64,000 bases of DNA from Oscillospiraceae bacterium (GTDB taxonomy: Bacteria > Bacillota > Clostridia > Oscillospirales > Acutalibacteraceae): positions 1-64,000 of the forward strand of contig SVOQ01000010.1 in assembly GCA_015066345.1 (NCBI GenBank), in the 5' to 3' direction. Shown one piece after another: positions 1 through 64,000 of this stretch. The first letter of the stretch is position 1. The number at the start of each line of letters is the position of its first letter. The notes beneath the pieces were generated by a model. It worked only from the letters and a program-made list of their open reading frames with translations. It was not told the DNA's origin and did no database searches. The position numbers and the translations under genes are program-made.

Positions 1-62
1 GTATTTTTCGCTCAGATGAGGCAAAAACGCAGCTAATCCTGACGGATTGGCGAGTATTTTAA
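1..62 (+). other. possible 3' end of an upstream coding sequence
   Basis: Frame 3 is open from the window edge for 19 codons and stops with TAA at 60-62. This could be the tail of an upstream gene, but it is too short to identify. The same stretch contains a small perfect hairpin (aatcc 35-39, tgac loop, ggatt 44-48), so a noncoding element is an equally good reading. Confidence 0.2.
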
Positions 63-133
63 CGAAATATGAGTGGAAAAGACTATCCCAAAATCTGGTT
101 CGGATATACTTTACCCACTCTAAGGAGTAAATT

Positions 134-1363
134 TTGCAAGAAGATATATTTGTCAGTGAATCGGAATTACTTAAACAAAAAGAGTATTCCGAAAAAGTCA
201 ATAGTGTTTTAAATGCCCGTTTTCCCGTAGAGCCACCCAAAGCGTTTATTCACACCTACGGGTGTCAGGGGAATGTTGCCGATAGTGAGCATATCAAAGG
301 AATGCTTGTTGAAATGGGGTATGTCCTCTGTGATGACGACTCACAAGCAGACTTCATTTTATATAATACCTGTGCCATCCGTGAACACGCGGAGGATAGG
401 GTTTTTGGTAATGTAGGGGCGTTAAAAAAATATAAAAAGGACAAGCCCCATTTAATAATCTCTCTTTGTGGTTGTATGATGCAACAAGAGCATATTGCCG
501 AAAGAATTAAAAAGAGTTATCCCTTTGTTAATCTTGTTTTCGGTACTCACGTTACTCACAGGTTACCTGAACTTATTTCTAAAGTTCTTTGTACGGGTAA
601 AAGAGTTTTCTGTATTGATGAGAGCGAGGGCGTTATTGCCGAAGGTTTACCCACAGTGCGTGACAGTGGCGAAAATGCTTGGTTGCCGATTATGTACGGT
701 TGTAATAACTTTTGTTCTTACTGCATAGTACCCCACGTAAGGGGAAGAGAGCGTAGCAGAAGACCCGAAGTTATAATCGACGAGGCAAAAAAGCTTGTCG
801 GTGAAGGATATAAGTTAATTACTCTTTTGGGGCAGAATGTTAATTCCTACGGTAAAAATTGCGATTTCCGGATGAATTTTGCTCAATTAATCCGTGAGAT
901 TGACTCAATTGAGGGCGACTTTAAGTTTGATTTTATGACCTCCCATCCGAGGGATTGTAGTTTTGAACTTTTAGATGTTCTTGCCGAAAGTAAACATTTC
1001 TGCGGACATCTTCACTTACCTGTTCAATCGGGTAACAACCGTATTTTAAAAGAAATGAATAGGCACTATACCCGAGAGCATTATCTTGAACTTATAAAAT
1101 ACGCCAAAGATAAAATGCCCGATGTTGATATTACTACTGATATCATTGTCGGTTTCCCGGGTGAAACTTATGAGGAGTTTCTCGATACTTTGTCTTTAGT
1201 TAAAGAGGTTGAGTACGGCTCAATGTTTACCTTTATTTATTCACCACGTAAAGGAACACCCGCCGCATCAATGCCCGACCCCTTTACAAAGAAAGAAAAA
1301 ACAAAATGGTTCCTCGAACTTCTTAAAGTCCAGGAAGAAATCGCCGCGGCTCGTGGCGAATAA
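134..1363 (+). CDS. miaB: tRNA-2-methylthio-N6-dimethylallyladenosine synthase MiaB, lacking a TRAM domain
   Basis: Radical-SAM methylthiotransferase that adds the 2-methylthio group to i6A37 of tRNAs, the step after MiaA (encoded 5 kb downstream). The start is TTG at 134 with SD aaggag at 122-127. The N-terminal UPF0004 domain has its three cluster cysteines (YGCQG, NTCAIRE, CGCM). The radical-SAM motif is CNNFCSYC. The family is usually about 430-470 residues with a C-terminal TRAM RNA-binding domain; this protein has 409 and stops straight after the helix LLKVQEEI, where TRAM would begin. The next gene starts 56 bp later, so no frame has room for TRAM. A short inverted repeat (aacaatg/cattgtt) sits just after the stop. 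Gene order miaB-ymcA-mutS-mutL resembles Bacillus. Confidence 0.93.
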   Translation: MQEDIFVSESELLKQKEYSEKVNSVLNARFPVEPPKAFIHTYGCQGNVADSEHIKGMLVEMGYVLCDDDSQADFILYNTCAIREHAEDRVFGNVGALKKYKKDKPHLIISLCGCMMQQEHIAERIKKSYPFVNLVFGTHVTHRLPELISKVLCTGKRVFCIDESEGVIAEGLPTVRDSGENAWLPIMYGCNNFCSYCIVPHVRGRERSRRPEVIIDEAKKLVGEGYKLITLLGQNVNSYGKNCDFRMNFAQLIREIDSIEGDFKFDFMTSHPRDCSFELLDVLAESKHFCGHLHLPVQSGNNRILKEMNRHYTREHYLELIKYAKDKMPDVDITTDIIVGFPGETYEEFLDTLSLVKEVEYGSMFTFIYSPRKGTPAASMPDPFTKKEKTKWFLELLKVQEEIAAARGE

Positions 1364-1418
1364 CAAAATAAACAATGTTTCATTGTTGAAATATTTATAT
1401 ACAAGGAGTACACAAAAA

Positions 1419-1832
1419 ATGACAGTAATTGAAATCACAAGACAGCTTGGTGCTGCAATTCAGGAAGACCCCCGTTACAAAGAGTACGAGGCAGCAAGAA
1501 AAGCAAATGAACAGGACGATGCACTCAACAACCTTATCGGTAGCATCAACCTTATTCAGCTTAACTATCAGAACGAAGCAGCTAAAGGCGAAGAAGCAGA
1601 CGCAGCTAAAATGGAGCAGTTTGCTAAAGAATTCGAAGAAAAATATCGTGAGATTATGCTCAATGGTAATATGGTTAAATTCGAGGCTGCTAAAAATGCG
1701 GTTGACGAAATGATGAACGAAATTATGGGTATTCTTGCTTGTTGCGTTGATGGTCAGGATCCTGCTACTTGCTCACCTGAACAGGAGCATCACTGTAGCG
1801 GTAGCTGTGACAGTTGCGGCGGTTGCCACTAA
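1419..1832 (+). CDS. ymcA: YlbF/YmcA (RicA/RicF) family protein with Cys-rich tail
   Basis: Small helical protein of the YlbF/YmcA family (137 aa from ATG 1419, SD aaggag at 1403-1408). In Bacillus, RicA (YmcA), RicF (YlbF) and RicT (YaaT) form an iron-sulfur complex that modulates RNase Y processing, sporulation and biofilm formation. The body (about residues 1-110) is the helical YlbF-like domain. The last 30 residues carry seven cysteines and several histidines (CC, TC, HHC, CDSCGGCH), which suggests metal or Fe-S binding like RicA. Location directly after miaB matches ymcB-ymcA in Bacillus, which favours YmcA over YlbF; this assignment is by position and could be wrong between paralogues. 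Confidence 0.75.
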   Translation: MTVIEITRQLGAAIQEDPRYKEYEAARKANEQDDALNNLIGSINLIQLNYQNEAAKGEEADAAKMEQFAKEFEEKYREIMLNGNMVKFEAAKNAVDEMMNEIMGILACCVDGQDPATCSPEQEHHCSGSCDSCGGCH

Positions 1833-1862
1833 TAAAAATTTGATTAATTGCTGAGGTAAAAA

Positions 1863-4481
1863 ATGGCTAAGCTTTCTCCGATGATGGAACAATATTTTCA
1901 AATTAAACAGAATTACCCGGAAACACTTTTGTTTTTCCGTCTGGGCGATTTTTACGAGATGTTTTTTGAAGATGCTAAAATTGCATCCAAAGAGCTTGAA
2001 CTTGTGCTCACGGGGAGAGATTGCGGCCAAGAGGAACGCGCACCCATGTGCGGCGTTCCTTTCCACAGCGCCGATTCTTACATTGCGAAACTTGTTTCCC
2101 GCGGTTATAAGGTTGCAATCTGCGAACAGGTTGAGGACCCTGCTACCGCAAAAGGAATTGTAAAACGTGATGTTGTAAGAATTGTAACACCCGGTACGGT
2201 AATTGAAAGCAATATGCTTGACGAAAGTAAGAATAACTATCTTGCTTCTGTTTTTGTTACCGATAAAAACTGTGGTCTCGCTTTTGTTGACGTTTCAACG
2301 GGTGAAGTTCACCTTGATTCAGCAACTGACAACGCATCACAGTATATTGTAAACCGTCTCGGTTGTTATTCGCCGAGTGAGGTTATTCTCAACAAATATG
2401 CCGCATCAATAAAATCAGTTTCCGATTTTATTAAAAACAGGCTTTCTGTTGACTATCAGATTGTGAATGAAAAAGATTATGATATTGAATCTTTGAAAAG
2501 CACAGTTCTTTCTCATATTTCTGATGAGGATTCTCAGTTTGATAAATTCCAACAGAATCCCGCACTTTTATACGCTTTCGGTGTTGCGGTTGAATATCTT
2601 AAAAGCGTACAGAAAACTGAACTTGAAAATATTAATGATGTTGACTTTTATAATGAGGATAGTTTTCTTTCCCTTGATTTATCCGCAAGACGAAATCTTG
2701 AATTAACCGAAACTCAGATACGTCGTGAGAAAAGGGGAAGCCTTCTCTGGGTTCTTGACCATACAAAAACCGCTATGGGCAAACGCCTTATGCGTACTTG
2801 GGTCGAGCAACCTCTTGTTAATTACTCATCCATTGTCTTAAGACAGAATGCGGTTGAAGAACTTTCTTCCGATACAATTCTTCTTGATTCATTAATGGGC
2901 TATCTTTCGGATGTTTTTGATCTTGAAAGAATTATGACCCGTATTGTTTACGGTAGTGCTAACGCCAAAGAGTTAAAAACTTTAAGTCAGACTATTGAAC
3001 AGTTAGCCAATATTAAATCCGCTATTTCGGATGTTAAATCCAAAATGCTCGTATCAGTTTTTGATGATATTGACTTACTTCAGGATGTTAATACTCTTAT
3101 AACTGATGCTATATGCGATAATCCGCCTCTTTCAGTTCGCGAGGGCGGTATGATTCGCGACGGATATAACTCCGAACTTGATACCCTCCGTGATATTGTC
3201 AATAACGGTAAGGATTATTTAACCGCCGTTGAACAGGCAGAACAGGAAAAGACGGGTATTAAAAAATTAAAAATCGGGTATAACAGAGTTTTTGGTTACT
3301 ATATCGAAGTTACCAACTCTTTCAAAGACCTTGTGCCCGACCATTACATAAGAAAACAAACGCTTACAAATTGCGAAAGATATATTACTCAGGAACTTAA
3401 AGAACTTGAGTCAAAGGTTCTTGGTGCTCAGGAAAGAATAGTTCGTATTGAGTACGAGTTATTTGTTGCTATTCGTTCTCAGATTGCCGACCAACTGGAA
3501 AGAGTTAGAACTACCGCAAGAGCAATTGCAAGACTTGATGCTATTTGCTCTTTAGCATACACTGCAGTCAATAATAACTATGTGAGACCCGAAATTGATA
3601 CATCCGACGAGATAATCATCGAAAACGGTCGCCATCCGGTAGTTGAACTTATGTTAAGCGGAGCACCCTTTGTTCCCAATGATACACATCTCGATTGTCG
3701 CGATAACAGGACCGCAATTATCACAGGTCCTAATATGGCGGGTAAATCCACATATATGCGACAGGTTGCCATAATAACTCTTATGGCACAGATAGGTAGC
3801 TTTGTTCCTGCATCATACGCAAAAATCGGTATTGTGGATAAGATTTTTACAAGAGTGGGTGCATCGGACGACTTATCTGCCGGTCAGTCAACCTTTATGC
3901 TTGAAATGACCGAGGTTGCTGATATTCTTAACAATGCGACATCAAAAAGTCTTATTGTATTTGATGAAATCGGTAGAGGTACTTCCACCTATGACGGTAT
4001 GAGTATCGCAAGAGCCGTGCTCGAATACACCGCCGATAAAAAGAAAATCGGTGCTAAGACCTTATTTGCTACACATTATCACGAGCTTACAGAACTTGAA
4101 AATAAAATAGACGGTGTTAAGAACTACAATACTTCCGTTAAGAAACGTGGCGACGATATAACATTCCTCAGACGAATTGTTAAAGGTCCTGCGGACGGTA
4201 GTTACGGTGTTGAAGTTGCAAAACTTGCGGGTGTGCCGAAAGTTGTAGTGGAAAATGCCAAAAAGATTCTTGCTACATTAGAATTACAAGCACCCGTTAA
4301 TTCTTCTCAGAATATTGCCACAACGGTTGTTTCAGATGAAGATGATTTACAACTTTCATTTACATCCGGTGGTAAAGATATTTTAATTGAAAAACTCAAG
4401 AATATTGACGTTAATACTTTAACTCCTATTGAGGCGATGACTGTTTTATTTGAACTTCAAAAGGACGCTAAAACACTTTAA
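1863..4481 (+). CDS. mutS: DNA mismatch repair protein MutS
   Basis: Mismatch-recognition ATPase, 872 aa, close to the family's usual length. The N-terminal domain shows the FYEMF motif whose Phe and Glu contact the mismatch. The C-terminal ABC-type ATPase has Walker A GPNMAGKS at about residues 622-629, Walker B with VFDEIGRGTST, and the FATHYHEL switch. ATG 1863 follows SD ctgagg. It is followed after 23 bp by mutL, so the two are almost certainly co-transcribed. Confidence 0.98.
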   Translation: MAKLSPMMEQYFQIKQNYPETLLFFRLGDFYEMFFEDAKIASKELELVLTGRDCGQEERAPMCGVPFHSADSYIAKLVSRGYKVAICEQVEDPATAKGIVKRDVVRIVTPGTVIESNMLDESKNNYLASVFVTDKNCGLAFVDVSTGEVHLDSATDNASQYIVNRLGCYSPSEVILNKYAASIKSVSDFIKNRLSVDYQIVNEKDYDIESLKSTVLSHISDEDSQFDKFQQNPALLYAFGVAVEYLKSVQKTELENINDVDFYNEDSFLSLDLSARRNLELTETQIRREKRGSLLWVLDHTKTAMGKRLMRTWVEQPLVNYSSIVLRQNAVEELSSDTILLDSLMGYLSDVFDLERIMTRIVYGSANAKELKTLSQTIEQLANIKSAISDVKSKMLVSVFDDIDLLQDVNTLITDAICDNPPLSVREGGMIRDGYNSELDTLRDIVNNGKDYLTAVEQAEQEKTGIKKLKIGYNRVFGYYIEVTNSFKDLVPDHYIRKQTLTNCERYITQELKELESKVLGAQERIVRIEYELFVAIRSQIADQLERVRTTARAIARLDAICSLAYTAVNNNYVRPEIDTSDEIIIENGRHPVVELMLSGAPFVPNDTHLDCRDNRTAIITGPNMAGKSTYMRQVAIITLMAQIGSFVPASYAKIGIVDKIFTRVGASDDLSAGQSTFMLEMTEVADILNNATSKSLIVFDEIGRGTSTYDGMSIARAVLEYTADKKKIGAKTLFATHYHELTELENKIDGVKNYNTSVKKRGDDITFLRRIVKGPADGSYGVEVAKLAGVPKVVVENAKKILATLELQAPVNSSQNIATTVVSDEDDLQLSFTSGGKDILIEKLKNIDVNTLTPIEAMTVLFELQKDAKTL

Positions 4482-4504
4482 TTAATTTCGAAAGGGGGAT
4501 GAAT

Positions 4505-6457
4505 ATGCCTCGCATTAATGTTTTACCTAAAAATATTGCTGACCTTATTGCAGCGGGTGAGGTTGTTGAACGTCCCTCGTCGGTTATTAAAGAGTTTGTT
4601 GAAAACTCTATTGATGCGGGTTCAACCAAGATTACCGTTGAGATTCATAACGGCGGTAAAACCTATATAAGAGTTACCGATAATGGTTGCGGAATTGAAC
4701 GCGATGATGTGCCCAAAGCCTTTATCAGTCACGCTACAAGTAAAATTAACTCTGTCTCCGACCTTGATGCTATTTCAACACTCGGTTTCAGGGGAGAGGC
4801 TTTGGCATCCGTATGTGCAGTTTCAAAGGTTGAAATTATGACAACGGCTCAGGGCTTTGACATTGGTACTCGTTACGTTATAGAGGGTGGCGAAGAAAAA
4901 CTCATTGATGATGCAGGTTCACCTGTCGGTACAACAATAATTGTCAGGGATTTGTTCTATAATATTCCCGCACGACTTAAGTTCCTTAAAAAGGACGTTC
5001 AGGAAGGTAACTATATAGCAACCGTTCTTGAACGAATTGCACTTTCAAATCCACATATAGCATTTAAATTTATCCGTGACGGTAAACTTGCTTTTCAGAC
5101 ACCGGGTGACGGTAATCTTAAATCTGCAGTTTATGCGGTTTTTGGTAAAGAGTTTACGTCACAGTTATTACCCGTAAATGGTGAACATTCGGGTATTAGG
5201 GTTCATGGGTTCGTTACTAAACCTACTGCGGGTCGCGGTAATCGTACTATGCAGACATTCTTTGTAAACAAACGTTATGTTAAAAGTGTTATTTTCCTTA
5301 CTGCCTTAGAGAATGCTTATAAAAATTCAATTATGATAGGGAAATACCCGGGGTGTGTTCTGTTTCTTGATATGCCCTTTGAAACAGTTGACGTTAACGT
5401 GCACCCCGCTAAAACTGAGGTTCGTTTTTACGAAGAAAAACGAGTTTTCGAAGCAGTATATAATACTGTGTTAAGTACACTTAATTCGGATTTTACACGT
5501 CCACAAGCAACTTTCAACGAAGCGAAAGCCTTCGTTGAACCTGCACAGAAGGGCGAACAACTTAAATTTTCTCAGGTTGCCCCTATAACACAAAAATCCG
5601 AGCGTAGTTTTGTTATCAAAGAATTCGGTAAACCTGTTACGGGTCACGAGGATAGGGTTAATGCTCCCGAAAAAAACGGACCTAAGCAATTCGATTTTTT
5701 AAAAGAGCAATATTACAAACCTCAGATTAAAATTGTTGAAGAAAAAGCTCAGGAACAGGTTGAAACCAAAATTGAAAAGACTGAACCCGGTATAGTTGAG
5801 CCTGTTTTGGTTGATAATGAACCTTCTGTTGAATACGAGATAAAAAAAGAAATTGAAACAGAAGTCATAAATGTAAGTGAGCCTGAAATTCCCGAATACA
5901 GATATATCGGTGAGGCTTTTAACACTTACCTGATGGCGGAAGTTGATGGTAAGCTTATAATTATTGATAAACACGCCGCCCACGAGAGAATTTTGTTTGA
6001 AAAATTCAAAACACAGGCTAAAGGCGAGTCACAAATGATGCTTATGCCCGTTTCTGTGAATCTGTCTGCTGATGAGTATTCTGCCGTAATTGAAAATATT
6101 GATTTACTCGAAAAGGCTGGGTATGAAGTTTCAGATTTTGGCGACAGATCCGTTAAAGTAAGTGCGTGTCCGCCTGAATTGGTAAACGAAAATATTGACG
6201 AAATTATAACCGAAGTTGCAGGTTATCTTTCAAAAAATATAAAAACCGTAATGCCCGAAAAACTTGATTGGATTCTTCATTCAATGGCTTGTCGTGCGGC
6301 GGTTAAGGCGGGTAATTTCACCTCATCCTATGAGGCAGAAAAATTCGTGGGTTTATTACTCGCTAATAAAGATATCCGTTATTGTCCCCACGGTAGACCT
6401 GTAATGGTAGAAATGACGAAACGTGAACTTGAAAAGCAATTCGGACGAATTATCTAA
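4505..6457 (+). CDS. mutL: DNA mismatch repair endonuclease MutL
   Basis: GHKL ATPase and nicking endonuclease that acts with MutS. The N-terminal ATPase has NSIDAG, DNGCGI and the GFRGEAL lid. The linker (about 340-450) is charged and low-complexity. The C-terminal domain has the metal-binding endonuclease motif beginning at about residue 488 (DKHAAHERILFE, matching DQHAxxExxxxE), plus ACRAAVKAG and CPHGRP, so it is the nuclease-competent type expected where MutH is absent. I chose ATG 4505 over ATG 4499, because the SD aaaggggg (4491-4498) abuts the latter. The expected 650 aa is normal. Confidence 0.97.
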   Translation: MPRINVLPKNIADLIAAGEVVERPSSVIKEFVENSIDAGSTKITVEIHNGGKTYIRVTDNGCGIERDDVPKAFISHATSKINSVSDLDAISTLGFRGEALASVCAVSKVEIMTTAQGFDIGTRYVIEGGEEKLIDDAGSPVGTTIIVRDLFYNIPARLKFLKKDVQEGNYIATVLERIALSNPHIAFKFIRDGKLAFQTPGDGNLKSAVYAVFGKEFTSQLLPVNGEHSGIRVHGFVTKPTAGRGNRTMQTFFVNKRYVKSVIFLTALENAYKNSIMIGKYPGCVLFLDMPFETVDVNVHPAKTEVRFYEEKRVFEAVYNTVLSTLNSDFTRPQATFNEAKAFVEPAQKGEQLKFSQVAPITQKSERSFVIKEFGKPVTGHEDRVNAPEKNGPKQFDFLKEQYYKPQIKIVEEKAQEQVETKIEKTEPGIVEPVLVDNEPSVEYEIKKEIETEVINVSEPEIPEYRYIGEAFNTYLMAEVDGKLIIIDKHAAHERILFEKFKTQAKGESQMMLMPVSVNLSADEYSAVIENIDLLEKAGYEVSDFGDRSVKVSACPPELVNENIDEIITEVAGYLSKNIKTVMPEKLDWILHSMACRAAVKAGNFTSSYEAEKFVGLLLANKDIRYCPHGRPVMVEMTKRELEKQFGRII

Positions 6458-6468
6458 GGAGAATATCA

Positions 6469-7419
6469 TTGAAACGTAAAGCAGTTGTTGTAGTCGGTCC
6501 TACTGCCTCGGGTAAAACCGCCCTTGGTGTTAATATTTGTAAGGCGTTTAACGGTGAGGTTATTTCTGCTGACTCAATGCAGATTTATAAAGGTCTTCAG
6601 ATATCAACTGCTAAACCTGACTCTGTTGAAATGGATGGTGTAAAACATCATCTCATAGATTTTCTTGATGTTACCGAAAAATACAGTGTGTCCGATTATT
6701 GTAAAGATGCCCGAATGGTTTTTGACGATATTGTTTCAAGAGGAAAGCTTCCTGTTATAGTTGGGGGTACGGGGCTTTACATTGATTCATTTTTGACTAA
6801 CACTGAATTTCTTGATGAGGCATCTTCGGATGATGTGAGAAATGAGTTGTTTAAAGAATTAAAAGAAAAAGGTGCGGAGTTTATGCACAATAAACTTCGT
6901 GATATTGACCCCGAGGCGGCGGGAAAAATTCACCCAAACAATACCGTGCGTGTTATAAGAGCCCTTGAAGTATATAAAACCACGGGTAAAACAATAACTC
7001 AACAGACTCTTGACTCCCATAAGATTGAGTCTGATATAGAGCCTTTGTATATCGGTATTTCGTATAATGACCGTGAGAAATTGTATGACCGTATTAATCT
7101 TAGGGTGGATTTAATGCTCGAAAAAGGGCTACTTGATGAGGCAAGAAATTTCTTCGGCAGTAACCCCTCAAAAACAGCTTTTAACTCTATCGGTTGTAAA
7201 GAGTTAAAACCATATGTCGATAACGAAAAATCTCTTGATGAGTGCGTTGAGCAACTAAAACGAAGTACGCGACGTTACGCAAAACGTCAGTTAACATGGT
7301 TTAAACGAAACCCTGATATACATTGGTTTTATCCCGACTTAAATGACGGCGATATTAATTTACAGGTTTTCGATTTAATAAATAAATTTTTGGTAGGTGA
7401 GCGACTTGAAGAAGAATAA
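6469..7419 (+). CDS. miaA: tRNA dimethylallyltransferase MiaA
   Basis: Transfers the dimethylallyl group to A37 of tRNAs, giving the substrate of MiaB. The 316-aa protein has the P-loop GPTASGKT at its N-terminus, the DSMQIYKGL segment and GGTGLYI. The TTG start at 6469 has SD taaggag at 6455-6461, overlapping the mutL stop. In many Firmicutes hfq follows miaA; here the next frame is an unrelated membrane-anchored adaptor that overlaps the miaA end by 14 nt. Confidence 0.97.
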   Translation: MKRKAVVVVGPTASGKTALGVNICKAFNGEVISADSMQIYKGLQISTAKPDSVEMDGVKHHLIDFLDVTEKYSVSDYCKDARMVFDDIVSRGKLPVIVGGTGLYIDSFLTNTEFLDEASSDDVRNELFKELKEKGAEFMHNKLRDIDPEAAGKIHPNNTVRVIRALEVYKTTGKTITQQTLDSHKIESDIEPLYIGISYNDREKLYDRINLRVDLMLEKGLLDEARNFFGSNPSKTAFNSIGCKELKPYVDNEKSLDECVEQLKRSTRRYAKRQLTWFKRNPDIHWFYPDLNDGDINLQVFDLINKFLVGERLEEE

Positions 7420-8626
7420 TTTTAGTTTCAAAATAATTGCAATTGTTCTTGTTTTAGGCGTTATCGCTTCATATATCATCTATCAGGCGGTGCTTTTTTC
7501 CAAAGCAGAAATGGAAACTCAGTTTGCTTTAAATGAAACCGTTTATAAAACTATTGATACTACGGGTTTTGTAGTACGAGATGAACATTATATTACTAAC
7601 GACGTAAAGGGTACTACCGTTTCTTTTGCCGAAAATGGTGAAAGGGTAGCCAGAGGCGATACAGTTTCTATGGTTTTCGCATCATCCGATGATGCCGTTT
7701 CATATCTTAAAATCAGTGAAATTCAAGAGGATATTGAACATTACGAAGAATTATCGGGACAAGCTAATACCCAGACCCTTAACATAAATACTTTGAACGA
7801 GAAAATTGATAACGAGTTAGTTGATTTTCTTGAGTGTCGCGATAGTTATAACTATAAAGAAGCAATTGAATATGCTAACACTTATCGTGATACATTGACA
7901 GGTAAACAAATTGCTATTGGTGAACAACTTGATTTTACCGAGGAACTTGCAAACTTAAAGAGCGAATTGACACAGCTTCAAAGTGTTAAATATACTTATA
8001 CCGAAATTAAGAGTGACACATCGGGTTACTTTATAAGCGGTGCGGACGGATATGAAAAAACAATTGATTTTTCTAAGATAGATAAACTTACTTCCGCATC
8101 CGTTGAAAAGGCACTTGACTCTAAACCAACGGCGGTATCCGAAGAAGTTATCGGTCGTGTAGTTGAATCTTTTAAATGGTATATTGTTTGTTCGGTAGAT
8201 ACTGACGATACAGTTAATCTTTCATATAATAAACAGATTTATGTTAATTTCCCATATCAAGGTATCGAAAAATTACCTGTAACTTTATACAAAATTGGTG
8301 ACAGAACAGGGGATAAAACCCTTTTGATTATGTCGTGTGACCTTATGAATGAAAATCTCTCTGATTTACGTATTGAGGAGATGCAGATTATTACCGAAGA
8401 GTATGAGGGCTATAAAATACCGAACTCCGCTATACGTACCGTAGATGGTGTTAAGGGTGTTTATGTGGTAAGAGGTAATTTATTAGGATTCAGGAAAATC
8501 CATATAGTACACTCTACCGACAGTTATACTTTGGTTGATAATCCCGATGGGGATTCTGATTACATTAAACTTTATGATAAAGTTGTTACGAAGGGAGTTG
8601 AACTGTATGACAACAAACTTGTTTGA
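7406..8626 (+). CDS. HlyD-like membrane-fusion/adaptor protein
   Basis: Protein of about 406 aa with one N-terminal membrane helix (roughly residues 7-28), then a long extracytoplasmic region with a coiled-coil segment (about 90-200) between beta-rich flanks, the layout of HlyD/RND adaptor proteins. The TTG at 7406 has SD taggtgag at 7394-7401; a GTG at 7397 lies inside that SD and is unlikely. It overlaps the ends of miaA and the start of yggS, so it is translationally embedded in the mut/mia-division operon. No ABC or RND transporter genes are adjacent, so its partner is unknown. Confidence 0.6.
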   Translation: MKKNNFSFKIIAIVLVLGVIASYIIYQAVLFSKAEMETQFALNETVYKTIDTTGFVVRDEHYITNDVKGTTVSFAENGERVARGDTVSMVFASSDDAVSYLKISEIQEDIEHYEELSGQANTQTLNINTLNEKIDNELVDFLECRDSYNYKEAIEYANTYRDTLTGKQIAIGEQLDFTEELANLKSELTQLQSVKYTYTEIKSDTSGYFISGADGYEKTIDFSKIDKLTSASVEKALDSKPTAVSEEVIGRVVESFKWYIVCSVDTDDTVNLSYNKQIYVNFPYQGIEKLPVTLYKIGDRTGDKTLLIMSCDLMNENLSDLRIEEMQIITEEYEGYKIPNSAIRTVDGVKGVYVVRGNLLGFRKIHIVHSTDSYTLVDNPDGDSDYIKLYDKVVTKGVELYDNKLV

Positions 8627-9335
8627 TGAAAGATTCTTTTCAATTTCCGAAAATCTGAAAAGAATTCGTGACGAAATTAATGAATCTGCTATTAAATCAG
8701 GTAGAAAACCCGAAGATGTAAGATTAATGGCGGTTACAAAGACCGTTGACGTAAAGTATATAAATTACGCTATTACAGAATGCGGTATTGATTTAATAGG
8801 TGAGAATAAAGTACAGGAATTTCTTTCCAAAAAAGATGAGTTGAAACTTGACGGTGTTGAAAAACACCTGATAGGTCACTTACAGACTAATAAAGTTAAA
8901 AAGATTGTTCCATTTGTTGATATGATACAGTCTGTGGATAGTGTTAAACTTGCAAAAGTTATTTCGGACGAAGCAACTAAAATCAATAAAACTATGGATG
9001 TTTTACTTGAAATTAACATTGGTGATGAGGGTAGTAAGACGGGGTTTGATAAAACTGCGTTTCTTGAATCCATTGGTGAAATATCTGAGTTACCATCCAT
9101 AAGGGTAAAAGGTCTTATGACCATACCGCCCATATGTGATGCTCCTGCTGAGGCAGAGAAATATTTCGCTTTAATGAGTGATTTTTACAATGAAATTAAA
9201 AGTGGCAATTATGCTAACTTTGATTTTAATATTCTCTCAATGGGAATGTCCGGGGATTATAAAGAGGCTATAATCCATGGTTCAAATCTGGTAAGAATTG
9301 GGTCCGCCGTTTTCGGTGCCCGTATTTATAAATAA
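8607..9335 (+). CDS. yggS: pyridoxal-phosphate homeostasis protein YggS/YlmE
   Basis: PLP-binding protein of the alanine-racemase-fold family (242 aa) that buffers free PLP. The PLP lysine lies in MAVTKT, followed by IGENKVQEF and the HLIGHLQTNK motif; the C-terminal phosphate-binding segment is MSGDY. ATG 8607 has SD aagggag at 8591-8597 and overlaps the upstream gene by 20 nt. Its place before sepF matches ylmE-sepF in other Firmicutes. Confidence 0.95.
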   Translation: MTTNLFDERFFSISENLKRIRDEINESAIKSGRKPEDVRLMAVTKTVDVKYINYAITECGIDLIGENKVQEFLSKKDELKLDGVEKHLIGHLQTNKVKKIVPFVDMIQSVDSVKLAKVISDEATKINKTMDVLLEINIGDEGSKTGFDKTAFLESIGEISELPSIRVKGLMTIPPICDAPAEAEKYFALMSDFYNEIKSGNYANFDFNILSMGMSGDYKEAIIHGSNLVRIGSAVFGARIYK

Positions 9336-9350
9336 TGGAGGTTTTATATT

Positions 9351-9839
9351 ATGGCATTTACTGATTTATTCAAAAAATTAATTAACGCATCAGATGATGA
9401 GTATGATGAGGTAACAGAAGAAAATACCGCAGATGGGTTTGAAACTACATCTTTCTCTTCTGCCCGTGATTATTCGGTTGATGAACCCAAGGTATCTTCA
9501 CGTTCAAGAAGACAGGCCACTTATTCCAATGACCCCAGCAGAGTAGTTGATATTCGTACAACTGCTATGCTTCAGGTTGTTCTTGTTAAACCTGACAAAT
9601 TTGAAGATGCTCGTGCAATTGCAGACCATCTTAATGAAAAAAGAACAGTAGTTCTTAATCTTGAAGCTGCAAGTAAAGATGTTGCAAGACGTCTTATTGA
9701 CCTTCTTAACGGTGTTGCTTATGCAAATGGTGGTCAGCTTAAAAAGGTTTCAACAAACACTTATATTATTACACCTTATAACGTTAATGTTTCCGGTGAC
9801 CTTCTCGACGAACTTGAGAGCACAGGTGTATTCTTTTAA
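9351..9839 (+). CDS. sepF: cell division protein SepF
   Basis: FtsZ-anchoring division protein, 162 aa. The first residues (MAFTDLFKKLI) form the amphipathic membrane-targeting helix, then comes an acidic, serine-rich linker (to about 65), then the conserved C-terminal SepF core. ATG 9351 has SD ggagg at 9336-9340. The classic order ylmE-sepF-ylmG-ylmH-divIVA is shortened here: ylmG and ylmH are missing between sepF and divIVA. Confidence 0.95.
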   Translation: MAFTDLFKKLINASDDEYDEVTEENTADGFETTSFSSARDYSVDEPKVSSRSRRQATYSNDPSRVVDIRTTAMLQVVLVKPDKFEDARAIADHLNEKRTVVLNLEAASKDVARRLIDLLNGVAYANGGQLKKVSTNTYIITPYNVNVSGDLLDELESTGVFF

Positions 9840-9870
9840 TTATTAATTCAGTGGAAACGGGGAATGTATT

Positions 9871-11046
9871 ATGATGACTCCATCTCAACTCAGACAGTAT
9901 GAGTTCAAATCTGCAGGACGTAACGCATATAAAGCGGAAGAAGTTGATGCTTTTTTTGCAGAGGTTCTTATAAGCTACGAAAGAATGTACCGTGAAAACA
10001 GTGAGCTTATTAAACGTGTAAGCCTTCTTGCTGACAGACTTGAACAGTATAAAAAAGATGAAGTTGATATTAAACAGGCGGTTTTAAGTGCCCAAAAAGC
10101 TGCGGATATCATTGTTCGTGATGCTCAGGCGGCCTCCGAAGATGCTAAATTAGAAGCTGAGGCACTTCTTGCGGCAGCAAAAGGTGAAGCACAGATTATT
10201 AAAGAGGATGCCGAAAAGCAGGCAATTGCCGATTCTGATTTACTTATGTCCATGGCTCGTGATAAAGCCGAAGAAATTTTAAATAAAGCAAAAGAAAAAG
10301 CTCACGGTATACTTATTGCTGCTAACGATAGTGCAAGTGACACAATGGGTGCCGCTAACAGAACAGTTACAAGCGAGTCACTTCATTACGAAATGCTTAA
10401 AAAGGAAGTTGCCGAATTCAGAGCTTCCATTCTTGCACAGTACAAAGCACATATTGAAATGATTTCTAAACTTCCTGAATTAGCAGTAGAGGAAGCATCT
10501 AAAATAGAGAATCCTCCTGTAACAGAAGAAGTTGATATGGAAAAAATTGAAAATGCCTTTGAAGATGTTGAAGTTTCGGAAGATGTTGAAGATATCGTTA
10601 TTGATTATGTAGAAGTACCCGAGGTATCAGTTGACGAAATTGATGTTCCCGAAGTAAATGAAGTAGTTGAGCGTAACGATGAAGATGTTATTGTCTACGA
10701 ATTTGAAAAACTTGAAACAGAATCATTCGAAGAGGCAGTTGAAACTGAAATATCAGTTGAACCCGTTAACGATAATGAACCTGCCGATATTCCTATTACA
10801 AGGGGATTTAACGTTAATACAAATGATTTACAGTTCGACGGTTTTGAAGATATCGACAGTGGTAAGGATATTGACGAAACCCCTGTTGAACCTGTAATTG
10901 AGAATGTTACTTCTGATAATGAAGAAGAATCCGTTAATGATAGTTTTGAAAGCAGTACTTCTTTTTTTGAATCTATTGAAAGCATCAGCACTGATGATGA
11001 AGTTGAAAAACCTAAGAAAAAAGGATTTTTCGGCAAATGGAAATAA
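9871..11046 (+). CDS. divIVA: DivIVA-family cell-pole/septum protein with long acidic tail
   Basis: Coiled-coil protein that marks curved membrane at septa and poles. Residues 1-60 match the DivIVA lipid-binding head (MTPSQLRQYEF, YKAEEVDAFF), followed by coiled coil to about residue 195. The remaining half is an acidic, repetitive Glu/Asp/Val-rich tail that ends in a basic patch (KPKKKGFFGKWK). At 391 aa it is much longer than Bacillus DivIVA (164 aa). The tail has no domain I recognise. ATG 9871 and ATG 9874 are both possible. Confidence 0.92.
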   Translation: MMTPSQLRQYEFKSAGRNAYKAEEVDAFFAEVLISYERMYRENSELIKRVSLLADRLEQYKKDEVDIKQAVLSAQKAADIIVRDAQAASEDAKLEAEALLAAAKGEAQIIKEDAEKQAIADSDLLMSMARDKAEEILNKAKEKAHGILIAANDSASDTMGAANRTVTSESLHYEMLKKEVAEFRASILAQYKAHIEMISKLPELAVEEASKIENPPVTEEVDMEKIENAFEDVEVSEDVEDIVIDYVEVPEVSVDEIDVPEVNEVVERNDEDVIVYEFEKLETESFEEAVETEISVEPVNDNEPADIPITRGFNVNTNDLQFDGFEDIDSGKDIDETPVEPVIENVTSDNEEESVNDSFESSTSFFESIESISTDDEVEKPKKKGFFGKWK

Positions 11047-11062
11047 AGTCGGGAGTTAGTAT

Positions 11063-11611
11063 ATGTTTATTGTTATAGCTGTAATTGTATCTGTTTTACT
11101 AGTTGGTGCAGACCAGTTTTTCAAGTTTCTTGTAGTTGAGCATCTTTCAGATGGTGGATATTTCACGGTTATCGAGGGCGTTCTGCGATTCAGGTATGTA
11201 GAAAATTCAGGTGCAGTTTTTGGCTCGTTTTCTAATCACACTGTTCTTTTGACTATATTTTCCGTTCTTTTGTTAGCCGGTGCAATCTTTTTGTTAGTGA
11301 CGAATAAAAACAGAGCAAAGTTTATGAATATTTGCTTAGTTCTTATGATTTCCGGGGGAATAGGCAATATTATTGACAGAATCCGCTTAGGTTATGTCAT
11401 TGATTTTATAGAGCCCACTTTTGTGAATTTTGCAGTTTTTAATTTTGCTGATTGTCTTATTACAGTAAGTGCATTTTTAATAATTGGTTATCTTATTTAT
11501 GATTTCATAAAGGATGTAATCAGAGTGAAAAATAAATATAGAAATAGTGATACCGTTACTGTTACTGCAGATTCTGTTGAAAATACGGAGAGTAATAATG
11601 GAACAGAATGA
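11063..11611 (+). CDS. lspA: lipoprotein signal peptidase
   Basis: Signal peptidase II, a four-helix membrane aspartyl protease that cleaves prolipoproteins. The catalytic aspartates lie in GNIIDRIRLGYVIDF and FNFADCLI; VENSGAVFG is the conserved N-proximal motif. At 182 aa it carries a hydrophilic C-terminal extension of about 25 residues after the last helix. It overlaps the start of the following pseudouridine synthase by 14 nt, a usual lspA-rluD arrangement in Firmicutes. Confidence 0.97.
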   Translation: MFIVIAVIVSVLLVGADQFFKFLVVEHLSDGGYFTVIEGVLRFRYVENSGAVFGSFSNHTVLLTIFSVLLLAGAIFLLVTNKNRAKFMNICLVLMISGGIGNIIDRIRLGYVIDFIEPTFVNFAVFNFADCLITVSAFLIIGYLIYDFIKDVIRVKNKYRNSDTVTVTADSVENTESNNGTE

Positions 11612-12509
11612 TTTTTATGTAACCGATGAGGTTGCAGGTTGCCGATTAGATAAAGCCATTACTTTGCTTTGTCCCGACTTATCGCGTAACAGTGCTCAAC
11701 AACTTATAGAATCGGGTAATATACTCGTTAATGGTGTAGTTTCCAATAAAAAATATTCCGTTGTCAGTGGTGATGTTGTTTTGGTTGATTTCCCTGAACC
11801 GACAAACCTTTCCGTTGAGGCGGAGGATATACCATTGGATATAGTTTACGAGGATGAACATCTTTTGGTTGTCAATAAGCCCAAAGGTATGGTTGTCCAT
11901 CCGGCTGCGGGTAATTATACGGGAACTCTTGTTAATGCGTTGTTGTATCACTGCGGTGATTCACTTTCGGGTATTAATGGTGTTATCAGACCCGGTATAG
12001 TACATAGAATTGATAAAGATACAAGTGGTCTTTTAGTAGTTGCTAAAAATGACGTTGCTCATAAAGGTCTTGCGGAGCAGATTAAGGAACATAGTTTCAC
12101 AAGGGTCTATAATACAGTTGTTGTTGGTAAAATCAAGGATGATACGGGTACAATAGATGCACCAATCGGTAGACATCCTAAAGACCGAAAAAGACAAGCC
12201 GTAACGGATAAAAATTCAAAAAATGCCGTAACTCATTTTGAGGTTCTTGAGCGTTTTAACGGTTTCACTTTCTTAAAAGTAAAACTTGAAACGGGCAGAA
12301 CACATCAGATAAGAGTTCATATGGCATATAGGGGTACACCTGTTGCAGGTGATGTTGTTTACGGAAATCCTAAGAAAACCTACGGTTTACAAGGACAATG
12401 CTTAAATGCATCAACAATTGGTTTCATTCATCCCGTAACAGGGGAGTATCTTGAATTTACAGCGGATTTACCCGATTATTTTAAAGATTTTCTCAGGAGA
12501 ATATCTTAA
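11598..12509 (+). CDS. RluD-family 23S rRNA pseudouridine synthase
   Basis: The 303-aa protein has an N-terminal S4 RNA-binding domain (about 10-75) and an RluA/RluD catalytic domain with the HRIDKDTSGLL motif holding the catalytic Asp. ATG 11598 has the short SD cggag and lies inside the lspA end. Bacillus YlyB is the neighbour-matched homologue. Which uridines are modified cannot be read from sequence. Confidence 0.95.
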   Translation: MEQNDFYVTDEVAGCRLDKAITLLCPDLSRNSAQQLIESGNILVNGVVSNKKYSVVSGDVVLVDFPEPTNLSVEAEDIPLDIVYEDEHLLVVNKPKGMVVHPAAGNYTGTLVNALLYHCGDSLSGINGVIRPGIVHRIDKDTSGLLVVAKNDVAHKGLAEQIKEHSFTRVYNTVVVGKIKDDTGTIDAPIGRHPKDRKRQAVTDKNSKNAVTHFEVLERFNGFTFLKVKLETGRTHQIRVHMAYRGTPVAGDVVYGNPKKTYGLQGQCLNASTIGFIHPVTGEYLEFTADLPDYFKDFLRRIS

Positions 12510-13333
12510 TGAAAAATGATTATTCCAAATGGTTGCTTGTTTCCGATATTGACGGTACACTTAATGATAAATCAATGAAGTTACCTTCCGTTAATAAGAG
12601 TGCAATTGAAAGATACGTTGAAAATGGCGGAACTTTTACTCTGTGCTCGGGTAGGAATCTTCAATCATTGTCGATTCATTATAATAAGTTAGGTATCAAA
12701 ACCCCTGCGATTTTTTTGAACGGTGCGGGTATTTACGATTTCGGCAAATCGGAAACTATTTATTTCAACCCCATTACATCCGACGGCGAAAAAATAATTC
12801 TTGATATTTTTTCAAAATACAAAACCTTACAGTTAACAGTTTTTGGTACTGATATTATTTACCTTGCTACAAGGACCTGTATTTATGGTTATGTTATTTC
12901 TAAATTAGATAAACTTAATTATAAACTTTGTAAGAAAACGGATGACTTACCAAGAGGGGGATGGGGTAAAGTTTCATTTTTCGGTACAAGTGGACTTATC
13001 AAAAAAATTCAGAATTTAATTAAAACTCAGTATAATGACTACTTTGATTGCTTTTTAACATCGCCTTTAACTTTAGAGGTTGTTAATAAGGGTGTTAACA
13101 AGGGTGCAGGGGTGGAAAAGCTTCGTTGCATTCTTGGTATTTCCTCTGAAAACACCGCCGCAATCGGTGATTATTATAATGATGTTGATATGTTAAAAAC
13201 AGTAAGCCATCCTGCATGTTGCGGTCAGGCTCCGGATGACATTAAAGAAATATGTGAGTATGTTGCCTGTCATTGCAATAACGGTGCGGTTGCTGATTTT
13301 ATAAATTACTTAGAAAAAAATTATATTTTATAA
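12509..13333 (+). CDS. HAD-superfamily (Cof-type) phosphatase
   Basis: Cytosolic Cof/HAD-IIB phosphatase of 274 aa. Motif I is DIDGTL (nucleophile Asp), motif II the Ser of CSGRN, motif III the Lys in NKGVNKGAG and motif [12 protein letters not shown]. The start overlaps the preceding stop (TAATG), so it is coupled to the pseudouridine synthase gene. Substrates of this class are typically sugar phosphates, nucleotides or flavin precursors; this one is not predictable. Confidence 0.9.
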
Positions 13334-13347
13334 ACGGAGGTTTATTT

Positions 13348-14193
13348 ATGGACGTTGTTGCCAAAAAAGAATTGGCAAAAGTTGCCTGTAATGTCCGTAA
13401 GGGTATTATTGAAGGTACTTTTAATGCCAAATCAGGTCATCCCGGTGGTTCACTTTCCATTGCGGATATTATTTCTTATCTTTATTTTAAAGAAATGAAT
13501 ATTGACCCTTCAAATCCTGCTATGCCTGAAAGAGACAGATTCGTTCTTTCAAAAGGTCATGCGGCACCTGCTCTTTATGCAGTTATGGCTGAGAGAGGTT
13601 ATTTCCCCGTTGAGGAACTTAAAACCCTTCGTAAAATCGGCTCAAGACTTCAGGGTCATCCCAGTATGAAATGCCTTCCCGGTATTGATATCAGTACAGG
13701 TTCATTGGGTCAGGGTATTTCTGCCGCTTGCGGTATGGCTCTTGGTGCTAAACTTCAGAATGCGGATTTCCGTGTATACTCAATTCTCGGTGACGGTGAA
13801 ATCGAGGAAGGTCAGGTTTGGGAAGCAGCAATGTATGCAGCAGCTAAGAAATTAGATAATCTTGTTGCATTTGTTGATAATAACAATCTTCAGATTGACG
13901 GTACTGTTGAAGAAGTTAACTCTCCCTACCCCATTCCTGAAAAGTTTGTCGCTTTTGGTTGGAACGTAATTGAGATTGACGGTCATTCATTTGATGAAAT
14001 CGAAAACGCTCTTAATGCGGCTCGTGAATGTAAGGGTAAACCCACTGCAATTGTTGCAAAAACAATTAAAGGTAAGGGCGTTTCATTTATGGAAAATCAG
14101 GTTAACTGGCATGGTGCTGCACCTAATGCAGAACAGTATGAAATTGCTATGAACGAACTTAACGAAGTTCTTAACGGATTGGAGGCTTTATAA
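13348..14193 (+). CDS. transketolase, N-terminal (thiamine-diphosphate-binding) subunit
   Basis: First half of a split transketolase, 281 aa, ending where single-chain enzymes continue into the pyrimidine-binding domain. Motifs seen: [19 protein letters not shown] and the ThDP/Mg motif [13 protein letters not shown] through DNNNLQ. ATG 13348 has SD cggagg. It overlaps the second subunit gene by 1 nt (TAATG), which enforces coupled synthesis. Role: non-oxidative pentose phosphate pathway. Split transketolases are common in Clostridia. Confidence 0.95.
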
Positions 14194-15137
14194 TGGCAGA
14201 TGTAATTAAAGTTGCTACTCGTGATGCTTACGGTAAAGCTCTCGTAGAATTAGGCGAAAAGAACCCCAACATTGTTGTTCTTGATGCGGACCTTGCTGCC
14301 GCAACAAAAACAGGCGGATTTAAAAAGGCTTTCCCCGACAGATTCTTTGATACAGGTATCGCAGAATCAAATATGATGGGTGTTGCCGCAGGTCTTGCTA
14401 CAACAGGTTATACTGTTTTTGCAAGTTCCTTTGCAATGTTCTCCGCCGGAAGAGCATTTGAACAGGTCAGAAACACAATAGGTTATCCTCATCTCAATGT
14501 TAAAATCGGTGCAACTCACGCAGGTATTTCTGTTGGTGAGGATGGTGCCAGTCACCAGTGTTGCGAAGATATAGCTTTGATGCGTTCAATTCCCGGTATG
14601 GTTATTATTAACCCTGCGGACGATATTGAAGCCCGTGCGGCAGTTCTCGCTGCGGCGGAAATGGACGGTCCCGTTTATATGCGTTTCGGTAGACTCGCTG
14701 TTCCGAGGATTTTTGATGAAGATTATAAATTTGAAATCGGTAAGGCAGTTACTCTTAAAGAGGGTACGGACGTTACAATTATTGCAACCGGTCTTATGGT
14801 TAAAGAGGCTATTGAAGCCGCAGAAATTCTCGAGGCAGAGGGTATCTCTGTTGAACTTATTAATATGCATACAATTAAGCCTCTTGATAAAGACGCAGTT
14901 GTAGCCGCTGCTAAAAAGACAGGTTGTATTGTTACTGCTGAAGAACACAATATTATTGGTGGTCTTGGTGACGCGGTTTGTGACGCTGTTTGCAGCGAGT
15001 GTCCCGTACCCGTTGTTAAAGTTGGCGTTGAGGATACTTTTGGTAAATCAGGTCCCGCAGTAGACCTTCTTCATTGCTTTGGTCTTGATGCAAATAATAT
15101 TGTAGAAAAGGCTAAAATTGCTATTTCAAAAAAATAA
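14193..15137 (+). CDS. transketolase, C-terminal subunit
   Basis: Second half of the split transketolase, 314 aa. It contains the pyrimidine-binding domain (DTGIAESNMMGVAAGLA with the catalytic Glu; FASSFAMF; THAGISVGEDG) and a C-terminal transketolase domain. It forms the active site together with the upstream subunit. The gene is followed by about 115 bp of AT-rich DNA and a new promoter, so it probably ends the long upstream operon, although I see no strong terminator. Confidence 0.95.
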   Translation: MADVIKVATRDAYGKALVELGEKNPNIVVLDADLAAATKTGGFKKAFPDRFFDTGIAESNMMGVAAGLATTGYTVFASSFAMFSAGRAFEQVRNTIGYPHLNVKIGATHAGISVGEDGASHQCCEDIALMRSIPGMVIINPADDIEARAAVLAAAEMDGPVYMRFGRLAVPRIFDEDYKFEIGKAVTLKEGTDVTIIATGLMVKEAIEAAEILEAEGISVELINMHTIKPLDKDAVVAAAKKTGCIVTAEEHNIIGGLGDAVCDAVCSECPVPVVKVGVEDTFGKSGPAVDLLHCFGLDANNIVEKAKIAISKK

Positions 15138-15181
15138 TGTTGTGTTTTAACTAAATTTCAGTTTAAAATATTTTATTTTTA

Positions 15182-15210
15182 TTGAAAATACAAAATATGT
15201 ATGTTATAAT
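15182..15210 (+). promoter_or_regulatory. sigma-A-type promoter for the zinc-ribbon membrane protein
   Basis: TTGAAA (15182-15187), 17-bp spacer, TATAAT (15205-15210). It lies 45 bp before the ATG at 15255. Confidence 0.8.
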
Positions 15211-15254
15211 ACTTCAATAGATACTATTATTTCTATTGATAGGTAGGAGATATT

Positions 15255-16088
15255 ATGGCTAACTGTCCTAAATGTGGATACAAACTCAGAATGATAGATG
15301 TAAAAGCTGAATGCCCCAAATGCGGTGTTAACCTTTTATATTATAATCAGCAGGAACGATTGGCTCTTGACGCCGATATGGCTGAAGAAGAACATATCAG
15401 AATGCAACCCAAAATCGACAGAATTAAGTTCGCTTTTGTTGGCACGAAACTTTCAATTGTAAGACTTATTTCTTTCTTGATTCCCATTGGCGTTATGTTC
15501 CTTCCCTTAGCAAGTGTTAACGTTGATATGCCTTGGAATACAATTGATAAAAATATCTCAATTCTTAACGTAGTTATGGATATCCTGATGAACCTTAAGA
15601 TTGATATTCTTATCGATATGATTAAGGGATCCGAGTTAACGAGAGTTGCGTTTATTTTCTACGCCGCCGCAATCATATTTATTCTTTTGGCTGCGGTATT
15701 TGCAATACTTAATATACCTTTCGATGCAGTTTCTTGCTCACCCAAAGGTTTTAAGCGTAACTTAACCCTTTCTTCTTGTGGTATTGTTTTCACGGTTCTC
15801 AGTATTGTATCTTTCTTGGTATTCAATTCCCAGCTTTCAAAGGCTTTTGGTGAGATTTATTCCGGTAGTATAGGTATAGGCGGTTTCCTTGTTATTTTAG
15901 GTTTCGCTATTATTATCGTTGTAAATATTCTTATTAAAAAACAGAATATTCCCGTTAAATACACCGATGTATCCGAATACGAAGAAAGAATTGCAAGACG
16001 TAAAGAAGAAATTGCTGAAATGGAAGCTCAGGCTGCTATCGCAAGAAAAGCTTATAGAGAGCGTATGGAAGCAGAAGCAAAAAAATAA
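15255..16088 (+). CDS. zinc-ribbon membrane protein of unknown function
   Basis: 277 aa. Residues 1-25 form a double CxxC zinc ribbon (CPKCGYKL, then CPKCGVNL). It is followed by about four membrane helices (roughly 72-92, 130-155, 170-192, 200-222) and a charged, helical C-terminal tail (about 230-277, EERIARRKEEIAEME). It has its own promoter and terminator, so it is probably monocistronic. I do not recognise a function. Confidence 0.8.
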   Translation: MANCPKCGYKLRMIDVKAECPKCGVNLLYYNQQERLALDADMAEEEHIRMQPKIDRIKFAFVGTKLSIVRLISFLIPIGVMFLPLASVNVDMPWNTIDKNISILNVVMDILMNLKIDILIDMIKGSELTRVAFIFYAAAIIFILLAAVFAILNIPFDAVSCSPKGFKRNLTLSSCGIVFTVLSIVSFLVFNSQLSKAFGEIYSGSIGIGGFLVILGFAIIIVVNILIKKQNIPVKYTDVSEYEERIARRKEEIAEMEAQAAIARKAYRERMEAEAKK

Positions 16089-16094
16089 TAATTT

Positions 16095-16124
16095 AAGGAG
16101 TGTCAAATGACACTCCTTTTTATT
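16095..16124 (+). terminator. rho-independent terminator
   Basis: Perfect 11-bp stem aaggagtgtca / tgacactcctt (16095-16105, 16108-16118) followed by a T-rich run. It ends the zinc-ribbon gene. Confidence 0.85.
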
Positions 16125-16138
16125 TTATAAATATAAAA

Positions 16139-16160
16139 CACGGAGCTTTTGGCTCCGTGT
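16139..16160 (-). terminator. terminator of the minus-strand 6S-like RNA
   Basis: Stem acacggagc / gctccgtgt with loop tttt g in between. Read on the minus strand it is followed by a T-rich tract (tttatat), which places it at the 3' end of the RNA at 16169-16349. Confidence 0.75.
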
Positions 16161-16168
16161 AATTTTTA

Positions 16169-16349
16169 TGCCCCGCTGTGCCGGATGCGATAATAGTAAC
16201 CTGCTTTCAGCAGGTGGGTGTCCTCTCTACGGGTTCACGCTCCCTTCGTCCGTCACTGACGGGAGGTCTGCAATCCGCCGCGGAAGTCGGACTCCCTTTT
16301 ATTTGTCATAGGGTTAGTATTAGTCGCATTTATCGAACACCGCAGGAAT
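16169..16349 (-). ncRNA. ssrS: probable 6S RNA
   Basis: No open frame covers this unusually GC-rich stretch. On the minus strand the 5' end reads TTCCTGCGGTGTTCG and the 3' end CGGCACAGCGGGG. These pair to a closing stem (CCTGC-x-GTG with CAC-x-GCGGG, one mismatch). The TGNGGTGTTCG start and the roughly 180-nt length fit the 6S RNA layout: closing stem, large internal region, then terminal arms. A TATAAT at 16355-16360 (minus strand) just upstream could be its -10 box, and a terminator hairpin follows. 6S RNA binds the sigma-A holoenzyme. Identification is by structure and terminal sequence only; a covariance-model search would settle it. Confidence 0.7.
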
Positions 16350-16374
16350 AATATTATAAATAAAAAACTATAAA

Positions 16375-16689
16375 TTATTCATCGTCAAACTCAAAATAAT
16401 CAGCAAGTCTTTCTTCGAAAAGTTCACCGATTTTATTAAAGAGTTTTTCGTCCTCGATGGGTTCGAGGTAAATCTCACCATCTTCATCTTCAACAACTGA
16501 AAGAATAATTAATTCACCGTCATCATCGAGAATTTCTTCTGCTTCGGTGTAAACGGGGAGAAGGGCAATAAATCTGCCTTCGTCTGTTTCAATTCTATCA
16601 AGTTCTTCAAAAGTGTGTTCAACACCATTTTCATCAACAACAGAAACAAGGTCGGGACCGTACTCGTTGTTTTCAAAATTATCTGCCAT
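16375..16689 (-). CDS. DUF1292 (YrzB-like) acidic protein
   Basis: Small, very acidic cytosolic protein (104 aa) of the DUF1292 family, recognisable from LVSVVDENGVEHTFEELD, the FIALLPV segment and DGELIILSV. The function is unknown; in Firmicutes it often sits near yrrK/mreB or alaS genes, which is not the case here. I place the start at ATG 16689 (partial SD ggtg six bases upstream); an ATG at 16701 sits only two bases after aaagg. Confidence 0.85.
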   Translation of the reverse strand: MADNFENNEYGPDLVSVVDENGVEHTFEELDRIETDEGRFIALLPVYTEAEEILDDDGELIILSVVEDEDGEIYLEPIEDEKLFNKIGELFEERLADYFEFDDE

Positions 16690-16760
16690 AGTATTCACCA
16701 TTGCCTTTCGTATTTTACAATAATATTTTATATTATTATTTGATAGTAGTCAACTGTAAT

Positions 16761-17612
16761 TTATTCACAAATTTCAATATTCCAATTGAAGCTTTTTTCT
16801 TCAAGGGGGGGTAGTTCCATAATACCGCGTTTTTGTGAAAGGTCGTCCTTTTTATCATAGTTGTCGTTAACGCCCCACCAAGGCTCAATGCAAACATAGG
16901 GTGCACCGGGTTTTGCCCAGATTCCTAATAGCGGGGAGTCAAAATTAAATTTAACAACGCGATTATGGTTATTACTTTTGAGCGAAATAGCTTTTGACTT
17001 ATATCCGCTTAAAATAAGTGCATCATCGTCAAAAAGATTTTTAGTTATTGTAAGTTTATTGCCATCAATATTAACGGGGAATTTTTCTTCAATGAGGATA
17101 GAATCATGGTCTATACGCTCTGTTAAAAGTTCTTCTTTTTCCGAAAATTCAAGATAATCACCGATTTCGCAATTAAATGCAGGGTGCGCACCAAATGAAA
17201 AGTACATAACACAATCATTTTTATTAACAACTGTATGCGTAACGCTTAAGCCATTATCAGTGATTTTAAACTCAACAATTAAATCAAAATGGTAAGGATA
17301 TTCTTTTAAAGAATTCTCGTCATCTGATTGAATAAATTTAAGGGTGTTTTCGGTTTTATCAATTAATTTAAAAGGTTTCTTTCTGACAATACCGTGCTTA
17401 GGCATAGTATATTCTTCACCGTTAAGTCTGTATTTATCATCAAGAAGTCTACCGATAATCGGGAAAAGAATGGGGGACTGACCGTACCAGATATCAGTAT
17501 TTCCCTCCCATATAAATTCAAAACCGGTCTTTTTGGATTTAAAAGAATTAAGCTCTGCACCCATTTCTTTTACTGATAAAGAAAAATCCTTGTTCTCAAT
17601 ATTATAAATCAT
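16761..17612 (-). CDS. aldose 1-epimerase family protein (LacX-like)
   Basis: Galactose-mutarotase fold, about 283 aa. Seen: KHGIVRKKPF (catalytic His region), GAHPAFNC (second His) and CIEPWWG with the catalytic Glu. The subfamily resembles LacX/YphB rather than GalM. ATG 17612 is preferred over 17618, because SD aaaggaag abuts the latter. It lies alone between the DUF1292 gene and uraA. The substrate sugar is not predictable. Confidence 0.88.
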   Translation of the reverse strand: MIYNIENKDFSLSVKEMGAELNSFKSKKTGFEFIWEGNTDIWYGQSPILFPIIGRLLDDKYRLNGEEYTMPKHGIVRKKPFKLIDKTENTLKFIQSDDENSLKEYPYHFDLIVEFKITDNGLSVTHTVVNKNDCVMYFSFGAHPAFNCEIGDYLEFSEKEELLTERIDHDSILIEEKFPVNIDGNKLTITKNLFDDDALILSGYKSKAISLKSNNHNRVVKFNFDSPLLGIWAKPGAPYVCIEPWWGVNDNYDKKDDLSQKRGIMELPPLEEKSFNWNIEICE

Positions 17613-17632
17613 AATCATCTTCCTTTACAACA

Positions 17633-17660
17633 AAGGCACTACGCTTTTGCGTAATGCCTT
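17633..17660 (-). terminator. terminator after uraA
   Basis: Hairpin with arms aaggca..acgc / gcgt..tgcctt (one internal mismatch region) and loop tttt, downstream of the uraA stop on the minus strand; the T tract is short and interrupted. Confidence 0.55.
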
Positions 17661-17703
17661 GTTAAGTTTATTTAATTATATAATAATTATTCTGTACTGT
17701 CAA

Positions 17704-19083
17704 TTATTCAGCAGCTTCTTCGTCTTTTTTTCTTGAAAGAACGATGTTAACGATTATGCCAAGGATGAGAGCAGTTGCGATTGCTGTAATAGTAACTTTA
17801 CCTATTGCAAGTGCTAATCCGCCGATACCTGTAATGAGAATAACTGAAGTAGTAAAGAGGTTTGAGCTCTTTTCAAGGTCAACTTTCTGAATCATTTTAA
17901 GACCGGAAACTGCAATGAAACCGTAAAGAGTAATACAAACGCCACCCATTACGCAACCGGGAATTGAATCAAGGAAAGCAACAAAGGGAGAGATGAAAGA
18001 TATGATAATAGCAATAATTGCTGTGCAGGTTATGGTAGCAACAGAAGCGTTTTTGGTAATAGCAACGCAACCTACGGATTCGCCATAAGTAGTATTGGGG
18101 CAACCACCAAAGAGTGCACCTACCATTGAACCAACACCGTCACCAAGGAGGGTTCTTGAAAGACCGGGCTCTTTAAGGAGATCTTTTTCAATAATTGAAG
18201 AAAGGTTTTTGTGGTCTGCAATATGTTCAGCAAATACAACGAAAGCAACGGGAACGTATGCTACTGCAACTGTTGTAATATAAGTAAGGTTAATATCCTT
18301 AATTGAACCGAAACCTTTCACAATTGAGAAATCGGGAACACTGAAAATGGTTGAAAGTCCAAAACCGTTTTCTACGAGCGCTTGGAAAGGAGCTATATCA
18401 AGAACAATAAGTGCTGTATTATCTGTAACGAAACCGATAACTGTGAAGATAGCAGCAACGGTATATCCTGCTAAGATACCAATAATAAAGGGGATAAGCT
18501 TTGCCATTTTTTTGCCGTATGTTGAACAGAGTGTTACAACAAGCAAAGTTACAAGGGCGCAAATAAGTGAAACCCAAGCATTTGTATTCATAATGAATGA
18601 ACCGTTAGCATCGGTAGCTGCGTAGCTTACGGTGTCTTTTATAGCAGCACTTGCCAGTGAAAGACCTATAAGTGCAACTGTGGGGCCGATAACAACTGGG
18701 GGCATAAGTTTGTTGATCCAGTTAACACCTGCAATTTTAACTACGATAGCGATAACTACGTAAACAAGTCCGGCAAGAATTGCACCTATTATAATTCCTA
18801 AGAAGCCCATTGCTGCACTTGTAGCACCTGCGAAAGCCGCTAACATTGAGCCGATAAAAGCAAAGGAAGAACCAAGGAAAACAGGGCTTTTAAATTTTGT
18901 GAATAATTGATAAACAATTGTACCTGCACCTGCACCGAACAATGCAGCAGAAGCAGACATACCGTTACCAACAATTGCGGGTACGGCGATTGTTGCCGCC
19001 ATAATTGCGAGTAACTGTTGGAAAGCGAAAATTAAAAGTTGTCCGAATTTTGGCTTATCGTTAATATTATAAACCATTTTCAT
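17704..19083 (-). CDS. uraA: uracil permease (NCS2/UraA family)
   Basis: Nucleobase:proton symporter of 459 aa with about 12-14 membrane helices. The NCS2 signatures are visible: PPVVIGPTVALIGLSLA, FAEHIADHKN and CPNTTYGESVG. It lies 41 bp downstream of pyrR, so both are under the PyrR attenuator in the leader. This supports uracil rather than xanthine as the substrate. ATG 19083 has SD ggagg at 19092-19096. Confidence 0.93.
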   Translation of the reverse strand: MKMVYNINDKPKFGQLLIFAFQQLLAIMAATIAVPAIVGNGMSASAALFGAGAGTIVYQLFTKFKSPVFLGSSFAFIGSMLAAFAGATSAAMGFLGIIIGAILAGLVYVVIAIVVKIAGVNWINKLMPPVVIGPTVALIGLSLASAAIKDTVSYAATDANGSFIMNTNAWVSLICALVTLLVVTLCSTYGKKMAKLIPFIIGILAGYTVAAIFTVIGFVTDNTALIVLDIAPFQALVENGFGLSTIFSVPDFSIVKGFGSIKDINLTYITTVAVAYVPVAFVVFAEHIADHKNLSSIIEKDLLKEPGLSRTLLGDGVGSMVGALFGGCPNTTYGESVGCVAITKNASVATITCTAIIAIIISFISPFVAFLDSIPGCVMGGVCITLYGFIAVSGLKMIQKVDLEKSSNLFTTSVILITGIGGLALAIGKVTITAIATALILGIIVNIVLSRKKDEEAAE

Positions 19084-19124
19084 AAATAAGAACCTCCAAA
19101 AGTTTTTTATAATAGCCTTTCGGC

Positions 19125-19661
19125 TTATAAACTATATAATTTAACAGAAGTGCAACCGTCGGTTTCGGGAAGAAGCACCGAAATAAACTCGGTTGTAGCC
19201 GTTGGTACGTTTTTGCCAACGTAATCAGCCCTTAAGGGTAATTCACGGTGACCTCTGTCTACGAGAATTGCTAATTGAATACTTGACGGTCTGCCTAAAC
19301 TGAAGATGGCTTCAATGGCGGCTCTGACTGTTCTGCCTGTGTAAAGAACATCATCAACAAGGATTATATCCTTTCCCGTAACATCAAAGTCAATGGGGTA
19401 ATCGGTAACTTCAGGTATAATGTGTGCCTCGGTTAAATCATCACGATAATGGTTTATGTCAAGTTCATTAAATGGAAGTTTAACACCCTCGATATTTTCA
19501 ATTTTTTCTACAATGATTTTTGCTAAAGGAACTCCGCGTGTTTTAATTCCTAAAAATGCAAGGTTCTCAGTACCTTTGTTTTTTTCTATAATTTCGTGGG
19601 AAATTCGGGTTAATGCTCTTTGTACCGCGGATTCGTCCATTAATTCTGCTTTTAACTTCAT
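19125..19661 (-). CDS. pyrR: PyrR: pyrimidine operon attenuation protein / uracil phosphoribosyltransferase
   Basis: RNA-binding PRTase, 178 aa. The PRPP loop is [14 protein letters not shown]. PyrR binds a leader hairpin when UMP is high and promotes termination. The gene starts at ATG 19661 (SD gagg), ten bases beyond the U-run of its own leader terminator, so it is autoregulated and controls uraA. No pyrimidine biosynthetic genes follow. Confidence 0.97.
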
Positions 19662-19670
19662 AAAAACCTC

Positions 19671-19744
19671 AAAAAAAGCCTTGTCCGAAAAGACAAGGCT
19701 TCAATGTAACTGTATTACAAAACCTTATCAATTCACAGATTGAT
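19671..19744 (-). promoter_or_regulatory. PyrR-dependent transcription attenuator
   Basis: Three competing elements can be read on the minus strand. (1) Anti-antiterminator hairpin 19727-19744: ATCAAT, hexaloop CTGTGA, ATTGAT; the loop fits the PyrR consensus CNGNGA. (2) Antiterminator: GATAAGG (19723-19729) can pair with CCTTGTC (19692-19698). (3) Terminator: AGCCTTGTC / GACAAGGCT (19677-19700) followed by seven T. GATAAGG overlaps the 3' arm of element 1, so PyrR binding would release the terminator. The mechanism is known from Bacillus; the element assignments here are mine. Confidence 0.85.
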
Positions 19745-19762
19745 TTAAAAGTTTACAATATA

Positions 19763-19791
19763 ATAGTAATATTGTTTTTGGGTTTTGTAAA
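19763..19791 (-). promoter_or_regulatory. probable promoter of pyrR-uraA
   Basis: Minus strand TTTACA (19786-19791), 17-bp spacer, TACTAT (19763-19768). It would give a leader of about 95 nt containing the PyrR attenuator. Confidence 0.5.
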
Positions 19792-19839
19792 TAGTTTAAA
19801 ATATAGAAAAGTTATGTCATATTTTGTTGAATTTACCAA

Positions 19840-20511
19840 TTATAACATATATACTCCTGATTCAAGTTCAACCAATTCACGGTCATTTGTCTTTATATAT
19901 CTGTATACAGGTTCCTCAAAGGTTTTGTAATCGGCAACAGTATAATCTTTAAGGTCAACTGTGCGTATTTTACATGACTCATAGTTACAGATATAGAGTT
20001 TGTTGTCGTAAACCGAAATTGAAACAGGATTTAAAAATGCCGTTGATGAATCTCCACCGATTCTTAAAACAATTTTACCTGTAGTAGGACAGTATCGAAT
20101 AATGCAGTTATTCTCAGGAACAACACACCAGATGTATTTTCCCTCTGGGGCAACACCGCTGATAGGGGCATCCCTGTATTGCAAATCACCCGTCCAATAC
20201 AACTCACCTTTGTCGTTGAATAATCCTAATTCACCACTTGAATAAGCAACGGCAATGTGCTTGTTAGGTAAAGTTGCAGCATCACAGAATATAAAGTCAC
20301 TTAACTGCTCGGCAATTTTTTCATAGTTTTCGCCAAACTTATTGAGAAGATATGCACCTCTTGTACTTGCGGTAGGTCTTTCAAGCTTTACATCGTAAGT
20401 AAAAAATGAAATTTTTGTGTTACCTGATGGTGTAATATCCTTACGAGCAACTATTATGCCTTTAGAAAAGGGGATAATATCGACAATATCAATATCCATT
20501 AATTTTTTCAT
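19840..20511 (-). CDS. conserved hypothetical protein, beta-propeller/NHL-like
   Basis: 223 aa, no signal peptide or membrane helix. It has repeated beta-strand segments of WD/NHL character (IAVAYSSGELGLFNDKGELYW, split by turns; GKYIWCVVPENNCIIRY; NKLYICNYESCKIRTVDL), suggesting a partial beta-propeller. ATG 20511 is two bases after the rex stop with SD gaggt, so it belongs to the acn-idh-rex operon. Nothing more specific can be said. Confidence 0.65.
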   Translation of the reverse strand: MKKLMDIDIVDIIPFSKGIIVARKDITPSGNTKISFFTYDVKLERPTASTRGAYLLNKFGENYEKIAEQLSDFIFCDAATLPNKHIAVAYSSGELGLFNDKGELYWTGDLQYRDAPISGVAPEGKYIWCVVPENNCIIRYCPTTGKIVLRIGGDSSTAFLNPVSISVYDNKLYICNYESCKIRTVDLKDYTVADYKTFEEPVYRYIKTNDRELVELESGVYML

Positions 20512-20513
20512 AA

Positions 20514-21164
20514 TCAGACCTCGTTATTGTCAGATAATTTATTGATTTGATAGCAAAGTGTCATTAATGAGTCGCCAAGGTGAACGTTTTCAACTGCAAC
20601 ACCTTCGTAACGATGCATAAGGTCATACTGAGTAAAGTTCCAGAAACCTTTGATGCCTAATGATACAAGTTTGTCCGCATTTTCAGCTGCGTATTCTGCA
20701 GGGATACAAAGAATTGCAACAACGGGTTCTTCGGTTTTACAGAAATCTTCTAAATCGGCGGAATCAAGTACGGTTTTACCGCCTATTTCTGTTCCCACAA
20801 CATTGGGGTTGTTGTCGAAAATACCGACAAGGTCAAAGCCACGGTTTTCAAAATGAAGGTGGGTGGCAATTGCGTGACCGAGATTACCTGCACCAATCAT
20901 AATTGCTTTTGACCTTTTATTTATGCCGAGTATAAGACCGATTTCGTTATATAATTGTTCGATGTTATACCCATAACCCTGTTGACCGAAACCACCGAAA
21001 CAGTTAAGGTCCTGTCTTATTTGGGATGCAGTAAGACCCATTCTCTGAGATAACTCTTTGGATGAAATTCTTACAACACCCATATTTTTCAATTCTTCGA
21101 GATATCGATGGTAACGGGGTAGTCTTTTTATAACAGGTACCGAAACCTGATTATTATTTTTCAT
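20514..21164 (-). CDS. rex: redox-sensing transcriptional repressor Rex
   Basis: NADH/NAD+-sensing repressor, 216 aa. The N-terminal winged helix has RYHRYLEEL, SSKELSQRMG and QIRQDLNCFGGFG. The Rossmann domain has the GAGNLGHA dinucleotide loop, and the C-terminal helix swaps in the dimer. ATG 21164 follows SD aagggcg; an upstream TTG at 21182 would precede that SD. Rex lies at the end of the aconitase-IDH operon, whose promoter carries a Rex-like palindrome (24303-24321), so it may regulate itself and these TCA genes. Confidence 0.96.
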   Translation of the reverse strand: MKNNNQVSVPVIKRLPRYHRYLEELKNMGVVRISSKELSQRMGLTASQIRQDLNCFGGFGQQGYGYNIEQLYNEIGLILGINKRSKAIMIGAGNLGHAIATHLHFENRGFDLVGIFDNNPNVVGTEIGGKTVLDSADLEDFCKTEEPVVAILCIPAEYAAENADKLVSLGIKGFWNFTQYDLMHRYEGVAVENVHLGDSLMTLCYQINKLSDNNEV

Positions 21165-21178
21165 TTTAATCGCCCTTA

Positions 21179-22345
21179 TCAATCTAATGTTTTAAGAGTG
21201 TCCATTACGTAGTTACCGAATTCTTCACAAGTACAACCGTTATCACGACCTGTGATAACCATTTTCTTTTCGGTAATCATACAAATATCAAGTGCTTTTT
21301 CGAGCTTGTCTGCTTCTTCCTGTTTACCGATATGTGAAAGAAGAAGTACTGATGCTCTGAGCATTGAGCAGGGGTCTGCATACTGACCGCGACCCTCTTT
21401 AACCATACGGGGAGCAGAACCGTGAATTGCTTCAAACATTGCGTACTGTTTACCGATGTTAGCACTACCGGCAGTACCTACGCCACCCTGGAATTCAGCT
21501 GCTTCGTCAGTGATGATATCACCGTAAAGGTTGGGAAGAACGAATACCTTGAAATCAGTTCTACGCTTTTTATCAATGAGTTTTGCAGTTGTGATATCAA
21601 TGTACCATTCGTCAGTTGTGATTTCGGGGTAATCCTTAGCAACGTTTTTGCAAAGGTTAAGGAATTTACCGTCGGTTGTTTTGATGATGTTTGCCTTTGT
21701 GATAATTGAAACTCTGTCTTTTTTATTGTTGCGAGCGTATTCGTAAGCGAGTTTTGCAATTCTTTCAGTACCTTCAGTGGTTGTAACAACGAAGTCGAAA
21801 GCAAGTTCGCCGTCAACGTCAACACCCTTTGAACCAACTGCGTAAGCACCTTCGGTGTTTTCGCGGAAGAATGTCCAGTCAATACCTTCTTCGGGGATTT
21901 TAACGGGACGAACGTTTGCGAAAAGGTCAAGAGCCTTACGCATAGCAACGTTTGCACTTTCGATATTGGGGAGACCGTCGCCTTGCTGAGGAGTTGTTGT
22001 AGGTCCTTTAAGAATTACGTCACAAGCCTTAAGTTCTTCCATAACATCGTCAGGGATTGCTTTCATAACTTTTGCACGGTTTTCGATTGTAAGACCGTCA
22101 ATATATTTGAATTCAATTTTACCTGCGTCAACATCATCTTTAAGAATGAATTTAAGAACATTTGCAGATTCTTTTGTGATGATGGGGCCTATGCCGTCAC
22201 CACCGCAAACACCGATAACAATTTTATCAAGTGCCTTGAAATCCTTGAATTCTTTTGTTGATTTGATTTTCTGGTTACGTGCATCCTGTTCAACAAGTAA
22301 CTGTTTGAATTTATCAAGAGCGTTTTGAATCTGTACTTCAGTCAT
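21179..22345 (-). CDS. isocitrate dehydrogenase (isocitrate/isopropylmalate dehydrogenase family)
   Basis: 388 aa, family signature NLYGDIITDEAAEFQGGVG. Seen also: GDGIGP near residue 50, the substrate-binding FRENTEGAY and the Lys/Asp catalytic residues around ITKANII and DIITDEA. It directly follows aconitase (TAATGA overlap), which supports isocitrate over isopropylmalate. Role: 2-oxoglutarate supply for glutamate through the oxidative half TCA pathway. NAD versus NADP use is not certain. The N-terminus is about 40 residues longer than the compact family form. Confidence 0.9.
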   Translation of the reverse strand: MTEVQIQNALDKFKQLLVEQDARNQKIKSTKEFKDFKALDKIVIGVCGGDGIGPIITKESANVLKFILKDDVDAGKIEFKYIDGLTIENRAKVMKAIPDDVMEELKACDVILKGPTTTPQQGDGLPNIESANVAMRKALDLFANVRPVKIPEEGIDWTFFRENTEGAYAVGSKGVDVDGELAFDFVVTTTEGTERIAKLAYEYARNNKKDRVSIITKANIIKTTDGKFLNLCKNVAKDYPEITTDEWYIDITTAKLIDKKRRTDFKVFVLPNLYGDIITDEAAEFQGGVGTAGSANIGKQYAMFEAIHGSAPRMVKEGRGQYADPCSMLRASVLLLSHIGKQEEADKLEKALDICMITEKKMVITGRDNGCTCEEFGNYVMDTLKTLD

Positions 22346-24282
22346 TATTTATTTTCCTCCTTAGTGTAGTCGAGTAAGCCACCTGCAGTAAGAATGTCAA
22401 CCTGTCTTTCGGAAACATCACAGATGAGTTTGTATACCTCGTTCTTTGTTTCGTTTTTAAGTGTTATTTCGCTACCTGCTTTAAGTTCAGCTTTGATAGC
22501 GGGGAGTGTAAGCTTGTCTCCTACGGAAATCTTATCATAATCCTCTGCGTTTACAAAGTTAAGGGGAAGAATACTTGCGTTAACAAGGTTAGCTTTGTGA
22601 ATACGAGCAAATGATTTTGTAATAACAGCCTTAACACCGAGGTAAAGGGGTACAAGTGCGGCGTGTTCTCTTGATGAACCCTGACCGTAGTTGTTACCAC
22701 CGATAATGATGCAAGAACCTGCCTCTTTACAGTGTTCTGCAAAGTTTTCGTCGCACTGACGGAAACAGAACTGTGAAAGATAAGGAATATTTGAACGATA
22801 GGGAAGAATCTTAGCACCTGCGGGCATAATGTGGTCAGTTGTGATATTGTCTTCAACCTTTAAAACTGCAGTTGCTTCAATTGAATCTGCAAGGGGAGTT
22901 GTCTTGGGGAAAGGTTTAATGTTCGGTCCGTAGTAAACTTCAACGGCAGCTGCTTCCTCGGGAGTTTCTGCAGGCATTTCTATCATATTGTCGTTGATGA
23001 TAAATGACTTGGGAAGTGTAACTGAAATATCTTCTTTACAAGTTGTAGCATCAGTAAGAACACCCGTAAGAGCGGATACAGCTGCGGTTTCGGGGCTGAC
23101 GAGATATACTTTACCGTCTGCAGTACCGCTTCTGCCTTCGAAGTTACGGTTGAATGTTCTGAGTGATACACCTGATGAGCAGGGAGACTGACCCATACCG
23201 ATACAGGGACCACAAGCACTTTCGAGAATACGGGCACCTGCATCAATCATATCTGCAAGAGCACCGTTGAGTGCGAGCATATTAAGAACCTGTTTTGAAC
23301 CGGGAGCAATACCGAGAGAAACAGAGGGATGAACCTTTTTGCCCTTAAGGATTTTTGCAACTTTCATCATATCGAGAAGTGATGAGTTTGTACAAGAACC
23401 GATAAGTACCTGGTCTACCTTGATTTCGCCGATTTCGGCAACTGATTTAACGTTATCGGGCATATGGGGCATTGCGGCAAGGGGTTTTAATTCGCAAAGG
23501 TCAATATCAATTACTCTTGAATATTCGGCATCTTCGTCAGGAAGAAGTTCAACCCAATCCTGCTCACGGCTCTGTGCTTTCATAAAGTCGTATGTAATAT
23601 CGTCAGAGGGGAATATAGATGTTGTTGCACCTAATTCCGCACCCATGTTTGTTATGGTTGCTCTTTCGGGAACAGTAAGTGTTTTTACACCTTCACCGCC
23701 GTACTCGATAACCTTACCAACGCCACCTTTAACGCTGAGAATTCTGAGAACTTCGAGAATAATGTCCTTAGCGGCAACGTAGGGAGCGAGTTTACCTGTT
23801 AAGTTAACCTTAATAACTTCGGGTACTGTGATGTAATATGCACCGCCACCCATAGCAACTGCAACGTCAAGACCGCCTGCACCCATAGCGAGCATACCTA
23901 AACCGCCGCCTGTGGGAGTGTGGCTATCGGAACCGATAAGTGTCTTACCGGGAATTCCGAATCTTTCAAGGTGTACCTGATGGCAGATACCGTTACCGGG
24001 TCTTGAATAACGAACACCGCGTTTTTTACAAACGCTCTGTATAAATTTATGGTCATCGGCATTTTCGAAACCTGTCTGAAGTGTGTTATGGTCGATATAA
24101 GCAACCGAGAGTTCAGTTTTTACTTTGTCGATATCCATAGCTTCAAGCTCAAGGTAAGCCATTGTGCCGGTAGCGTCCTGGGTCAAAGTCTGGTCGATTC
24201 TTATACCAACTTCGTTACCGGGAGCATATTCACCGTCAACAAGATGACTCTTAATGATTTTTTCACATAGAGTAAGTCCCAT
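22345..24282 (-). CDS. aconitate hydratase
   Basis: Converts citrate to isocitrate; 645 aa, the short clostridial type. The [4Fe-4S] ligands are Cys297 (GSCTNSS) and Cys357/Cys360 (ACGPCIG). The swivel domain at the C-terminus has NYGQGSSREHA. It is first in an operon with idh, rex and a hypothetical gene. ATG 24282 has SD cggagg. Citrate synthase is not in this window. Confidence 0.95.
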   Translation of the reverse strand: MGLTLCEKIIKSHLVDGEYAPGNEVGIRIDQTLTQDATGTMAYLELEAMDIDKVKTELSVAYIDHNTLQTGFENADDHKFIQSVCKKRGVRYSRPGNGICHQVHLERFGIPGKTLIGSDSHTPTGGGLGMLAMGAGGLDVAVAMGGGAYYITVPEVIKVNLTGKLAPYVAAKDIILEVLRILSVKGGVGKVIEYGGEGVKTLTVPERATITNMGAELGATTSIFPSDDITYDFMKAQSREQDWVELLPDEDAEYSRVIDIDLCELKPLAAMPHMPDNVKSVAEIGEIKVDQVLIGSCTNSSLLDMMKVAKILKGKKVHPSVSLGIAPGSKQVLNMLALNGALADMIDAGARILESACGPCIGMGQSPCSSGVSLRTFNRNFEGRSGTADGKVYLVSPETAAVSALTGVLTDATTCKEDISVTLPKSFIINDNMIEMPAETPEEAAAVEVYYGPNIKPFPKTTPLADSIEATAVLKVEDNITTDHIMPAGAKILPYRSNIPYLSQFCFRQCDENFAEHCKEAGSCIIIGGNNYGQGSSREHAALVPLYLGVKAVITKSFARIHKANLVNASILPLNFVNAEDYDKISVGDKLTLPAIKAELKAGSEITLKNETKNEVYKLICDVSERQVDILTAGGLLDYTKEENK

Positions 24283-24302
24283 TTTTTTGTCCTCCGAAAA
24301 AC

Positions 24303-24321
24303 TTGTTTAATTTTTTAACAA
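24303..24321 (-). promoter_or_regulatory. Rex-like operator at the aconitase-idh-rex promoter
   Basis: Minus strand TTGTTAAAAAATTAAACAA. It matches the clostridial Rex consensus TTGTTAA-N4-TTAACAA except for one extra A in the right half. It overlaps the predicted transcription start of an operon that encodes Rex. Confidence 0.7.
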
Positions 24322-24325
24322 AGAC

Positions 24326-24354
24326 ATTTTAATATTTTTCACAATCTTTGTCAA
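24326..24354 (-). promoter_or_regulatory. promoter of the aconitase-idh-rex operon
   Basis: Minus strand TTGACA (24349-24354), 17-bp spacer, TAAAAT (24326-24331). The start point would fall near 24319, inside the Rex-like palindrome. Confidence 0.85.
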
Positions 24355-24406
24355 CGGGGATTTGATAAATAATAAACAAACAATAATAAATATAATGTGA
24401 CAAATA

Positions 24407-24435
24407 TTGCACTTTTTTGTTTAATGTGCTATTAT
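24407..24435 (+). promoter_or_regulatory. promoter of the tepA-uppP-ftsK run
   Basis: TTGCAC (24407-24412), 17-bp spacer, TATTAT (24430-24435), divergent from the aconitase promoter. Confidence 0.7.
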
Positions 24436-24485
24436 ATATAAGTTAAAGTGGGTATTTTGGTTATACTAAGTAACGGTGATGCTTT

Positions 24486-25208
24486 TTGTATAACTATTTA
24501 CACGATTTTTATAATTTTGATGCGTCAACTCCGGGTGCCGGTACAGATGATGTTCACGAAAATGATGGTGAATTACCCGAAACTAATATGCTTGACGGTA
24601 GTGTTACCGTCAACAAAAACGGTAAATTTATTCATTGCCTGACAATAATCGGACAGATTGAAGGTCACTATGCTTCATCTGACGGCGTTAAGGTTACGAA
24701 GTACGAACATATTATTCCTCGTCTTGTGGCGGTTGAAGAAAGTGATGATGTTTCGGGTCTTCTTGTAATCCTTAATACAGTGGGCGGGGATATTGAAGCC
24801 GGACTTGCTATTGCTGAGCTTATATCGGGTATGAAGAAACCAACAGTTTCCCTTGTATTAGGTGGTAGTCACTCCATTGGCATACCTTTGGCGGTAAGCA
24901 CGGATAAATCATTTGTTGTTCCTACTGCATCAATGACTGTACATCCTGTCAGGATGAACGGGCTCGTGCTTGGTGTTCCTCAGACACTTGTATATCTCAA
25001 TAAAATGGAGGACCGCGTTGTTGAGTTCGTTACTCGGAATTCGAGTGTTACGGCTAAGCGTTTTAAGGAAATGATGCTTAACAGTGAGGAACTTATTACT
25101 GATTTTGGTACAATTTTAAATGGTGTACAAGCCGTTAAAGAAGGATTAATTGACCGGATTGGTAGCCTTAGTGATGCATTGAATTGTCTTTATGAAATGA
25201 TTGATTAG
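24486..25208 (+). CDS. tepA: ClpP-class serine protease TepA-like
   Basis: 240 aa, ClpP/crotonase fold related to Bacillus TepA (YmfB), which also lies next to spoIIIE/ftsK. NTVGGDIEAGLA is the oxyanion-region motif, and LGGSHSIGIPLA holds a Ser at the usual ClpP nucleophile position (GxSxS-like). HPVRMNG supplies the His region. TTG 24486 is chosen, with weak SD ggtgat; the first 35 residues are acidic and poorly conserved-looking, so the start is uncertain. Protease activity is inferred from the family. Confidence 0.85.
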   Translation: MYNYLHDFYNFDASTPGAGTDDVHENDGELPETNMLDGSVTVNKNGKFIHCLTIIGQIEGHYASSDGVKVTKYEHIIPRLVAVEESDDVSGLLVILNTVGGDIEAGLAIAELISGMKKPTVSLVLGGSHSIGIPLAVSTDKSFVVPTASMTVHPVRMNGLVLGVPQTLVYLNKMEDRVVEFVTRNSSVTAKRFKEMMLNSEELITDFGTILNGVQAVKEGLIDRIGSLSDALNCLYEMID

Positions 25209-25228
25209 ATATATTTACGGAGGTAGTT

Positions 25229-26110
25229 ATGAAAGAAATTATTCAAGCCTTATTTCTCGGTATTATTCAGGGGTTAACCGAGTTTTTGCCTGTATCAAGT
25301 AGTGGTCATATGTCCGTATTCAGGCATTTCAGCGGAATGGCAACCGAAGGGTCGGGGCTATTTTCCGCAATGTTACATATAGGCACTCTTGTTGCTATCT
25401 TTGTTGTATTTTATAAACCAATTTACGAATTGTTTATGGAGTTTTTCCGTTGTTTCAAGGATTTGTTCTCAAGAAACTTTGATAAATTCAAGTTTAAGAA
25501 TATGTCCGTAACAAGACGTATGCTCTTTATGTTCGTAATATCCTGCGTGCCGTTGTTGTTATTACTTATACCCGTTGGTAATGGTAATAACCTTATGGAT
25601 TTAGTTGGTGTTTTCGGTTCGGATGACAGTATAAAAGCCGAAGGTTTGTGTTTTATGATTACGGGCTTTATTTTACTTTTAGGCACAACCGTTGCAGAAG
25701 GAACAAAGAGGCACCTTAATGTTTCACCGCTTACTGCGTTAATTATCGGTATTGCTCAGTTTTTTGCCGCTTGTTTTCCCGGTATTTCCCGCTCGGGTAC
25801 AACGGTTTCTGCGGCAATGTGTTGCCGTGTATCTAAGAATAACGCAATCCGCTACTCATTTATCCTTAGCATTCCTGCAGTACTTGCAAGTGGACTCGTT
25901 GAGTTTAAAGATGCAATGGAAAGCACCGAAATTATACCTGTTTTTCCGTTGTTGGTAGGTGTTGTTGCCTCGGCGGTAGTTGGTGTTCTTTCAATTAAAT
26001 TACTTCAGCTTATTTTGAAGAAGAATTTATACAAGTATTTTGGTATCTATTGCGTTATTTTAGGCTTTATAGTTACTATTATCGGTGCAGTAGAAGTTTT
26101 CATAAAATAA
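25229..26110 (+). CDS. uppP: undecaprenyl-diphosphatase UppP/BacA
   Basis: Integral membrane phosphatase that recycles undecaprenyl diphosphate for peptidoglycan; also gives bacitracin tolerance. 293 aa, about 8 helices. The two signature repeats are GLTEFLPVSSSGH near the N-terminus and PGISRSGTTVSAA at about 180-195, containing the catalytic Glu and Arg. ATG 25229 follows SD acggagg. It lies 20 bp after tepA and 17 bp before ftsK. Confidence 0.97.
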   Translation: MKEIIQALFLGIIQGLTEFLPVSSSGHMSVFRHFSGMATEGSGLFSAMLHIGTLVAIFVVFYKPIYELFMEFFRCFKDLFSRNFDKFKFKNMSVTRRMLFMFVISCVPLLLLLIPVGNGNNLMDLVGVFGSDDSIKAEGLCFMITGFILLLGTTVAEGTKRHLNVSPLTALIIGIAQFFAACFPGISRSGTTVSAAMCCRVSKNNAIRYSFILSIPAVLASGLVEFKDAMESTEIIPVFPLLVGVVASAVVGVLSIKLLQLILKKNLYKYFGIYCVILGFIVTIIGAVEVFIK

Positions 26111-26127
26111 TTAAGGGGATTTAAGTT

Positions 26128-28833
26128 TTGGCTCAGAAAAAGAAAACTGCTCCAAAAAAGAGCAGTAAGACAACTAATAAAAATACTCCCGAAAAGGGTA
26201 AAGGTATCAAATCGCTTTTCAGTCCCGAACATAAACAAATCGCATCTTTAATAGGATTCTTTGTTGCTTTGTTTATGTGTGCGGTTGTGTTTATTGACGC
26301 GGGTAGTGTATGGGGTGCTTTGAGAAACTTTACTTTTGGCTTATTCGGACTTAATGCATTTATTGTGCCTTTCTTTATAGGTTTCGTTTGCATTGTTTCA
26401 GCCATAGGCAAGGACTCAAAAAAATATAAAATCAAGGTTATCGAAGGTTTTACTTTATTTACGTTGATTGTTGCTTTTTTACATATTGTATGCACCAATG
26501 CCGAACATACTTACGGGGAACAGATTGCCGATGCATATAAAGTGTATAAAGAATACAATGGCGAAGGTTTAAGATTCGGTTACGGTGTCTTCGGTGCTCT
26601 TGTTGGCGGAATACCTCTTATGCTCACAGGTGGTAATAAACTTGCCGCCGGTATAGTTACAATCCTTTTACTTGTAGCTTTGTTTATGATTTTCAGCGGA
26701 ACATCACTTCTTAAGCTTATACAATCTTTAAAAGCACCTGCTGAAGCTGTAACTGAATATGCAGAGGAGAAGATTGAAGATATAAAAACATCCTATAATA
26801 CAGTTGCTGAGAACAGACAGGAAAAACGCGCTAAAACCGCCGAAAAAAGAAGAGATAAAGCAACCAAGCAGGAAATAAATCTTGATATTCCTCTTGATGA
26901 TGACAGTGTTGTTATCCCTGATAACGGTGTGGACCCGATACTTACTAATGATGTTACTTACCCCGATCGCGAAACTCAGATGGCGGAGATTATCGATTTA
27001 TTTAAGAATGACGGTACTGAAAATGCGGATGATGAGGATTTAATACCCTTTGATTCTTTAGATGAAAAAACTGTACAGGAAGTTCATTTTGAAGAGATTA
27101 TCGAAGAAGCCGAGGACGAGGCAGTTGTAGATATTGATGATTTTAACCCGCAGGAAGTTGTTGAAGAAGAACCTGTTACAGAAGAAGTTGTTGAGAAAGT
27201 AGCAGAAGAAATCGTTGAAGAAACGGTAGTTTACGAATTGCCACCGGTTGACCTTCTTGACCCTCCTAAAAACACAGGCTCCACAGGTTCGGCTAATGAA
27301 CTTCGTGAAAAGGGCGAAACAATTGTTAAAACCCTCAAGAGTTTCGGTGTTGGTACTCGCATAGTTGAAATTTGCCAGAGTCCTTCGGTTACACGATTTG
27401 AACTTCAACCCGACCCGGGTGTTAAAATCAGTCGAATTACATCTCTTGCGGATGATATTGCAATGAATCTTGCTGCGTCAGGTGTTCGTATTGAAGCTCC
27501 TATACCCAACAAGAATGCAGTTGGTATCGAGGTTCCCAACGCTGAAAAAGCAATGGTAACGCTCCGCGAAATTCTTGAGAATAATACATTCAAAAACTCT
27601 AAATCAAGACTTAATGTGGCTTTGGGCCGTGATATTCAGGGTGAAGCAACTTGTGCCGACCTTGCGAAAATGCCCCATTTACTTGTAGCGGGTACAACAG
27701 GTTCAGGTAAATCTGTTTGCCTTAACACGATGATTATGAGTTTACTTTATAACGCAACTCCCGAAGAAGTTAAGCTCATTATGATTGACCCCAAAAAGGT
27801 TGAGTTTACGGTTTATCGTTCTATTCCGCACCTTCTCGTGCCCGTTGTTGCAGACCCGAGAAAAGCCGCAGGTGCTCTTTCCTGGGCGGTTGCAGAAATG
27901 GACAAACGTTACGCATTGTTTGCCGAAAAGGGTGTCAGAAATCTTCAGGGTTACAATACTTACGCAGTATCAAACAACTTACCCAAGATGCCACAGATAG
28001 TTATTATTATTGACGAGTTATCCGATTTAATGATGGCGGCATCTAATGAGGTTGAAGATTCTATTTGTCGTCTTGCTCAGAAAGCCCGTGCCGCAGGTAT
28101 GCACCTTATTGTTGCGACTCAGAGACCGTCAGTTGACGTTATTACGGGTCTTATTAAGGCGAATATACCGAGCCGTATTGCTTTCGCAGTTAAATCACAG
28201 ATTGACTCCCGTACAATTATTGATACTCAAGGTGCGGAGAAACTTCTTGGTAACGGTGATATGCTTTACTGTCCCGTTGGCCTTTCTAAGCCCGTGCGTG
28301 TTCAGGGTTGCTATGTTTCCGATGATGAAATCGAACGTGTTATTGAGTTTGTAACATCTCAGGGTGATGTTAAGTACGATGATGCAGTTATGCAGGAAAT
28401 TGAACTTAAAGCTGCTCAGGATGGTAAAAAGAAAACTTCTGCAACTGTTGATACAGAAACTTCATCAGGTGGTCAATACGGCGATGAAATGATACCTAAG
28501 GCAATTGAAGTGGTTGTTGAGGCGGGTATGGCTTCCACAACGCTTTTACAAAGAAAACTTAAATTGGGTTACGCTCGTGCGGCTCGTATAGTTGATGAGT
28601 TAAGCGAAATGGGCATTATTGGTCCTTTTGAGGGTAGTAAACCTCGCAAAGTTCTTATTACTAAGGACCAATGGTATGAGATGCAGGCTAATTCGTCTGT
28701 TTGTGCTCCCAAACAACTTTCTGTTGATGATGTTACTGTTCAACAAGCTCAAAATACGGATAGTGATTCACAACAGTTGCCCGATAACCACAATTATTTC
28801 GGCTCTGCCGTGAATAATATTTCCGAGGATTAA
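26128..28833 (+). CDS. ftsK: DNA translocase FtsK/SpoIIIE
   Basis: Membrane-anchored dsDNA pump for chromosome segregation at division or sporulation; 901 aa. A basic N-terminus, four membrane helices (about 35-200), an acidic linker (about 250-390), the alpha domain, the RecA-like beta domain with Walker A GTTGSGKS at about residues 522-529 and Walker B IVIIIDELSDLM, and a C-terminal gamma winged helix (ARAARIVDELSEMG). The TTG start at 26128 follows SD aagggg. Confidence 0.96.
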   Translation: MAQKKKTAPKKSSKTTNKNTPEKGKGIKSLFSPEHKQIASLIGFFVALFMCAVVFIDAGSVWGALRNFTFGLFGLNAFIVPFFIGFVCIVSAIGKDSKKYKIKVIEGFTLFTLIVAFLHIVCTNAEHTYGEQIADAYKVYKEYNGEGLRFGYGVFGALVGGIPLMLTGGNKLAAGIVTILLLVALFMIFSGTSLLKLIQSLKAPAEAVTEYAEEKIEDIKTSYNTVAENRQEKRAKTAEKRRDKATKQEINLDIPLDDDSVVIPDNGVDPILTNDVTYPDRETQMAEIIDLFKNDGTENADDEDLIPFDSLDEKTVQEVHFEEIIEEAEDEAVVDIDDFNPQEVVEEEPVTEEVVEKVAEEIVEETVVYELPPVDLLDPPKNTGSTGSANELREKGETIVKTLKSFGVGTRIVEICQSPSVTRFELQPDPGVKISRITSLADDIAMNLAASGVRIEAPIPNKNAVGIEVPNAEKAMVTLREILENNTFKNSKSRLNVALGRDIQGEATCADLAKMPHLLVAGTTGSGKSVCLNTMIMSLLYNATPEEVKLIMIDPKKVEFTVYRSIPHLLVPVVADPRKAAGALSWAVAEMDKRYALFAEKGVRNLQGYNTYAVSNNLPKMPQIVIIIDELSDLMMAASNEVEDSICRLAQKARAAGMHLIVATQRPSVDVITGLIKANIPSRIAFAVKSQIDSRTIIDTQGAEKLLGNGDMLYCPVGLSKPVRVQGCYVSDDEIERVIEFVTSQGDVKYDDAVMQEIELKAAQDGKKKTSATVDTETSSGGQYGDEMIPKAIEVVVEAGMASTTLLQRKLKLGYARAARIVDELSEMGIIGPFEGSKPRKVLITKDQWYEMQANSSVCAPKQLSVDDVTVQQAQNTDSDSQQLPDNHNYFGSAVNNISED

Positions 28834-28835
28834 TT

Positions 28836-29078
28836 ATGGATATTTTCGTTGAATATTTAGATGGGGACTTTGCAGTTTGCAGGTTGCCCGATAAAGCTAA
28901 AAACCTTATCAGATTACCGCTCAGAGATTTACCCGAGGGTGTCCGTGAGCTTGTGGTAATTTCTATGCGTGACAATGGTTCGTTTGTAATAAACGAGTAT
29001 GGTCGCGAGGTAAGAATGAAAAAAATCAGTCAATATTTACGATATAAAAAATATTGCTTTGATTTACAAAATAATTAA
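28836..29078 (+). CDS. small DUF3006-like protein
   Basis: 80 aa. The start EYLDGDFAVCRLPD and LPLRDLPEGVREL resemble the short DUF3006 beta-barrel proteins of Firmicutes. It begins 2 bp after the ftsK stop and is probably read from the same mRNA. Function unknown. Confidence 0.6.
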   Translation: MDIFVEYLDGDFAVCRLPDKAKNLIRLPLRDLPEGVRELVVISMRDNGSFVINEYGREVRMKKISQYLRYKKYCFDLQNN

Positions 29079-29088
29079 CAAAAAAGTA

Positions 29089-29117
29089 TTGCTTTTTTTG
29101 TAAAAAGGTGATATACT
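29089..29117 (+). promoter_or_regulatory. promoter of rpsB-tsf
   Basis: TTGCTT (29089-29094), 17-bp spacer, TATACT (29112-29117). The predicted start near 29124 leaves a 105-nt leader before rpsB. Confidence 0.8.
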
Positions 29118-29123
29118 TTCTCA

Positions 29124-29215
29124 GTCAAAAACTCACGCAGGGTAGATTGCGGGTGTCGTGTGCATCAAAAGATGTGGTATCCGTGAGTCGAAACTTTGCG
29201 GCGGTTTAACAAAAA
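29124..29215 (+). promoter_or_regulatory. structured leader of rpsB, possible S2 autoregulatory site
   Basis: The leader folds around a closing stem actcacg (29131-29137) / cgtgagt (29182-29188), enclosing at least one hairpin, gcatc-aaaa-gatgt (29162-29175). The leader is more GC-rich than the flanking intergenic DNA. rpsB leaders bind S2 in other bacteria; regulation here is inference. Confidence 0.5.
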
Positions 29216-29228
29216 GGAGGACAAAATT

Positions 29229-29957
29229 ATGTCAGTAGTTTCAATGAAACAATTACTCGAAGCAGGTGTTCACTTCGGACACCAGACCAGAAGATGGAAC
29301 CCCAAAATGGCTCCTTACATCTTCACTGAAAGAAATGGTATCTATATCATCGACCTTCAGAAGACTGTAAAGAAGCTCGAAGAGGCTTACACCTTCATCA
29401 ACCAGATCGCTCAGGAGGGCGGCGAAGTACTTTTCGTAGGTACTAAGAAACAGGCTCAGGATTCTGTTAAAGAAGAAGCAGAACGTTGCGGTATGTCATA
29501 CGTAAACGCTCGTTGGCTCGGCGGTATGCTCACAAACTTCAACACAATCCAGAAGAGAATCAGAAGACTTGCTCAGCTTAACGCTATGGAAGCTGACGGT
29601 ACATTCGACCTTCTTCCCAAAAAGGAAGTTATCAAGCTCAACCTCGAAAGAGAAAAACTTGAGAAGTTTATGGGCGGTATCACAGAAATGAAAAAGATGC
29701 CCGCTGCTATGTTCATTGTTGACCCCAGAAAAGAAAGAATCGCTGTTCTTGAAGCAAAGAAACTCGGTATTCCGATTGTTGCTATCGTTGATACAAACTG
29801 CGATCCCGACGAAATCGACTATGTAATTCCCGGTAACGATGACGCTATCCGTGCGGTTAAACTTATCGCAGGTGCTATGGCTGATGCTATCATTGCAGGT
29901 CGTCAGGGCGAACAGAACGTTGCTGAAGAAGAAGTTGCTGAAGAAGCAGCAGAATAA
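29229..29957 (+). CDS. rpsB: 30S ribosomal protein S2
   Basis: 242 aa, from ATG 29229 with SD aaggagg. Family motifs: [30 protein letters not shown] and [14 protein letters not shown]. Codon use shifts toward the C-ending codons expected for highly expressed genes. It is followed by tsf after 63 bp containing a hairpin, the standard rpsB-tsf order. Confidence 0.99.
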
Positions 29958-29971
29958 GTAGTAAAATTAAT

Positions 29972-29995
29972 AGGCGGAATTTAATTCCGCCTTTA
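29972..29995 (+). terminator. intercistronic hairpin between rpsB and tsf
   Basis: Perfect stem aggcggaat / attccgcct (29972-29980, 29984-29992) followed by only a short T tract. It may act as a partial terminator that sets the S2:EF-Ts ratio, or protect the rpsB 3' end. Confidence 0.55.
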
Positions 29996-30020
29996 CAACT
30001 TTATAAAGGAGGATACCTCT

Positions 30021-31118
30021 ATGGCATTCACAGCTTTAGATGTTAAAAACTTAAGAGAAAAAACAGGCGTTGGTATGATGGAGTGTAAAAAAGCACTTAC
30101 AGAAGCTGACGGTGATATGGATAGAGCATTTGAAATTCTTCGTGAAAGAGGCCTTGCTGCTTCCGAGAAGAAAGCAAGCAGAATTGCTGCTGAAGGTGCA
30201 ATCATCGCTTACACAGATGATGCAGCTAAGGTTACAGTTCTTCTTGAAATCAACTCCGAAACAGACTTCGTTGGTAAAAACGACAAGTTCCAGGAATTCG
30301 GTCTTAACGTTGCTAAGACAATTGCAGCTAACAAACCCGAATCAGTTGAAGCTCTTGCAGAGCTCAAACTTGTTGATTCCGACAGAACAGTTACAGAAAA
30401 CCTTAACGACCTTATCCTCGTTATCGGTGAAAACCTCAAAATTCGTCGTTTCGTAATCGTTGAGGGTGACGTTGTAACTTACATCCACGCAGGTGGCGCA
30501 GTTGGTGTTGCAGTTAAATTCGAAACAAACCTTGAAGATAAAGCAGAATTCGTTGCAATGGGTAAAAACATCGCTATGCAGGTTGCAGCTATGAGCCCCG
30601 AATATCTTGCAAAAGAATCCATTTCTGCTGATGAACTTGCTAAGATGAGAAGCATCACAATCGACAGCTCTCTCAACAAGCCCGAATCTCTTCCCAAGCC
30701 CATCCTTACAGCTCTCTTCCAGAAAGCTTTGGCTGAAAACCTTTTCAGTGCTGAAGATGTTGCAGCTTATGAAGAAAATATGAAGAGCCCCTATCTCTTC
30801 AACTTCCTTTCTAAAGAAGCAGTTGCTACTCTTGCTTCTCTTGCAGTTGCAGGTAAAGAAGAGTATATGAACAACAAAATCTTTGCAGGTGCAGTTGAAG
30901 GTCGTATCAAGAAACAGATTAAAGAAATCTGCCTTCTTGAACAGACATTCGTTCGTTCCGATCTCTTTGATGGTACAGTAGCAGGTTATGTTGCACAGGT
31001 TGCAAAAAACAACAATGCTGATATCAAGGTTGTTGATTTTGTTCGTCTTGTTAAGGGCGAAGGCCTCGAAAAAAGAGAAGACAATTTTGCTGACGAAGTT
31101 GCCAGCATGATGAAATAA
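30021..31118 (+). CDS. tsf: elongation factor Ts with a long C-terminal half
   Basis: GDP/GTP exchange factor for EF-Tu. The N-terminal UBA domain has LREKTGVGMMECKKAL; the EF-Tu contact motif TDFV is in EINSETDFVGKND. At 365 aa it is about 60 residues longer than most EF-Ts (about 290-310). The extra length lies in roughly residues 215-290, with the helical segment NKPESLPKPILTALFQ onward, between the two dimerisation subdomains. ATG 30021 follows SD aaaggagg. Confidence 0.96.
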   Translation: MAFTALDVKNLREKTGVGMMECKKALTEADGDMDRAFEILRERGLAASEKKASRIAAEGAIIAYTDDAAKVTVLLEINSETDFVGKNDKFQEFGLNVAKTIAANKPESVEALAELKLVDSDRTVTENLNDLILVIGENLKIRRFVIVEGDVVTYIHAGGAVGVAVKFETNLEDKAEFVAMGKNIAMQVAAMSPEYLAKESISADELAKMRSITIDSSLNKPESLPKPILTALFQKALAENLFSAEDVAAYEENMKSPYLFNFLSKEAVATLASLAVAGKEEYMNNKIFAGAVEGRIKKQIKEICLLEQTFVRSDLFDGTVAGYVAQVAKNNNADIKVVDFVRLVKGEGLEKREDNFADEVASMMK

Positions 31119-31132
31119 GATTTCAAATGAGG

Positions 31133-31167
31133 GCGGCTTTCATTGAAAGTCGCTCCATACTTTTTTA
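31133..31167 (+). terminator. terminator after tsf
   Basis: Stem gcggcttt / aaagtcgc (31133-31140, 31146-31153, one G-T pair), with a six-T run slightly downstream at 31161-31166. Confidence 0.6.
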
Positions 31168-31217
31168 CATTGTTAAAAAACCAATTTTGGTAAACTATAT
31201 AAAGTGGTGAGATTATT

Positions 31218-32408
31218 ATGGAAAGAAAAGTAGGTACAGTTTCACGCGGTATTCGTTGCCCCATCATAAGAGAGGGTGACAACCTTGTTGATATTACTGT
31301 AACAAGTGTTCTTGAGGCTGCCGAAAGCGAAGGCTTCGCACTCAGAGATCGTGACGTTGTTGCTCTTACAGAGTCAATCGTTGCAAGAGCGCAGGGTAAC
31401 TACGCAAAAGTTGAGGATATCGCAGCTGACGTTAAAGCTAAGCTTGGCGGTGAAACAGTTGGTGTTATTTTCCCGATTTTGTCACGTAACCGTTTTGCAA
31501 TCTGTCTTAAAGGTATTGCAATGGGTGCTAAAAAGGTAGTTCTTATGCTCAGCTATCCCAGTGACGAGGTTGGTAACTCTCTTTTGACATACGATCAGCT
31601 TGATGAAGCCGGTATTAATCCTTACTCCGATGTTCTTTCTCTTGAAAAGTACAGAGAACTTTTCGGTGAAAATAAACACGAGTTCACAGGTGTTGACTAC
31701 GTCGCTTACTATTCTGAAATCATAAAAGAGGCAGGAGCAGAAGTGGAAATTGTTTTTGCTAACCAGGCTAAAACAATTCTTGATTATACCGATTGTGTTC
31801 TCACTTGTGATATTCATACAAGAGCAAGAACAAAGCGTATCCTTAAAGCTGCAGGTGCTAAAGTAGTTTGTGGTCTTGATGATATTCTTAATGCTTCTGT
31901 TAATGGTAGTGGTTGCAACGAAGCTTACGGTCTTCTCGGTTCAAATAAATCAACCGAAGATACAATTAAGCTTTTCCCCAGAGAATGTAATGATCTTGTT
32001 AAGGATATTCAGGCTGAATTCCTTGCAAGAACAGGTAAACACATTGAAGTAATGGTTTACGGTGACGGTGCATTCAAAGACCCACAGGGTAAAATCTGGG
32101 AACTTGCTGACCCCGTTGTTTCACCCGCACATACCGATGGTCTTATCGGTACACCCAATGAACTCAAATTAAAATACCTTGCGGATAACGATTTCAAAGG
32201 TCTTTCCGGTGCTGAACTTAAGGAAGCTATTTCTAACAGCATCAAAGCAAAATCCGCTAACCTTGTAGGCAATATGGCTTCTCAGGGTACTACACCCAGA
32301 CAGCTTACTGACCTTATTGGTTCTCTTTGTGACCTTACAAGCGGTTCAGGTGATAAAGGTACCCCCATTATCCTTGTTCAGGGTTATTTTGACAATTACA
32401 CAGACTAA
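31218..32408 (+). CDS. coenzyme F420-0:L-glutamate ligase-like protein (CofE family)
   Basis: 396 aa, matching the F420_ligase family in its start (RCPIIREGDNLVDI, ALRDRDVVALTESIVARAQG) and its end (GTPIILVQGYF). True CofE adds glutamates to F420-0 in archaea and actinobacteria. Clostridia of this kind are not known to make F420, and no cofC/cofD/fbiC-type gene is in the window. The protein is about 140 residues longer than archaeal CofE. The real substrate is unknown; an amide-bond ligase role is inferred. ATG 31218 has SD ggtgag. Confidence 0.75.
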   Translation: MERKVGTVSRGIRCPIIREGDNLVDITVTSVLEAAESEGFALRDRDVVALTESIVARAQGNYAKVEDIAADVKAKLGGETVGVIFPILSRNRFAICLKGIAMGAKKVVLMLSYPSDEVGNSLLTYDQLDEAGINPYSDVLSLEKYRELFGENKHEFTGVDYVAYYSEIIKEAGAEVEIVFANQAKTILDYTDCVLTCDIHTRARTKRILKAAGAKVVCGLDDILNASVNGSGCNEAYGLLGSNKSTEDTIKLFPRECNDLVKDIQAEFLARTGKHIEVMVYGDGAFKDPQGKIWELADPVVSPAHTDGLIGTPNELKLKYLADNDFKGLSGAELKEAISNSIKAKSANLVGNMASQGTTPRQLTDLIGSLCDLTSGSGDKGTPIILVQGYFDNYTD

Positions 32409-32427
32409 TTAACGGAGGTTGAAAAAT

Positions 32428-33408
32428 ATGGAACTTGTTAAACGTCCCGATGATATGAAAAGAATAAACAATATTGAACTCGCCAATGCTTTTATTGATG
32501 AACAGGTTGCGGCAGTTCGTTCGCAGGTAGGGGATAAAAAAGTTCTTCTCGCTCTTTCAGGCGGTGTTGATTCCTCTGTTGTTGCGGCTTTGCTTATTAA
32601 AGCAATCGGCAAACAGCTTGTTTGTGTTCACGTAAACCATGGTCTTATGAGAAAAGGCGAAAGCGAACAGGTTATTGAAGTTTTCGGTAAACAGCTTGAT
32701 GCAAATCTTATTTACATTGATGCAACTGACCGTTTTCTTGACAAACTTGTTGATGTTTCTGACCCTGAAAAGAAACGTAAAATTATCGGTAATGAATTTA
32801 TTGAAGTTTTCAACGAAGAAGCACTTAAGCTTGAAGGCATTTCTTTCCTTGCTCAGGGTACAATTTACCCCGATATTCTTGAGAGTGACGGAGTTAAGGC
32901 TCACCACAACGTTGGCGGTCTTCCCGAGGATATGAAGCTTGAGCTTTGCGAACCCGTTGCACTTCTTTATAAAGATGAAGTACGTGTTGTTGGTTCTGCG
33001 CTCGGTCTTCCCGATGAAATGGTTTATCGTCAACCTTTCCCGGGTCCCGGTCTTGGTGTTCGTTGCCTTGGTGCAATTACACGCGACAGACTCCACGCTT
33101 TAAGAGAAGCTGATGCAATTCTTCGTGAAGAATTTGATAATGCCGGTCTTGCAGGTAAAGTATGGCAGTATTTTATTGCCGTTCCCGATGTTAAGAGCGT
33201 TGGTGTAAGAGATTCTAAACGTTATGAGGGTTGGCCCGCAATCATTCGTGCAGTTAACACAACTGACGCAATGAGTGCTACAATTGAAGAAATTCCTTAC
33301 GCACTCCTTCATAAGATTACTGATAGAATTACCCACGAGGTAGACGGCATCAACCGTGTGCTCTACGACCTCACACCGAAGCCCATCGGCACAATTGAGT
33401 GGGAATAA
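32428..33408 (+). CDS. guaA: GMP synthase ATP-pyrophosphatase subunit without glutaminase domain
   Basis: Converts XMP to GMP. 326 aa. ATG 32428 is nine bases after SD ggagg; an upstream TTG (32419) overlaps the SD. The ATP-pyrophosphatase P-loop SGGVDSS is at about residue 45, followed by the C-terminal dimerisation domain ending GTIEWE. Normal bacterial GuaA is about 510-520 aa with an N-terminal class-I glutaminase, absent here and not encoded just upstream. This resembles the archaeal two-subunit form (GuaAa + GuaAb); the amidotransferase may lie elsewhere. The stop codon is within a 16-bp repeat that bounds the downstream island. Confidence 0.9.
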   Translation: MELVKRPDDMKRINNIELANAFIDEQVAAVRSQVGDKKVLLALSGGVDSSVVAALLIKAIGKQLVCVHVNHGLMRKGESEQVIEVFGKQLDANLIYIDATDRFLDKLVDVSDPEKKRKIIGNEFIEVFNEEALKLEGISFLAQGTIYPDILESDGVKAHHNVGGLPEDMKLELCEPVALLYKDEVRVVGSALGLPDEMVYRQPFPGPGLGVRCLGAITRDRLHALREADAILREEFDNAGLAGKVWQYFIAVPDVKSVGVRDSKRYEGWPAIIRAVNTTDAMSATIEEIPYALLHKITDRITHEVDGINRVLYDLTPKPIGTIEWE

Positions 33409-33411
33409 TAC
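33396..33411 (+). repeat. direct repeat, left end of guaA island (attL)
   Basis: tgagtgggaataatac at the guaA stop codon; an identical copy is at 38034-38049. The 3' end of guaA is a well-known integration site for genomic islands and ICEs. Confidence 0.85.
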
Positions 33412-33497
33412 CAAGTTTTTTAAAAATCCTTGATTTATAAGGGATTTAAGAGTTTTTTCACGCTCTGTGACTAAGCTTGTGACTAAATATATATTTG

Positions 33498-33533
33498 AAC
33501 TGACTGATTATAATATCGGTCAGTTCTTTTTTT
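33498..33533 (+). terminator. terminator inside the island, after guaA
   Basis: Stem aactgac / gtcagtt (33498-33504, 33519-33525), AT-rich loop, then c and seven T. It now ends the guaA transcript. Confidence 0.75.
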
Positions 33534-33610
33534 ATCAAAAATTTTTTGTTATATAATAAGATTAATTGTCATCATATTGTGAATGAATGTAGTTTTAACT
33601 CGATTTTTTG

Positions 33611-33639
33611 TTGCAATATTAGTTTTCGATTGTTATAAT
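33611..33639 (+). promoter_or_regulatory. promoter of the island HTH regulator
   Basis: TTGCAA (33611-33616), 17-bp spacer, TATAAT (33634-33639), 34 bp before the ATG. Confidence 0.8.
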
Positions 33640-33673
33640 AGTAAGTGGATTTTTATATTTAAGAGGTGTACTT

Positions 33674-33886
33674 ATGGCTGTTAGTTATAAAAAACTCTGG
33701 AAACTCTTGATTGACCACGATATGAAGAAAAAAGACCTTGCAAAGGTCGCTGATATCAGCAACTACACAATCACAAAAATGAGCAAGGGTGAAAACGTCA
33801 CCGTTGAAACCCTCGGCAAAATCTGCGCTGCATTAAACTGTGGCGTGGATGATATTATGGAATTTGTTCCGGAAGAAAATCAGTGA
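33674..33886 (+). CDS. Cro/C1-type HTH regulator (YozG-like)
   Basis: 70 aa, a single helix-turn-helix domain: KKDLAKVADISNYTITKMSKGENVTVETL is the HTH span (residues about 20-48), split here across the two helices DLAKVADIS and NYTITKMSKG. ATG 33674 has SD aagagg. Small regulators of this type commonly precede DNA methyltransferase genes, where they act as control proteins; the methylase starts 48 bp downstream. Confidence 0.9.
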   Translation: MAVSYKKLWKLLIDHDMKKKDLAKVADISNYTITKMSKGENVTVETLGKICAALNCGVDDIMEFVPEENQ

Positions 33887-33934
33887 ATTCAATAATTAGA
33901 TTTATAGACAGTTTATTCAAACGGAGGCTTTATT

Positions 33935-35971
33935 ATGAGCACATTAGAAATTAAAAGAGACAACGGAAAAATCTTTTGCCCTTTAACAGATTCTTGGCAT
34001 ATTGAAACACCTGAGGAAAAAGTGCGCCAAGAATACATAAAAATTCTTGTAGAGGACTATGGATATTCTCTTGACCAAATGGCACAAGAAATCAAAGTCA
34101 ATAATTCTCAGCGCGGTCAAGGCAAGGCACGTGCAGATATTGTTATTTGGAAATCAAAACAGGATAAAATCGAAAGCAAAGCCGCTTTTATTGTTGTTGA
34201 ATGCAAAGCGGAAAATGTTCGTATTCGTGAAGAGGATTATTATCAAGGATACAACTATGCTTCTTGGGCTGGTGCAAGCTTCTTTGTAACTACTAACGAA
34301 AAAGAAACAAAATACTTTAACGTTGACAAGGATTATCTTCCTAAAGAATTAGTAGAAGTTGTCGCTATTCCTACTGCAGAAGAAGCACTGAATGACAAAA
34401 AAGTAAAAGATATTCTCTCTAAAACGAAAACATTTACAAGAGATGATTTTACAAAGATTCTTCGCACCTGCCATAATATTATTCGTAATAATGATAAGCT
34501 TTCTCCTGAAGCTGCATTTGATGAAATTAGCAAAATTCTCTTTATGAAGATCAAATACGAGCGTGAGCAGCGTGGTGCAAAAGTTTTTACGAAGAATGAA
34601 TTTGTAGAAAAAGAAAAGTGGTTTGAAAAAGAAATTCGTCCCAGTCTGAAAGGAACTCCTAAAGATCTTCCTTATATGCAATTCTTGTTTTACAACACCA
34701 AGGAAGAATTTAAGGATGACCAACTTTTTGAAGAAAACGAAATCATTAAAATCAGACAAAACAGCTTTGAGCAAATCCTCGAAAAGCTCGAAACCTATAA
34801 TCTTTCCGATACACAAGATGACGTTAAAGGTATCGCCTTTGAACAGTTCTTGGGTACTACATTCCGTGGTGAATTAGGACAATACTTTACCCCTCGCACT
34901 ATCGTTGATTTTATGACGCATATTCTTGATCCCAATGAAACGGAAACTGTATGTGATCCTACTTGTGGTAGTGGTGGTTTCTTGATTAAAGCATTCGAAT
35001 ATATGCGTGAAAAAATTGAGGAAGACGTAAAGAAAGCTAAAGCCGAATTGCGTTCTGTTATTGAAGGTGAGAACTACGATTCACTATCCGAAAAGGAACA
35101 GGTAGTTATCAACGAACGCATTGAAGCTATGCAATCCACACTTAACAAAGAACTCGATACCCAAGTAGAGGGTAGCCGTATGTATAATCTGTCCCGTAAT
35201 TGTATTTATGGAACTGATGCTAACCCTCGTATGGCAAGAACCTCAAAAATGAATATGATTATGCACGGTGATGGACACGGAGGCGTTCATCATCACGACG
35301 GCTTGCTGAATGTTAACGGTATTTTTGAAGAGCGTTTTGATGTAATTTTAACGAACCCTCCTTTCGGCGCAAGAATTGATAAATCTCAAAAAATTACCGA
35401 AGCAGATAAATTCACCGATGAAGCTTTGATCGCAAAATATAAAGAAAAATACGGTGAAGCTTATGAAAATGCGCTCAAGCAGGTAAACGATAACATCGGC
35501 AAATCCTTGCTTTCTCTCTACGATGTCGGTTCTATGTCCGGTCTTACTGAAGTGCTCTTTATGGAACGTTGCCTCAGACTGCTTAAAAAAGGTGGCCGTA
35601 TGGGTATGGTTTTGCCTGAAGGTGTTCTTAATACATCCAACCTTCAGAAAATTCGTGAATACTTTGAAGGTAAAGCCAAAATCATTTTGATTTGTTCGAT
35701 CCCTCAAGATGTATTTATCGCTGCCGGTGCCACAGTAAAACCCAGCCTCGTTTTCTTCAAGCGTTTTACTGAAGAGGAAGAACTTCAGTACTTGGGTGCA
35801 AAAACCAAGGCCGAAGGCGAAGTTCGTGAAAAATATATCGAAACCATTAACACAGTAAAAGAAGAAATTGCAAAAGAAAAAATCAAGGCAATACGAATGG
35901 TAGGACTAAAAACGCTTAATGATATTGAAAAAAATATTATTGAAGAAGCAAAACCGCTTATCAAACAATAA
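33935..35971 (+). CDS. type I-like DNA adenine methyltransferase with N-terminal HsdR-type nuclease-like domain
   Basis: 678 aa. Residues about 25-150 resemble the HsdR N-terminal domain with a PD-(D/E)xK pattern (Asp68 in ARADIVIW; Glu89 and Lys91 in VVECKAE). Next comes an HsdM helical domain (about 165-310), then an N6-adenine methyltransferase with SAM motif DPTCGSGGF at 341-349 and catalytic NPPF at 474-477. HsdM proteins with this extra domain are usually followed by hsdS; no specificity subunit or target-recognition domain is visible, nor an HsdR helicase. So it is either a solitary modification enzyme or part of a partly deleted system. ATG 33935 has SD acggagg. Confidence 0.85.
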   Translation: MSTLEIKRDNGKIFCPLTDSWHIETPEEKVRQEYIKILVEDYGYSLDQMAQEIKVNNSQRGQGKARADIVIWKSKQDKIESKAAFIVVECKAENVRIREEDYYQGYNYASWAGASFFVTTNEKETKYFNVDKDYLPKELVEVVAIPTAEEALNDKKVKDILSKTKTFTRDDFTKILRTCHNIIRNNDKLSPEAAFDEISKILFMKIKYEREQRGAKVFTKNEFVEKEKWFEKEIRPSLKGTPKDLPYMQFLFYNTKEEFKDDQLFEENEIIKIRQNSFEQILEKLETYNLSDTQDDVKGIAFEQFLGTTFRGELGQYFTPRTIVDFMTHILDPNETETVCDPTCGSGGFLIKAFEYMREKIEEDVKKAKAELRSVIEGENYDSLSEKEQVVINERIEAMQSTLNKELDTQVEGSRMYNLSRNCIYGTDANPRMARTSKMNMIMHGDGHGGVHHHDGLLNVNGIFEERFDVILTNPPFGARIDKSQKITEADKFTDEALIAKYKEKYGEAYENALKQVNDNIGKSLLSLYDVGSMSGLTEVLFMERCLRLLKKGGRMGMVLPEGVLNTSNLQKIREYFEGKAKIILICSIPQDVFIAAGATVKPSLVFFKRFTEEEELQYLGAKTKAEGEVREKYIETINTVKEEIAKEKIKAIRMVGLKTLNDIEKNIIEEAKPLIKQ

Positions 35972-35976
35972 TCTAT

Positions 35977-36237
35977 GTGTTTGAGGTACAGTCTAAAGGT
36001 TCAATTGATAGCCTTATTCTTAATCTAAAGAAAGCACAAAGCAACGCTGCTGTTCAAGCTGTTGTCGCCGTTGCCGATGAAGAACAACTTGCAAAGATTA
36101 TTCGTGAAAGTACAGGTGTTATTGATGCTAATTCTCTTCGCACATGGGATTCCGAAGATGTTTTAGCTGTCTATGACTCTCTCGTAAGGGCTCATGAATC
36201 AATCAACAAACTTGCTCTTGTCCCTGAAAGCTTTTAA
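35977..36237 (+). CDS. small unknown ORF, possibly a gene remnant
   Basis: 86 codons from GTG 35977, five bases after the methylase stop, with no clear SD. The start (FEVQSKGSIDSLILNLKKAQ) reads like the interior of a larger alpha/beta protein rather than a natural N-terminus. It may be the C-terminal piece of a deleted gene, or a small protein translated by coupling to the methylase. No family recognised. Confidence 0.45.
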   Translation: MFEVQSKGSIDSLILNLKKAQSNAAVQAVVAVADEEQLAKIIRESTGVIDANSLRTWDSEDVLAVYDSLVRAHESINKLALVPESF

Positions 36238-36255
36238 TCAAATGGTTTGTATAGC

Positions 36256-37797
36256 ATGAAGAATCAATCTAAGTTGTTAAATAAATACTGTGATCCGTTT
36301 TCCAACAAAGCAAAAGAATTAGCTTTGAAATTTGACTCAGCAACTATTGATAAAGATACAAAAAAGCTCAAAAGCCTATTAGGTGAAGCTGGAGGCATTT
36401 TGAAACAAGAGAATGATGCTTCTAAGGCTATGATTTATTACTCTTTAGGAACTGCATATGATGATTTGTCAAGGTTAACCGGAAGTCAAACGGAAGAGGC
36501 TTTTCAAAAAGTATTGTATTGTTTTAGAAAAAGTATCAATCTGATTGAACAAGATGAATACACAAAAGATATATATCGCCCATATGTACTTGGTTTAAAA
36601 GAGATTCTTTATACCAACTACGCAAATGCGTTAGACCATTGTGGCAGAAAAATTGCGGCAATTGAACAGTATAAAAAGGCTTTATCTATCCATATGGACT
36701 TCGGAATGGCCCTTGGGAACTTAGGGCGAGTTTATCAACATTATGGTATGCTTGAGTACGATGATAATCATAGGGACTTGTTTCATTATTTTGCATATCA
36801 TTACTTAAACAATGCAATTAATTGCAATGATCCTAATACTTATGATGCTGCTAAAAAGTGTTTTAAGGATACCATTGATGTGTATGCACCTGAGTATGTT
36901 GAAAATGTACTTACCTCGGATTTATCTTTTAACCAATATGTATATGATATCCCCGAAGAACTCGCCTATAGAGAATGGTGTTTGCATAATGGTTTGTTTT
37001 TAAATACATTGAATGATTTACCCGTTGCTGAACTTTGTTTTGCGAGAGATGTCATACAGCTTCCAAGTATGATTGTTGGCATACATGATAAACCGATATT
37101 TCATGGAATGTTTAGTCAGCTTAAGCAAGAATATGTTTATGCACGATATCTTTATTACGATACTCTTAACTCGTGTGATGAACCTCACTTTGCTGATAAG
37201 GAAACATATATAAAATCGCATACCGATTATGCTCAATATTCAATTCGGTTGGAAAAATTAAAAACATCATTCAAAACACTTTACGGTATGTTTGATAAAA
37301 TTGCCTTTTTCCTTGAACATTATTTTGATTTGGGAATAAAGGAGCGAGATATTAATTTTCGTTCGATTTGGCAAGATTCTGCCGGATTCGGAAAGAAGAA
37401 ATATCAATACAAGCAAAAACTTGATCCGGATAAAAATTTTGCTTTGTCGTCGTTATATTGGATTAGTAAAGATTTCTTCGAGAAGTTTGAAGATTCTCCA
37501 AATCCCGAGTTAAAAAGAATCAAAGATATTCGTGATGCATTAGAGCACAAGTATGTAAAAATTAATGATTATATTTTTAACGATAGAATTGAAGATTATG
37601 GCGATGGATTAGCTTTATACGTATCTGAAAAAGAAATGTATGATGCAACATTTATGTTGCTGAAAATTCTTCGTGAAGCAATAATAAATTTATCTTTATG
37701 CGTGAATATAGCTGAAGAACCAAAAAGAGAGGCATCAAAAGATAAACTAATAATGCCTATTAGTCTTATGGATTATGAAGATGAGTGGAAAATATAG
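36256..37797 (+). CDS. TPR protein with C-terminal LA2681-like HEPN domain
   Basis: 513 aa. The N-terminal two-fifths contain tetratricopeptide-like helices (AMIYYSLGTAYDDLSR; TNYANALDHCGRKIAAIEQY; MALGNLGRVYQHYG). The C-terminal part (about 280-490) matches the LA2681-type HEPN domain: LKQEYVYARYLYYDTL, LYGMFDKIAFFLEHYFDLGI and the RNase motif RDALEH (Arg426, His431; Rx4H). HEPN proteins of this kind are thought to be RNases in defence or toxin systems. The start is uncertain: ATG 36256 or TTG 36247, neither with a clear SD. Base use is more AT-rich than the housekeeping genes. Association with the methylase suggests a joint defence function (inference). Confidence 0.75.
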   Translation: MKNQSKLLNKYCDPFSNKAKELALKFDSATIDKDTKKLKSLLGEAGGILKQENDASKAMIYYSLGTAYDDLSRLTGSQTEEAFQKVLYCFRKSINLIEQDEYTKDIYRPYVLGLKEILYTNYANALDHCGRKIAAIEQYKKALSIHMDFGMALGNLGRVYQHYGMLEYDDNHRDLFHYFAYHYLNNAINCNDPNTYDAAKKCFKDTIDVYAPEYVENVLTSDLSFNQYVYDIPEELAYREWCLHNGLFLNTLNDLPVAELCFARDVIQLPSMIVGIHDKPIFHGMFSQLKQEYVYARYLYYDTLNSCDEPHFADKETYIKSHTDYAQYSIRLEKLKTSFKTLYGMFDKIAFFLEHYFDLGIKERDINFRSIWQDSAGFGKKKYQYKQKLDPDKNFALSSLYWISKDFFEKFEDSPNPELKRIKDIRDALEHKYVKINDYIFNDRIEDYGDGLALYVSEKEMYDATFMLLKILREAIINLSLCVNIAEEPKREASKDKLIMPISLMDYEDEWKI

Positions 37798-38033
37798 TCA
37801 ACAAAACTTTATCGCTTTAAAGTATTGACATATACTTTTTATGTGCTACAAATCATTTGCAATTGTAAATGAGGAGTGTTTCAGGTGGGTGTGAATCCGC
37901 CGGGGTTAGTGTTTTTGTTCCGTGATACTGTGATTGATACGGTTTTTGGGCAAAAAACTTAAAAACATCAGTTTTGACCCCTCAGAAACCCTTATTTTAC
38001 ATGCCTTTTCACAAGTTAAATATCAAAACTAAG

Positions 38034-38049
38034 TGAGTGGGAATAATAC
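38034..38049 (+). repeat. direct repeat, right end of guaA island (attR)
   Basis: tgagtgggaataatac, identical over 16 bp to the copy at the guaA stop codon. Confidence 0.85.
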
Positions 38050-38130
38050 AAATTATTCTTGCAAAACTCATTTATTCTCAAAAGGGTAATTTAGTTTATC
38101 CTTTCCTGAATTTTGAATAACAAAGATTTA

Positions 38131-38167
38131 GACACTGTACATCATCGGATGTGCAGTGTCTTTTTTT
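38131..38167 (+). terminator. rho-independent terminator, probably the ancestral guaA terminator
   Basis: Stem gacactg.acatc / gatgt.cagtgtc with loop atcg (38131-38160), followed by seven T. Confidence 0.85.
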
Positions 38168-38284
38168 CTTTATGTTTTTATAAAGGGTGTTTAGCGTATA
38201 AAAAAGGTGAATAAGAGTCAAAAAATATTTTGTATATATTTTCACTAATATTTTATATATTTTTCACTAATTTTTTATAAATTA

Positions 38285-38313
38285 TTGATACTCGGAAAAT
38301 TTTTTGTTATAGT
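38285..38313 (+). promoter_or_regulatory. promoter of the GH3 gene
   Basis: TTGATA (38285-38290), 17-bp spacer, TATAGT (38308-38313), 37 bp before the ATG. Confidence 0.7.
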
Positions 38314-38350
38314 GTAACTATAGCAAATATATAAAAAGGGGAGATAACAA

Positions 38351-40966
38351 ATGAAAAAATCCAAAAAGTTAATTGCAGTGATACTCACAATTACATTAAT
38401 TTTTACTTGTTTGGTAGTTCCTGCAGTTGCAGTAAGCGGAAATATTCCCGATGATGTCGTTGCGATGTCAAGTCAGGTTGCTGTTGAAATTGAGCAAGAG
38501 GGTATAGTTCTGCTTAAAAATGTTGATGATACCTTACCGCTGGCCGGTAAGAAAGTAAATGTATTTGGTGCAGCTTCCGTTGTTCCTCTTTTAGGTGGCG
38601 CCGGTTCAGGTGCTATAACCACTCACGACCCCGTATATTTTTATGAGGCTCTTGATGAAGCCGGTATATCATATAACAGAGAACTTATGGAGCTATATGA
38701 TGAATATTGCAGTTCAGATGAGATTCTTAAAACCGGAAGTACAGTTTTCAACAACCTTCTTCAGCTTCTTCTTGCAAAAAGTTCTCTTAACGAAATGAAT
38801 CCCGATAATCTTACCGATGACGTAATGGCACGTGCTAAGGCTTTTTCAGATACTGCCATAATTGTTATAGGCAGAACAAGTGCCGAAAACACTGACCTTA
38901 CGCCCGAGATACTTAGTTTAAGCGAAACTGAAAGATCAATGGTGGATAAGGTTGCTTCAACATTCTCGGATGTTATAGTGCTTTTCAATATAGGTAACGT
39001 GATGGAGATGGGCTTCCTTGATGAGTATGAGAGCATTAAGGCTGCTGCTATTTTCTGGATTCCCGGTGAATTTGGTATGAGAGCGGTTGGGCAGATGCTC
39101 AATGGTGAAGTTAATCCATCGGGCAGACTTGCGGACACTATTGCTTATAGCATTTATGACCATCCTTCAACACAGAATTTCGGAACTTATAAATATGAGG
39201 GTGGAGAATACTATGTTGAGTATCAGGAAGGTATCTACGTAGGTTACCGTTATTTTGAAACATTTGCTAAGTATAAAGTTCAGTATCCATTCGGATACGG
39301 TCTTTCATATACAAGCTTTACGAAAGAAATTGTATCAAAAAGTACCGATAATGGTAAAATACGTGTTGATGTAAAGGTCACTAACACCGGTGACGTCAGT
39401 GGTAAGGATGCTGTACAGATTTATTACAGTGCCCCTTACACAGGTGAAATTGAGAAAAGTGCAATAGCCTTGGGTGGTTATGAAAAATCAAAGCTCCTTG
39501 CCCCAAATGAAAGCGAAATTGTAACTGTTGAATTTGACATAAATGGTATGGCTTCTTACGACAGGGTTAATAATGAGGCGTGGGTTCTTGAAAAAGGCGA
39601 TTACCGAATAATTCTTGGCGAGAATGTTCGTGAGCATATCGATACATTTACAGTTACTTTAGATGAAGAGATTGTTGTTAAAACTGATAATAATTCGGGA
39701 AATGAAATTAAAAATCTTTTTGACGATGTATATTCAGATTTTACAATTCTTTCAAGAACGGATGCAGTAGCAACATATCCGGCCGCAAGACAGCTTGTTA
39801 AGACTGATGCTATTAAAAAGGCAGATAAGTATCCTGCTCCCACCAAAGAAGGCACTGCTCCTAAAATGGGAGTAACTTATAGCACAGGGGTAATCACTCT
39901 TCAAGATGTTTACGAAAATGAAGAGCTTATGGATGCTTTCTTAGACCAGCTCACCCTTGATGAAATGATTAACCTTGTTGCTCGTGGAGGCTATCAAACG
40001 CACGGTATTGAAAGACTTGGTGTTCCTCAGACATGGGATAATGATGGACCCTCCAGTATAAAAGGTGCCCATGGTATTGCGTATACTGATAGTGGTACTG
40101 CATATCCTTGTGCTACCGCAATTGCTTGTACGTGGAATAAAGAGCTTGCAAACAGAATGGGTGACAGTGTAGGTATTGAAGCAAGAAGCATTGGTACTGA
40201 TATCTGGTATGCACCCGGTGTAAATATCCACAGAAATCCCATGGGTGGCAGAAACTTTGAGTATTTCTCAGAAGACCCGGTACTTTCAGGTACAATGGGT
40301 GCCGAAATTATTAATGGTGCATGGGGTCAGGGGCTTGTTACAACTATTAAACATTTTGTTATGAATGATCAGGAATCCCAACGTGCCGGTGTGTTTACTT
40401 GGGCAGATGAACAGACAATGCGTGAAATCTATCTTAAAGCATTTGAAATTCCTGTGAAAAAATCTGCTTGTCACGGTGTTATGTCCGCTTATAACAGAAT
40501 TGGTACTGATTGGTGCGGTGCAAGTTCAGAACTTCTGAAAGATTTGCTTCGCAAAGAATGGGGATATGAAGGTTATGTTGTTTCCGACTATTCTAATAAC
40601 TTTGTCGGTAATGGTTATATGAGCCCTGTACTGGCAATTTATAATGGTAATGATACAATGCTAACAGGCGTTTGGTTTCTTAATATGCCATCACACGTTG
40701 CTGCCATCGAAATTCAGTATTATGCAGACCCAATAGGTTTTGGTACGGCAATGCGCGAAGCTTGTAGGAACATTATGAACGCAAAAATGAAAACTAAGGC
40801 TTTCCTTGAACCCGGTTATTTTGTTGATAATGAGGACCTTGTTATTAGTGAGGAAGATTGGGATTTCACTGAACCGTATATTGTTTCCTATCTTAACCTT
40901 GAATTTACAAACTTTGTTAATCAAATCGTTATGATATTCAGAAAGTTTATTGATTGGCACTTCTGA
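38351..40966 (+). CDS. exported GH3 beta-glucosidase-like enzyme, domain-permuted
   Basis: 871 aa with an N-terminal signal-like segment (KKLIAVILTITLIF, then AVAVSG). The usual GH3 order is reversed: the alpha/beta C-domain comes first (about 45-280: GIVLLKN, VFGAASV, IVIGRTSAEN), then a fibronectin-III-like domain (about 330-430), then the TIM-barrel domain (about 530-840) with GPSSIKGAHG, KHFVMNDQE and the nucleophile Asp in YVVSDYSNN. Such permuted enzymes are known from Ruminococcus and Butyrivibrio. No cellulosomal dockerin or sortase motif is visible; the C-terminus is an amphipathic helix. Cleaves beta-glucosides by family; the exact substrate is unknown. Confidence 0.88.
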   Translation: MKKSKKLIAVILTITLIFTCLVVPAVAVSGNIPDDVVAMSSQVAVEIEQEGIVLLKNVDDTLPLAGKKVNVFGAASVVPLLGGAGSGAITTHDPVYFYEALDEAGISYNRELMELYDEYCSSDEILKTGSTVFNNLLQLLLAKSSLNEMNPDNLTDDVMARAKAFSDTAIIVIGRTSAENTDLTPEILSLSETERSMVDKVASTFSDVIVLFNIGNVMEMGFLDEYESIKAAAIFWIPGEFGMRAVGQMLNGEVNPSGRLADTIAYSIYDHPSTQNFGTYKYEGGEYYVEYQEGIYVGYRYFETFAKYKVQYPFGYGLSYTSFTKEIVSKSTDNGKIRVDVKVTNTGDVSGKDAVQIYYSAPYTGEIEKSAIALGGYEKSKLLAPNESEIVTVEFDINGMASYDRVNNEAWVLEKGDYRIILGENVREHIDTFTVTLDEEIVVKTDNNSGNEIKNLFDDVYSDFTILSRTDAVATYPAARQLVKTDAIKKADKYPAPTKEGTAPKMGVTYSTGVITLQDVYENEELMDAFLDQLTLDEMINLVARGGYQTHGIERLGVPQTWDNDGPSSIKGAHGIAYTDSGTAYPCATAIACTWNKELANRMGDSVGIEARSIGTDIWYAPGVNIHRNPMGGRNFEYFSEDPVLSGTMGAEIINGAWGQGLVTTIKHFVMNDQESQRAGVFTWADEQTMREIYLKAFEIPVKKSACHGVMSAYNRIGTDWCGASSELLKDLLRKEWGYEGYVVSDYSNNFVGNGYMSPVLAIYNGNDTMLTGVWFLNMPSHVAAIEIQYYADPIGFGTAMREACRNIMNAKMKTKAFLEPGYFVDNEDLVISEEDWDFTEPYIVSYLNLEFTNFVNQIVMIFRKFIDWHF

Positions 40967-40973
40967 TAAATTT

Positions 40974-41000
40974 ACCGGACCCGTTTTGGGTCCGGTTTTT
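40974..41000 (+). terminator. terminator after the GH3 gene
   Basis: Perfect stem accggaccc / gggtccggt (40974-40982, 40988-40996), then a T run. Confidence 0.9.
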
Positions 41001-41023
41001 ATTTAATTGTGAATAGCCACGTA

Positions 41024-41052
41024 TTGCAAAAAAATATTGTGTGAGTTATAAT
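41024..41052 (+). promoter_or_regulatory. promoter of the sugar kinase-nucleotidyltransferase operon
   Basis: TTGCAA (41024-41029), 17-bp spacer, TATAAT (41047-41052). Confidence 0.85.
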
Positions 41053-41096
41053 GTACGAGATTAATAATGTTTTATTGTTTTGGAGAAGTTTGTATA

Positions 41097-42236
41097 ATGA
41101 ACAGCTTGAAAAATGTTGCTGAATGCTTTGAGATACAAGGTAAAATTATTAATATTGAGCATATTAATAAAGGTTATATAAATCGTACATATAAAATTGA
41201 ATCTCTTTCTGAAAATAATCACGTTCATCAATATATTCTTCAGCGAATAAATACCAATGTTTTTCCGGATGTTGATGCATTGATGAGTAATTTTCAGCTG
41301 ACTACCGCTCATTTATTTAATACCCTGAAAATGCCCGGTGAACATAAACGTGGCACAGTTCAGACATTGCGACCGACCAAAGATGGTAAACTTTACTATG
41401 AAGATTCTACCGGCGTTTGGCGTATGATGACGTACTTTGATAATGTATATTCACTTGATATTCCCGAAAACGCTGAGGTTTTCTATTATGCAGGTGTTTC
41501 CTTTGGCGGGTTTATTAAGTCGATGACTTCAGTTGACATTAATAAAGTTAAAGAAGTAATACCTAACTTTCATAATACTTTAAGTCGTTATAGGGATTTA
41601 GAATCCGCTATTTCTCGCGACCCCGTTAATCTAGTTGATGATGTGGAGGATGAGATTAAGTTTGTTCGTTCACGAACTGAAATGTTCGGAAAGATTACAG
41701 AAGCTTTAGAGAGTGGTTTAATACCTACTCGAATATGTCACAATGATTGTAATTTAAATAATATTTTATTTGATGAAATAACCCATTTACCCGTTGCTAT
41801 TATAGACCTTGATACTGTTATGCCTTCGTCACCCTTATATGATTTTGGTGATAGTATGAGAATTGGTACAAATACTGCGAAGGATGATGAGAAGGATTTA
41901 ACCAAGGTTTCTTGTGATTTGGTACTTTTTGAGTCCTACGCCCGTGGTTATTTGGAGGCTTGTGGTGATATCCTTACAAAAGAAGAGTTAGAATTACTGC
42001 CGTACGCATCCCTGATTATTACAGTGGAAGACGGTATACGATTCTTGATGGACCATATAAATGGCGATACATATTACCATATTGATTATCCGGGTCAGAA
42101 TCTCGACAGAGCTCGTACACAACTGAAACTCTTGGAAGATATGGAAATTAAACTTCCTGAAATAAGAAGAGTATTACAAAAAATCTATGATGCACAGTGC
42201 TTAGAAGCCAAGGTGTGCGAATATATTGAAATTTAA
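41097..42236 (+). CDS. phosphotransferase resembling N-acetylhexosamine 1-kinase (NahK)
   Basis: Aminoglycoside-phosphotransferase fold, 379 aa. The catalytic loop is CHNDCNLNNILFD (HxDxxxxN, Brenner motif) and the metal-binding Asp lies in AIIDLDTVM. The N-terminal INKGYINRTYKIE is the nucleotide-lobe start. NahK phosphorylates GlcNAc/GalNAc at C1 in the lacto-N-biose pathway; the adjoining nucleotidyltransferase would take the sugar-1-phosphate, which supports this role. I start at ATG 41097 (SD tggagaag); ATG 41067 would sit almost at the transcript start. Confidence 0.8.
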   Translation: MNSLKNVAECFEIQGKIINIEHINKGYINRTYKIESLSENNHVHQYILQRINTNVFPDVDALMSNFQLTTAHLFNTLKMPGEHKRGTVQTLRPTKDGKLYYEDSTGVWRMMTYFDNVYSLDIPENAEVFYYAGVSFGGFIKSMTSVDINKVKEVIPNFHNTLSRYRDLESAISRDPVNLVDDVEDEIKFVRSRTEMFGKITEALESGLIPTRICHNDCNLNNILFDEITHLPVAIIDLDTVMPSSPLYDFGDSMRIGTNTAKDDEKDLTKVSCDLVLFESYARGYLEACGDILTKEELELLPYASLIITVEDGIRFLMDHINGDTYYHIDYPGQNLDRARTQLKLLEDMEIKLPEIRRVLQKIYDAQCLEAKVCEYIEI

Positions 42237-42251
42237 AATTTGGAGAATGAA

Positions 42252-43007
42252 ATGAAATCTATCAGGGTAATTATTCCCGCTGCAGGAAAAGGTAGCAGGT
42301 TACAAAAAGTCAGTGGTGATATGCCAAAAGCTATGTTTGCAGTCGGAAACAGACCGATGTTGGAGTATGTTTTAGATAACGTATCATTTGTTGATGAAAA
42401 AGATACATACATTGTTGTTGGATGTGGTAAAGACATAATTATCAACCATTTTGGTAATAAATACACCTACATTGAACAGAAAAAACAACTCGGTACAGGA
42501 CACGCAGTTATGGAATGTACAAAAGAGTTCGAGAATTTCGACGGAAGTGTACTAATAACTTTTGGTGATATGCCTTTATTCAGGTATGAAGAAATGGAAG
42601 CAATGTGTCAACAACACATAGATAACAATGCCGATTGTACTTTGATGACTGCTGAGAATCCGTCGTTAAAGAGTTGGGCTCGTATTATCCGTGATGAAAA
42701 TGGTCATTTTTCAAGAATTGTTGAAGGCAAGGACTGTACAGCGGAACAACAAAAAATCAAAGAATTATTTTCCGGTGTTATGGTGTTTGATAGTAAGTCG
42801 CTTTTCAGGGTTTTGCCTGAGATAGGTTGTGCTAATGTACAAAAGGAGTATTACATAACCGAAGTACCTGAGTTGATGGTAAAAAAAGGTATGTCTGTTG
42901 ACACCTATTTTACAAAAGATGGCGATGATCTTCGTGGTATTAATACCCCCGAGGATTTGGAAATTTGCGATAAAATTTTGAAAAGTCGTATTGCAGGTAG
43001 ACAATAA
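42252..43007 (+). CDS. sugar-1-phosphate nucleotidyltransferase (GlmU N-domain-like)
   Basis: 251 aa, NTP-transferase fold: IIPAAGKGSRL is the nucleotide-binding loop, QLGTGHAV matches GlmU-type uridylyltransferases and TFGDMPL holds the metal-binding Asp. It has no left-handed beta-helix acetyltransferase domain, so it is not a full GlmU. It lies 15 bp after the kinase gene; likely product UDP-GlcNAc or UDP-GalNAc (inference). ATG 42252 has SD ggag. Confidence 0.85.
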   Translation: MKSIRVIIPAAGKGSRLQKVSGDMPKAMFAVGNRPMLEYVLDNVSFVDEKDTYIVVGCGKDIIINHFGNKYTYIEQKKQLGTGHAVMECTKEFENFDGSVLITFGDMPLFRYEEMEAMCQQHIDNNADCTLMTAENPSLKSWARIIRDENGHFSRIVEGKDCTAEQQKIKELFSGVMVFDSKSLFRVLPEIGCANVQKEYYITEVPELMVKKGMSVDTYFTKDGDDLRGINTPEDLEICDKILKSRIAGRQ

Positions 43008-43031
43008 TGTATTTGCCACTTTTATTATTTA

Positions 43032-43070
43032 TCTGAAAGTCAAAGTGGAATTTGGCTTTCGGATTTTTTG
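43032..43070 (+). terminator. terminator after the nucleotidyltransferase gene
   Basis: Stem tctgaaagtcaaa / tttggctttcgga (43032-43044, 43051-43063; one G-T pair and a short bulge), then six T. Confidence 0.75.
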
Positions 43071-43105
43071 TTTGAAAAAATTTTTAAAAAAATATTTAAA
43101 ATGAG

Positions 43106-43133
43106 TGAGACATTTTTGATTCTCGTTCGTTTA
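43106..43133 (+). promoter_or_regulatory. ECF-sigma-type promoter of the sigma operon
   Basis: TGAGAC (43106-43111), 16-bp spacer, CGTTTA (43128-43133). This resembles ECF promoters (TGAAAC-N16-CGT), not a sigma-A promoter, and suggests autoregulation. Confidence 0.6.
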
Positions 43134-43180
43134 ATAAGTGAAAGGAAGTAAAACAGTGCCTTTCGGAGAGGAGTTTATCA

Positions 43181-43738
43181 ATGGATAACGGTGCAAGTAG
43201 CTACCGCCGTTTCCTTGATGGTGACGATAACGCATTAACAGAAATTGTAAGAGACTATAAAGATGGCTTGATTCTGTATCTTAATGGCTTTGTTGGTAAC
43301 GTTTTTATTGCTGAAGAACTTATGGAAGAAACTTTCTTCAAGATTATTACTAAGAAACCAAAGTTTAAAGCAAAATACTCATTCAAAACCTGGCTTTATA
43401 CCATCGGGCGAAATGTTGCGATTGATTATTTAAGACGTAATTCTAAAAGAACCGAAGTTCCGATAGAAGATGTTGAGAATTATCTTGAAGAAGAGAAAAA
43501 TCTCGAGGAAATGTACATAATTGAAGAACAAAAACTCGATGTACATAAGGCGATGAAGAAACTTAATCCCGAATATGCCCAGGTTTTGTGGTTGTCATAT
43601 TTTGAGGGATTAAGTAATGAGGAAATCTCGGTTATAATGAAGAAAAACGCCCGTCAGATTATAAATCTTACATACCGTGCTAAGGGTGCGTTGAAATCAG
43701 AGCTTGAAAAGGAGGGCTTTATTTATGAAGAATTATGA
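43181..43738 (+). CDS. ECF-family RNA polymerase sigma factor
   Basis: 185 aa. Region 2 lies at about 20-85 (AEELMEETFFKI, YSFKTWLYTIGRNVAIDYLRR), region 4 at about 115-175 (YAQVLWLSYFEGLSNEEISVIM). ATG 43181 has SD ggagagg. It overlaps the next gene by 14 nt, the usual sigma/anti-sigma coupling, and has an ECF-type promoter upstream. Confidence 0.93.
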   Translation: MDNGASSYRRFLDGDDNALTEIVRDYKDGLILYLNGFVGNVFIAEELMEETFFKIITKKPKFKAKYSFKTWLYTIGRNVAIDYLRRNSKRTEVPIEDVENYLEEEKNLEEMYIIEEQKLDVHKAMKKLNPEYAQVLWLSYFEGLSNEEISVIMKKNARQIINLTYRAKGALKSELEKEGFIYEEL

Positions 43739-44723
43739 TGAAATTACAAAGAATCTGCTTGAACGCAGGGATAGTTATAATACTCATAAAAAAGAACAGA
43801 AGAAAAAAATTATAAGTATTATCGTTCCTGTTTGTTGTATCACACTGGTCACTTCTTTAGTTTTAGGAGTAATGAGAGGCGACAGCCTTAAGGATTCTTT
43901 ACAAATTGCCGTTGATGAGCAGACCCAGGGCGAGAAAGCAGAAAACGATGTATCCGATAATTCTAATAAAGTTAATAAAGAGAACACCGAAACAACGAAA
44001 AAGGTTAATAAAGGTAACAAGGGCAAAAAGCCTGATAAAAACAACAGTAAAAACGATGATGAGGTTGTTAGCGGTGAATTAACAAATACAGAGAATGCTT
44101 TAATGCCCGATTTGGGTTTAGAGGAACTCCCCGATAAACTCCACGACAATAATAAAGACCAGGATAAAGAGTTTCTTGAAAATCAGACCACAACAGAATC
44201 AATGAAAATGATTCAAAAAATCGTGGTAACCCAGATGCCTGTTAAGACGGTTTATTATCCCGGAGATAAGTTTGATTATAGGGGGTTAGAGGTTACCGGC
44301 TATTTTTCAACCGGTGAAGTAGAGGATATTACACCCTATGTTCAGATTTATAATACAATCGCTTATGGTGTAAGTGATGATTATAGAATTTACATTGAAT
44401 ACACTGATAACAGCGAAGCGATAAATCTTGCATATACCGAGTTTTCTCTTAAAGTTATCGAACCCTCTCTTGATATAACTAAAAAGAGTATTAATTTGAA
44501 TGTTGGCGAAAGTGCCGATAATTCAGTTATTACTGAGGCTAAAGGATGTAACATTACCTGGCATTCAACTGATTCGAGTGTTGTAAAGGTTGATAATGAC
44601 GGTAATATTACCGCCGTTGGTAGTGGTAGTGCATCTGTTTATGCTGAAATTTCTTATTACTATAATTCCGGTGACTGTTGTTTCAAGAAAGTTTCACCCT
44701 ATTGTAGTGTAACCGTTAATTAA
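43725..44723 (+). CDS. membrane-anchored putative anti-sigma factor with Ig-like extracellular domains
   Basis: 332 aa from ATG 43725 (SD ggaggg). A short, basic cytoplasmic N-terminus (about 1-28), one membrane helix (about 29-51), a Lys/Asn/Asp-rich linker (about 65-150), an Ig-like domain (VTQMPVKTVYYPGDKFDYRG) and a Big_2-like domain (TKKSINLNVGES, ITAVGSGSASVYAEI). Anti-sigma role is inferred from position and topology; no zinc-binding ZAS motif is present in the short N-terminus. Confidence 0.7.
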   Translation: MKNYDEITKNLLERRDSYNTHKKEQKKKIISIIVPVCCITLVTSLVLGVMRGDSLKDSLQIAVDEQTQGEKAENDVSDNSNKVNKENTETTKKVNKGNKGKKPDKNNSKNDDEVVSGELTNTENALMPDLGLEELPDKLHDNNKDQDKEFLENQTTTESMKMIQKIVVTQMPVKTVYYPGDKFDYRGLEVTGYFSTGEVEDITPYVQIYNTIAYGVSDDYRIYIEYTDNSEAINLAYTEFSLKVIEPSLDITKKSINLNVGESADNSVITEAKGCNITWHSTDSSVVKVDNDGNITAVGSGSASVYAEISYYYNSGDCCFKKVSPYCSVTVN

Positions 44724-44752
44724 ACCTATTAAGTCTTTAAGGAGGTTTTCTT

Positions 44753-46396
44753 ATGTTGAAAAAATCTAAGTTTAAGAGAATATTGGCTTTAGTTATTGCT
44801 GTAATAACTGTATTTGTATCGGTATTGGTTGTAAACGCCGCACAAAAGCAGAATGATTCAGCTGCTTTAGAAAGCCTGACCGACACAAATGTTACTACAA
44901 CACAAACAGAAGGAAATGATACCAAAGACCCCTCAAGTGTGACAATAGCAACCCCGACAAACACTATTACTACCTACTTCCACGAAACGACAGGTACGCT
45001 CATTGTCAGCGGTACAGGTGTAGTTAGTAGTATGTATCCCTTGGATATTGACAGAGAGTGGCCTTGGGAAGTGCCGGCTGTTTATGACACCTCAATCAAG
45101 CATATTATTCTTGATAAGGGAATAACCGGAATCAGTAATAGTTTTAATGGTTTAACATCCCTTGAAAGTATAAGTTTACCCGAAGGTATTACATCGATAT
45201 ATGATAGTTTTATGGAATGTACTGCACTTGAAAGTGTCGATTTTCCTGAATCTTTAGAAGAAGTAACGGGATTTTCATTTGCTGAATGTACTAAACTTAA
45301 AAATATCAATTTAAAGAAAACTGTTAGTATTGATGGCGGATATTGTGGTGCACCGTTTTATAATTGTGATGCTCTCAAGGAGGTTAGCATTCCCGGTGGT
45401 TCAACCTTGTATAGCGCCTTTGTTTCTTGTGATTTCTTGGAGAATGCATATATAGGCAGAGAAGGTGTTCGTATAGTTCCGTCGTATCCATCCGGTGATA
45501 TTGAAGAAATCTCCTTCGATAGTTTTAGAGGATGTCACGAAAACCTTAAACTTCACTACGTTGAAGGTTCATTGGATTGTGATGCTGATGCCGTTTGTTG
45601 GGATAGAGTATATGTTGAAAATATGCCCGATAAGATTGCCTTGACAGTTACCGCTACGGGTATAAACATAAACTGGAACGGTAGAACGGGTGCGGATGTG
45701 TATCATGTTTACCGTAAAGCAAAAGCTGATAAGTCATGGACTAAAATTGCCGATACCAAGCTTACTTATTATGATGATAGTACTGTAAAAAGTGGTGTTG
45801 AGTATTCATATCTTATCAAAGTTGATGATGATACGGATAAATTGACATCATCATATACAAGATTTTTAGGAACACCCACCATTAACTCCGCTACTCAGAC
45901 AAAGACCGGTATTAAACTTAATTGGAGTAAGGTTGACGGTACTGCTAAATACAGAGTTTATCGTAGAACGCAGTATGGCGAATGGGTAAAAGTTGCCGAT
46001 GTTAAAGGCACAACTTACACTGATAACAAGGCAAAGAGCGGTGTTGAATATTATTACACAGTAAGAGCATTTGGTAAAACAGGATACGGTGCTGTTGATA
46101 AGTCATATCCCTATGTATTATATCTCAAACCGCCTAAAATTACCTCTGTAAAGAAAGTCACGGGAGCAGTTCGTCTTGAATGGGAGAGCGTTGGTTCTCA
46201 AGGATATTATCTTTACAGAAAAGAGCCGGGCGGAAATTGGGTAAGAATATTCTCAACATATTCAAATGTAACTTCATATGAAGACAGAACTGCTAAAAAA
46301 GGTGTTCAGTACTCCTATACAGTCAGAGCTTTTGAATGGCACAGAAATGAATGTCAGCGAAGTGAATATACACCGGGTGTAAATTTCAAGTATTAA
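44753..46396 (+). CDS. secreted BspA-type LRR and fibronectin-III-like surface protein
   Basis: 547 aa. A signal peptide (KRILALVIAVITVF, cleavage near VNAAQ) is followed by a Thr/Ser-rich linker, BspA-like leucine-rich repeats (about 100-250; LTSLESISLPEGITSI, ECTALESVDFPESLEEV) and three fibronectin-III-like repeats (about 290-540, each with VYRKA/VYRRT/LYRKE and a ...GVEYSY-V motif). No LPxTG or dockerin is visible, so it is probably secreted or held by non-covalent contacts. It lies 29 bp behind the anti-sigma gene with SD aaggagg, so the sigma factor likely drives it. Confidence 0.8.
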   Translation: MLKKSKFKRILALVIAVITVFVSVLVVNAAQKQNDSAALESLTDTNVTTTQTEGNDTKDPSSVTIATPTNTITTYFHETTGTLIVSGTGVVSSMYPLDIDREWPWEVPAVYDTSIKHIILDKGITGISNSFNGLTSLESISLPEGITSIYDSFMECTALESVDFPESLEEVTGFSFAECTKLKNINLKKTVSIDGGYCGAPFYNCDALKEVSIPGGSTLYSAFVSCDFLENAYIGREGVRIVPSYPSGDIEEISFDSFRGCHENLKLHYVEGSLDCDADAVCWDRVYVENMPDKIALTVTATGININWNGRTGADVYHVYRKAKADKSWTKIADTKLTYYDDSTVKSGVEYSYLIKVDDDTDKLTSSYTRFLGTPTINSATQTKTGIKLNWSKVDGTAKYRVYRRTQYGEWVKVADVKGTTYTDNKAKSGVEYYYTVRAFGKTGYGAVDKSYPYVLYLKPPKITSVKKVTGAVRLEWESVGSQGYYLYRKEPGGNWVRIFSTYSNVTSYEDRTAKKGVQYSYTVRAFEWHRNECQRSEYTPGVNFKY

Positions 46397-46410
46397 GAAC
46401 TGAATAATAT

Positions 46411-46450
46411 AGAGCCAAGTGCAGATTACTGTGCTTGGCTCTCTCTTTTA
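46411..46450 (+). terminator. terminator after the LRR gene
   Basis: Stem agagccaag / cttggctct (46411-46419, 46434-46442) with further pairing inside, then a T-rich tract. Confidence 0.8.
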
Positions 46451-46477
46451 TTATAAAAAAAGTATTTGAATTTTTAC

Positions 46478-46506
46478 TTGTATTTTTAGTGCATACAATA
46501 TATAAT
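46478..46506 (+). promoter_or_regulatory. promoter of the panE-like/HAD operon
   Basis: TTGTAT (46478-46483), 17-bp spacer, TATAAT (46501-46506). Confidence 0.75.
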
Positions 46507-46554
46507 GGTTGTGAAAAAATAAACAATATTTTCTTGTTGAAAAGAGGTAATTTT

Positions 46555-47571
46555 ATGGGCAGATATGCGATTTACGGTGCAGGTTCCCTCGGTACGGTTC
46601 TTGGTGCGTTTATTACTAAAAACGGTGGTCAGGTTGACCTTATTAATCGTAATAAAGCACACGTTGATTTATTAAATGAAAAGGGTGCTAAAATTATCGG
46701 TACTGTTGATATGACAGTTCCCGTTAAGGCTATTACACCTGATATGATGGAAGGAAAATACGACGTTATCGTACTTCTTACAAAGCAGCTTCATAATAAA
46801 GAGGTTGTTACTTTCCTTAAGGATTATCTTTCCGATGACGGTGTAATTGTCACACTTCAGAACGGTATTCCCGAACCCGGTATCGCTGAAATTATCGGTG
46901 AAAATCACACTATTGGTTGTGCGGTTGAATGGGGTGCAGCCCTCGTCGAGCCGGGCGTATGTGAGCTTACAAGTGATAAGGATAGCCTTTCATTCCATAT
47001 GGGTAAAATGAAGGGTATTACTGATGCACAGTTTAAGATGGTTAAGGATTTACTCGAACTTATGTGTCCCGTTCACGAGGAAGAAAACCTTATGGGCGCT
47101 CGTTGGTCCAAGCTTCTTATAAACGCTACTTTCTCAGGTCTCGGTACAGTTGTTGGCGGTGTTTTCGGCGATGTATCCGAGGATAAAGACGGTAAAAAAA
47201 TTGCAATACGTTGTATGAAAGAATGTATTGATGTTGGTCACGCTGCGGGTGTTGAATTTGCACCTGTACAGGGTAAAAACATCGTTGGTCTTTTCTATTA
47301 CAAGAATGCAATTAAACGTGCGTTTGGTTGTCTTTTACTGCCTATTGCTATGAAAAAACACAGAGATATTGAACCCTCAATGCTTCAGGACCTTAAAAAG
47401 GGTAAACCCTGCGAAATTGATGCAATTAACGGTGTTGTTTGCGATTTCGGTAAAAAGTACGGGGTTGCAACACCTGTTAACGACAGAATCGTTGAAATAG
47501 TTAAGAAAATTCAGGCAGGGGAGCTTAAAGCGGATAAATCCAACTTCCGTCTTTTTGATGATATTCTTTAA
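46555..47571 (+). CDS. ketopantoate reductase family protein (ApbA/PanE)
   Basis: 338 aa. The Rossmann loop GAGSLGTVLGAFI is at the N-terminus, LQNGIPEP the substrate-side motif, and the C-terminal domain has the catalytic-Lys region (GARWSKLLINATF). In a pathway to pantothenate it would reduce 2-dehydropantoate with NADPH; no panB/panC is nearby, so a paralogue acting on another 2-keto acid is possible. ATG 46555 has SD aaagagg; the upstream extension of the frame lies inside the promoter and is rejected. Confidence 0.85.
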   Translation: MGRYAIYGAGSLGTVLGAFITKNGGQVDLINRNKAHVDLLNEKGAKIIGTVDMTVPVKAITPDMMEGKYDVIVLLTKQLHNKEVVTFLKDYLSDDGVIVTLQNGIPEPGIAEIIGENHTIGCAVEWGAALVEPGVCELTSDKDSLSFHMGKMKGITDAQFKMVKDLLELMCPVHEEENLMGARWSKLLINATFSGLGTVVGGVFGDVSEDKDGKKIAIRCMKECIDVGHAAGVEFAPVQGKNIVGLFYYKNAIKRAFGCLLLPIAMKKHRDIEPSMLQDLKKGKPCEIDAINGVVCDFGKKYGVATPVNDRIVEIVKKIQAGELKADKSNFRLFDDIL

Positions 47572-47573
47572 TT

Positions 47574-48311
47574 ATGAAAATTATAGCAAGTGATTATGAC
47601 GGTACTTTTAACCGCAACGGTATTACCGAATATAAAAAAGAAACCCTTTCCCGGTGGCGTAAGGCAGGTAATTTATTCGGTATTATCAGTGGCAGAGGTT
47701 ATCCGTCGCTTATTGAATGTATTGAGTCACACCCCTTTGAATACGATTTTTTGGTTTGTAATAACGGCGGAGTTATATATAACACTGACGGTAAAATTAT
47801 GTTTGAAGTAAGGTGCGATGGTGCAAACGCACGACCTTTTATAGAGGATTTATTCTTATGGGGTTGTCCTATGGCTCATATTGATAAAGACATACCCATC
47901 AGAATCGTTAATACCACCGACCCCATTGACGAGGGTGAGATATATTTATCCGATTTACCTGAGATAGAGTATTTTAATCAGATAAGTACATATCTTGATA
48001 CTGTTGAGGCTGCGGCTGAAATAGTTGAAAAAATTAAAGATAAATACTCAAACATATTAATACCTTTACAAAACGGCAATTGTATTGATATAGTACCCGT
48101 AGGTGTAAATAAGGCTCAGGGATTATATTCTCTTTTAGAGGTTATTGGTGGCACTTATGACGATATTATTGCCGTAGGTGATGATATAAACGATACCCAT
48201 ATGATAGCGGAGTTTCGCTCTTACGCTATGGAAAACGGTGTTGATTCAATAAAAGCGTTGGCGGATTATATTGTCAAAGATATTACCGAAGTTATGAATA
48301 AAGAAATATAA
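47574..48311 (+). CDS. HAD-superfamily (Cof-type) phosphatase
   Basis: 245 aa. Motifs: SDYDGTF (nucleophile Asp), ISGRGYPS, a Lys in VNKAQG and GDDINDTHM. It follows the panE-like gene after 2 bp, so they are co-transcribed. The substrate is unknown. Confidence 0.88.
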   Translation: MKIIASDYDGTFNRNGITEYKKETLSRWRKAGNLFGIISGRGYPSLIECIESHPFEYDFLVCNNGGVIYNTDGKIMFEVRCDGANARPFIEDLFLWGCPMAHIDKDIPIRIVNTTDPIDEGEIYLSDLPEIEYFNQISTYLDTVEAAAEIVEKIKDKYSNILIPLQNGNCIDIVPVGVNKAQGLYSLLEVIGGTYDDIIAVGDDINDTHMIAEFRSYAMENGVDSIKALADYIVKDITEVMNKEI

Positions 48312-48317
48312 TGAAAG

Positions 48318-48350
48318 CACACTTACTCAGTTAATTGAGTAAGTGTGTTT
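48318..48350. terminator. bidirectional terminator between convergent genes
   Basis: Perfect 12-bp stem cacacttactca / tgagtaagtgtg (48318-48329, 48336-48347), between the HAD gene on the plus strand and the beta-helix gene on the minus strand. Confidence 0.8.
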
Positions 48351-48357
48351 ACTAATT

Positions 48358-49971
48358 TTAGTTATCAATTTTACCTACGTTTACAGATTCGATTTCGAGC
48401 TCACTGTCAAATGTATTGTTTTTTATTACTGCTTCGTTTAAATGTTGTAATAAAAATCCGTGTTTACCAAGTGCAGGTTTATAAAATGAATTGTTTTCAA
48501 CGGTTAATTTACCGTGAACGTATGTATCAACATTATCTTTTAAAACTTTGGGTGAGTACCTTATGACAGGCGCACCGTCCCATGTAACGTGGTAATCACA
48601 GTTTATAACTTTATTATTTCTGAATGTTATATCCTTTGTAAAGCCCGACTCAAACCAGAAGTTGCAGTCATCTTCGATTAAAAGGGCGGGACCCCAGAGG
48701 TTTTCAAAGGTGTTATTTTCGATTACTACTTCGCCACGGGTTGTGCAAAGAATCCCTCTTGCGGAATTTTGACCGAAATAGCAGTTGCGAACGTATAAAT
48801 TGGGTGTATAAGTTGCGTTTTCGATAACATCCTTGTTAATTTCAATTTCGGGTAATTTGCCGTCAAGTGTAAGCTTAATATCCGTGTCATTGAGTTTTTG
48901 GAATTCAATAACTTTTAATGTATGGTAGGGTATAAGAGTATCCCATTTTATAAAATCAATGGTGTCATCTTTGTCAAATGCCTGAAAGCCCCAGCTTTCG
49001 GGATGCATAAACCTGACGATTAGTTTATTTTCGCTGTAATCCGCATCAATTATCCTGAGGTGTGTACCGTGCACATTTACGTAATCATCGTGAGCACCCC
49101 AAGCCTTGCAATTGTCAATTATTATATCGCCCTTGCAACCCGAAAACTGAAAGAAATCGGCGGTGCTTGTAATGGTTCTGCCGTAGGCAGGGGTCAAGTC
49201 ACAATTAAGAAAGCTTACATTTTCGCTATACTGCGACACAATACCGAGGCCGTGCATAAACTTTATGCGAAGGTTTTCGAATTTAATATTTTTACATCGC
49301 TCAATTAATCCGCCCGTCTGATCGCGGACTATACTACGGGACTGAAAAACTGAGCCAACAGGGATATTTATATTTTTATTAATCAATTTAACCTTGAGCG
49401 TGGTTTCGTCAATTTTTTCTATTTCTTCAAAATTAAGGTCATCCCGATTAAAATCGTAGCTTAATTTAGTTTTGGGGTCATAGCGTTTTATGTATCTTTT
49501 AAATCCCGAGTTTGTGTCACGCCAATAGTATTGACCATTTTTGTCTTTTTCCCCAAGCCAATATAATGTGTTATTCTCAATTTCAAAAAGACATTCTTCG
49601 TTTACTTTAATTACGTACTCGTCTTTTTCTCCTGAAATAACTGTGAATTCACTCATTGTGGGACGTGCGTAGTCTATTTCAAGGTTTTTAATTGTAATAT
49701 TTTCGCATCTTTCGAGAAGAATGGGCGTCATTTTGCCGTGAACGAGGATTTTAGCACCGTTACCGTCAATTACGATATCTTTCATATCTTTTAAGAACAC
49801 ACCCGTAAAACGCTTCCCTGTGGGGTTTTCGTCCTTCTTTGCAGTGTTGGAGCAGAAGTACCCGTCAAGTATGAATGAATCATCCTCCGAAACGTCGTAA
49901 ACCCTGCCTTTTCCCAAAGTCAGGGTTTCACCATTTTTAATATTTAAAATTAAGCTACTTAATTCATTCAT
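48358..49971 (-). CDS. parallel beta-helix glycoside hydrolase, GH110-like
   Basis: 537 aa, no signal peptide. Right-handed parallel beta-helix repeats run through most of the chain (FTGVFLKDMKDIVIDGNGA; LERCENITIKNLEIDYARP; VIENNTFENLWGPALLIEDD). DDYVNVHGTHL and FHSG/QFSGCKG-like segments resemble GH110 alpha-1,3-galactosidases, which act on blood-group B-type and linear alpha-1,3-galactosyl ends. The GH110 assignment is tentative; a broader pectin-lyase-fold enzyme is the alternative. It is last in a tight operon (1-bp gap) after the aminotransferase. Confidence 0.6.
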   Translation of the reverse strand: MNELSSLILNIKNGETLTLGKGRVYDVSEDDSFILDGYFCSNTAKKDENPTGKRFTGVFLKDMKDIVIDGNGAKILVHGKMTPILLERCENITIKNLEIDYARPTMSEFTVISGEKDEYVIKVNEECLFEIENNTLYWLGEKDKNGQYYWRDTNSGFKRYIKRYDPKTKLSYDFNRDDLNFEEIEKIDETTLKVKLINKNINIPVGSVFQSRSIVRDQTGGLIERCKNIKFENLRIKFMHGLGIVSQYSENVSFLNCDLTPAYGRTITSTADFFQFSGCKGDIIIDNCKAWGAHDDYVNVHGTHLRIIDADYSENKLIVRFMHPESWGFQAFDKDDTIDFIKWDTLIPYHTLKVIEFQKLNDTDIKLTLDGKLPEIEINKDVIENATYTPNLYVRNCYFGQNSARGILCTTRGEVVIENNTFENLWGPALLIEDDCNFWFESGFTKDITFRNNKVINCDYHVTWDGAPVIRYSPKVLKDNVDTYVHGKLTVENNSFYKPALGKHGFLLQHLNEAVIKNNTFDSELEIESVNVGKIDN

Positions 49972-49972
49972 A

Positions 49973-51148
49973 TTAATTTAAAGCCTTGTTAATGATATTT
50001 GCGATGTTTGATACTGTTTCATCCGACCAATCAGGGTGGAGGTTAATATATGCAGTTCTCGATAAAAGGTCAAGTGTACGAGGGCACATATCCATTGTGT
50101 AATTCATCTGAAGCCCTTGGTTTTCCTTCATCTTAAAGGGGTCCATAGCAGGGTGGAGTGCACCGCGTTTTTCCATAATCTGTGTCCAGTTGGTGTAAAT
50201 GTGCTTGCCTGTGGTTATGGGTATAACAACACCTAAGCCGTCCTGTTCGCAATTTACTGCGAAATTTTTACAGTCTTCTTCCGTGCCGAAACGCAATGCA
50301 AGTGTTGTAGCACAGTCACCGTCAGAATCGTGTGTGGGTGCAACAAGGCTTTTGTTGTTGAGCTTTTCAATAAGGTTAAACTTAACCTTATGTAAATCAC
50401 TTATAATATCGGGTAATTTTTTTAACTGTTCGCGTAGAATAGCACCTGTGATATCGGATATTCTGAACTCTGTTCCGCCGAAAATGGGTTCAGTAATGCC
50501 GTCAAGCTGTGAGCCGAAAAAGGCAACGGCGCTTGAATCGTGGTAAATAAGTGCTCTTTCGTAGATTTTTTTATTATTGGTTACCAGCGCACCGCCTTCA
50601 CCCGAGGTCATAATTTTATAATAATTGTAACTGTAAGCGCCTGCATCACCGATGGTGCCAAGGTATTCACACTTGAATTTACCGCCCATTGACTGACAAG
50701 CGTCCTCAACAATGGCAATATTATATTTTTCGGCAATTGCCTTAAGCGCTGCCATATCACAGGGGAAGCCCATAATATGAACGGGTATTACTGCCTTGGT
50801 GTTCTTGCTGATTTTCTTTTCAACCTCTTTAGGGTCAATGGTCAAGGTAGAGTCAATATCGGCAATTACAGGGATAGCACCAACGGCAGTTACTGCAAGT
50901 GCAGTTGCTATGTAGGTATATGCGGGTACTATAACCTCGTCACCGGGTCCGATTCCTAAGCCGATAAGTGCAGAGGTGAGCGCACCAAAGCCCGAGGACA
51001 TAAGCAAGCAATGCTCGTTTCCGAGATACTCCTTAAGCTCGTTTTCAAAGTTTAATACCTCACAACCGCTATTGTTAATTTTAAAGAAATCGTGTGTGTT
51101 TATAGCACGTGCTACGGCATCAATTTCTTCCTGTCCTATTCTGTACAT
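49973..51148 (-). CDS. DegT/DnrJ/EryC1/StrS-family PLP aminotransferase
   Basis: 391 aa, sugar-aminotransferase family. The PLP lysine lies in YNYYKIMTSGEGGAL, with EDACQSMGG and the DEVIVPAYTYIATA motif. Such enzymes aminate keto-sugars or dehydrate amino-sugar nucleotides. It lies 3 bp after the ceramidase-like gene and 1 bp before the beta-helix gene. No obvious sugar-nucleotide pathway is adjacent, so the substrate is unclear. Confidence 0.88.
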   Translation of the reverse strand: MYRIGQEEIDAVARAINTHDFFKINNSGCEVLNFENELKEYLGNEHCLLMSSGFGALTSALIGLGIGPGDEVIVPAYTYIATALAVTAVGAIPVIADIDSTLTIDPKEVEKKISKNTKAVIPVHIMGFPCDMAALKAIAEKYNIAIVEDACQSMGGKFKCEYLGTIGDAGAYSYNYYKIMTSGEGGALVTNNKKIYERALIYHDSSAVAFFGSQLDGITEPIFGGTEFRISDITGAILREQLKKLPDIISDLHKVKFNLIEKLNNKSLVAPTHDSDGDCATTLALRFGTEEDCKNFAVNCEQDGLGVVIPITTGKHIYTNWTQIMEKRGALHPAMDPFKMKENQGLQMNYTMDMCPRTLDLLSRTAYINLHPDWSDETVSNIANIINKALN

Positions 51149-51151
51149 AAT

Positions 51152-52465
51152 TTATACCTCGTTATAGTTATTCATAATTCTTAGGTTTTCGTTGATGATA
51201 TTCTGGTCGGTGTTATCTGCAAGAGGGAACAGATGCCCGTACATAAAGCAACCTACCTCGTACCCTCCACGGCATAGCTGGTCCTCTGATGGAAGATAAA
51301 CGTTATATCCGTTAGTGCAGGATAAGCAAAGGGTATATTTATATGGTGAATATTCCCTTAAGCGCATAACGATTTCTGAAAACATTTCAAAGGGGAAGGG
51401 AATAAAAACAATATCACCGAGTGAAACTATGGTCTGCTGAAAAGTAAACTCGGTTTTAATTTCGCCGTCACCATTTATTAGAAAATCATAGGTTTCTTTA
51501 TAATGTTCATACTCAAGCCTTTGAATATTAATTAAATTTTCGGGTTCCGTGTATTCATCGAGCTTAGCCTTTACTTGCTCAAGGGTCGGCATTTGCTTGT
51601 AAGGAAGGTGTACCGTGTCACGTAAAATGCTAAGCCTTCCCTCGTGGTAGCCACCCATATTTTTATAGGCTCTTAATACGTCCGTTGCCGCAAGGCCGCC
51701 TAATTCCTCGGTGTGGGTAATATCGCCCGTTGTTTCGCCGTTAGTGAGCCTCGGACCCACGTCACCGATAGCACCGTTCCAGAATGCGGTGAGTGTGTGG
51801 CTTTCTTTTTCGAGCCTGTCAATCATTACACCTGACCAATCACGAGTGATTGCGGTGGTGAGTCCTGCAGAGGTACCGTGACACCCATAGTGTATGAGGT
51901 TTAAAATACCTTCCTTGGTTTCTTTGTTTCGTATGGCTACTACTGTCATATTGGGGTCAAAGCAAGCGTGAGGGTTCTGACCGAGACCGATTTCACCGTT
52001 GGGGTGCTGTTGTCTGCGGTTGATACCCACAAGACTGTCGGTAACACCAATTGCAATTTCTGCCGCAGAAAGATTACTTAAAGCACTCTTTGAAGCCTTA
52101 AGTATTGCGGGTAGAAAGAGGTTATTATAATAATCCGTGTTAAGGTCGCCCCAACCCACAACGCCCGATAAATTAGGTGCTGAGTGGGTATGTGTTGCAG
52201 AAATTATTATGTTTTCAAAGGGGATACCGCAACATTCTGCAATTGCCTTACGAGTTTTGTCGCAAAGCTCGGTCTGTATGTCACCGTTTTCTACGGTGAG
52301 CATTATGCACGCTTCGTCGCCCTGACTAAGGGCGAGTGCAGTAAGTGACAGGTTATCGTGTACGCTTTCACTTGCAAGGTCGGGTCTGTAGCCGTATAAA
52401 AGTGTGCCGATAGGGGGTGTAATGTCTTCTCGACAGGCACCTGCTTTAAAAATTAAATCAGTCAT
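51152..52465 (-). CDS. neutral/alkaline ceramidase-like protein
   Basis: 437 aa, the N-terminal catalytic fold of neutral ceramidases: AGACREDITPPIG, ATHTHSAPN (metal-binding His), GCHGTSAG and GDVGPR. The C-terminal ceramidase domain is absent and there is no signal peptide, so a true ceramidase role is doubtful; related hydrolases are common in glycan-using anaerobes. The SD aggagg (52488-52493) is 22 bases from ATG 52465, and an ATG at 52487 opens a 9-codon frame that overlaps the start. Confidence 0.8.
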   Translation of the reverse strand: MTDLIFKAGACREDITPPIGTLLYGYRPDLASESVHDNLSLTALALSQGDEACIMLTVENGDIQTELCDKTRKAIAECCGIPFENIIISATHTHSAPNLSGVVGWGDLNTDYYNNLFLPAILKASKSALSNLSAAEIAIGVTDSLVGINRRQQHPNGEIGLGQNPHACFDPNMTVVAIRNKETKEGILNLIHYGCHGTSAGLTTAITRDWSGVMIDRLEKESHTLTAFWNGAIGDVGPRLTNGETTGDITHTEELGGLAATDVLRAYKNMGGYHEGRLSILRDTVHLPYKQMPTLEQVKAKLDEYTEPENLINIQRLEYEHYKETYDFLINGDGEIKTEFTFQQTIVSLGDIVFIPFPFEMFSEIVMRLREYSPYKYTLCLSCTNGYNVYLPSEDQLCRGGYEVGCFMYGHLFPLADNTDQNIINENLRIMNNYNEV

Positions 52466-52508
52466 ATTTGTAACGGTAAAACCGCATCCTCCTGTTTTTA
52501 TATAATAA

Positions 52509-52536
52509 ATTATACTAAATTATTATGAAAAGTAAA
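52509..52536 (-). promoter_or_regulatory. probable promoter of the ceramidase-like/DegT/beta-helix operon
   Basis: Minus strand TTTACT (52531-52536), 16-bp spacer, TATAAT (52509-52514). Confidence 0.6.
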
Positions 52537-52597
52537 TGAAAATAAGGGTTAAATACTTACCAAAAAATACCACTATTCATTGGTTAAAACATAAAAT

Positions 52598-52623
52598 AAC
52601 TCCAAGGCTATGACCTTGGAGTT
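52598..52623 (-). terminator. terminator of the GntR-ABC operon
   Basis: Perfect stem aactccaagg / ccttggagtt (52598-52607, 52614-52623), followed on the minus strand by a T-rich tract. Confidence 0.8.
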
Positions 52624-52639
52624 AAATTTAGTTGAATAT

Positions 52640-53680
52640 TTATTTAATATTAGCAACAATCAAGAAGATTATGAATGCTACGATTTCTGCAAGGCAGAAG
52701 GCACTTGCACCAAACAGAAGCTTGCGGTATGTTTTCTTTTTAATAATTGCATAAACAAATGAAACCACACATACACAGCCGGGCACTACGCCGAAGAGCA
52801 TAATTAAGAAGAAGTATGAGATTGAGTCGGCTAACTCGTCATTCTGTAAATAACCGTAGTCATCTTCGTAATAAAGCTGCTGACCCTCTTTAATAGCGGC
52901 AACGGTTGCTTCGTCGGTTATGGGGTAGGCGTCGAAGCCCTCTTCACTATAGTAGAACTCAAGAAAGTCTAAATAAAGTGATGCACCGCTCTCCTCATAA
53001 TCAAGATAATAATATTCATCGCCACAGATGATTATCATACCGGGGTTAAACGAAAGCTTACCGTCGTCAGAGCTAACGTATATTTCGTAGTATTCGTCGT
53101 ATGATGTGAAGGCGCTGGGTGTTATATGCTTCGGCTCGTTCTCAAAAAGTATGTCACAATCAATATCAACTTCGTTGTTTTCGGGGTAGTCGAAATGAAG
53201 TGTGTATACGTCACCCTTTGTTGTTAGCAGCTTATCATAATCGTCAAGGTAATCTGTTCTGAGAACATCGTATGAGTAATAGGTGCCGTCTCTGTAATTT
53301 ATTGAAACGTTAAGTATGATATCGTCACCGTAAATTTCGACACTGTGAACAGTTTCTTTTTGTGTTTCACTTAATTCGTATTCAGCCCACTGAGGTAGCA
53401 TTATATCGTCCGTACTCACAACGCCGTCATAATCCTCGTAATAACCAATTTCATAATCCGAATCAACGTTTGAAATGAACATTGAAAGATCTTTTTGAAC
53501 GTACTCGTAGTCATCGTAGTACACGGTTTTAAAATCATCCGAGAAGGTAACAACGGGTTGTTTGACGTTTTCAGGTCCGGGATTTGGAACGAGGGTACTG
53601 ACAGAGGTTGCTATGGAGGTGACACTTAAGCCGATAGCGGCAATTAATACTGAAATAAATATAGAAATTAATTTTTTCAT
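52640..53680 (-). CDS. membrane protein of unknown function in the ABC operon
   Basis: 346 aa from ATG 53680 (SD aaggagg). It has an N-terminal signal or anchor (KKLISIFISVLIAAIGLSV), a large acidic, Tyr-rich extracytoplasmic region (about 30-285) and two C-terminal membrane helices (about 288-312 and 322-344). The extracellular Asp/Tyr content is striking. It lies 13 bp behind the permease gene, so it is the fourth gene of the GntR operon. No family recognised. Confidence 0.7.
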   Translation of the reverse strand: MKKLISIFISVLIAAIGLSVTSIATSVSTLVPNPGPENVKQPVVTFSDDFKTVYYDDYEYVQKDLSMFISNVDSDYEIGYYEDYDGVVSTDDIMLPQWAEYELSETQKETVHSVEIYGDDIILNVSINYRDGTYYSYDVLRTDYLDDYDKLLTTKGDVYTLHFDYPENNEVDIDCDILFENEPKHITPSAFTSYDEYYEIYVSSDDGKLSFNPGMIIICGDEYYYLDYEESGASLYLDFLEFYYSEEGFDAYPITDEATVAAIKEGQQLYYEDDYGYLQNDELADSISYFFLIMLFGVVPGCVCVVSFVYAIIKKKTYRKLLFGASAFCLAEIVAFIIFLIVANIK

Positions 53681-53693
53681 ATTATCAACCTCC

Positions 53694-54524
53694 TTATGCA
53701 AGATTAAGCTTTTTGTCAATGCACCAATGTGTTACGTAATAAAGTAAGCAACAGAAGGCGCAAAGTAAAAAGATTACCATAATCAACAGCATCATAATAC
53801 TGTTAAGTGTTCCCACCTCGGTTAATCTGTAGAACAGATTCATAAGGCTTGTCATACCGAAAAGGTAGAAGATTGTCATAATAAAGCTTAAAACAGAGGA
53901 TGCTCCGTAATAAATACCAATGGCTACGGCAATTTTAGCCTTCTTTACAAGTACACTTGCTATGGCTATGCAGCCGTATGCAAAAAGATATCCCGCTAAG
54001 GCTAAAAGTGCAAAAAGAATTATGCCCAAGGCTAAATAAATGAATGCATAGTAATAATAGTCATAAGCTAAAAATTCTTCGATGAAATATTTGAAATCTT
54101 CTACAAAATCCTTTGAAAACCAATATTCACGTCCTGCAATAAGCGTAAGTATAACCGTATCAATAAACAAAACAAAAGCTGTTGCAGAAAAAGTGATGTA
54201 TGACAAAAGAACCTTGGATTTAAGCACTGTACTCCTTTTAGCAGGAAGTGTGAAGGTCAGGTAGCCCTCGTCGGTAAACAGGTTTTTGTAGTATCTTAAA
54301 TAAACAAGTATATCCGAGAAAACACCGAAGGCAGCAAAGCCAAGAAATACAAGTACAAGTGCAAAAATTGCAATAACAAGTATGGACTTGGGAATATCCC
54401 AATCAGTAAAGTAAAGTCCACCTGCAAAGCCGCCTGCTATAGAAAAAGCAATTGATGATACTGCACCAATCCACCAGATTTTAAATACGGATTTAAGGTC
54501 GTATTTCATTAATTTTTTTAGCAT
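53694..54524 (-). CDS. ABC transporter permease-like membrane protein
   Basis: 276 aa with about six membrane helices (roughly 15-38, 47-72, 105-130, 155-185, 190-218, 240-265). The LFTDEGYLTFTLPAKR segment after the second helix is common in permeases of YtrA-controlled ABC systems. The start overlaps the ATPase gene by 7 nt. Together with the ATPase it would form an efflux or envelope-stress type ABC transporter. Confidence 0.8.
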   Translation of the reverse strand: MLKKLMKYDLKSVFKIWWIGAVSSIAFSIAGGFAGGLYFTDWDIPKSILVIAIFALVLVFLGFAAFGVFSDILVYLRYYKNLFTDEGYLTFTLPAKRSTVLKSKVLLSYITFSATAFVLFIDTVILTLIAGREYWFSKDFVEDFKYFIEEFLAYDYYYYAFIYLALGIILFALLALAGYLFAYGCIAIASVLVKKAKIAVAIGIYYGASSVLSFIMTIFYLFGMTSLMNLFYRLTEVGTLNSIMMLLIMVIFLLCAFCCLLYYVTHWCIDKKLNLA

Positions 54525-55219
54525 CTGAATACCTCCTTAAACAACTCGTCAAGGGATTTTCCTGTTTCATTACGGGCTTCCTCGGCATTACCTGCCATCA
54601 TAATCTGACCGCCGTAGCCCATAAAGATGAAGTCATCAAGCACCTGTTCAACGTCTGTTATAAGGTGGGTTGTTATAACAATTGATGCTTCGGGATTATA
54701 GTTACTTACAATAGTGCTTAAGATATATTCTCTTGCGGCAGGGTCAACACCTGCAATGGGCTCGTCAAGAAGGTATAATTTAGCATTTCTTGACATAACG
54801 AGTATAAGCTGAACCTTTTCCTTAGTGCCCTTTGAAAGGGTCTTAAGACTTGCATTAACGTCAATTCTAAGGTCATTGAGCAGCTGCTTTGCTCTTTCAA
54901 TGTCAAAATCACTGTAGAAATCCTTGAAGTAGGTAAGAATATCCTTAACCTTCATAGAATTACTGAAATATGTTCTTTCAGGCAGGTATGAAATAAGGGC
55001 ACAGCTTTTTTCACCGACGGGGTTGCCGTCAACGAAAATATCACCGCTATTAGGCTGCAGAATGCCTGCAATCATTTTAATAAGTGTTGATTTACCGCAA
55101 CCGTTGGGTCCCAAAAGACCAACGATTCTGCCCTGTGGAATAGTAAGATTAAGGTTTTCTAACACAGGCTTATTTTTGTGGTAGGATTTGTTGATGTTCA
55201 CGCAATCCAGAACATTCAT
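54518..55219 (-). CDS. ABC transporter ATP-binding protein
   Basis: 233 aa. Walker A GPNGCGKST, signature LSKGTKEKVQL (in place of LSGGQ), Walker B KLYLLDEP and H-loop TTHLI. ATG 55219 overlaps the GntR stop (ATGA) with SD gaggagg. It is in the same operon as the permease. Confidence 0.95.
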   Translation of the reverse strand: MNVLDCVNINKSYHKNKPVLENLNLTIPQGRIVGLLGPNGCGKSTLIKMIAGILQPNSGDIFVDGNPVGEKSCALISYLPERTYFSNSMKVKDILTYFKDFYSDFDIERAKQLLNDLRIDVNASLKTLSKGTKEKVQLILVMSRNAKLYLLDEPIAGVDPAAREYILSTIVSNYNPEASIVITTHLITDVEQVLDDFIFMGYGGQIMMAGNAEEARNETGKSLDELFKEVFRC

Positions 55220-55575
55220 TTGAATACCTCCTCAATCATATCAATGGCTTGCGCTTTGGTGATGGACAGGTCATTGATGTTAACTACAAAGTCTTTGACG
55301 ATTTTTTCGGCAATTTTCTTTCGGCTGTTTTCGATAATTTCGTTATCGTCCGTAACAAATCTGCCGAGAGTGCCTCTGGATACAACTATACCTTCACTTT
55401 CAAGGTCGGCAAAAGCGTGTTGCACGGTGTTTGGATTGACAGCCGCGTCTAAAGCTAATTGTCTGACGCTTGGTATCTGTTCGCCGGGTTTGTATTCACC
55501 CGAGAGAATGGATTTTGTAATACGGTCAGTAATCTGAATGTAAACGGGTCTGTCAGAAGTGAATTTCCAAGCCAA
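55216..55575 (-). CDS. GntR-family regulator, YtrA subfamily
   Basis: 119 aa: winged-helix DNA-binding domain (YIQITDRITKSILSGEY, SVRQLALDAAVNPNTVQHAF) plus a short helical C-terminus typical of YtrA, with no large effector domain. The start is TTG 55575 with SD aggaggg, not the longer frame that runs back into the operator. YtrA-type repressors control the ABC genes that follow; a perfect palindrome lies just upstream. Confidence 0.92.
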   Translation of the reverse strand: MAWKFTSDRPVYIQITDRITKSILSGEYKPGEQIPSVRQLALDAAVNPNTVQHAFADLESEGIVVSRGTLGRFVTDDNEIIENSRKKIAEKIVKDFVVNINDLSITKAQAIDMIEEVFK

Positions 55576-55587
55576 AATATCCCTCCT

Positions 55588-55609
55588 TTGTATTATTGTG
55601 TTAATACAA
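55588..55609 (-). promoter_or_regulatory. operator of the GntR-ABC operon
   Basis: Perfect inverted repeat with arms TTGTATTA (55588-55595) and TAATACAA (55602-55609) around a 6-bp centre. It starts at the -10 box and covers the transcription start, as expected for a repressor site. Confidence 0.85.
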
Positions 55610-55637
55610 GCATACAACATCGTTTATTATTTGTCAA
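55609..55637 (-). promoter_or_regulatory. promoter of the GntR-ABC operon
   Basis: Minus strand TTGACA (55632-55637), 17-bp spacer, TATGCT (55609-55614). Confidence 0.85.
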
Positions 55638-55651
55638 TATTTTTTTAAAAA

Positions 55652-55676
55652 AATAAACCCGAGAGATAATCTCGGG
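55652..55676 (-). terminator. terminator of the GNAT/membrane-protein operon
   Basis: Stem cccgag / ctcggg (55658-55663, 55671-55676), followed on the minus strand by a long T tract. Confidence 0.8.
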
Positions 55677-55682
55677 CAAAAT

Positions 55683-57206
55683 TTAAATAACAAATAAAAC
55701 TGATAAAATCATACATAGTGTAAAGTAACCGTGTACTGAAATAATCGTTTTATTTTTATTGATGAATAGTTTGAAAAGCTCTTTTTTAGTATATTCTTCA
55801 GTAGATTTTTTAATTTCTTTTCTGAATAATCTTGCTGTTTTAACACCTAACCACACCATTGTGATTAATTCGTAACCGAATGTGTAAAGTAACATTGTAC
55901 CTAAAGCAGTGAAGTCAAATGAAAATGCAACCTGAATTATAAAAATCGCAAGGGTTACTACACCTAACAGTATCTTAAACGGCAAATCAAACTTCTTGGT
56001 AATGCTTTTTTCAAGACCGATTTCCTGGGCAACTACGAGGAAAAGCAGGAAGAATGATGAAATTAAAGCAGTCTCCTTTGAACCGATACAAATAAGTATA
56101 AATGGAATGGCACAGTACAAAACGGGCTCAGTTTTTTCCGTGAAGTTATCGTAAATGTCGTAACCCCTCGGTACTGCCGTAACTGCTTTAAGACGCTTTA
56201 CGGCATACTGTTCCTGAGTTATTTGTTTGCGTTTTAATTGTTTTTTTAACTCTTTTTTTGTGATGGGTCTTTTTATAAAATAATGTACCATATCACCTAC
56301 AAGAAGAATTACCCATATTATAAATAAGACTAAAGCAAGAGTTTTGTTATAGGGGAGAAGACCGTCGTTTTTTTCAAGATTGAAAAGTGTTAATTTAAAA
56401 TTATCATAAGTGAGTAAAAAGCCTACTGCCGCACCAAGACCGCCGAATGCACCTAATACACATTCCATTATTTTCCACGAGTCAATACCGTTTTTATTGG
56501 AAAAACGACGGCAGAATGATGACTTGGAATTATGGGCGTAGTGGATTGAATAAATCTGAAACAATTGACCTAAAACCCAACCAATACCGCCAAATAGAGC
56601 ACAAGATAGAGAGAAAACAATAGTTAAAACATTGAGCTTGATTATTGCAAAAACAATGAGTACGAGTAATGCACCCAGTAAAGCTCCCCAGCTTTCCTGA
56701 CGGGTTTTAGAAAAATAAATTTTGGGGAATTTGTTTTCTTTTAGGTTTAACGGTTTATTGAATATAAAATAACCCGCAACCGCAATACCCGGTGTCAACG
56801 CAAATATAATCAATAATTCGATAATTGAATATGTATAACATACCGCGTTAATACCCGTAGTAAATATTGCACCGAATAAACCAAACCACAAGAATCCCTT
56901 AATGAATAGGGCTATTAAACCTTTTTTCATATTCTCGGCGGGTTTTTGGTTCATTGAAAGACCGAGGGTTTCACCGTAGGTCATTGAACCTCCAAGGTAC
57001 ATTGAAACTGCACCAAGACCGGCAAAAATATAAAAATGCTCCTGTGCAATAAGGATTTTACTGAAAAATGCTATTAACAGACCTATCATAGCACCGGGGA
57101 GCATAGCACCCTTTTCACCGCCGATAGTTGTGCCTCGCATACCCCAGGCGTAAGAAACTGCGGGAATTATAGCAAGAATCAGTAAAGTTGCCGTAATGAT
57201 ATCCAT
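55683..57206 (-). CDS. polytopic membrane protein of unknown function
   Basis: 507 aa with about 12 membrane helices, grouped in two halves separated by a basic cytoplasmic loop (about 310-345, KRPITKKELKKQLKRKQITQ). The first half has a Gly-rich conserved-looking stretch (YAWGMRGTTIGGEKGAMLPGA split by a turn) unlike any transporter signature I recognise. It overlaps the GNAT stop by 1 nt (TAATG), with SD acggagg. Could be a transporter or a membrane enzyme. Confidence 0.7.
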   Translation of the reverse strand: MDIITATLLILAIIPAVSYAWGMRGTTIGGEKGAMLPGAMIGLLIAFFSKILIAQEHFYIFAGLGAVSMYLGGSMTYGETLGLSMNQKPAENMKKGLIALFIKGFLWFGLFGAIFTTGINAVCYTYSIIELLIIFALTPGIAVAGYFIFNKPLNLKENKFPKIYFSKTRQESWGALLGALLVLIVFAIIKLNVLTIVFSLSCALFGGIGWVLGQLFQIYSIHYAHNSKSSFCRRFSNKNGIDSWKIMECVLGAFGGLGAAVGFLLTYDNFKLTLFNLEKNDGLLPYNKTLALVLFIIWVILLVGDMVHYFIKRPITKKELKKQLKRKQITQEQYAVKRLKAVTAVPRGYDIYDNFTEKTEPVLYCAIPFILICIGSKETALISSFFLLFLVVAQEIGLEKSITKKFDLPFKILLGVVTLAIFIIQVAFSFDFTALGTMLLYTFGYELITMVWLGVKTARLFRKEIKKSTEEYTKKELFKLFINKNKTIISVHGYFTLCMILSVLFVI

Positions 57207-57772
57207 TACTTTTCCTCCGTTAATTTTTTACCGTAAGCGAAACCGCTTTGTTTTTTATTAAGTAAAGTGAAGCCGTTTTTCTCGTAAAATTTCTGGGCAC
57301 GTATATTGTCGCAACCAACAATGAGCATAACACCCTTAATGCCTTTTTCCTTAAGATTATTGCAGAAAGCTTCAATCATTTCTGAGCCGTAACCCTTGCT
57401 TCGGAATTCGCCGAAAATATCAATATGTAAATGAGCAGGGTAGTCCTCTTTATAAATTTCGTGGTTATACATTTCAACATAAGCATCTGATAAATAGATA
57501 CCGTTATTTATTTCTGAAATAAGTTGCAGGTACTCCGTCATATTTTGGTGATATGTATCATAATCGGAAGCACCGTATACGTAACCCATAGCTGTGTCGT
57601 TGTCATCGGTTACAACAAAGCAATTTTCGGGCTCTTTCTCGATATAATAACGGCAAAACATCTGCTTGATATATTTATAAATAGGTAGTTCCTGTTCCTC
57701 TTTATCGTAAGTATCAAGGCAGATGTTTACTATCTGCTCATAATCTTTGGGGTCGTATTTTCTGATAGCCAA
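57206..57772 (-). CDS. GNAT-family N-acetyltransferase
   Basis: 188 aa. The acetyl-CoA loop is RSKGYGSEMI, followed by the C-terminal GNAT strand FYEKNGFTLL. TTG 57772 with SD gagaggtg is preferred over GTG 57781, which lies inside that SD. It is the first gene of a two-gene operon with the unknown membrane protein. The acceptor is unknown. Confidence 0.88.
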   Translation of the reverse strand: MAIRKYDPKDYEQIVNICLDTYDKEEQELPIYKYIKQMFCRYYIEKEPENCFVVTDDNDTAMGYVYGASDYDTYHQNMTEYLQLISEINNGIYLSDAYVEMYNHEIYKEDYPAHLHIDIFGEFRSKGYGSEMIEAFCNNLKEKGIKGVMLIVGCDNIRAQKFYEKNGFTLLNKKQSGFAYGKKLTEEK

Positions 57773-57874
57773 GTTAAACACCTCTCAATTTCTTCCATTA
57801 TATACAAAAACTATTAAAAAGTCTATTTATTTTTAATTTTATGTGTGATAGAATGTAAAAAGAGGTGAATCTTT

Positions 57875-58798
57875 ATGAAGAAAATTAATACGGGTGTGTA
57901 TCCTACAATGGTTACACCATTTACTGATGACAATAAAATCGACTACAATGGCGTAAAACAAATCCTTGATTGGTATGCCGGAAAGGGTACGGATGGTATA
58001 TTTGCAATATGTCAGAGTAGTGAGATTTTTTATCTTTCTTTTGAAGAAAGACTTGAACTTATTAAGTTTATTATGGCTAACAAACCCGAGGGTATGGATA
58101 TTGTAGCATCGGGACACACTTCCGATGATCTTGATGTTCAGATTGCCGAGGCAAAAGCATTTATTGAAACCGGTATTGACGCCTATGTTTTCATTTCAAA
58201 CCGCTTTGCTAAAGAGGATGAAGATGACGACGTGCTTCTTAAAAATATGGAGTACGTTGCTAATGCTTTACCCGATATTCCCTTAGGTGTTTACGAGTGT
58301 CCCTATCCCTATAAACGTGAACTTACACCCTACGTTATGAAGAAAATGGCAGAGTCGGGCAGATATATGTTCATTAAGGACACCTGTTGCGACCTTGATA
58401 AAATTCAGGCTAAACTTGACGCTATCAAGGGTAGCGATATTATGATTTTCAATGCAAACGGTGCTACACTCGCTGAGAGTATCAGAATGGGTTGTGAGGG
58501 TTACTCGGGTGTTATGGCTAACTTCCACCCCGAGCTTTATTCACAGCTTATTGAATCGATTAAAAACGGTGATGAAGAAAAGGCTGAATTCCTTGAAAAT
58601 ATGGTTGGTTTCTTCTCCCTTACTGAGTGTCAGTGCTATCCCGTTAACGCAAAGTATTATATGAGCCTCGACGGTGTGGATATTGGTATTATGACACGCA
58701 CAAGAAATCCGAAAGACTTATTTGATGCCCGTAAAAAAGAAATTGAGCAAATGTACGCATTTACTAATGAAATTAAAAAACAGTATAAATTGAGATAA
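57875..58798 (+). CDS. dihydrodipicolinate synthase/N-acetylneuraminate lyase family protein
   Basis: 307 aa, class I aldolase TIM barrel. The Schiff-base Lys lies in FIKDTC and a catalytic Tyr in GVYECPYPY. The substrate-carboxylate motif, usually GxTGE, is QSSE here, so it is not a standard DapA, and a NanA role is unproven. SD agaggtg precedes ATG 57875. An extended -10 (TGaTAGAAT) lies upstream at about 57845-57853. It stands alone, without lysine or sialic-acid genes. Confidence 0.85.
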   Translation: MKKINTGVYPTMVTPFTDDNKIDYNGVKQILDWYAGKGTDGIFAICQSSEIFYLSFEERLELIKFIMANKPEGMDIVASGHTSDDLDVQIAEAKAFIETGIDAYVFISNRFAKEDEDDDVLLKNMEYVANALPDIPLGVYECPYPYKRELTPYVMKKMAESGRYMFIKDTCCDLDKIQAKLDAIKGSDIMIFNANGATLAESIRMGCEGYSGVMANFHPELYSQLIESIKNGDEEKAEFLENMVGFFSLTECQCYPVNAKYYMSLDGVDIGIMTRTRNPKDLFDARKKEIEQMYAFTNEIKKQYKLR

Positions 58799-58803
58799 AA
58801 ATT

Positions 58804-58840
58804 AACCGCTTATTCGAATTTGAATAAGCGGTTGTTTTTT
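58804..58840. terminator. bidirectional terminator between convergent genes
   Basis: Perfect 12-bp stem aaccgcttattc / gaataagcggtt (58804-58815, 58822-58833) followed by T on the plus strand. Confidence 0.85.
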
Positions 58841-59273
58841 AGAAGTTTTCTATATCGTTTTGGTTAAGTGAGCGGATATTGTTTTCCATAAGTGCTTTAG
58901 TTGCTGCGGCATCATCCTGTACTCTGAAAATCATATATGCGTGATTTTTCTCTTTTTTACCGAGGAAGGCGTACATATATTCAATATTAATTCCTGCGTC
59001 CTCAAGAACGTTAAGAACCTTGTTAACACCACCGGGGACATTGGGTATTGCAACACCGAGAACGTCGGTAACGGAGTGGATATAACCTGCATCCTTTAAA
59101 ACTGTTGTTGCGGCATAAACATTATCAACAATGATTCTTACAATACCGAAATCTGCGGTTTCTGCAAGGGATAAAGCACGCATATCGATATTGTTATCTG
59201 CGAGAACAGCGGTCATTGCACTCATAGCACCGGGTTTATTTTCAACGAAAACTGAAATCTGTTTGATACTCAT
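58839..59273 (-). CDS. tandem ACT-domain protein
   Basis: 144 aa with two ACT domains (about 1-68: ISVFVENKPGAMSAMTAVL; 70-140: VLGVAIPNVPGGVNKVLNVL). It lies 14 bp behind the phenylacetate-CoA ligase gene; this pairing is common in anaerobes. It probably binds an amino acid or aromatic acid and modulates the ligase or its pathway (inference). Confidence 0.9.
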   Translation of the reverse strand: MSIKQISVFVENKPGAMSAMTAVLADNNIDMRALSLAETADFGIVRIIVDNVYAATTVLKDAGYIHSVTDVLGVAIPNVPGGVNKVLNVLEDAGINIEYMYAFLGKKEKNHAYMIFRVQDDAAATKALMENNIRSLNQNDIENF

Positions 59274-59287
59274 AATTCTTACCTCCG

Positions 59288-60589
59288 TTAAATTTTACGT
59301 TTGTCGATTACTCGAACTGCTTTGCCTTCGCTTCTTACGATTGACTTGGGAGCAACCAAAGTAACCTTAGCAGAAAGGCCAAGCATAGAACGTAAGCCCT
59401 CAACAAGTTCTTTCTGTCTGCGGTTAATTTCACCAACGTTATCAGTGAACATTTCGGGAGTCATTTCAACCTGAACATCAAGTGTATCGGTATTTTTAAC
59501 TCTATCAACAATAATCTGATAGTTAGCAGAGTAGCCCTGATTAATAAGAACAGTTTCAATCTGTGAGGGGAATACGTTAACACCGCGGATAATAAGCATA
59601 TCGTCGCTTCTACCCATGGGTTTGCACATTTTTACGTGGGTTCTGCCACAGGGACAGGGTTCATAGTTAAGCATACAAATATCTTTTGTACGGTAACGAA
59701 GAAGGGGGAACGCTTCCTTAGTAATTGATGTAAATACAAGTTCGCCCTTTGAACCTTCGGGAAGAACTTCGCCGGTATCAGGGTCGATGATTTCGGCAAT
59801 GAAGTGGTCTTCGTTAATATGCATACCTGATTGAGCGGAACACTCGAAGGATACACCGGGACCTGAAAGCTCAGTAAGTCCATAAATATCGTAAGCCTTG
59901 ATACCGAGAGTGTTCTCTATGTCTCTACGCATTTCCTCGCTCCATGCTTCCGCACCGAAGATACCCGCTTTAAGAGAGAGTTGGTCTTTGGTAATACCCA
60001 TTTCTTTCATTGTTTCGCCTATGTATGCAGCATAAGAGGGTGTGCAACAAAGAATAGTTGCCTGTAAATCCTGAATAAACATAATCTGACGTTCTGTGTT
60101 ACCTGAGGATGTGGGAACTGTAAGGCAACCAACCTTGTGGCTACCGCCGTTAAGACCGGGACCACCTGTGAAAAGACCGTAACCGTAAGAAACCTGACAA
60201 ACATCTTTGTTTGTACCGCCGGCGGCTACGATTGCTCTTGCACAACAATCTTCCCATAAATCGATATCGTGCTGAGTGTAGAAAGCAACTACACGTTTAC
60301 CTGTTGTACCGGATGTGGACTGTATACGTACACAATCTTCAAGGGGTTTTGCAAGAAGTCCGTAAGGATAAGCCTCACGTAAATCATCCTTTGTTACGAA
60401 TGGGAGTTTGTGAAGGTCCTCAATACCTTTTATATCGTCGGGCGTAACGCCTTTTTCTTCCATTTTATTGCGGTAATAGGGTACATTATCCCATATATGT
60501 TTTACCTGTTTAACAAGCCTTTCACTCTGCCATTGCTTTATTTGTTCACGACTGGCAGTTTCTATTTCAGGTTGATAGTATCGTTCCAT
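59288..60589 (-). CDS. paaK: phenylacetate-CoA ligase
   Basis: AMP-forming acyl-CoA ligase, 433 aa. STSGTTGKRVVAFYT is the phosphate loop; YGLTELSGPG and RYRTKDI are the adenylation motifs; the C-terminal lid has RSDDMLIIRGVNVFPSQIE. ATG 60589 follows SD aaggagg; the frame runs 90 nt further upstream into the promoter, which is rejected. In anaerobes it activates aryl-acetates such as phenyl- or indole-acetate. Confidence 0.93.
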   Translation of the reverse strand: MERYYQPEIETASREQIKQWQSERLVKQVKHIWDNVPYYRNKMEEKGVTPDDIKGIEDLHKLPFVTKDDLREAYPYGLLAKPLEDCVRIQSTSGTTGKRVVAFYTQHDIDLWEDCCARAIVAAGGTNKDVCQVSYGYGLFTGGPGLNGGSHKVGCLTVPTSSGNTERQIMFIQDLQATILCCTPSYAAYIGETMKEMGITKDQLSLKAGIFGAEAWSEEMRRDIENTLGIKAYDIYGLTELSGPGVSFECSAQSGMHINEDHFIAEIIDPDTGEVLPEGSKGELVFTSITKEAFPLLRYRTKDICMLNYEPCPCGRTHVKMCKPMGRSDDMLIIRGVNVFPSQIETVLINQGYSANYQIIVDRVKNTDTLDVQVEMTPEMFTDNVGEINRRQKELVEGLRSMLGLSAKVTLVAPKSIVRSEGKAVRVIDKRKI

Positions 60590-60650
60590 AATTAATCCTC
60601 CTTGAACGTAAATGAATAAATATTTACAAAAATTAATAAATATACAAATT

Positions 60651-60679
60651 ATTATACAACTGACTGAAACGATAGTCAA
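60651..60679 (-). promoter_or_regulatory. promoter of the paaK-ACT operon
   Basis: Minus strand TTGACT (60674-60679), 17-bp spacer, TATAAT (60651-60656). Confidence 0.8.
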
Positions 60680-60692
60680 TATAATTTTAATG

Positions 60693-60726
60693 AAAGCCTT
60701 CTGACCGAAAAGTCAAAAGGCTTTTT
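60693..60726 (-). terminator. terminator after the GH95 gene
   Basis: Hairpin aaagcctt / aaggcttt with inner tgac / gtca and loop cgaaaa (60693-60724). The T tract is better on the plus strand, so direction is less certain. Confidence 0.5.
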
Positions 60727-60730
60727 TAAA

Positions 60731-63019
60731 TCAGTTAATGAGTTTACCTTTATTATAAACTTTGATGTTTGATGTATCACCGTCTAATTTGTAGTTAACG
60801 ATTTCGCCGTCTTTCCACTCAATATCAACGGTAATATTACCCATAGCCTTAAGACCTGTAACCTTGCCGTTTTTCCAACTTGAGGGTAATGCAGGTAAAA
60901 GGAAAATCTTGCCTTGTCTTGACTGTAAAAGCATCTCACAAATACCGCTGGTACAACCGTAGTTACCGTCAATCTGGAAGGGGGGATGTGCATCAAAAAG
61001 GTTGGGGTATGTACCGCCGCCGCGATAACGGACATTTTTAGCTGCAGGAACGGGACGAAGTTGCATATCAAGGAGTTTGAGTGCGTGGTCGCCGTCCCAG
61101 AGTCTTGCCCACATATTTATTTTCCAACCAAGGCTCCAACCTGTGCCGTTGTCACCGCGAAGTTCAAGAGAACGAATACAGGCTTTTGCAAGGTCCGGTG
61201 TTTCGTCAGGTGTAATCTGATAACCGGGATGAAGTCCGTAAAGATGTGATTTATGGCGGTGTGTGGGTTCGTGTTCTTTGAGTTCCTTATACCATTCGAG
61301 CATTTCACCGCGACTACCGATCTGATAGGGTAAAAGTCGGGGGATTGCATTCTTGGCTGCTTCAATATCATCGTCGGTTTTACCGAGTATTTCTGCCGCC
61401 TGAACAGTATTTGTAAGTACCTCTCTTACGAGTGCCATAGTCATAGTTGTAGTTTCACTGACACTCATTGCAACACCGTCAATAAGGAATTCGTTTTCGG
61501 GTGATGTTGAGGGACACATAATGAGATAACTGTCTTTTTCAACTAACATATCAAGAACAAACTGAATACATTTCTTGAGTATGGGGTATGCAGTTTCTTC
61601 AAGATATTTAATATCATTTGTGTATAAGTAGTGATTAAATACGTGTTGGCAGAACCAGACACCTGACATAGGCCAGAAACCCCATTGAGCATCACCGCAG
61701 GCAGGGTCGCAGTAACGCCAGATATCAATATTATGGTGACCGCAGAAACCACGTGCATTATAAATATGTTTAGCGGTCTTTTCGCCTTTTACGGATAAAT
61801 CAGAAACCAACTGAATAAGGGGTTGGTTGAATTCCTGAAGGTTACACATCAATACGGGCCAATAGTTCATTTCGGTATTAATATTAACTGTGTAGTTGGA
61901 ACTCCACGGAGGAGCAACCTTATCGTTCCAAATACCCTGAAGGGTTGTTGCCTGACTGCCCGGACGAGAACCTGCAATAATAAGATATCTGCCGAAGTTG
62001 AACATAAGTGAGTAAAGTGCAATATCCTCAGCACCGTTATTATGTTTAATAAGACGTTTGTCGGTAGGAATATCACCTTTGTTATTGCTACCGATATCCA
62101 ATGAAACTCTGTTGAAAAATGATGAGAAATCATCAATATGCTCTTTTTCAAGGGTTGCATAAGGGATTTTTATAACATCCTTAAGATGGTTGATACAAGC
62201 ATTTTTGTACTCTTTACCTTCAAGTACAGGGTGTTTGTCGAAGCCGTTAAATGAGTTTTCGGTGCAGAAAATAATAGTTGCTTCTTTTGCTTCGGTAACG
62301 ATAATGGAATTTTTATTCTCAGTTACCTTTCCGTCAGTAAGAACTTTCACTGCACAACGGAAGTACATACCCTGTTCTTCAGGTTTGTCTGAATACTCGG
62401 GGTCGTTTTTGTAGATATCCATATCACGGTTGGCAGGGGAGTTTGAGGGGCATCTGCCGTCGAGGATGAGAATACCGTTTTCTATAAAAGAACTACCTTT
62501 CAGTTTTGTACTGAGTGAAATTGTAAAATTAATTGCATTACCGTTATCCGCAGTGATTCTGTCAATATATGCGTTAGCAGGGAATGACACAAATGATTTT
62601 CTTACGAAGTTACAGCTACCGCGGTAATATTCAACTGTGTTAACACCTGTTTCAAGGTCAAGTGTTCTTGAATAATTCTTGCGGGGGAATGTGGGTTTAT
62701 ATTTAATATTGATGTCGCAAAGGGGCATATAAGCCTGAGAACAAGTAGCGAGTACGTTTTCTTCAATAATGTCCTGACCCTTGCGGTATTCACCTTTAAG
62801 AACTAAATCTCTTGCCTCAAGGAATTTTTCGTTACAATTATCTTTTAAAATTGTTTCACGAGGAAATCCTGTCCAGAGAGAGTCCGAGTTCATTGAAATA
62901 GTTTCTTTGTCAGTTCTGCCGTAAACCATTGCACCTAAAAAGCCGTTACCTAAAGGCATAGCCTGAAGCCATGTTTTAGCCGCAGATTTGTAATAGAGAA
63001 CTTTTGAATCATTACGCAT
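60731..63019 (-). CDS. alpha-L-fucosidase, glycoside hydrolase family 95
   Basis: 762 aa, no signal peptide, so probably cytosolic. The N-terminal beta domain starts [22 protein letters not shown]. The (alpha/alpha)6 barrel has NTEMNYWPV and [17 protein letters not shown], both GH95 hallmarks, and a C-terminal beta domain follows. GH95 enzymes cleave alpha-1,2-fucose from host glycans; some act on other sugars. ATG 63019 has a ggtga SD; a GTG 12 bases upstream overlaps it. Divergent from the M28 gene. Confidence 0.92.
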
Positions 63020-63053
63020 AATAAAAGTCACCGTCCGAGTTGTATTTTAAATC

Positions 63054-63082
63054 ATTCTATCGTATTTCAAATGTAAAATCAA
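63054..63082 (-). promoter_or_regulatory. promoter of the GH95 gene
   Basis: Minus strand TTGATT (63077-63082), 17-bp spacer, TAGAAT (63054-63059). Confidence 0.75.
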
Positions 63083-63101
63083 TATAATTTAATATATACT
63101 G

Positions 63102-63130
63102 TTGTAAAATTTTATTTAATGTGTTATATT
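63102..63130 (+). promoter_or_regulatory. promoter of the M28 peptidase gene
   Basis: TTGTAA (63102-63107), 17-bp spacer, TATATT (63125-63130), divergent from the GH95 promoter. Confidence 0.75.
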
Positions 63131-63160
63131 ATCAACATTGGAAAGTTAGGATGTGATACT

Positions 63161-64000
63161 ATGAAAACAATTCAGAGTAAATTTGACATTGCAAAAATTG
63201 ATTTTGATTCAACTGTAAAATATATGGTTGACAAAATTACATATATTTGCGATAAAATCGGTCCTCGTGCCCCGGGTAGCCCCGAGGAATTAAAGGCTCA
63301 GGAGTCCATGGCTGAGGATTTAAAGAAATGGTCCGATAAAGTTGAAATCGAGGGCTTTACAGTTCATCGTCAGGCATTTATGGGCTTTATTCCCTTTACT
63401 GTGGCAATGGCTATTATTGCAACTGTTTTATTCTTCTTTAAGCCTGTAATCGGTTTTGGTCTTACAATTCTCGGCTTTATTCCTCTTGTTTTAGAGTTCT
63501 TGATGTACAAACAGTTTATTGACCCGCTTTTCAAGGGTCATCCCTCTCACAATGTTTTCGCTACAAGAAAAGCAAGTGGCGAAACTAAAAAACGTATTAT
63601 TTTTATTGGTCACGCCGACTCTCAGTACGAGTGGATTTTGAATTATAAACTCGGCGGAACGGGTATGAAGTTGTTTTTAATTCCCGCAGTTGTCGGTCTT
63701 ATTGTTTGTTGTATTTCTTCACTCGTTAAATTTATTGTTGTTGACCTTAAGGGTATTACAACACCCGGTTGCAACACATTCTTCCTTATTCTCGGTATCG
63801 TTTTATGTGTATTTATTATACCTTACGTGGGTTTCCTTTTCTTCCAGAGCCACACAAAGAACGTTCCCGGTGCTAACGATAACCTTTCGGGATGCCTTAC
63901 TTCAATGGCTGTTCTTAAATTAATGGATGAAAATGACGTTCGTTTTGAGAACACTGATGTTTGCGTTATGCTTTCAGGTTCCGAAGAGGCAGGTTTACGA
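63161..64000 (+). CDS. M28-family metallopeptidase with membrane segments, cut by the window end
   Basis: Open from ATG 63161 to the end of the window (280 codons, no stop). Zinc-ligand motifs of M28 aminopeptidases are visible: FIGHADS (His), PGANDNLSG (Asp) and GSEEAGLR (Glu). Between an N-terminal segment (CDKIGPRAPGSPEE) and the catalytic motifs there are two hydrophobic pairs (about 82-112 and 166-228), so part of the chain is membrane-embedded, unlike soluble M28 enzymes. The C-terminal end is not in the window. Confidence 0.85.
   Translation, partial: MKTIQSKFDIAKIDFDSTVKYMVDKITYICDKIGPRAPGSPEELKAQESMAEDLKKWSDKVEIEGFTVHRQAFMGFIPFTVAMAIIATVLFFFKPVIGFGLTILGFIPLVLEFLMYKQFIDPLFKGHPSHNVFATRKASGETKKRIIFIGHADSQYEWILNYKLGGTGMKLFLIPAVVGLIVCCISSLVKFIVVDLKGITTPGCNTFFLILGIVLCVFIIPYVGFLFFQSHTKNVPGANDNLSGCLTSMAVLKLMDENDVRFENTDVCVMLSGSEEAGLR

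Follow-up and report, generated by a model that had tools for sequence, protein, structure and literature searches.

A probable IME remnant at the guaA 3ʹ end of an Oscillospiraceae genome, with a shortened restriction–modification cargo and a TPR-HEPN gene

What occupies the 4.6 kb between two identical short repeats downstream of guaA in an Oscillospiraceae bacterium (assembly GCA_015066345.1)? The window analyzed here, a 64,000-nucleotide stretch of contig SVOQ01000010.1, had been described in a sequence-only reading as containing a guaA-integrated island without an integrase, either decayed or moved by a helper element, whose regulator, nuclease–methylase and HEPN genes looked like a compact defence system. 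The island is interpreted here, with considerable confidence, as a CIME: the remnant of a guaA-specific IME that would have kept both att sites and its cargo while losing its integrase, replication and relaxase genes. It would thus be a new example of a known element type, one whose history is unusually legible; the idea of a compact new system finds no support.

Insertion at the 3ʹ end of guaA

The 16-bp word TGAGTGGGAATAATAC occurs as a direct repeat with a spacing of 4,638 bp, and its left copy contains the guaA stop codon, as had been reported (Table 1). With up to two mismatches allowed, the window holds 2 matches versus a mean of 0.06 in shuffled sequence, and the genome as a whole (2,334,147 bases in 48 contigs) contains 2 forward and 0 reverse copies; the repeat is therefore not one that recurs often by chance. 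Taken alone, the pair is weak and not decisive evidence for insertion, because the window holds three exact direct repeats of at least 16 nt within 10 kb, this pair counted among them. Insertion of foreign DNA at the guaA end is nevertheless well supported by genome comparison, less through the repeat than through empty sites. When the two flanks of the island are joined, the alignment passes straight through a single core copy in two congeners, G008 (307/353 columns) and G014 (310/372 columns), and among the 19 congener guaA regions these two alone match the 300 bp to the right of the island. Relatives thus do not all share the island genes in place, and integration at guaA is borne out. That these are ordinary host genes flanked by a fortuitous repeat, as the three repeat pairs in the window might suggest, is next to inconceivable in view of the empty sites and of island ends that are common to elements of other genera.

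Table 1. Features of the island and its flanks (window coordinates)
Feature	Position	Strand	Basis
guaA, GMP synthase ATP-PPase subunit, target gene	32419..33408	+	ORF and profile; frame intact
Left core repeat, attL core, holds guaA stop	33396..33411	+	repeat search
Left end	33412..33585	.	no relative found for left end
Tandem TGTGACTAAGCT/TGTGACTAAATA in left end, resembling arm sites	33466-33489		putative arm role
Terminator-like hairpin in left end	33497-33526
HTH leader module	33586..33879	+	DNA 92.9% identical in G1421, another genus
HTH_26 (Xre/Cro) regulator, 70 aa	33674..33886	+	ORF, profile
Shortened R-M M subunit, HSDR_N_2 nuclease-like + N6_Mtase, 678 aa	33935..35971	+
Deletion junction, M gene / nuclease-gene tail	35966..35971	.	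homology to relatives
Nuclease-like gene tail, final 88 codons plus stop (gene of 359 aa)	35971..36237	+
TPR-HEPN_LA2681 protein, 513 aa, full length, R426-x4-H431	36256..37797	+
Right end, noncoding	37805..38048	.	identity up to core 95.9% (G1421) and 92.7% (G1274), two other genera
Right core repeat, attR core	38034..38049	+	repeat search
Host right flank	38050..38177	.	adjoins guaA in G008 and G014

The site itself is used repeatedly. A guaA protein search gave matches in 21 of 22 genomes of the genus, including the present one, some of them weak and belonging to other PP-loop genes, and the DNA downstream of guaA was read in 19 regions from 17 congeners over an available length of 75 to 17,695 bp; seven of these regions extend for less than 2.6 kb, so that more distant islands could escape there. 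A PF00589 tyrosine integrase directly follows guaA in 5 of the 19 (G001, G011, G016, G020 and, on one of its two contigs, G021), and 12 have neither the window's right flank nor an integrase adjoining guaA. Because of these integrase elements, the guaA 3ʹ end is an integration hotspot in the genus, which upholds its earlier designation as an attachment site; passages in PMC5704250 and PMC12479173 describe it as an integration hotspot elsewhere. The G011 element spans 6.5 kb, and that of G020 encodes an integrase with an arm-binding domain (Arm-DNA-bind_4), a Mob_Pre relaxase and TnpV. In G001, guaA is followed by three core copies that delimit a 3.9 kb integrase element and then a 767-bp segment whose borders carry that core word too; the segment lacks an integrase, and its single ORF (172 aa) matches no Pfam family. 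None of the island's cargo proteins was found by tblastn in the 19 regions, except for one HTH match of 46% in G021.

The absence of an integrase from the island was confirmed among the four main ORFs profiled. A six-frame search of the genome, which is 98% complete, returned a single PF00589 match (contig C8, position 78330), outside the island. This protein looks like the chromosomal Xer, because its gene lies 45 kb from guaA here and 24–29 kb from guaA in four congeners (G001, G009, G012 and G019). A helper integrase supplied by the same genome was accordingly rejected.

The cargo: a partly deleted restriction–modification set and an apparently roaming HEPN gene

The regulator, the HsdR-N/methyltransferase and the TPR-HEPN gene named in the sequence-only reading are all present, and an 86-codon ORF at 35977-36237, the tail of a larger nuclease-like gene, was not among the genes it named. 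The regulator is probably the controller of the cargo, judging from its relatives, which often lead R-M-like operons. Among 42 relatives in viral contigs, 40 have a downstream ORF within the limits set, and in 7 of the 40 the first such ORF carries methylase motifs by a crude pattern. R-M- or defence-like operons were also seen by eye downstream of other relatives.

The M ORF is open; in the alignment, methylase motifs are seen together with a nuclease-like D..ECK motif. The ORF matches the PADLOC MTase_I model PDLC03018 at 1151 bits; its best NCBIfam match, MADS MAD2 (NF047738), reaches 302.8 bits, far below the cut-off of 720. Its domain pair is like that of Type I or BcgI-like R-M systems, and the organization of a fused nuclease-like domain with a separate S subunit is one that we liken to BcgI. 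Unlike those systems, the window's set is not a complete R-M: no specificity subunit was found among the ORFs and profiles of the island, and M lacks about 115 C-terminal residues relative to its five nearest aligned relatives (750–805 aa), each of which is followed by an S-like gene. Across the eight M loci whose surroundings were viewed (6 of 14 viral loci and 2 of 260 plasmid records), an S-like gene comes next in six, the contig ends in one (L102) and none is annotated in an Acidithiobacillus plasmid. It is not certain that M needs its C-terminal region, since the L003 protein, a more distant relative of only 602 aa, is without such a region. At E ≤ 1e-80, M was found in 1 of 391 genomes of the class, the window's own.

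What follows M is the remainder of another gene. M homology extends as far as the final codons (about 35965-35968), and from 35971 the sequence is homologous to a 359-aa protein of a Monoglobus plasmid (WP_320690430; 92% identity to the tail). Because the homologies to two longer genes meet within ~6 bp and S is missing, a deletion has taken ~115 residues of M, the S gene and residues 1 to 271 of the nuclease-like protein; a programmed fusion of M with the nuclease tail was rejected for the same reasons. The Monoglobus protein has no Pfam match; by eye it shows a helix-hairpin-helix and a D...ExQ nuclease-like pattern. An ATP-synthase match of the tail fell below the cut-off and was dropped.

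The HEPN protein is intact by comparison. It matches HEPN_LA2681 (PF18733) at 201.1 bits (cut-off 27) and aligns over its full length with three relatives at 55–70% identity, R426 and H431 of the Rx4-6H motif being invariant in 4/4 sequences. It combines TPR and HEPN domains and, unlike PrrC, has no ABC ATPase domain; no PADLOC model matches it. As described in a portion of Anantharaman 2013 (PMC3710099), the LA2681 HEPN family has a conserved active site and occurs in TPR fusions and a TPR operon. The island protein shares the TPR fusion and the active site but stands beside R-M genes, where the family's table row lists only the TPR fusion and operon. The protein is rare. It was found in 4 of 398 genomes of the phylum (including this one) and in 14 plasmid records out of 72,556; a search of 98 other genomes gave none, and no viral contig was confirmed to have it, one unannotated phage record matching at 55%. 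In 14 other HEPN neighbourhoods (including 8 of the 14 plasmids), the gene lies downstream of an M gene and a gene read as S in L003, of genes read by eye as type III mod and res in G1120, and elsewhere near annotated helicases, an AbiEii-family gene, a SIR2-like protein (by eye) or nothing of the kind. Because these neighbourhoods vary so much, HEPN_LA2681 gives the impression of an accessory defence gene that roams and sometimes joins R-M sets, and it forms no fixed pair with the island's M gene. It is plausibly the only working defence gene of the island and likely cuts RNA. No experimental test of the family was found in the part of the literature searched.

Sister elements in other genera and the two ends

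Among 348 other genomes of the family, two matched the right-end DNA when it was used as a query at E ≤ 1e-8: G1421 (95.9% identity) and G1274 (92.7%). In both, the match starts just past the last cargo gene and stops at the core, and the outer flank differs. At E ≤ 0.001, matches beyond G1274 consisted of three of 26–40 bp, read as chance; plasmids and phages yielded no right-end DNA, and viral contigs no exact right-end words. The G1421 contig carries, in order, a DUF5906-like replication protein (27.4 bits against a cut-off of 27.6, and truncated where the contig begins), Mob_Pre, TnpV, HTH, cargo, right end and core, the core sitting at the same place relative to the right end as in the window. 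Its HTH module aligns with that of the window, including 88 bp before the start codon, and the match extends no further than the HTH gene; the two HTH proteins agree at 67/70 positions. The cargo between these anchors is a Type IIG R-M set unrelated to the window's restriction cargo: two of its five proteins match PADLOC models, one labelled Type II MTase (424 bits) and one Type IIG REase-MTase (1119 bits). G1274 likewise carries different cargo. The island thus has two separated modules in common with an element that bears mobilization genes and has none of those genes itself, which agrees with how a CIME is defined; a MobV-type IME is the best reading of the parent. No complete IME with both the M and the HEPN gene of the island was found.

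A wider generalization is possible, if rather doubtful. It would place the island in a guaA-type IME family present in at least two genera, with a fixed cargo slot running from the HTH module to the 244-bp noncoding right end (which also occurs in a third genus). Recombination in both anchors would exchange complete modules for restriction or abortive infection; in the circle, a right-end structured RNA would cross attP to the left-end terminator. Parts of PMC9122126 describe comparable antiviral hotspots of P2 and P4, in which a small slot of changing defence genes is set between fixed element parts; in the island the fixed parts differ, being the HTH module and a noncoding element end.

For the left end of the island, no ancestor was found. 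Matches to its DNA in 13 of 149 other family genomes were all ≤72 bp and read as chance, and the arm-pair pattern at guaA occurs in 1 of 394 genomes of the order, the window's own. In a weak test, the best 12-base word common to two ends, direct or inverted, was compared with 100 mononucleotide shuffles. The ends of the G001 integrase element share a direct word at 12/12 (reached in 1/100 shuffles; inverted 11, 15/100) and those of the G011 element an inverted word at 12/12 (1/100; direct 11, 9/100). The window's ends reach 10/12 in either orientation, as do 69/100 shuffles (10/12 and 171/200 with a longer right end), and share no common arm word, nor do those of the 767-bp segment of G001 (direct 10, 82/100). 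A resemblance noted by eye between the window's right end and the G016 left end was dropped (10/12, 39/100 shuffles). Because the two positive controls have a common word and the window's ends have none, the left end may come from a different element, by tandem accretion and deletion; the chances are about even. In the 9-kb ends of all 28 contigs of G1421, the left end of its element was sought through exact core words and matches to the window's guaA, and neither occurred. Left arms like TGTGACTAA in that element would favour a simple internal deletion, and arms unlike the window's left end a tandem fusion. Five guaA-type integrases gave weak matches at the G1421 contig ends C16 and C25, that of C25 being a 309-aa integrase not beside a core.

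Competing explanations and the probable decay of the island

The main competitor of the CIME reading is a functional integrase-less cassette with live ends, moved in trans, like a satellite, by the helper integrase of a guaA-type IME. The core repeats are perfect, congeners possess guaA-type integrases, the right end is common to three genera and, in G001, the integrase-less 767-bp segment with the same core word follows an integrase-bearing element. This explanation is nonetheless unlikely: no guaA-type integrase was found in the island's own 98% complete genome, the window's ends share only 10/12 as against 12/12 in G001 and G011, and the ends of the 767-bp segment, its closest parallel, also lack a common word. 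Between the two fates originally offered for the island, decay is therefore likely, and movement by a helper is weakened by the lone Xer-like PF00589 protein and the ends without a common arm word.

A working compact defence system, in which the regulator, the nuclease–methylase and a HEPN protein acting as a PrrC-like second line function together, is very improbable. The M ORF is open with its motifs in place, HEPN is intact and follows R-M-like genes in L003 and G1120 too, and HTH relatives often head R-M-like operons. However, all five nearest M relatives have both the C-terminal region and the S gene that are missing here, and most of the HEPN relatives viewed adjoin other genes, so this part of the sequence-only reading did not hold.

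If the island is a CIME, its history can be sketched from its anatomy and relatives. A tyrosine integrase would have recombined the element core with the guaA 3ʹ end, restoring the last guaA codons. The int-rep-mob block would have been lost and the left end joined to the HTH module at ~33527-33586, bounds that are set by homology; alternatively, with the left end coming from a second tandem element, a single deletion may have removed the first element's attR together with the second element's attL-int-mob. The cargo deletion, its junction placed by intact relatives, removed the M end, the S gene and most of the nuclease gene, and the broken R-M set would presumably be unable either to modify or to cleave DNA at a particular site. 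The intact HEPN protein, from what its family suggests, would most likely be a TPR-gated RNase causing growth stop or cell death on infection. Renewed movement would be expected only if an incoming guaA-specific element integrated beside the island and carried it along.

In parts of PMC5704250 and PMC7563491, CIMEs are defined as keeping attL/attR and cargo after loss of integration and transfer genes, those of S. salivarius measuring 1.2–13 kb. The island resembles them in its attL/attR repeats at a known target, with no integrase, relaxase or transfer gene in its four main ORFs, and differs in standing alone, with no ICE or IME in tandem beside it, and in having ends that look unmatched. The MobV IMEs, including ATE-1, are described in a section of PMC5704250 as combining a tyrosine integrase, the 3ʹ end of guaA and MobV; the island shares their site, its neighbours share their integrase class, and G020 and G1421 have Mob_Pre, but the copy in the window encodes neither an integrase nor a relaxase and does not qualify as an IME.

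With its empty sites and sister elements, the locus offers a worked case of possible decay in place of a defence-carrying IME: the genes for movement are gone, the R-M set is broken and a stand-alone HEPN gene is left. It also draws attention to a slot for cargo in which different genera seem to exchange R-M sets, and it advises caution: methylase and HEPN neighbours spotted by eye may be deletion products. An Rfam search over 33300-38400 at E ≤ 1 gave no match. In the right end, a promoter-like TTGACA..TACAAA is visible by eye, and hairpins are predicted.

The noncoding right end of the island

Between its last gene and the core repeat at its right border, the island ends in a noncoding stretch for which nested hairpins are predicted (z -2.26), with a fold as good obtained in 3 of 200 shuffles. 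This right end returned no match in Rfam. Inspection by eye also picked out a TTGACA..TACAAA pair within it. In a circular form of the island, reading from the right end would cross attP and run to a terminator-like site.

Coordinates of the features discussed
Feature	Source	Positions
Island right end	window	37805-38048
Terminator-like site	window	33497-33526
guaA-like genes	G011 (L058)	2431; 5038
Repressor gene and large gene in guaA element	G020 (L059)	8323-11336
Tn7-like genes	G014 (L050)	3476-7924
ATPase gene and small gene after M and S	L101	11589-13600
ATPase gene and small gene after M and S	L109	11758-13922

Related elements and the guaA site in other genomes

In the congener G001 (L052), the 767-bp segment between core copies 2 and 3 is a small island that lacks an integrase and forms a tandem at guaA with an element that has one. 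Its single ORF, of 172 aa, had no match in Pfam. The region of G011 contains two guaA-like genes, both terminated by the same core word, and the guaA element of the congener G020 carries a penicillinase-repressor gene together with a large gene that looks, on inspection by eye, like one for a membrane sensor. In G014, where the guaA site is empty, Tn7-like transposition genes (Mu-transpos_C, TniB and TniQ/TnsD) start approximately 0.9 kb downstream of it.

In G1274 (L144), a genome of another genus, a further GAGTGGGAATGA lies approximately 320 bp past the right core of the element and marks a candidate micro-CIME without genes.

Relatives of M and S beside Septu-like genes

At two loci, L101 and L109, restriction-modification genes M and S from the family of the island's M have an ATPase gene and a small gene downstream of them. 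At L101, these two genes match the Septu PtuA and PtuB models, a pairing of restriction-modification with Septu; at L109, they were assigned from blastp and inspection by eye only.
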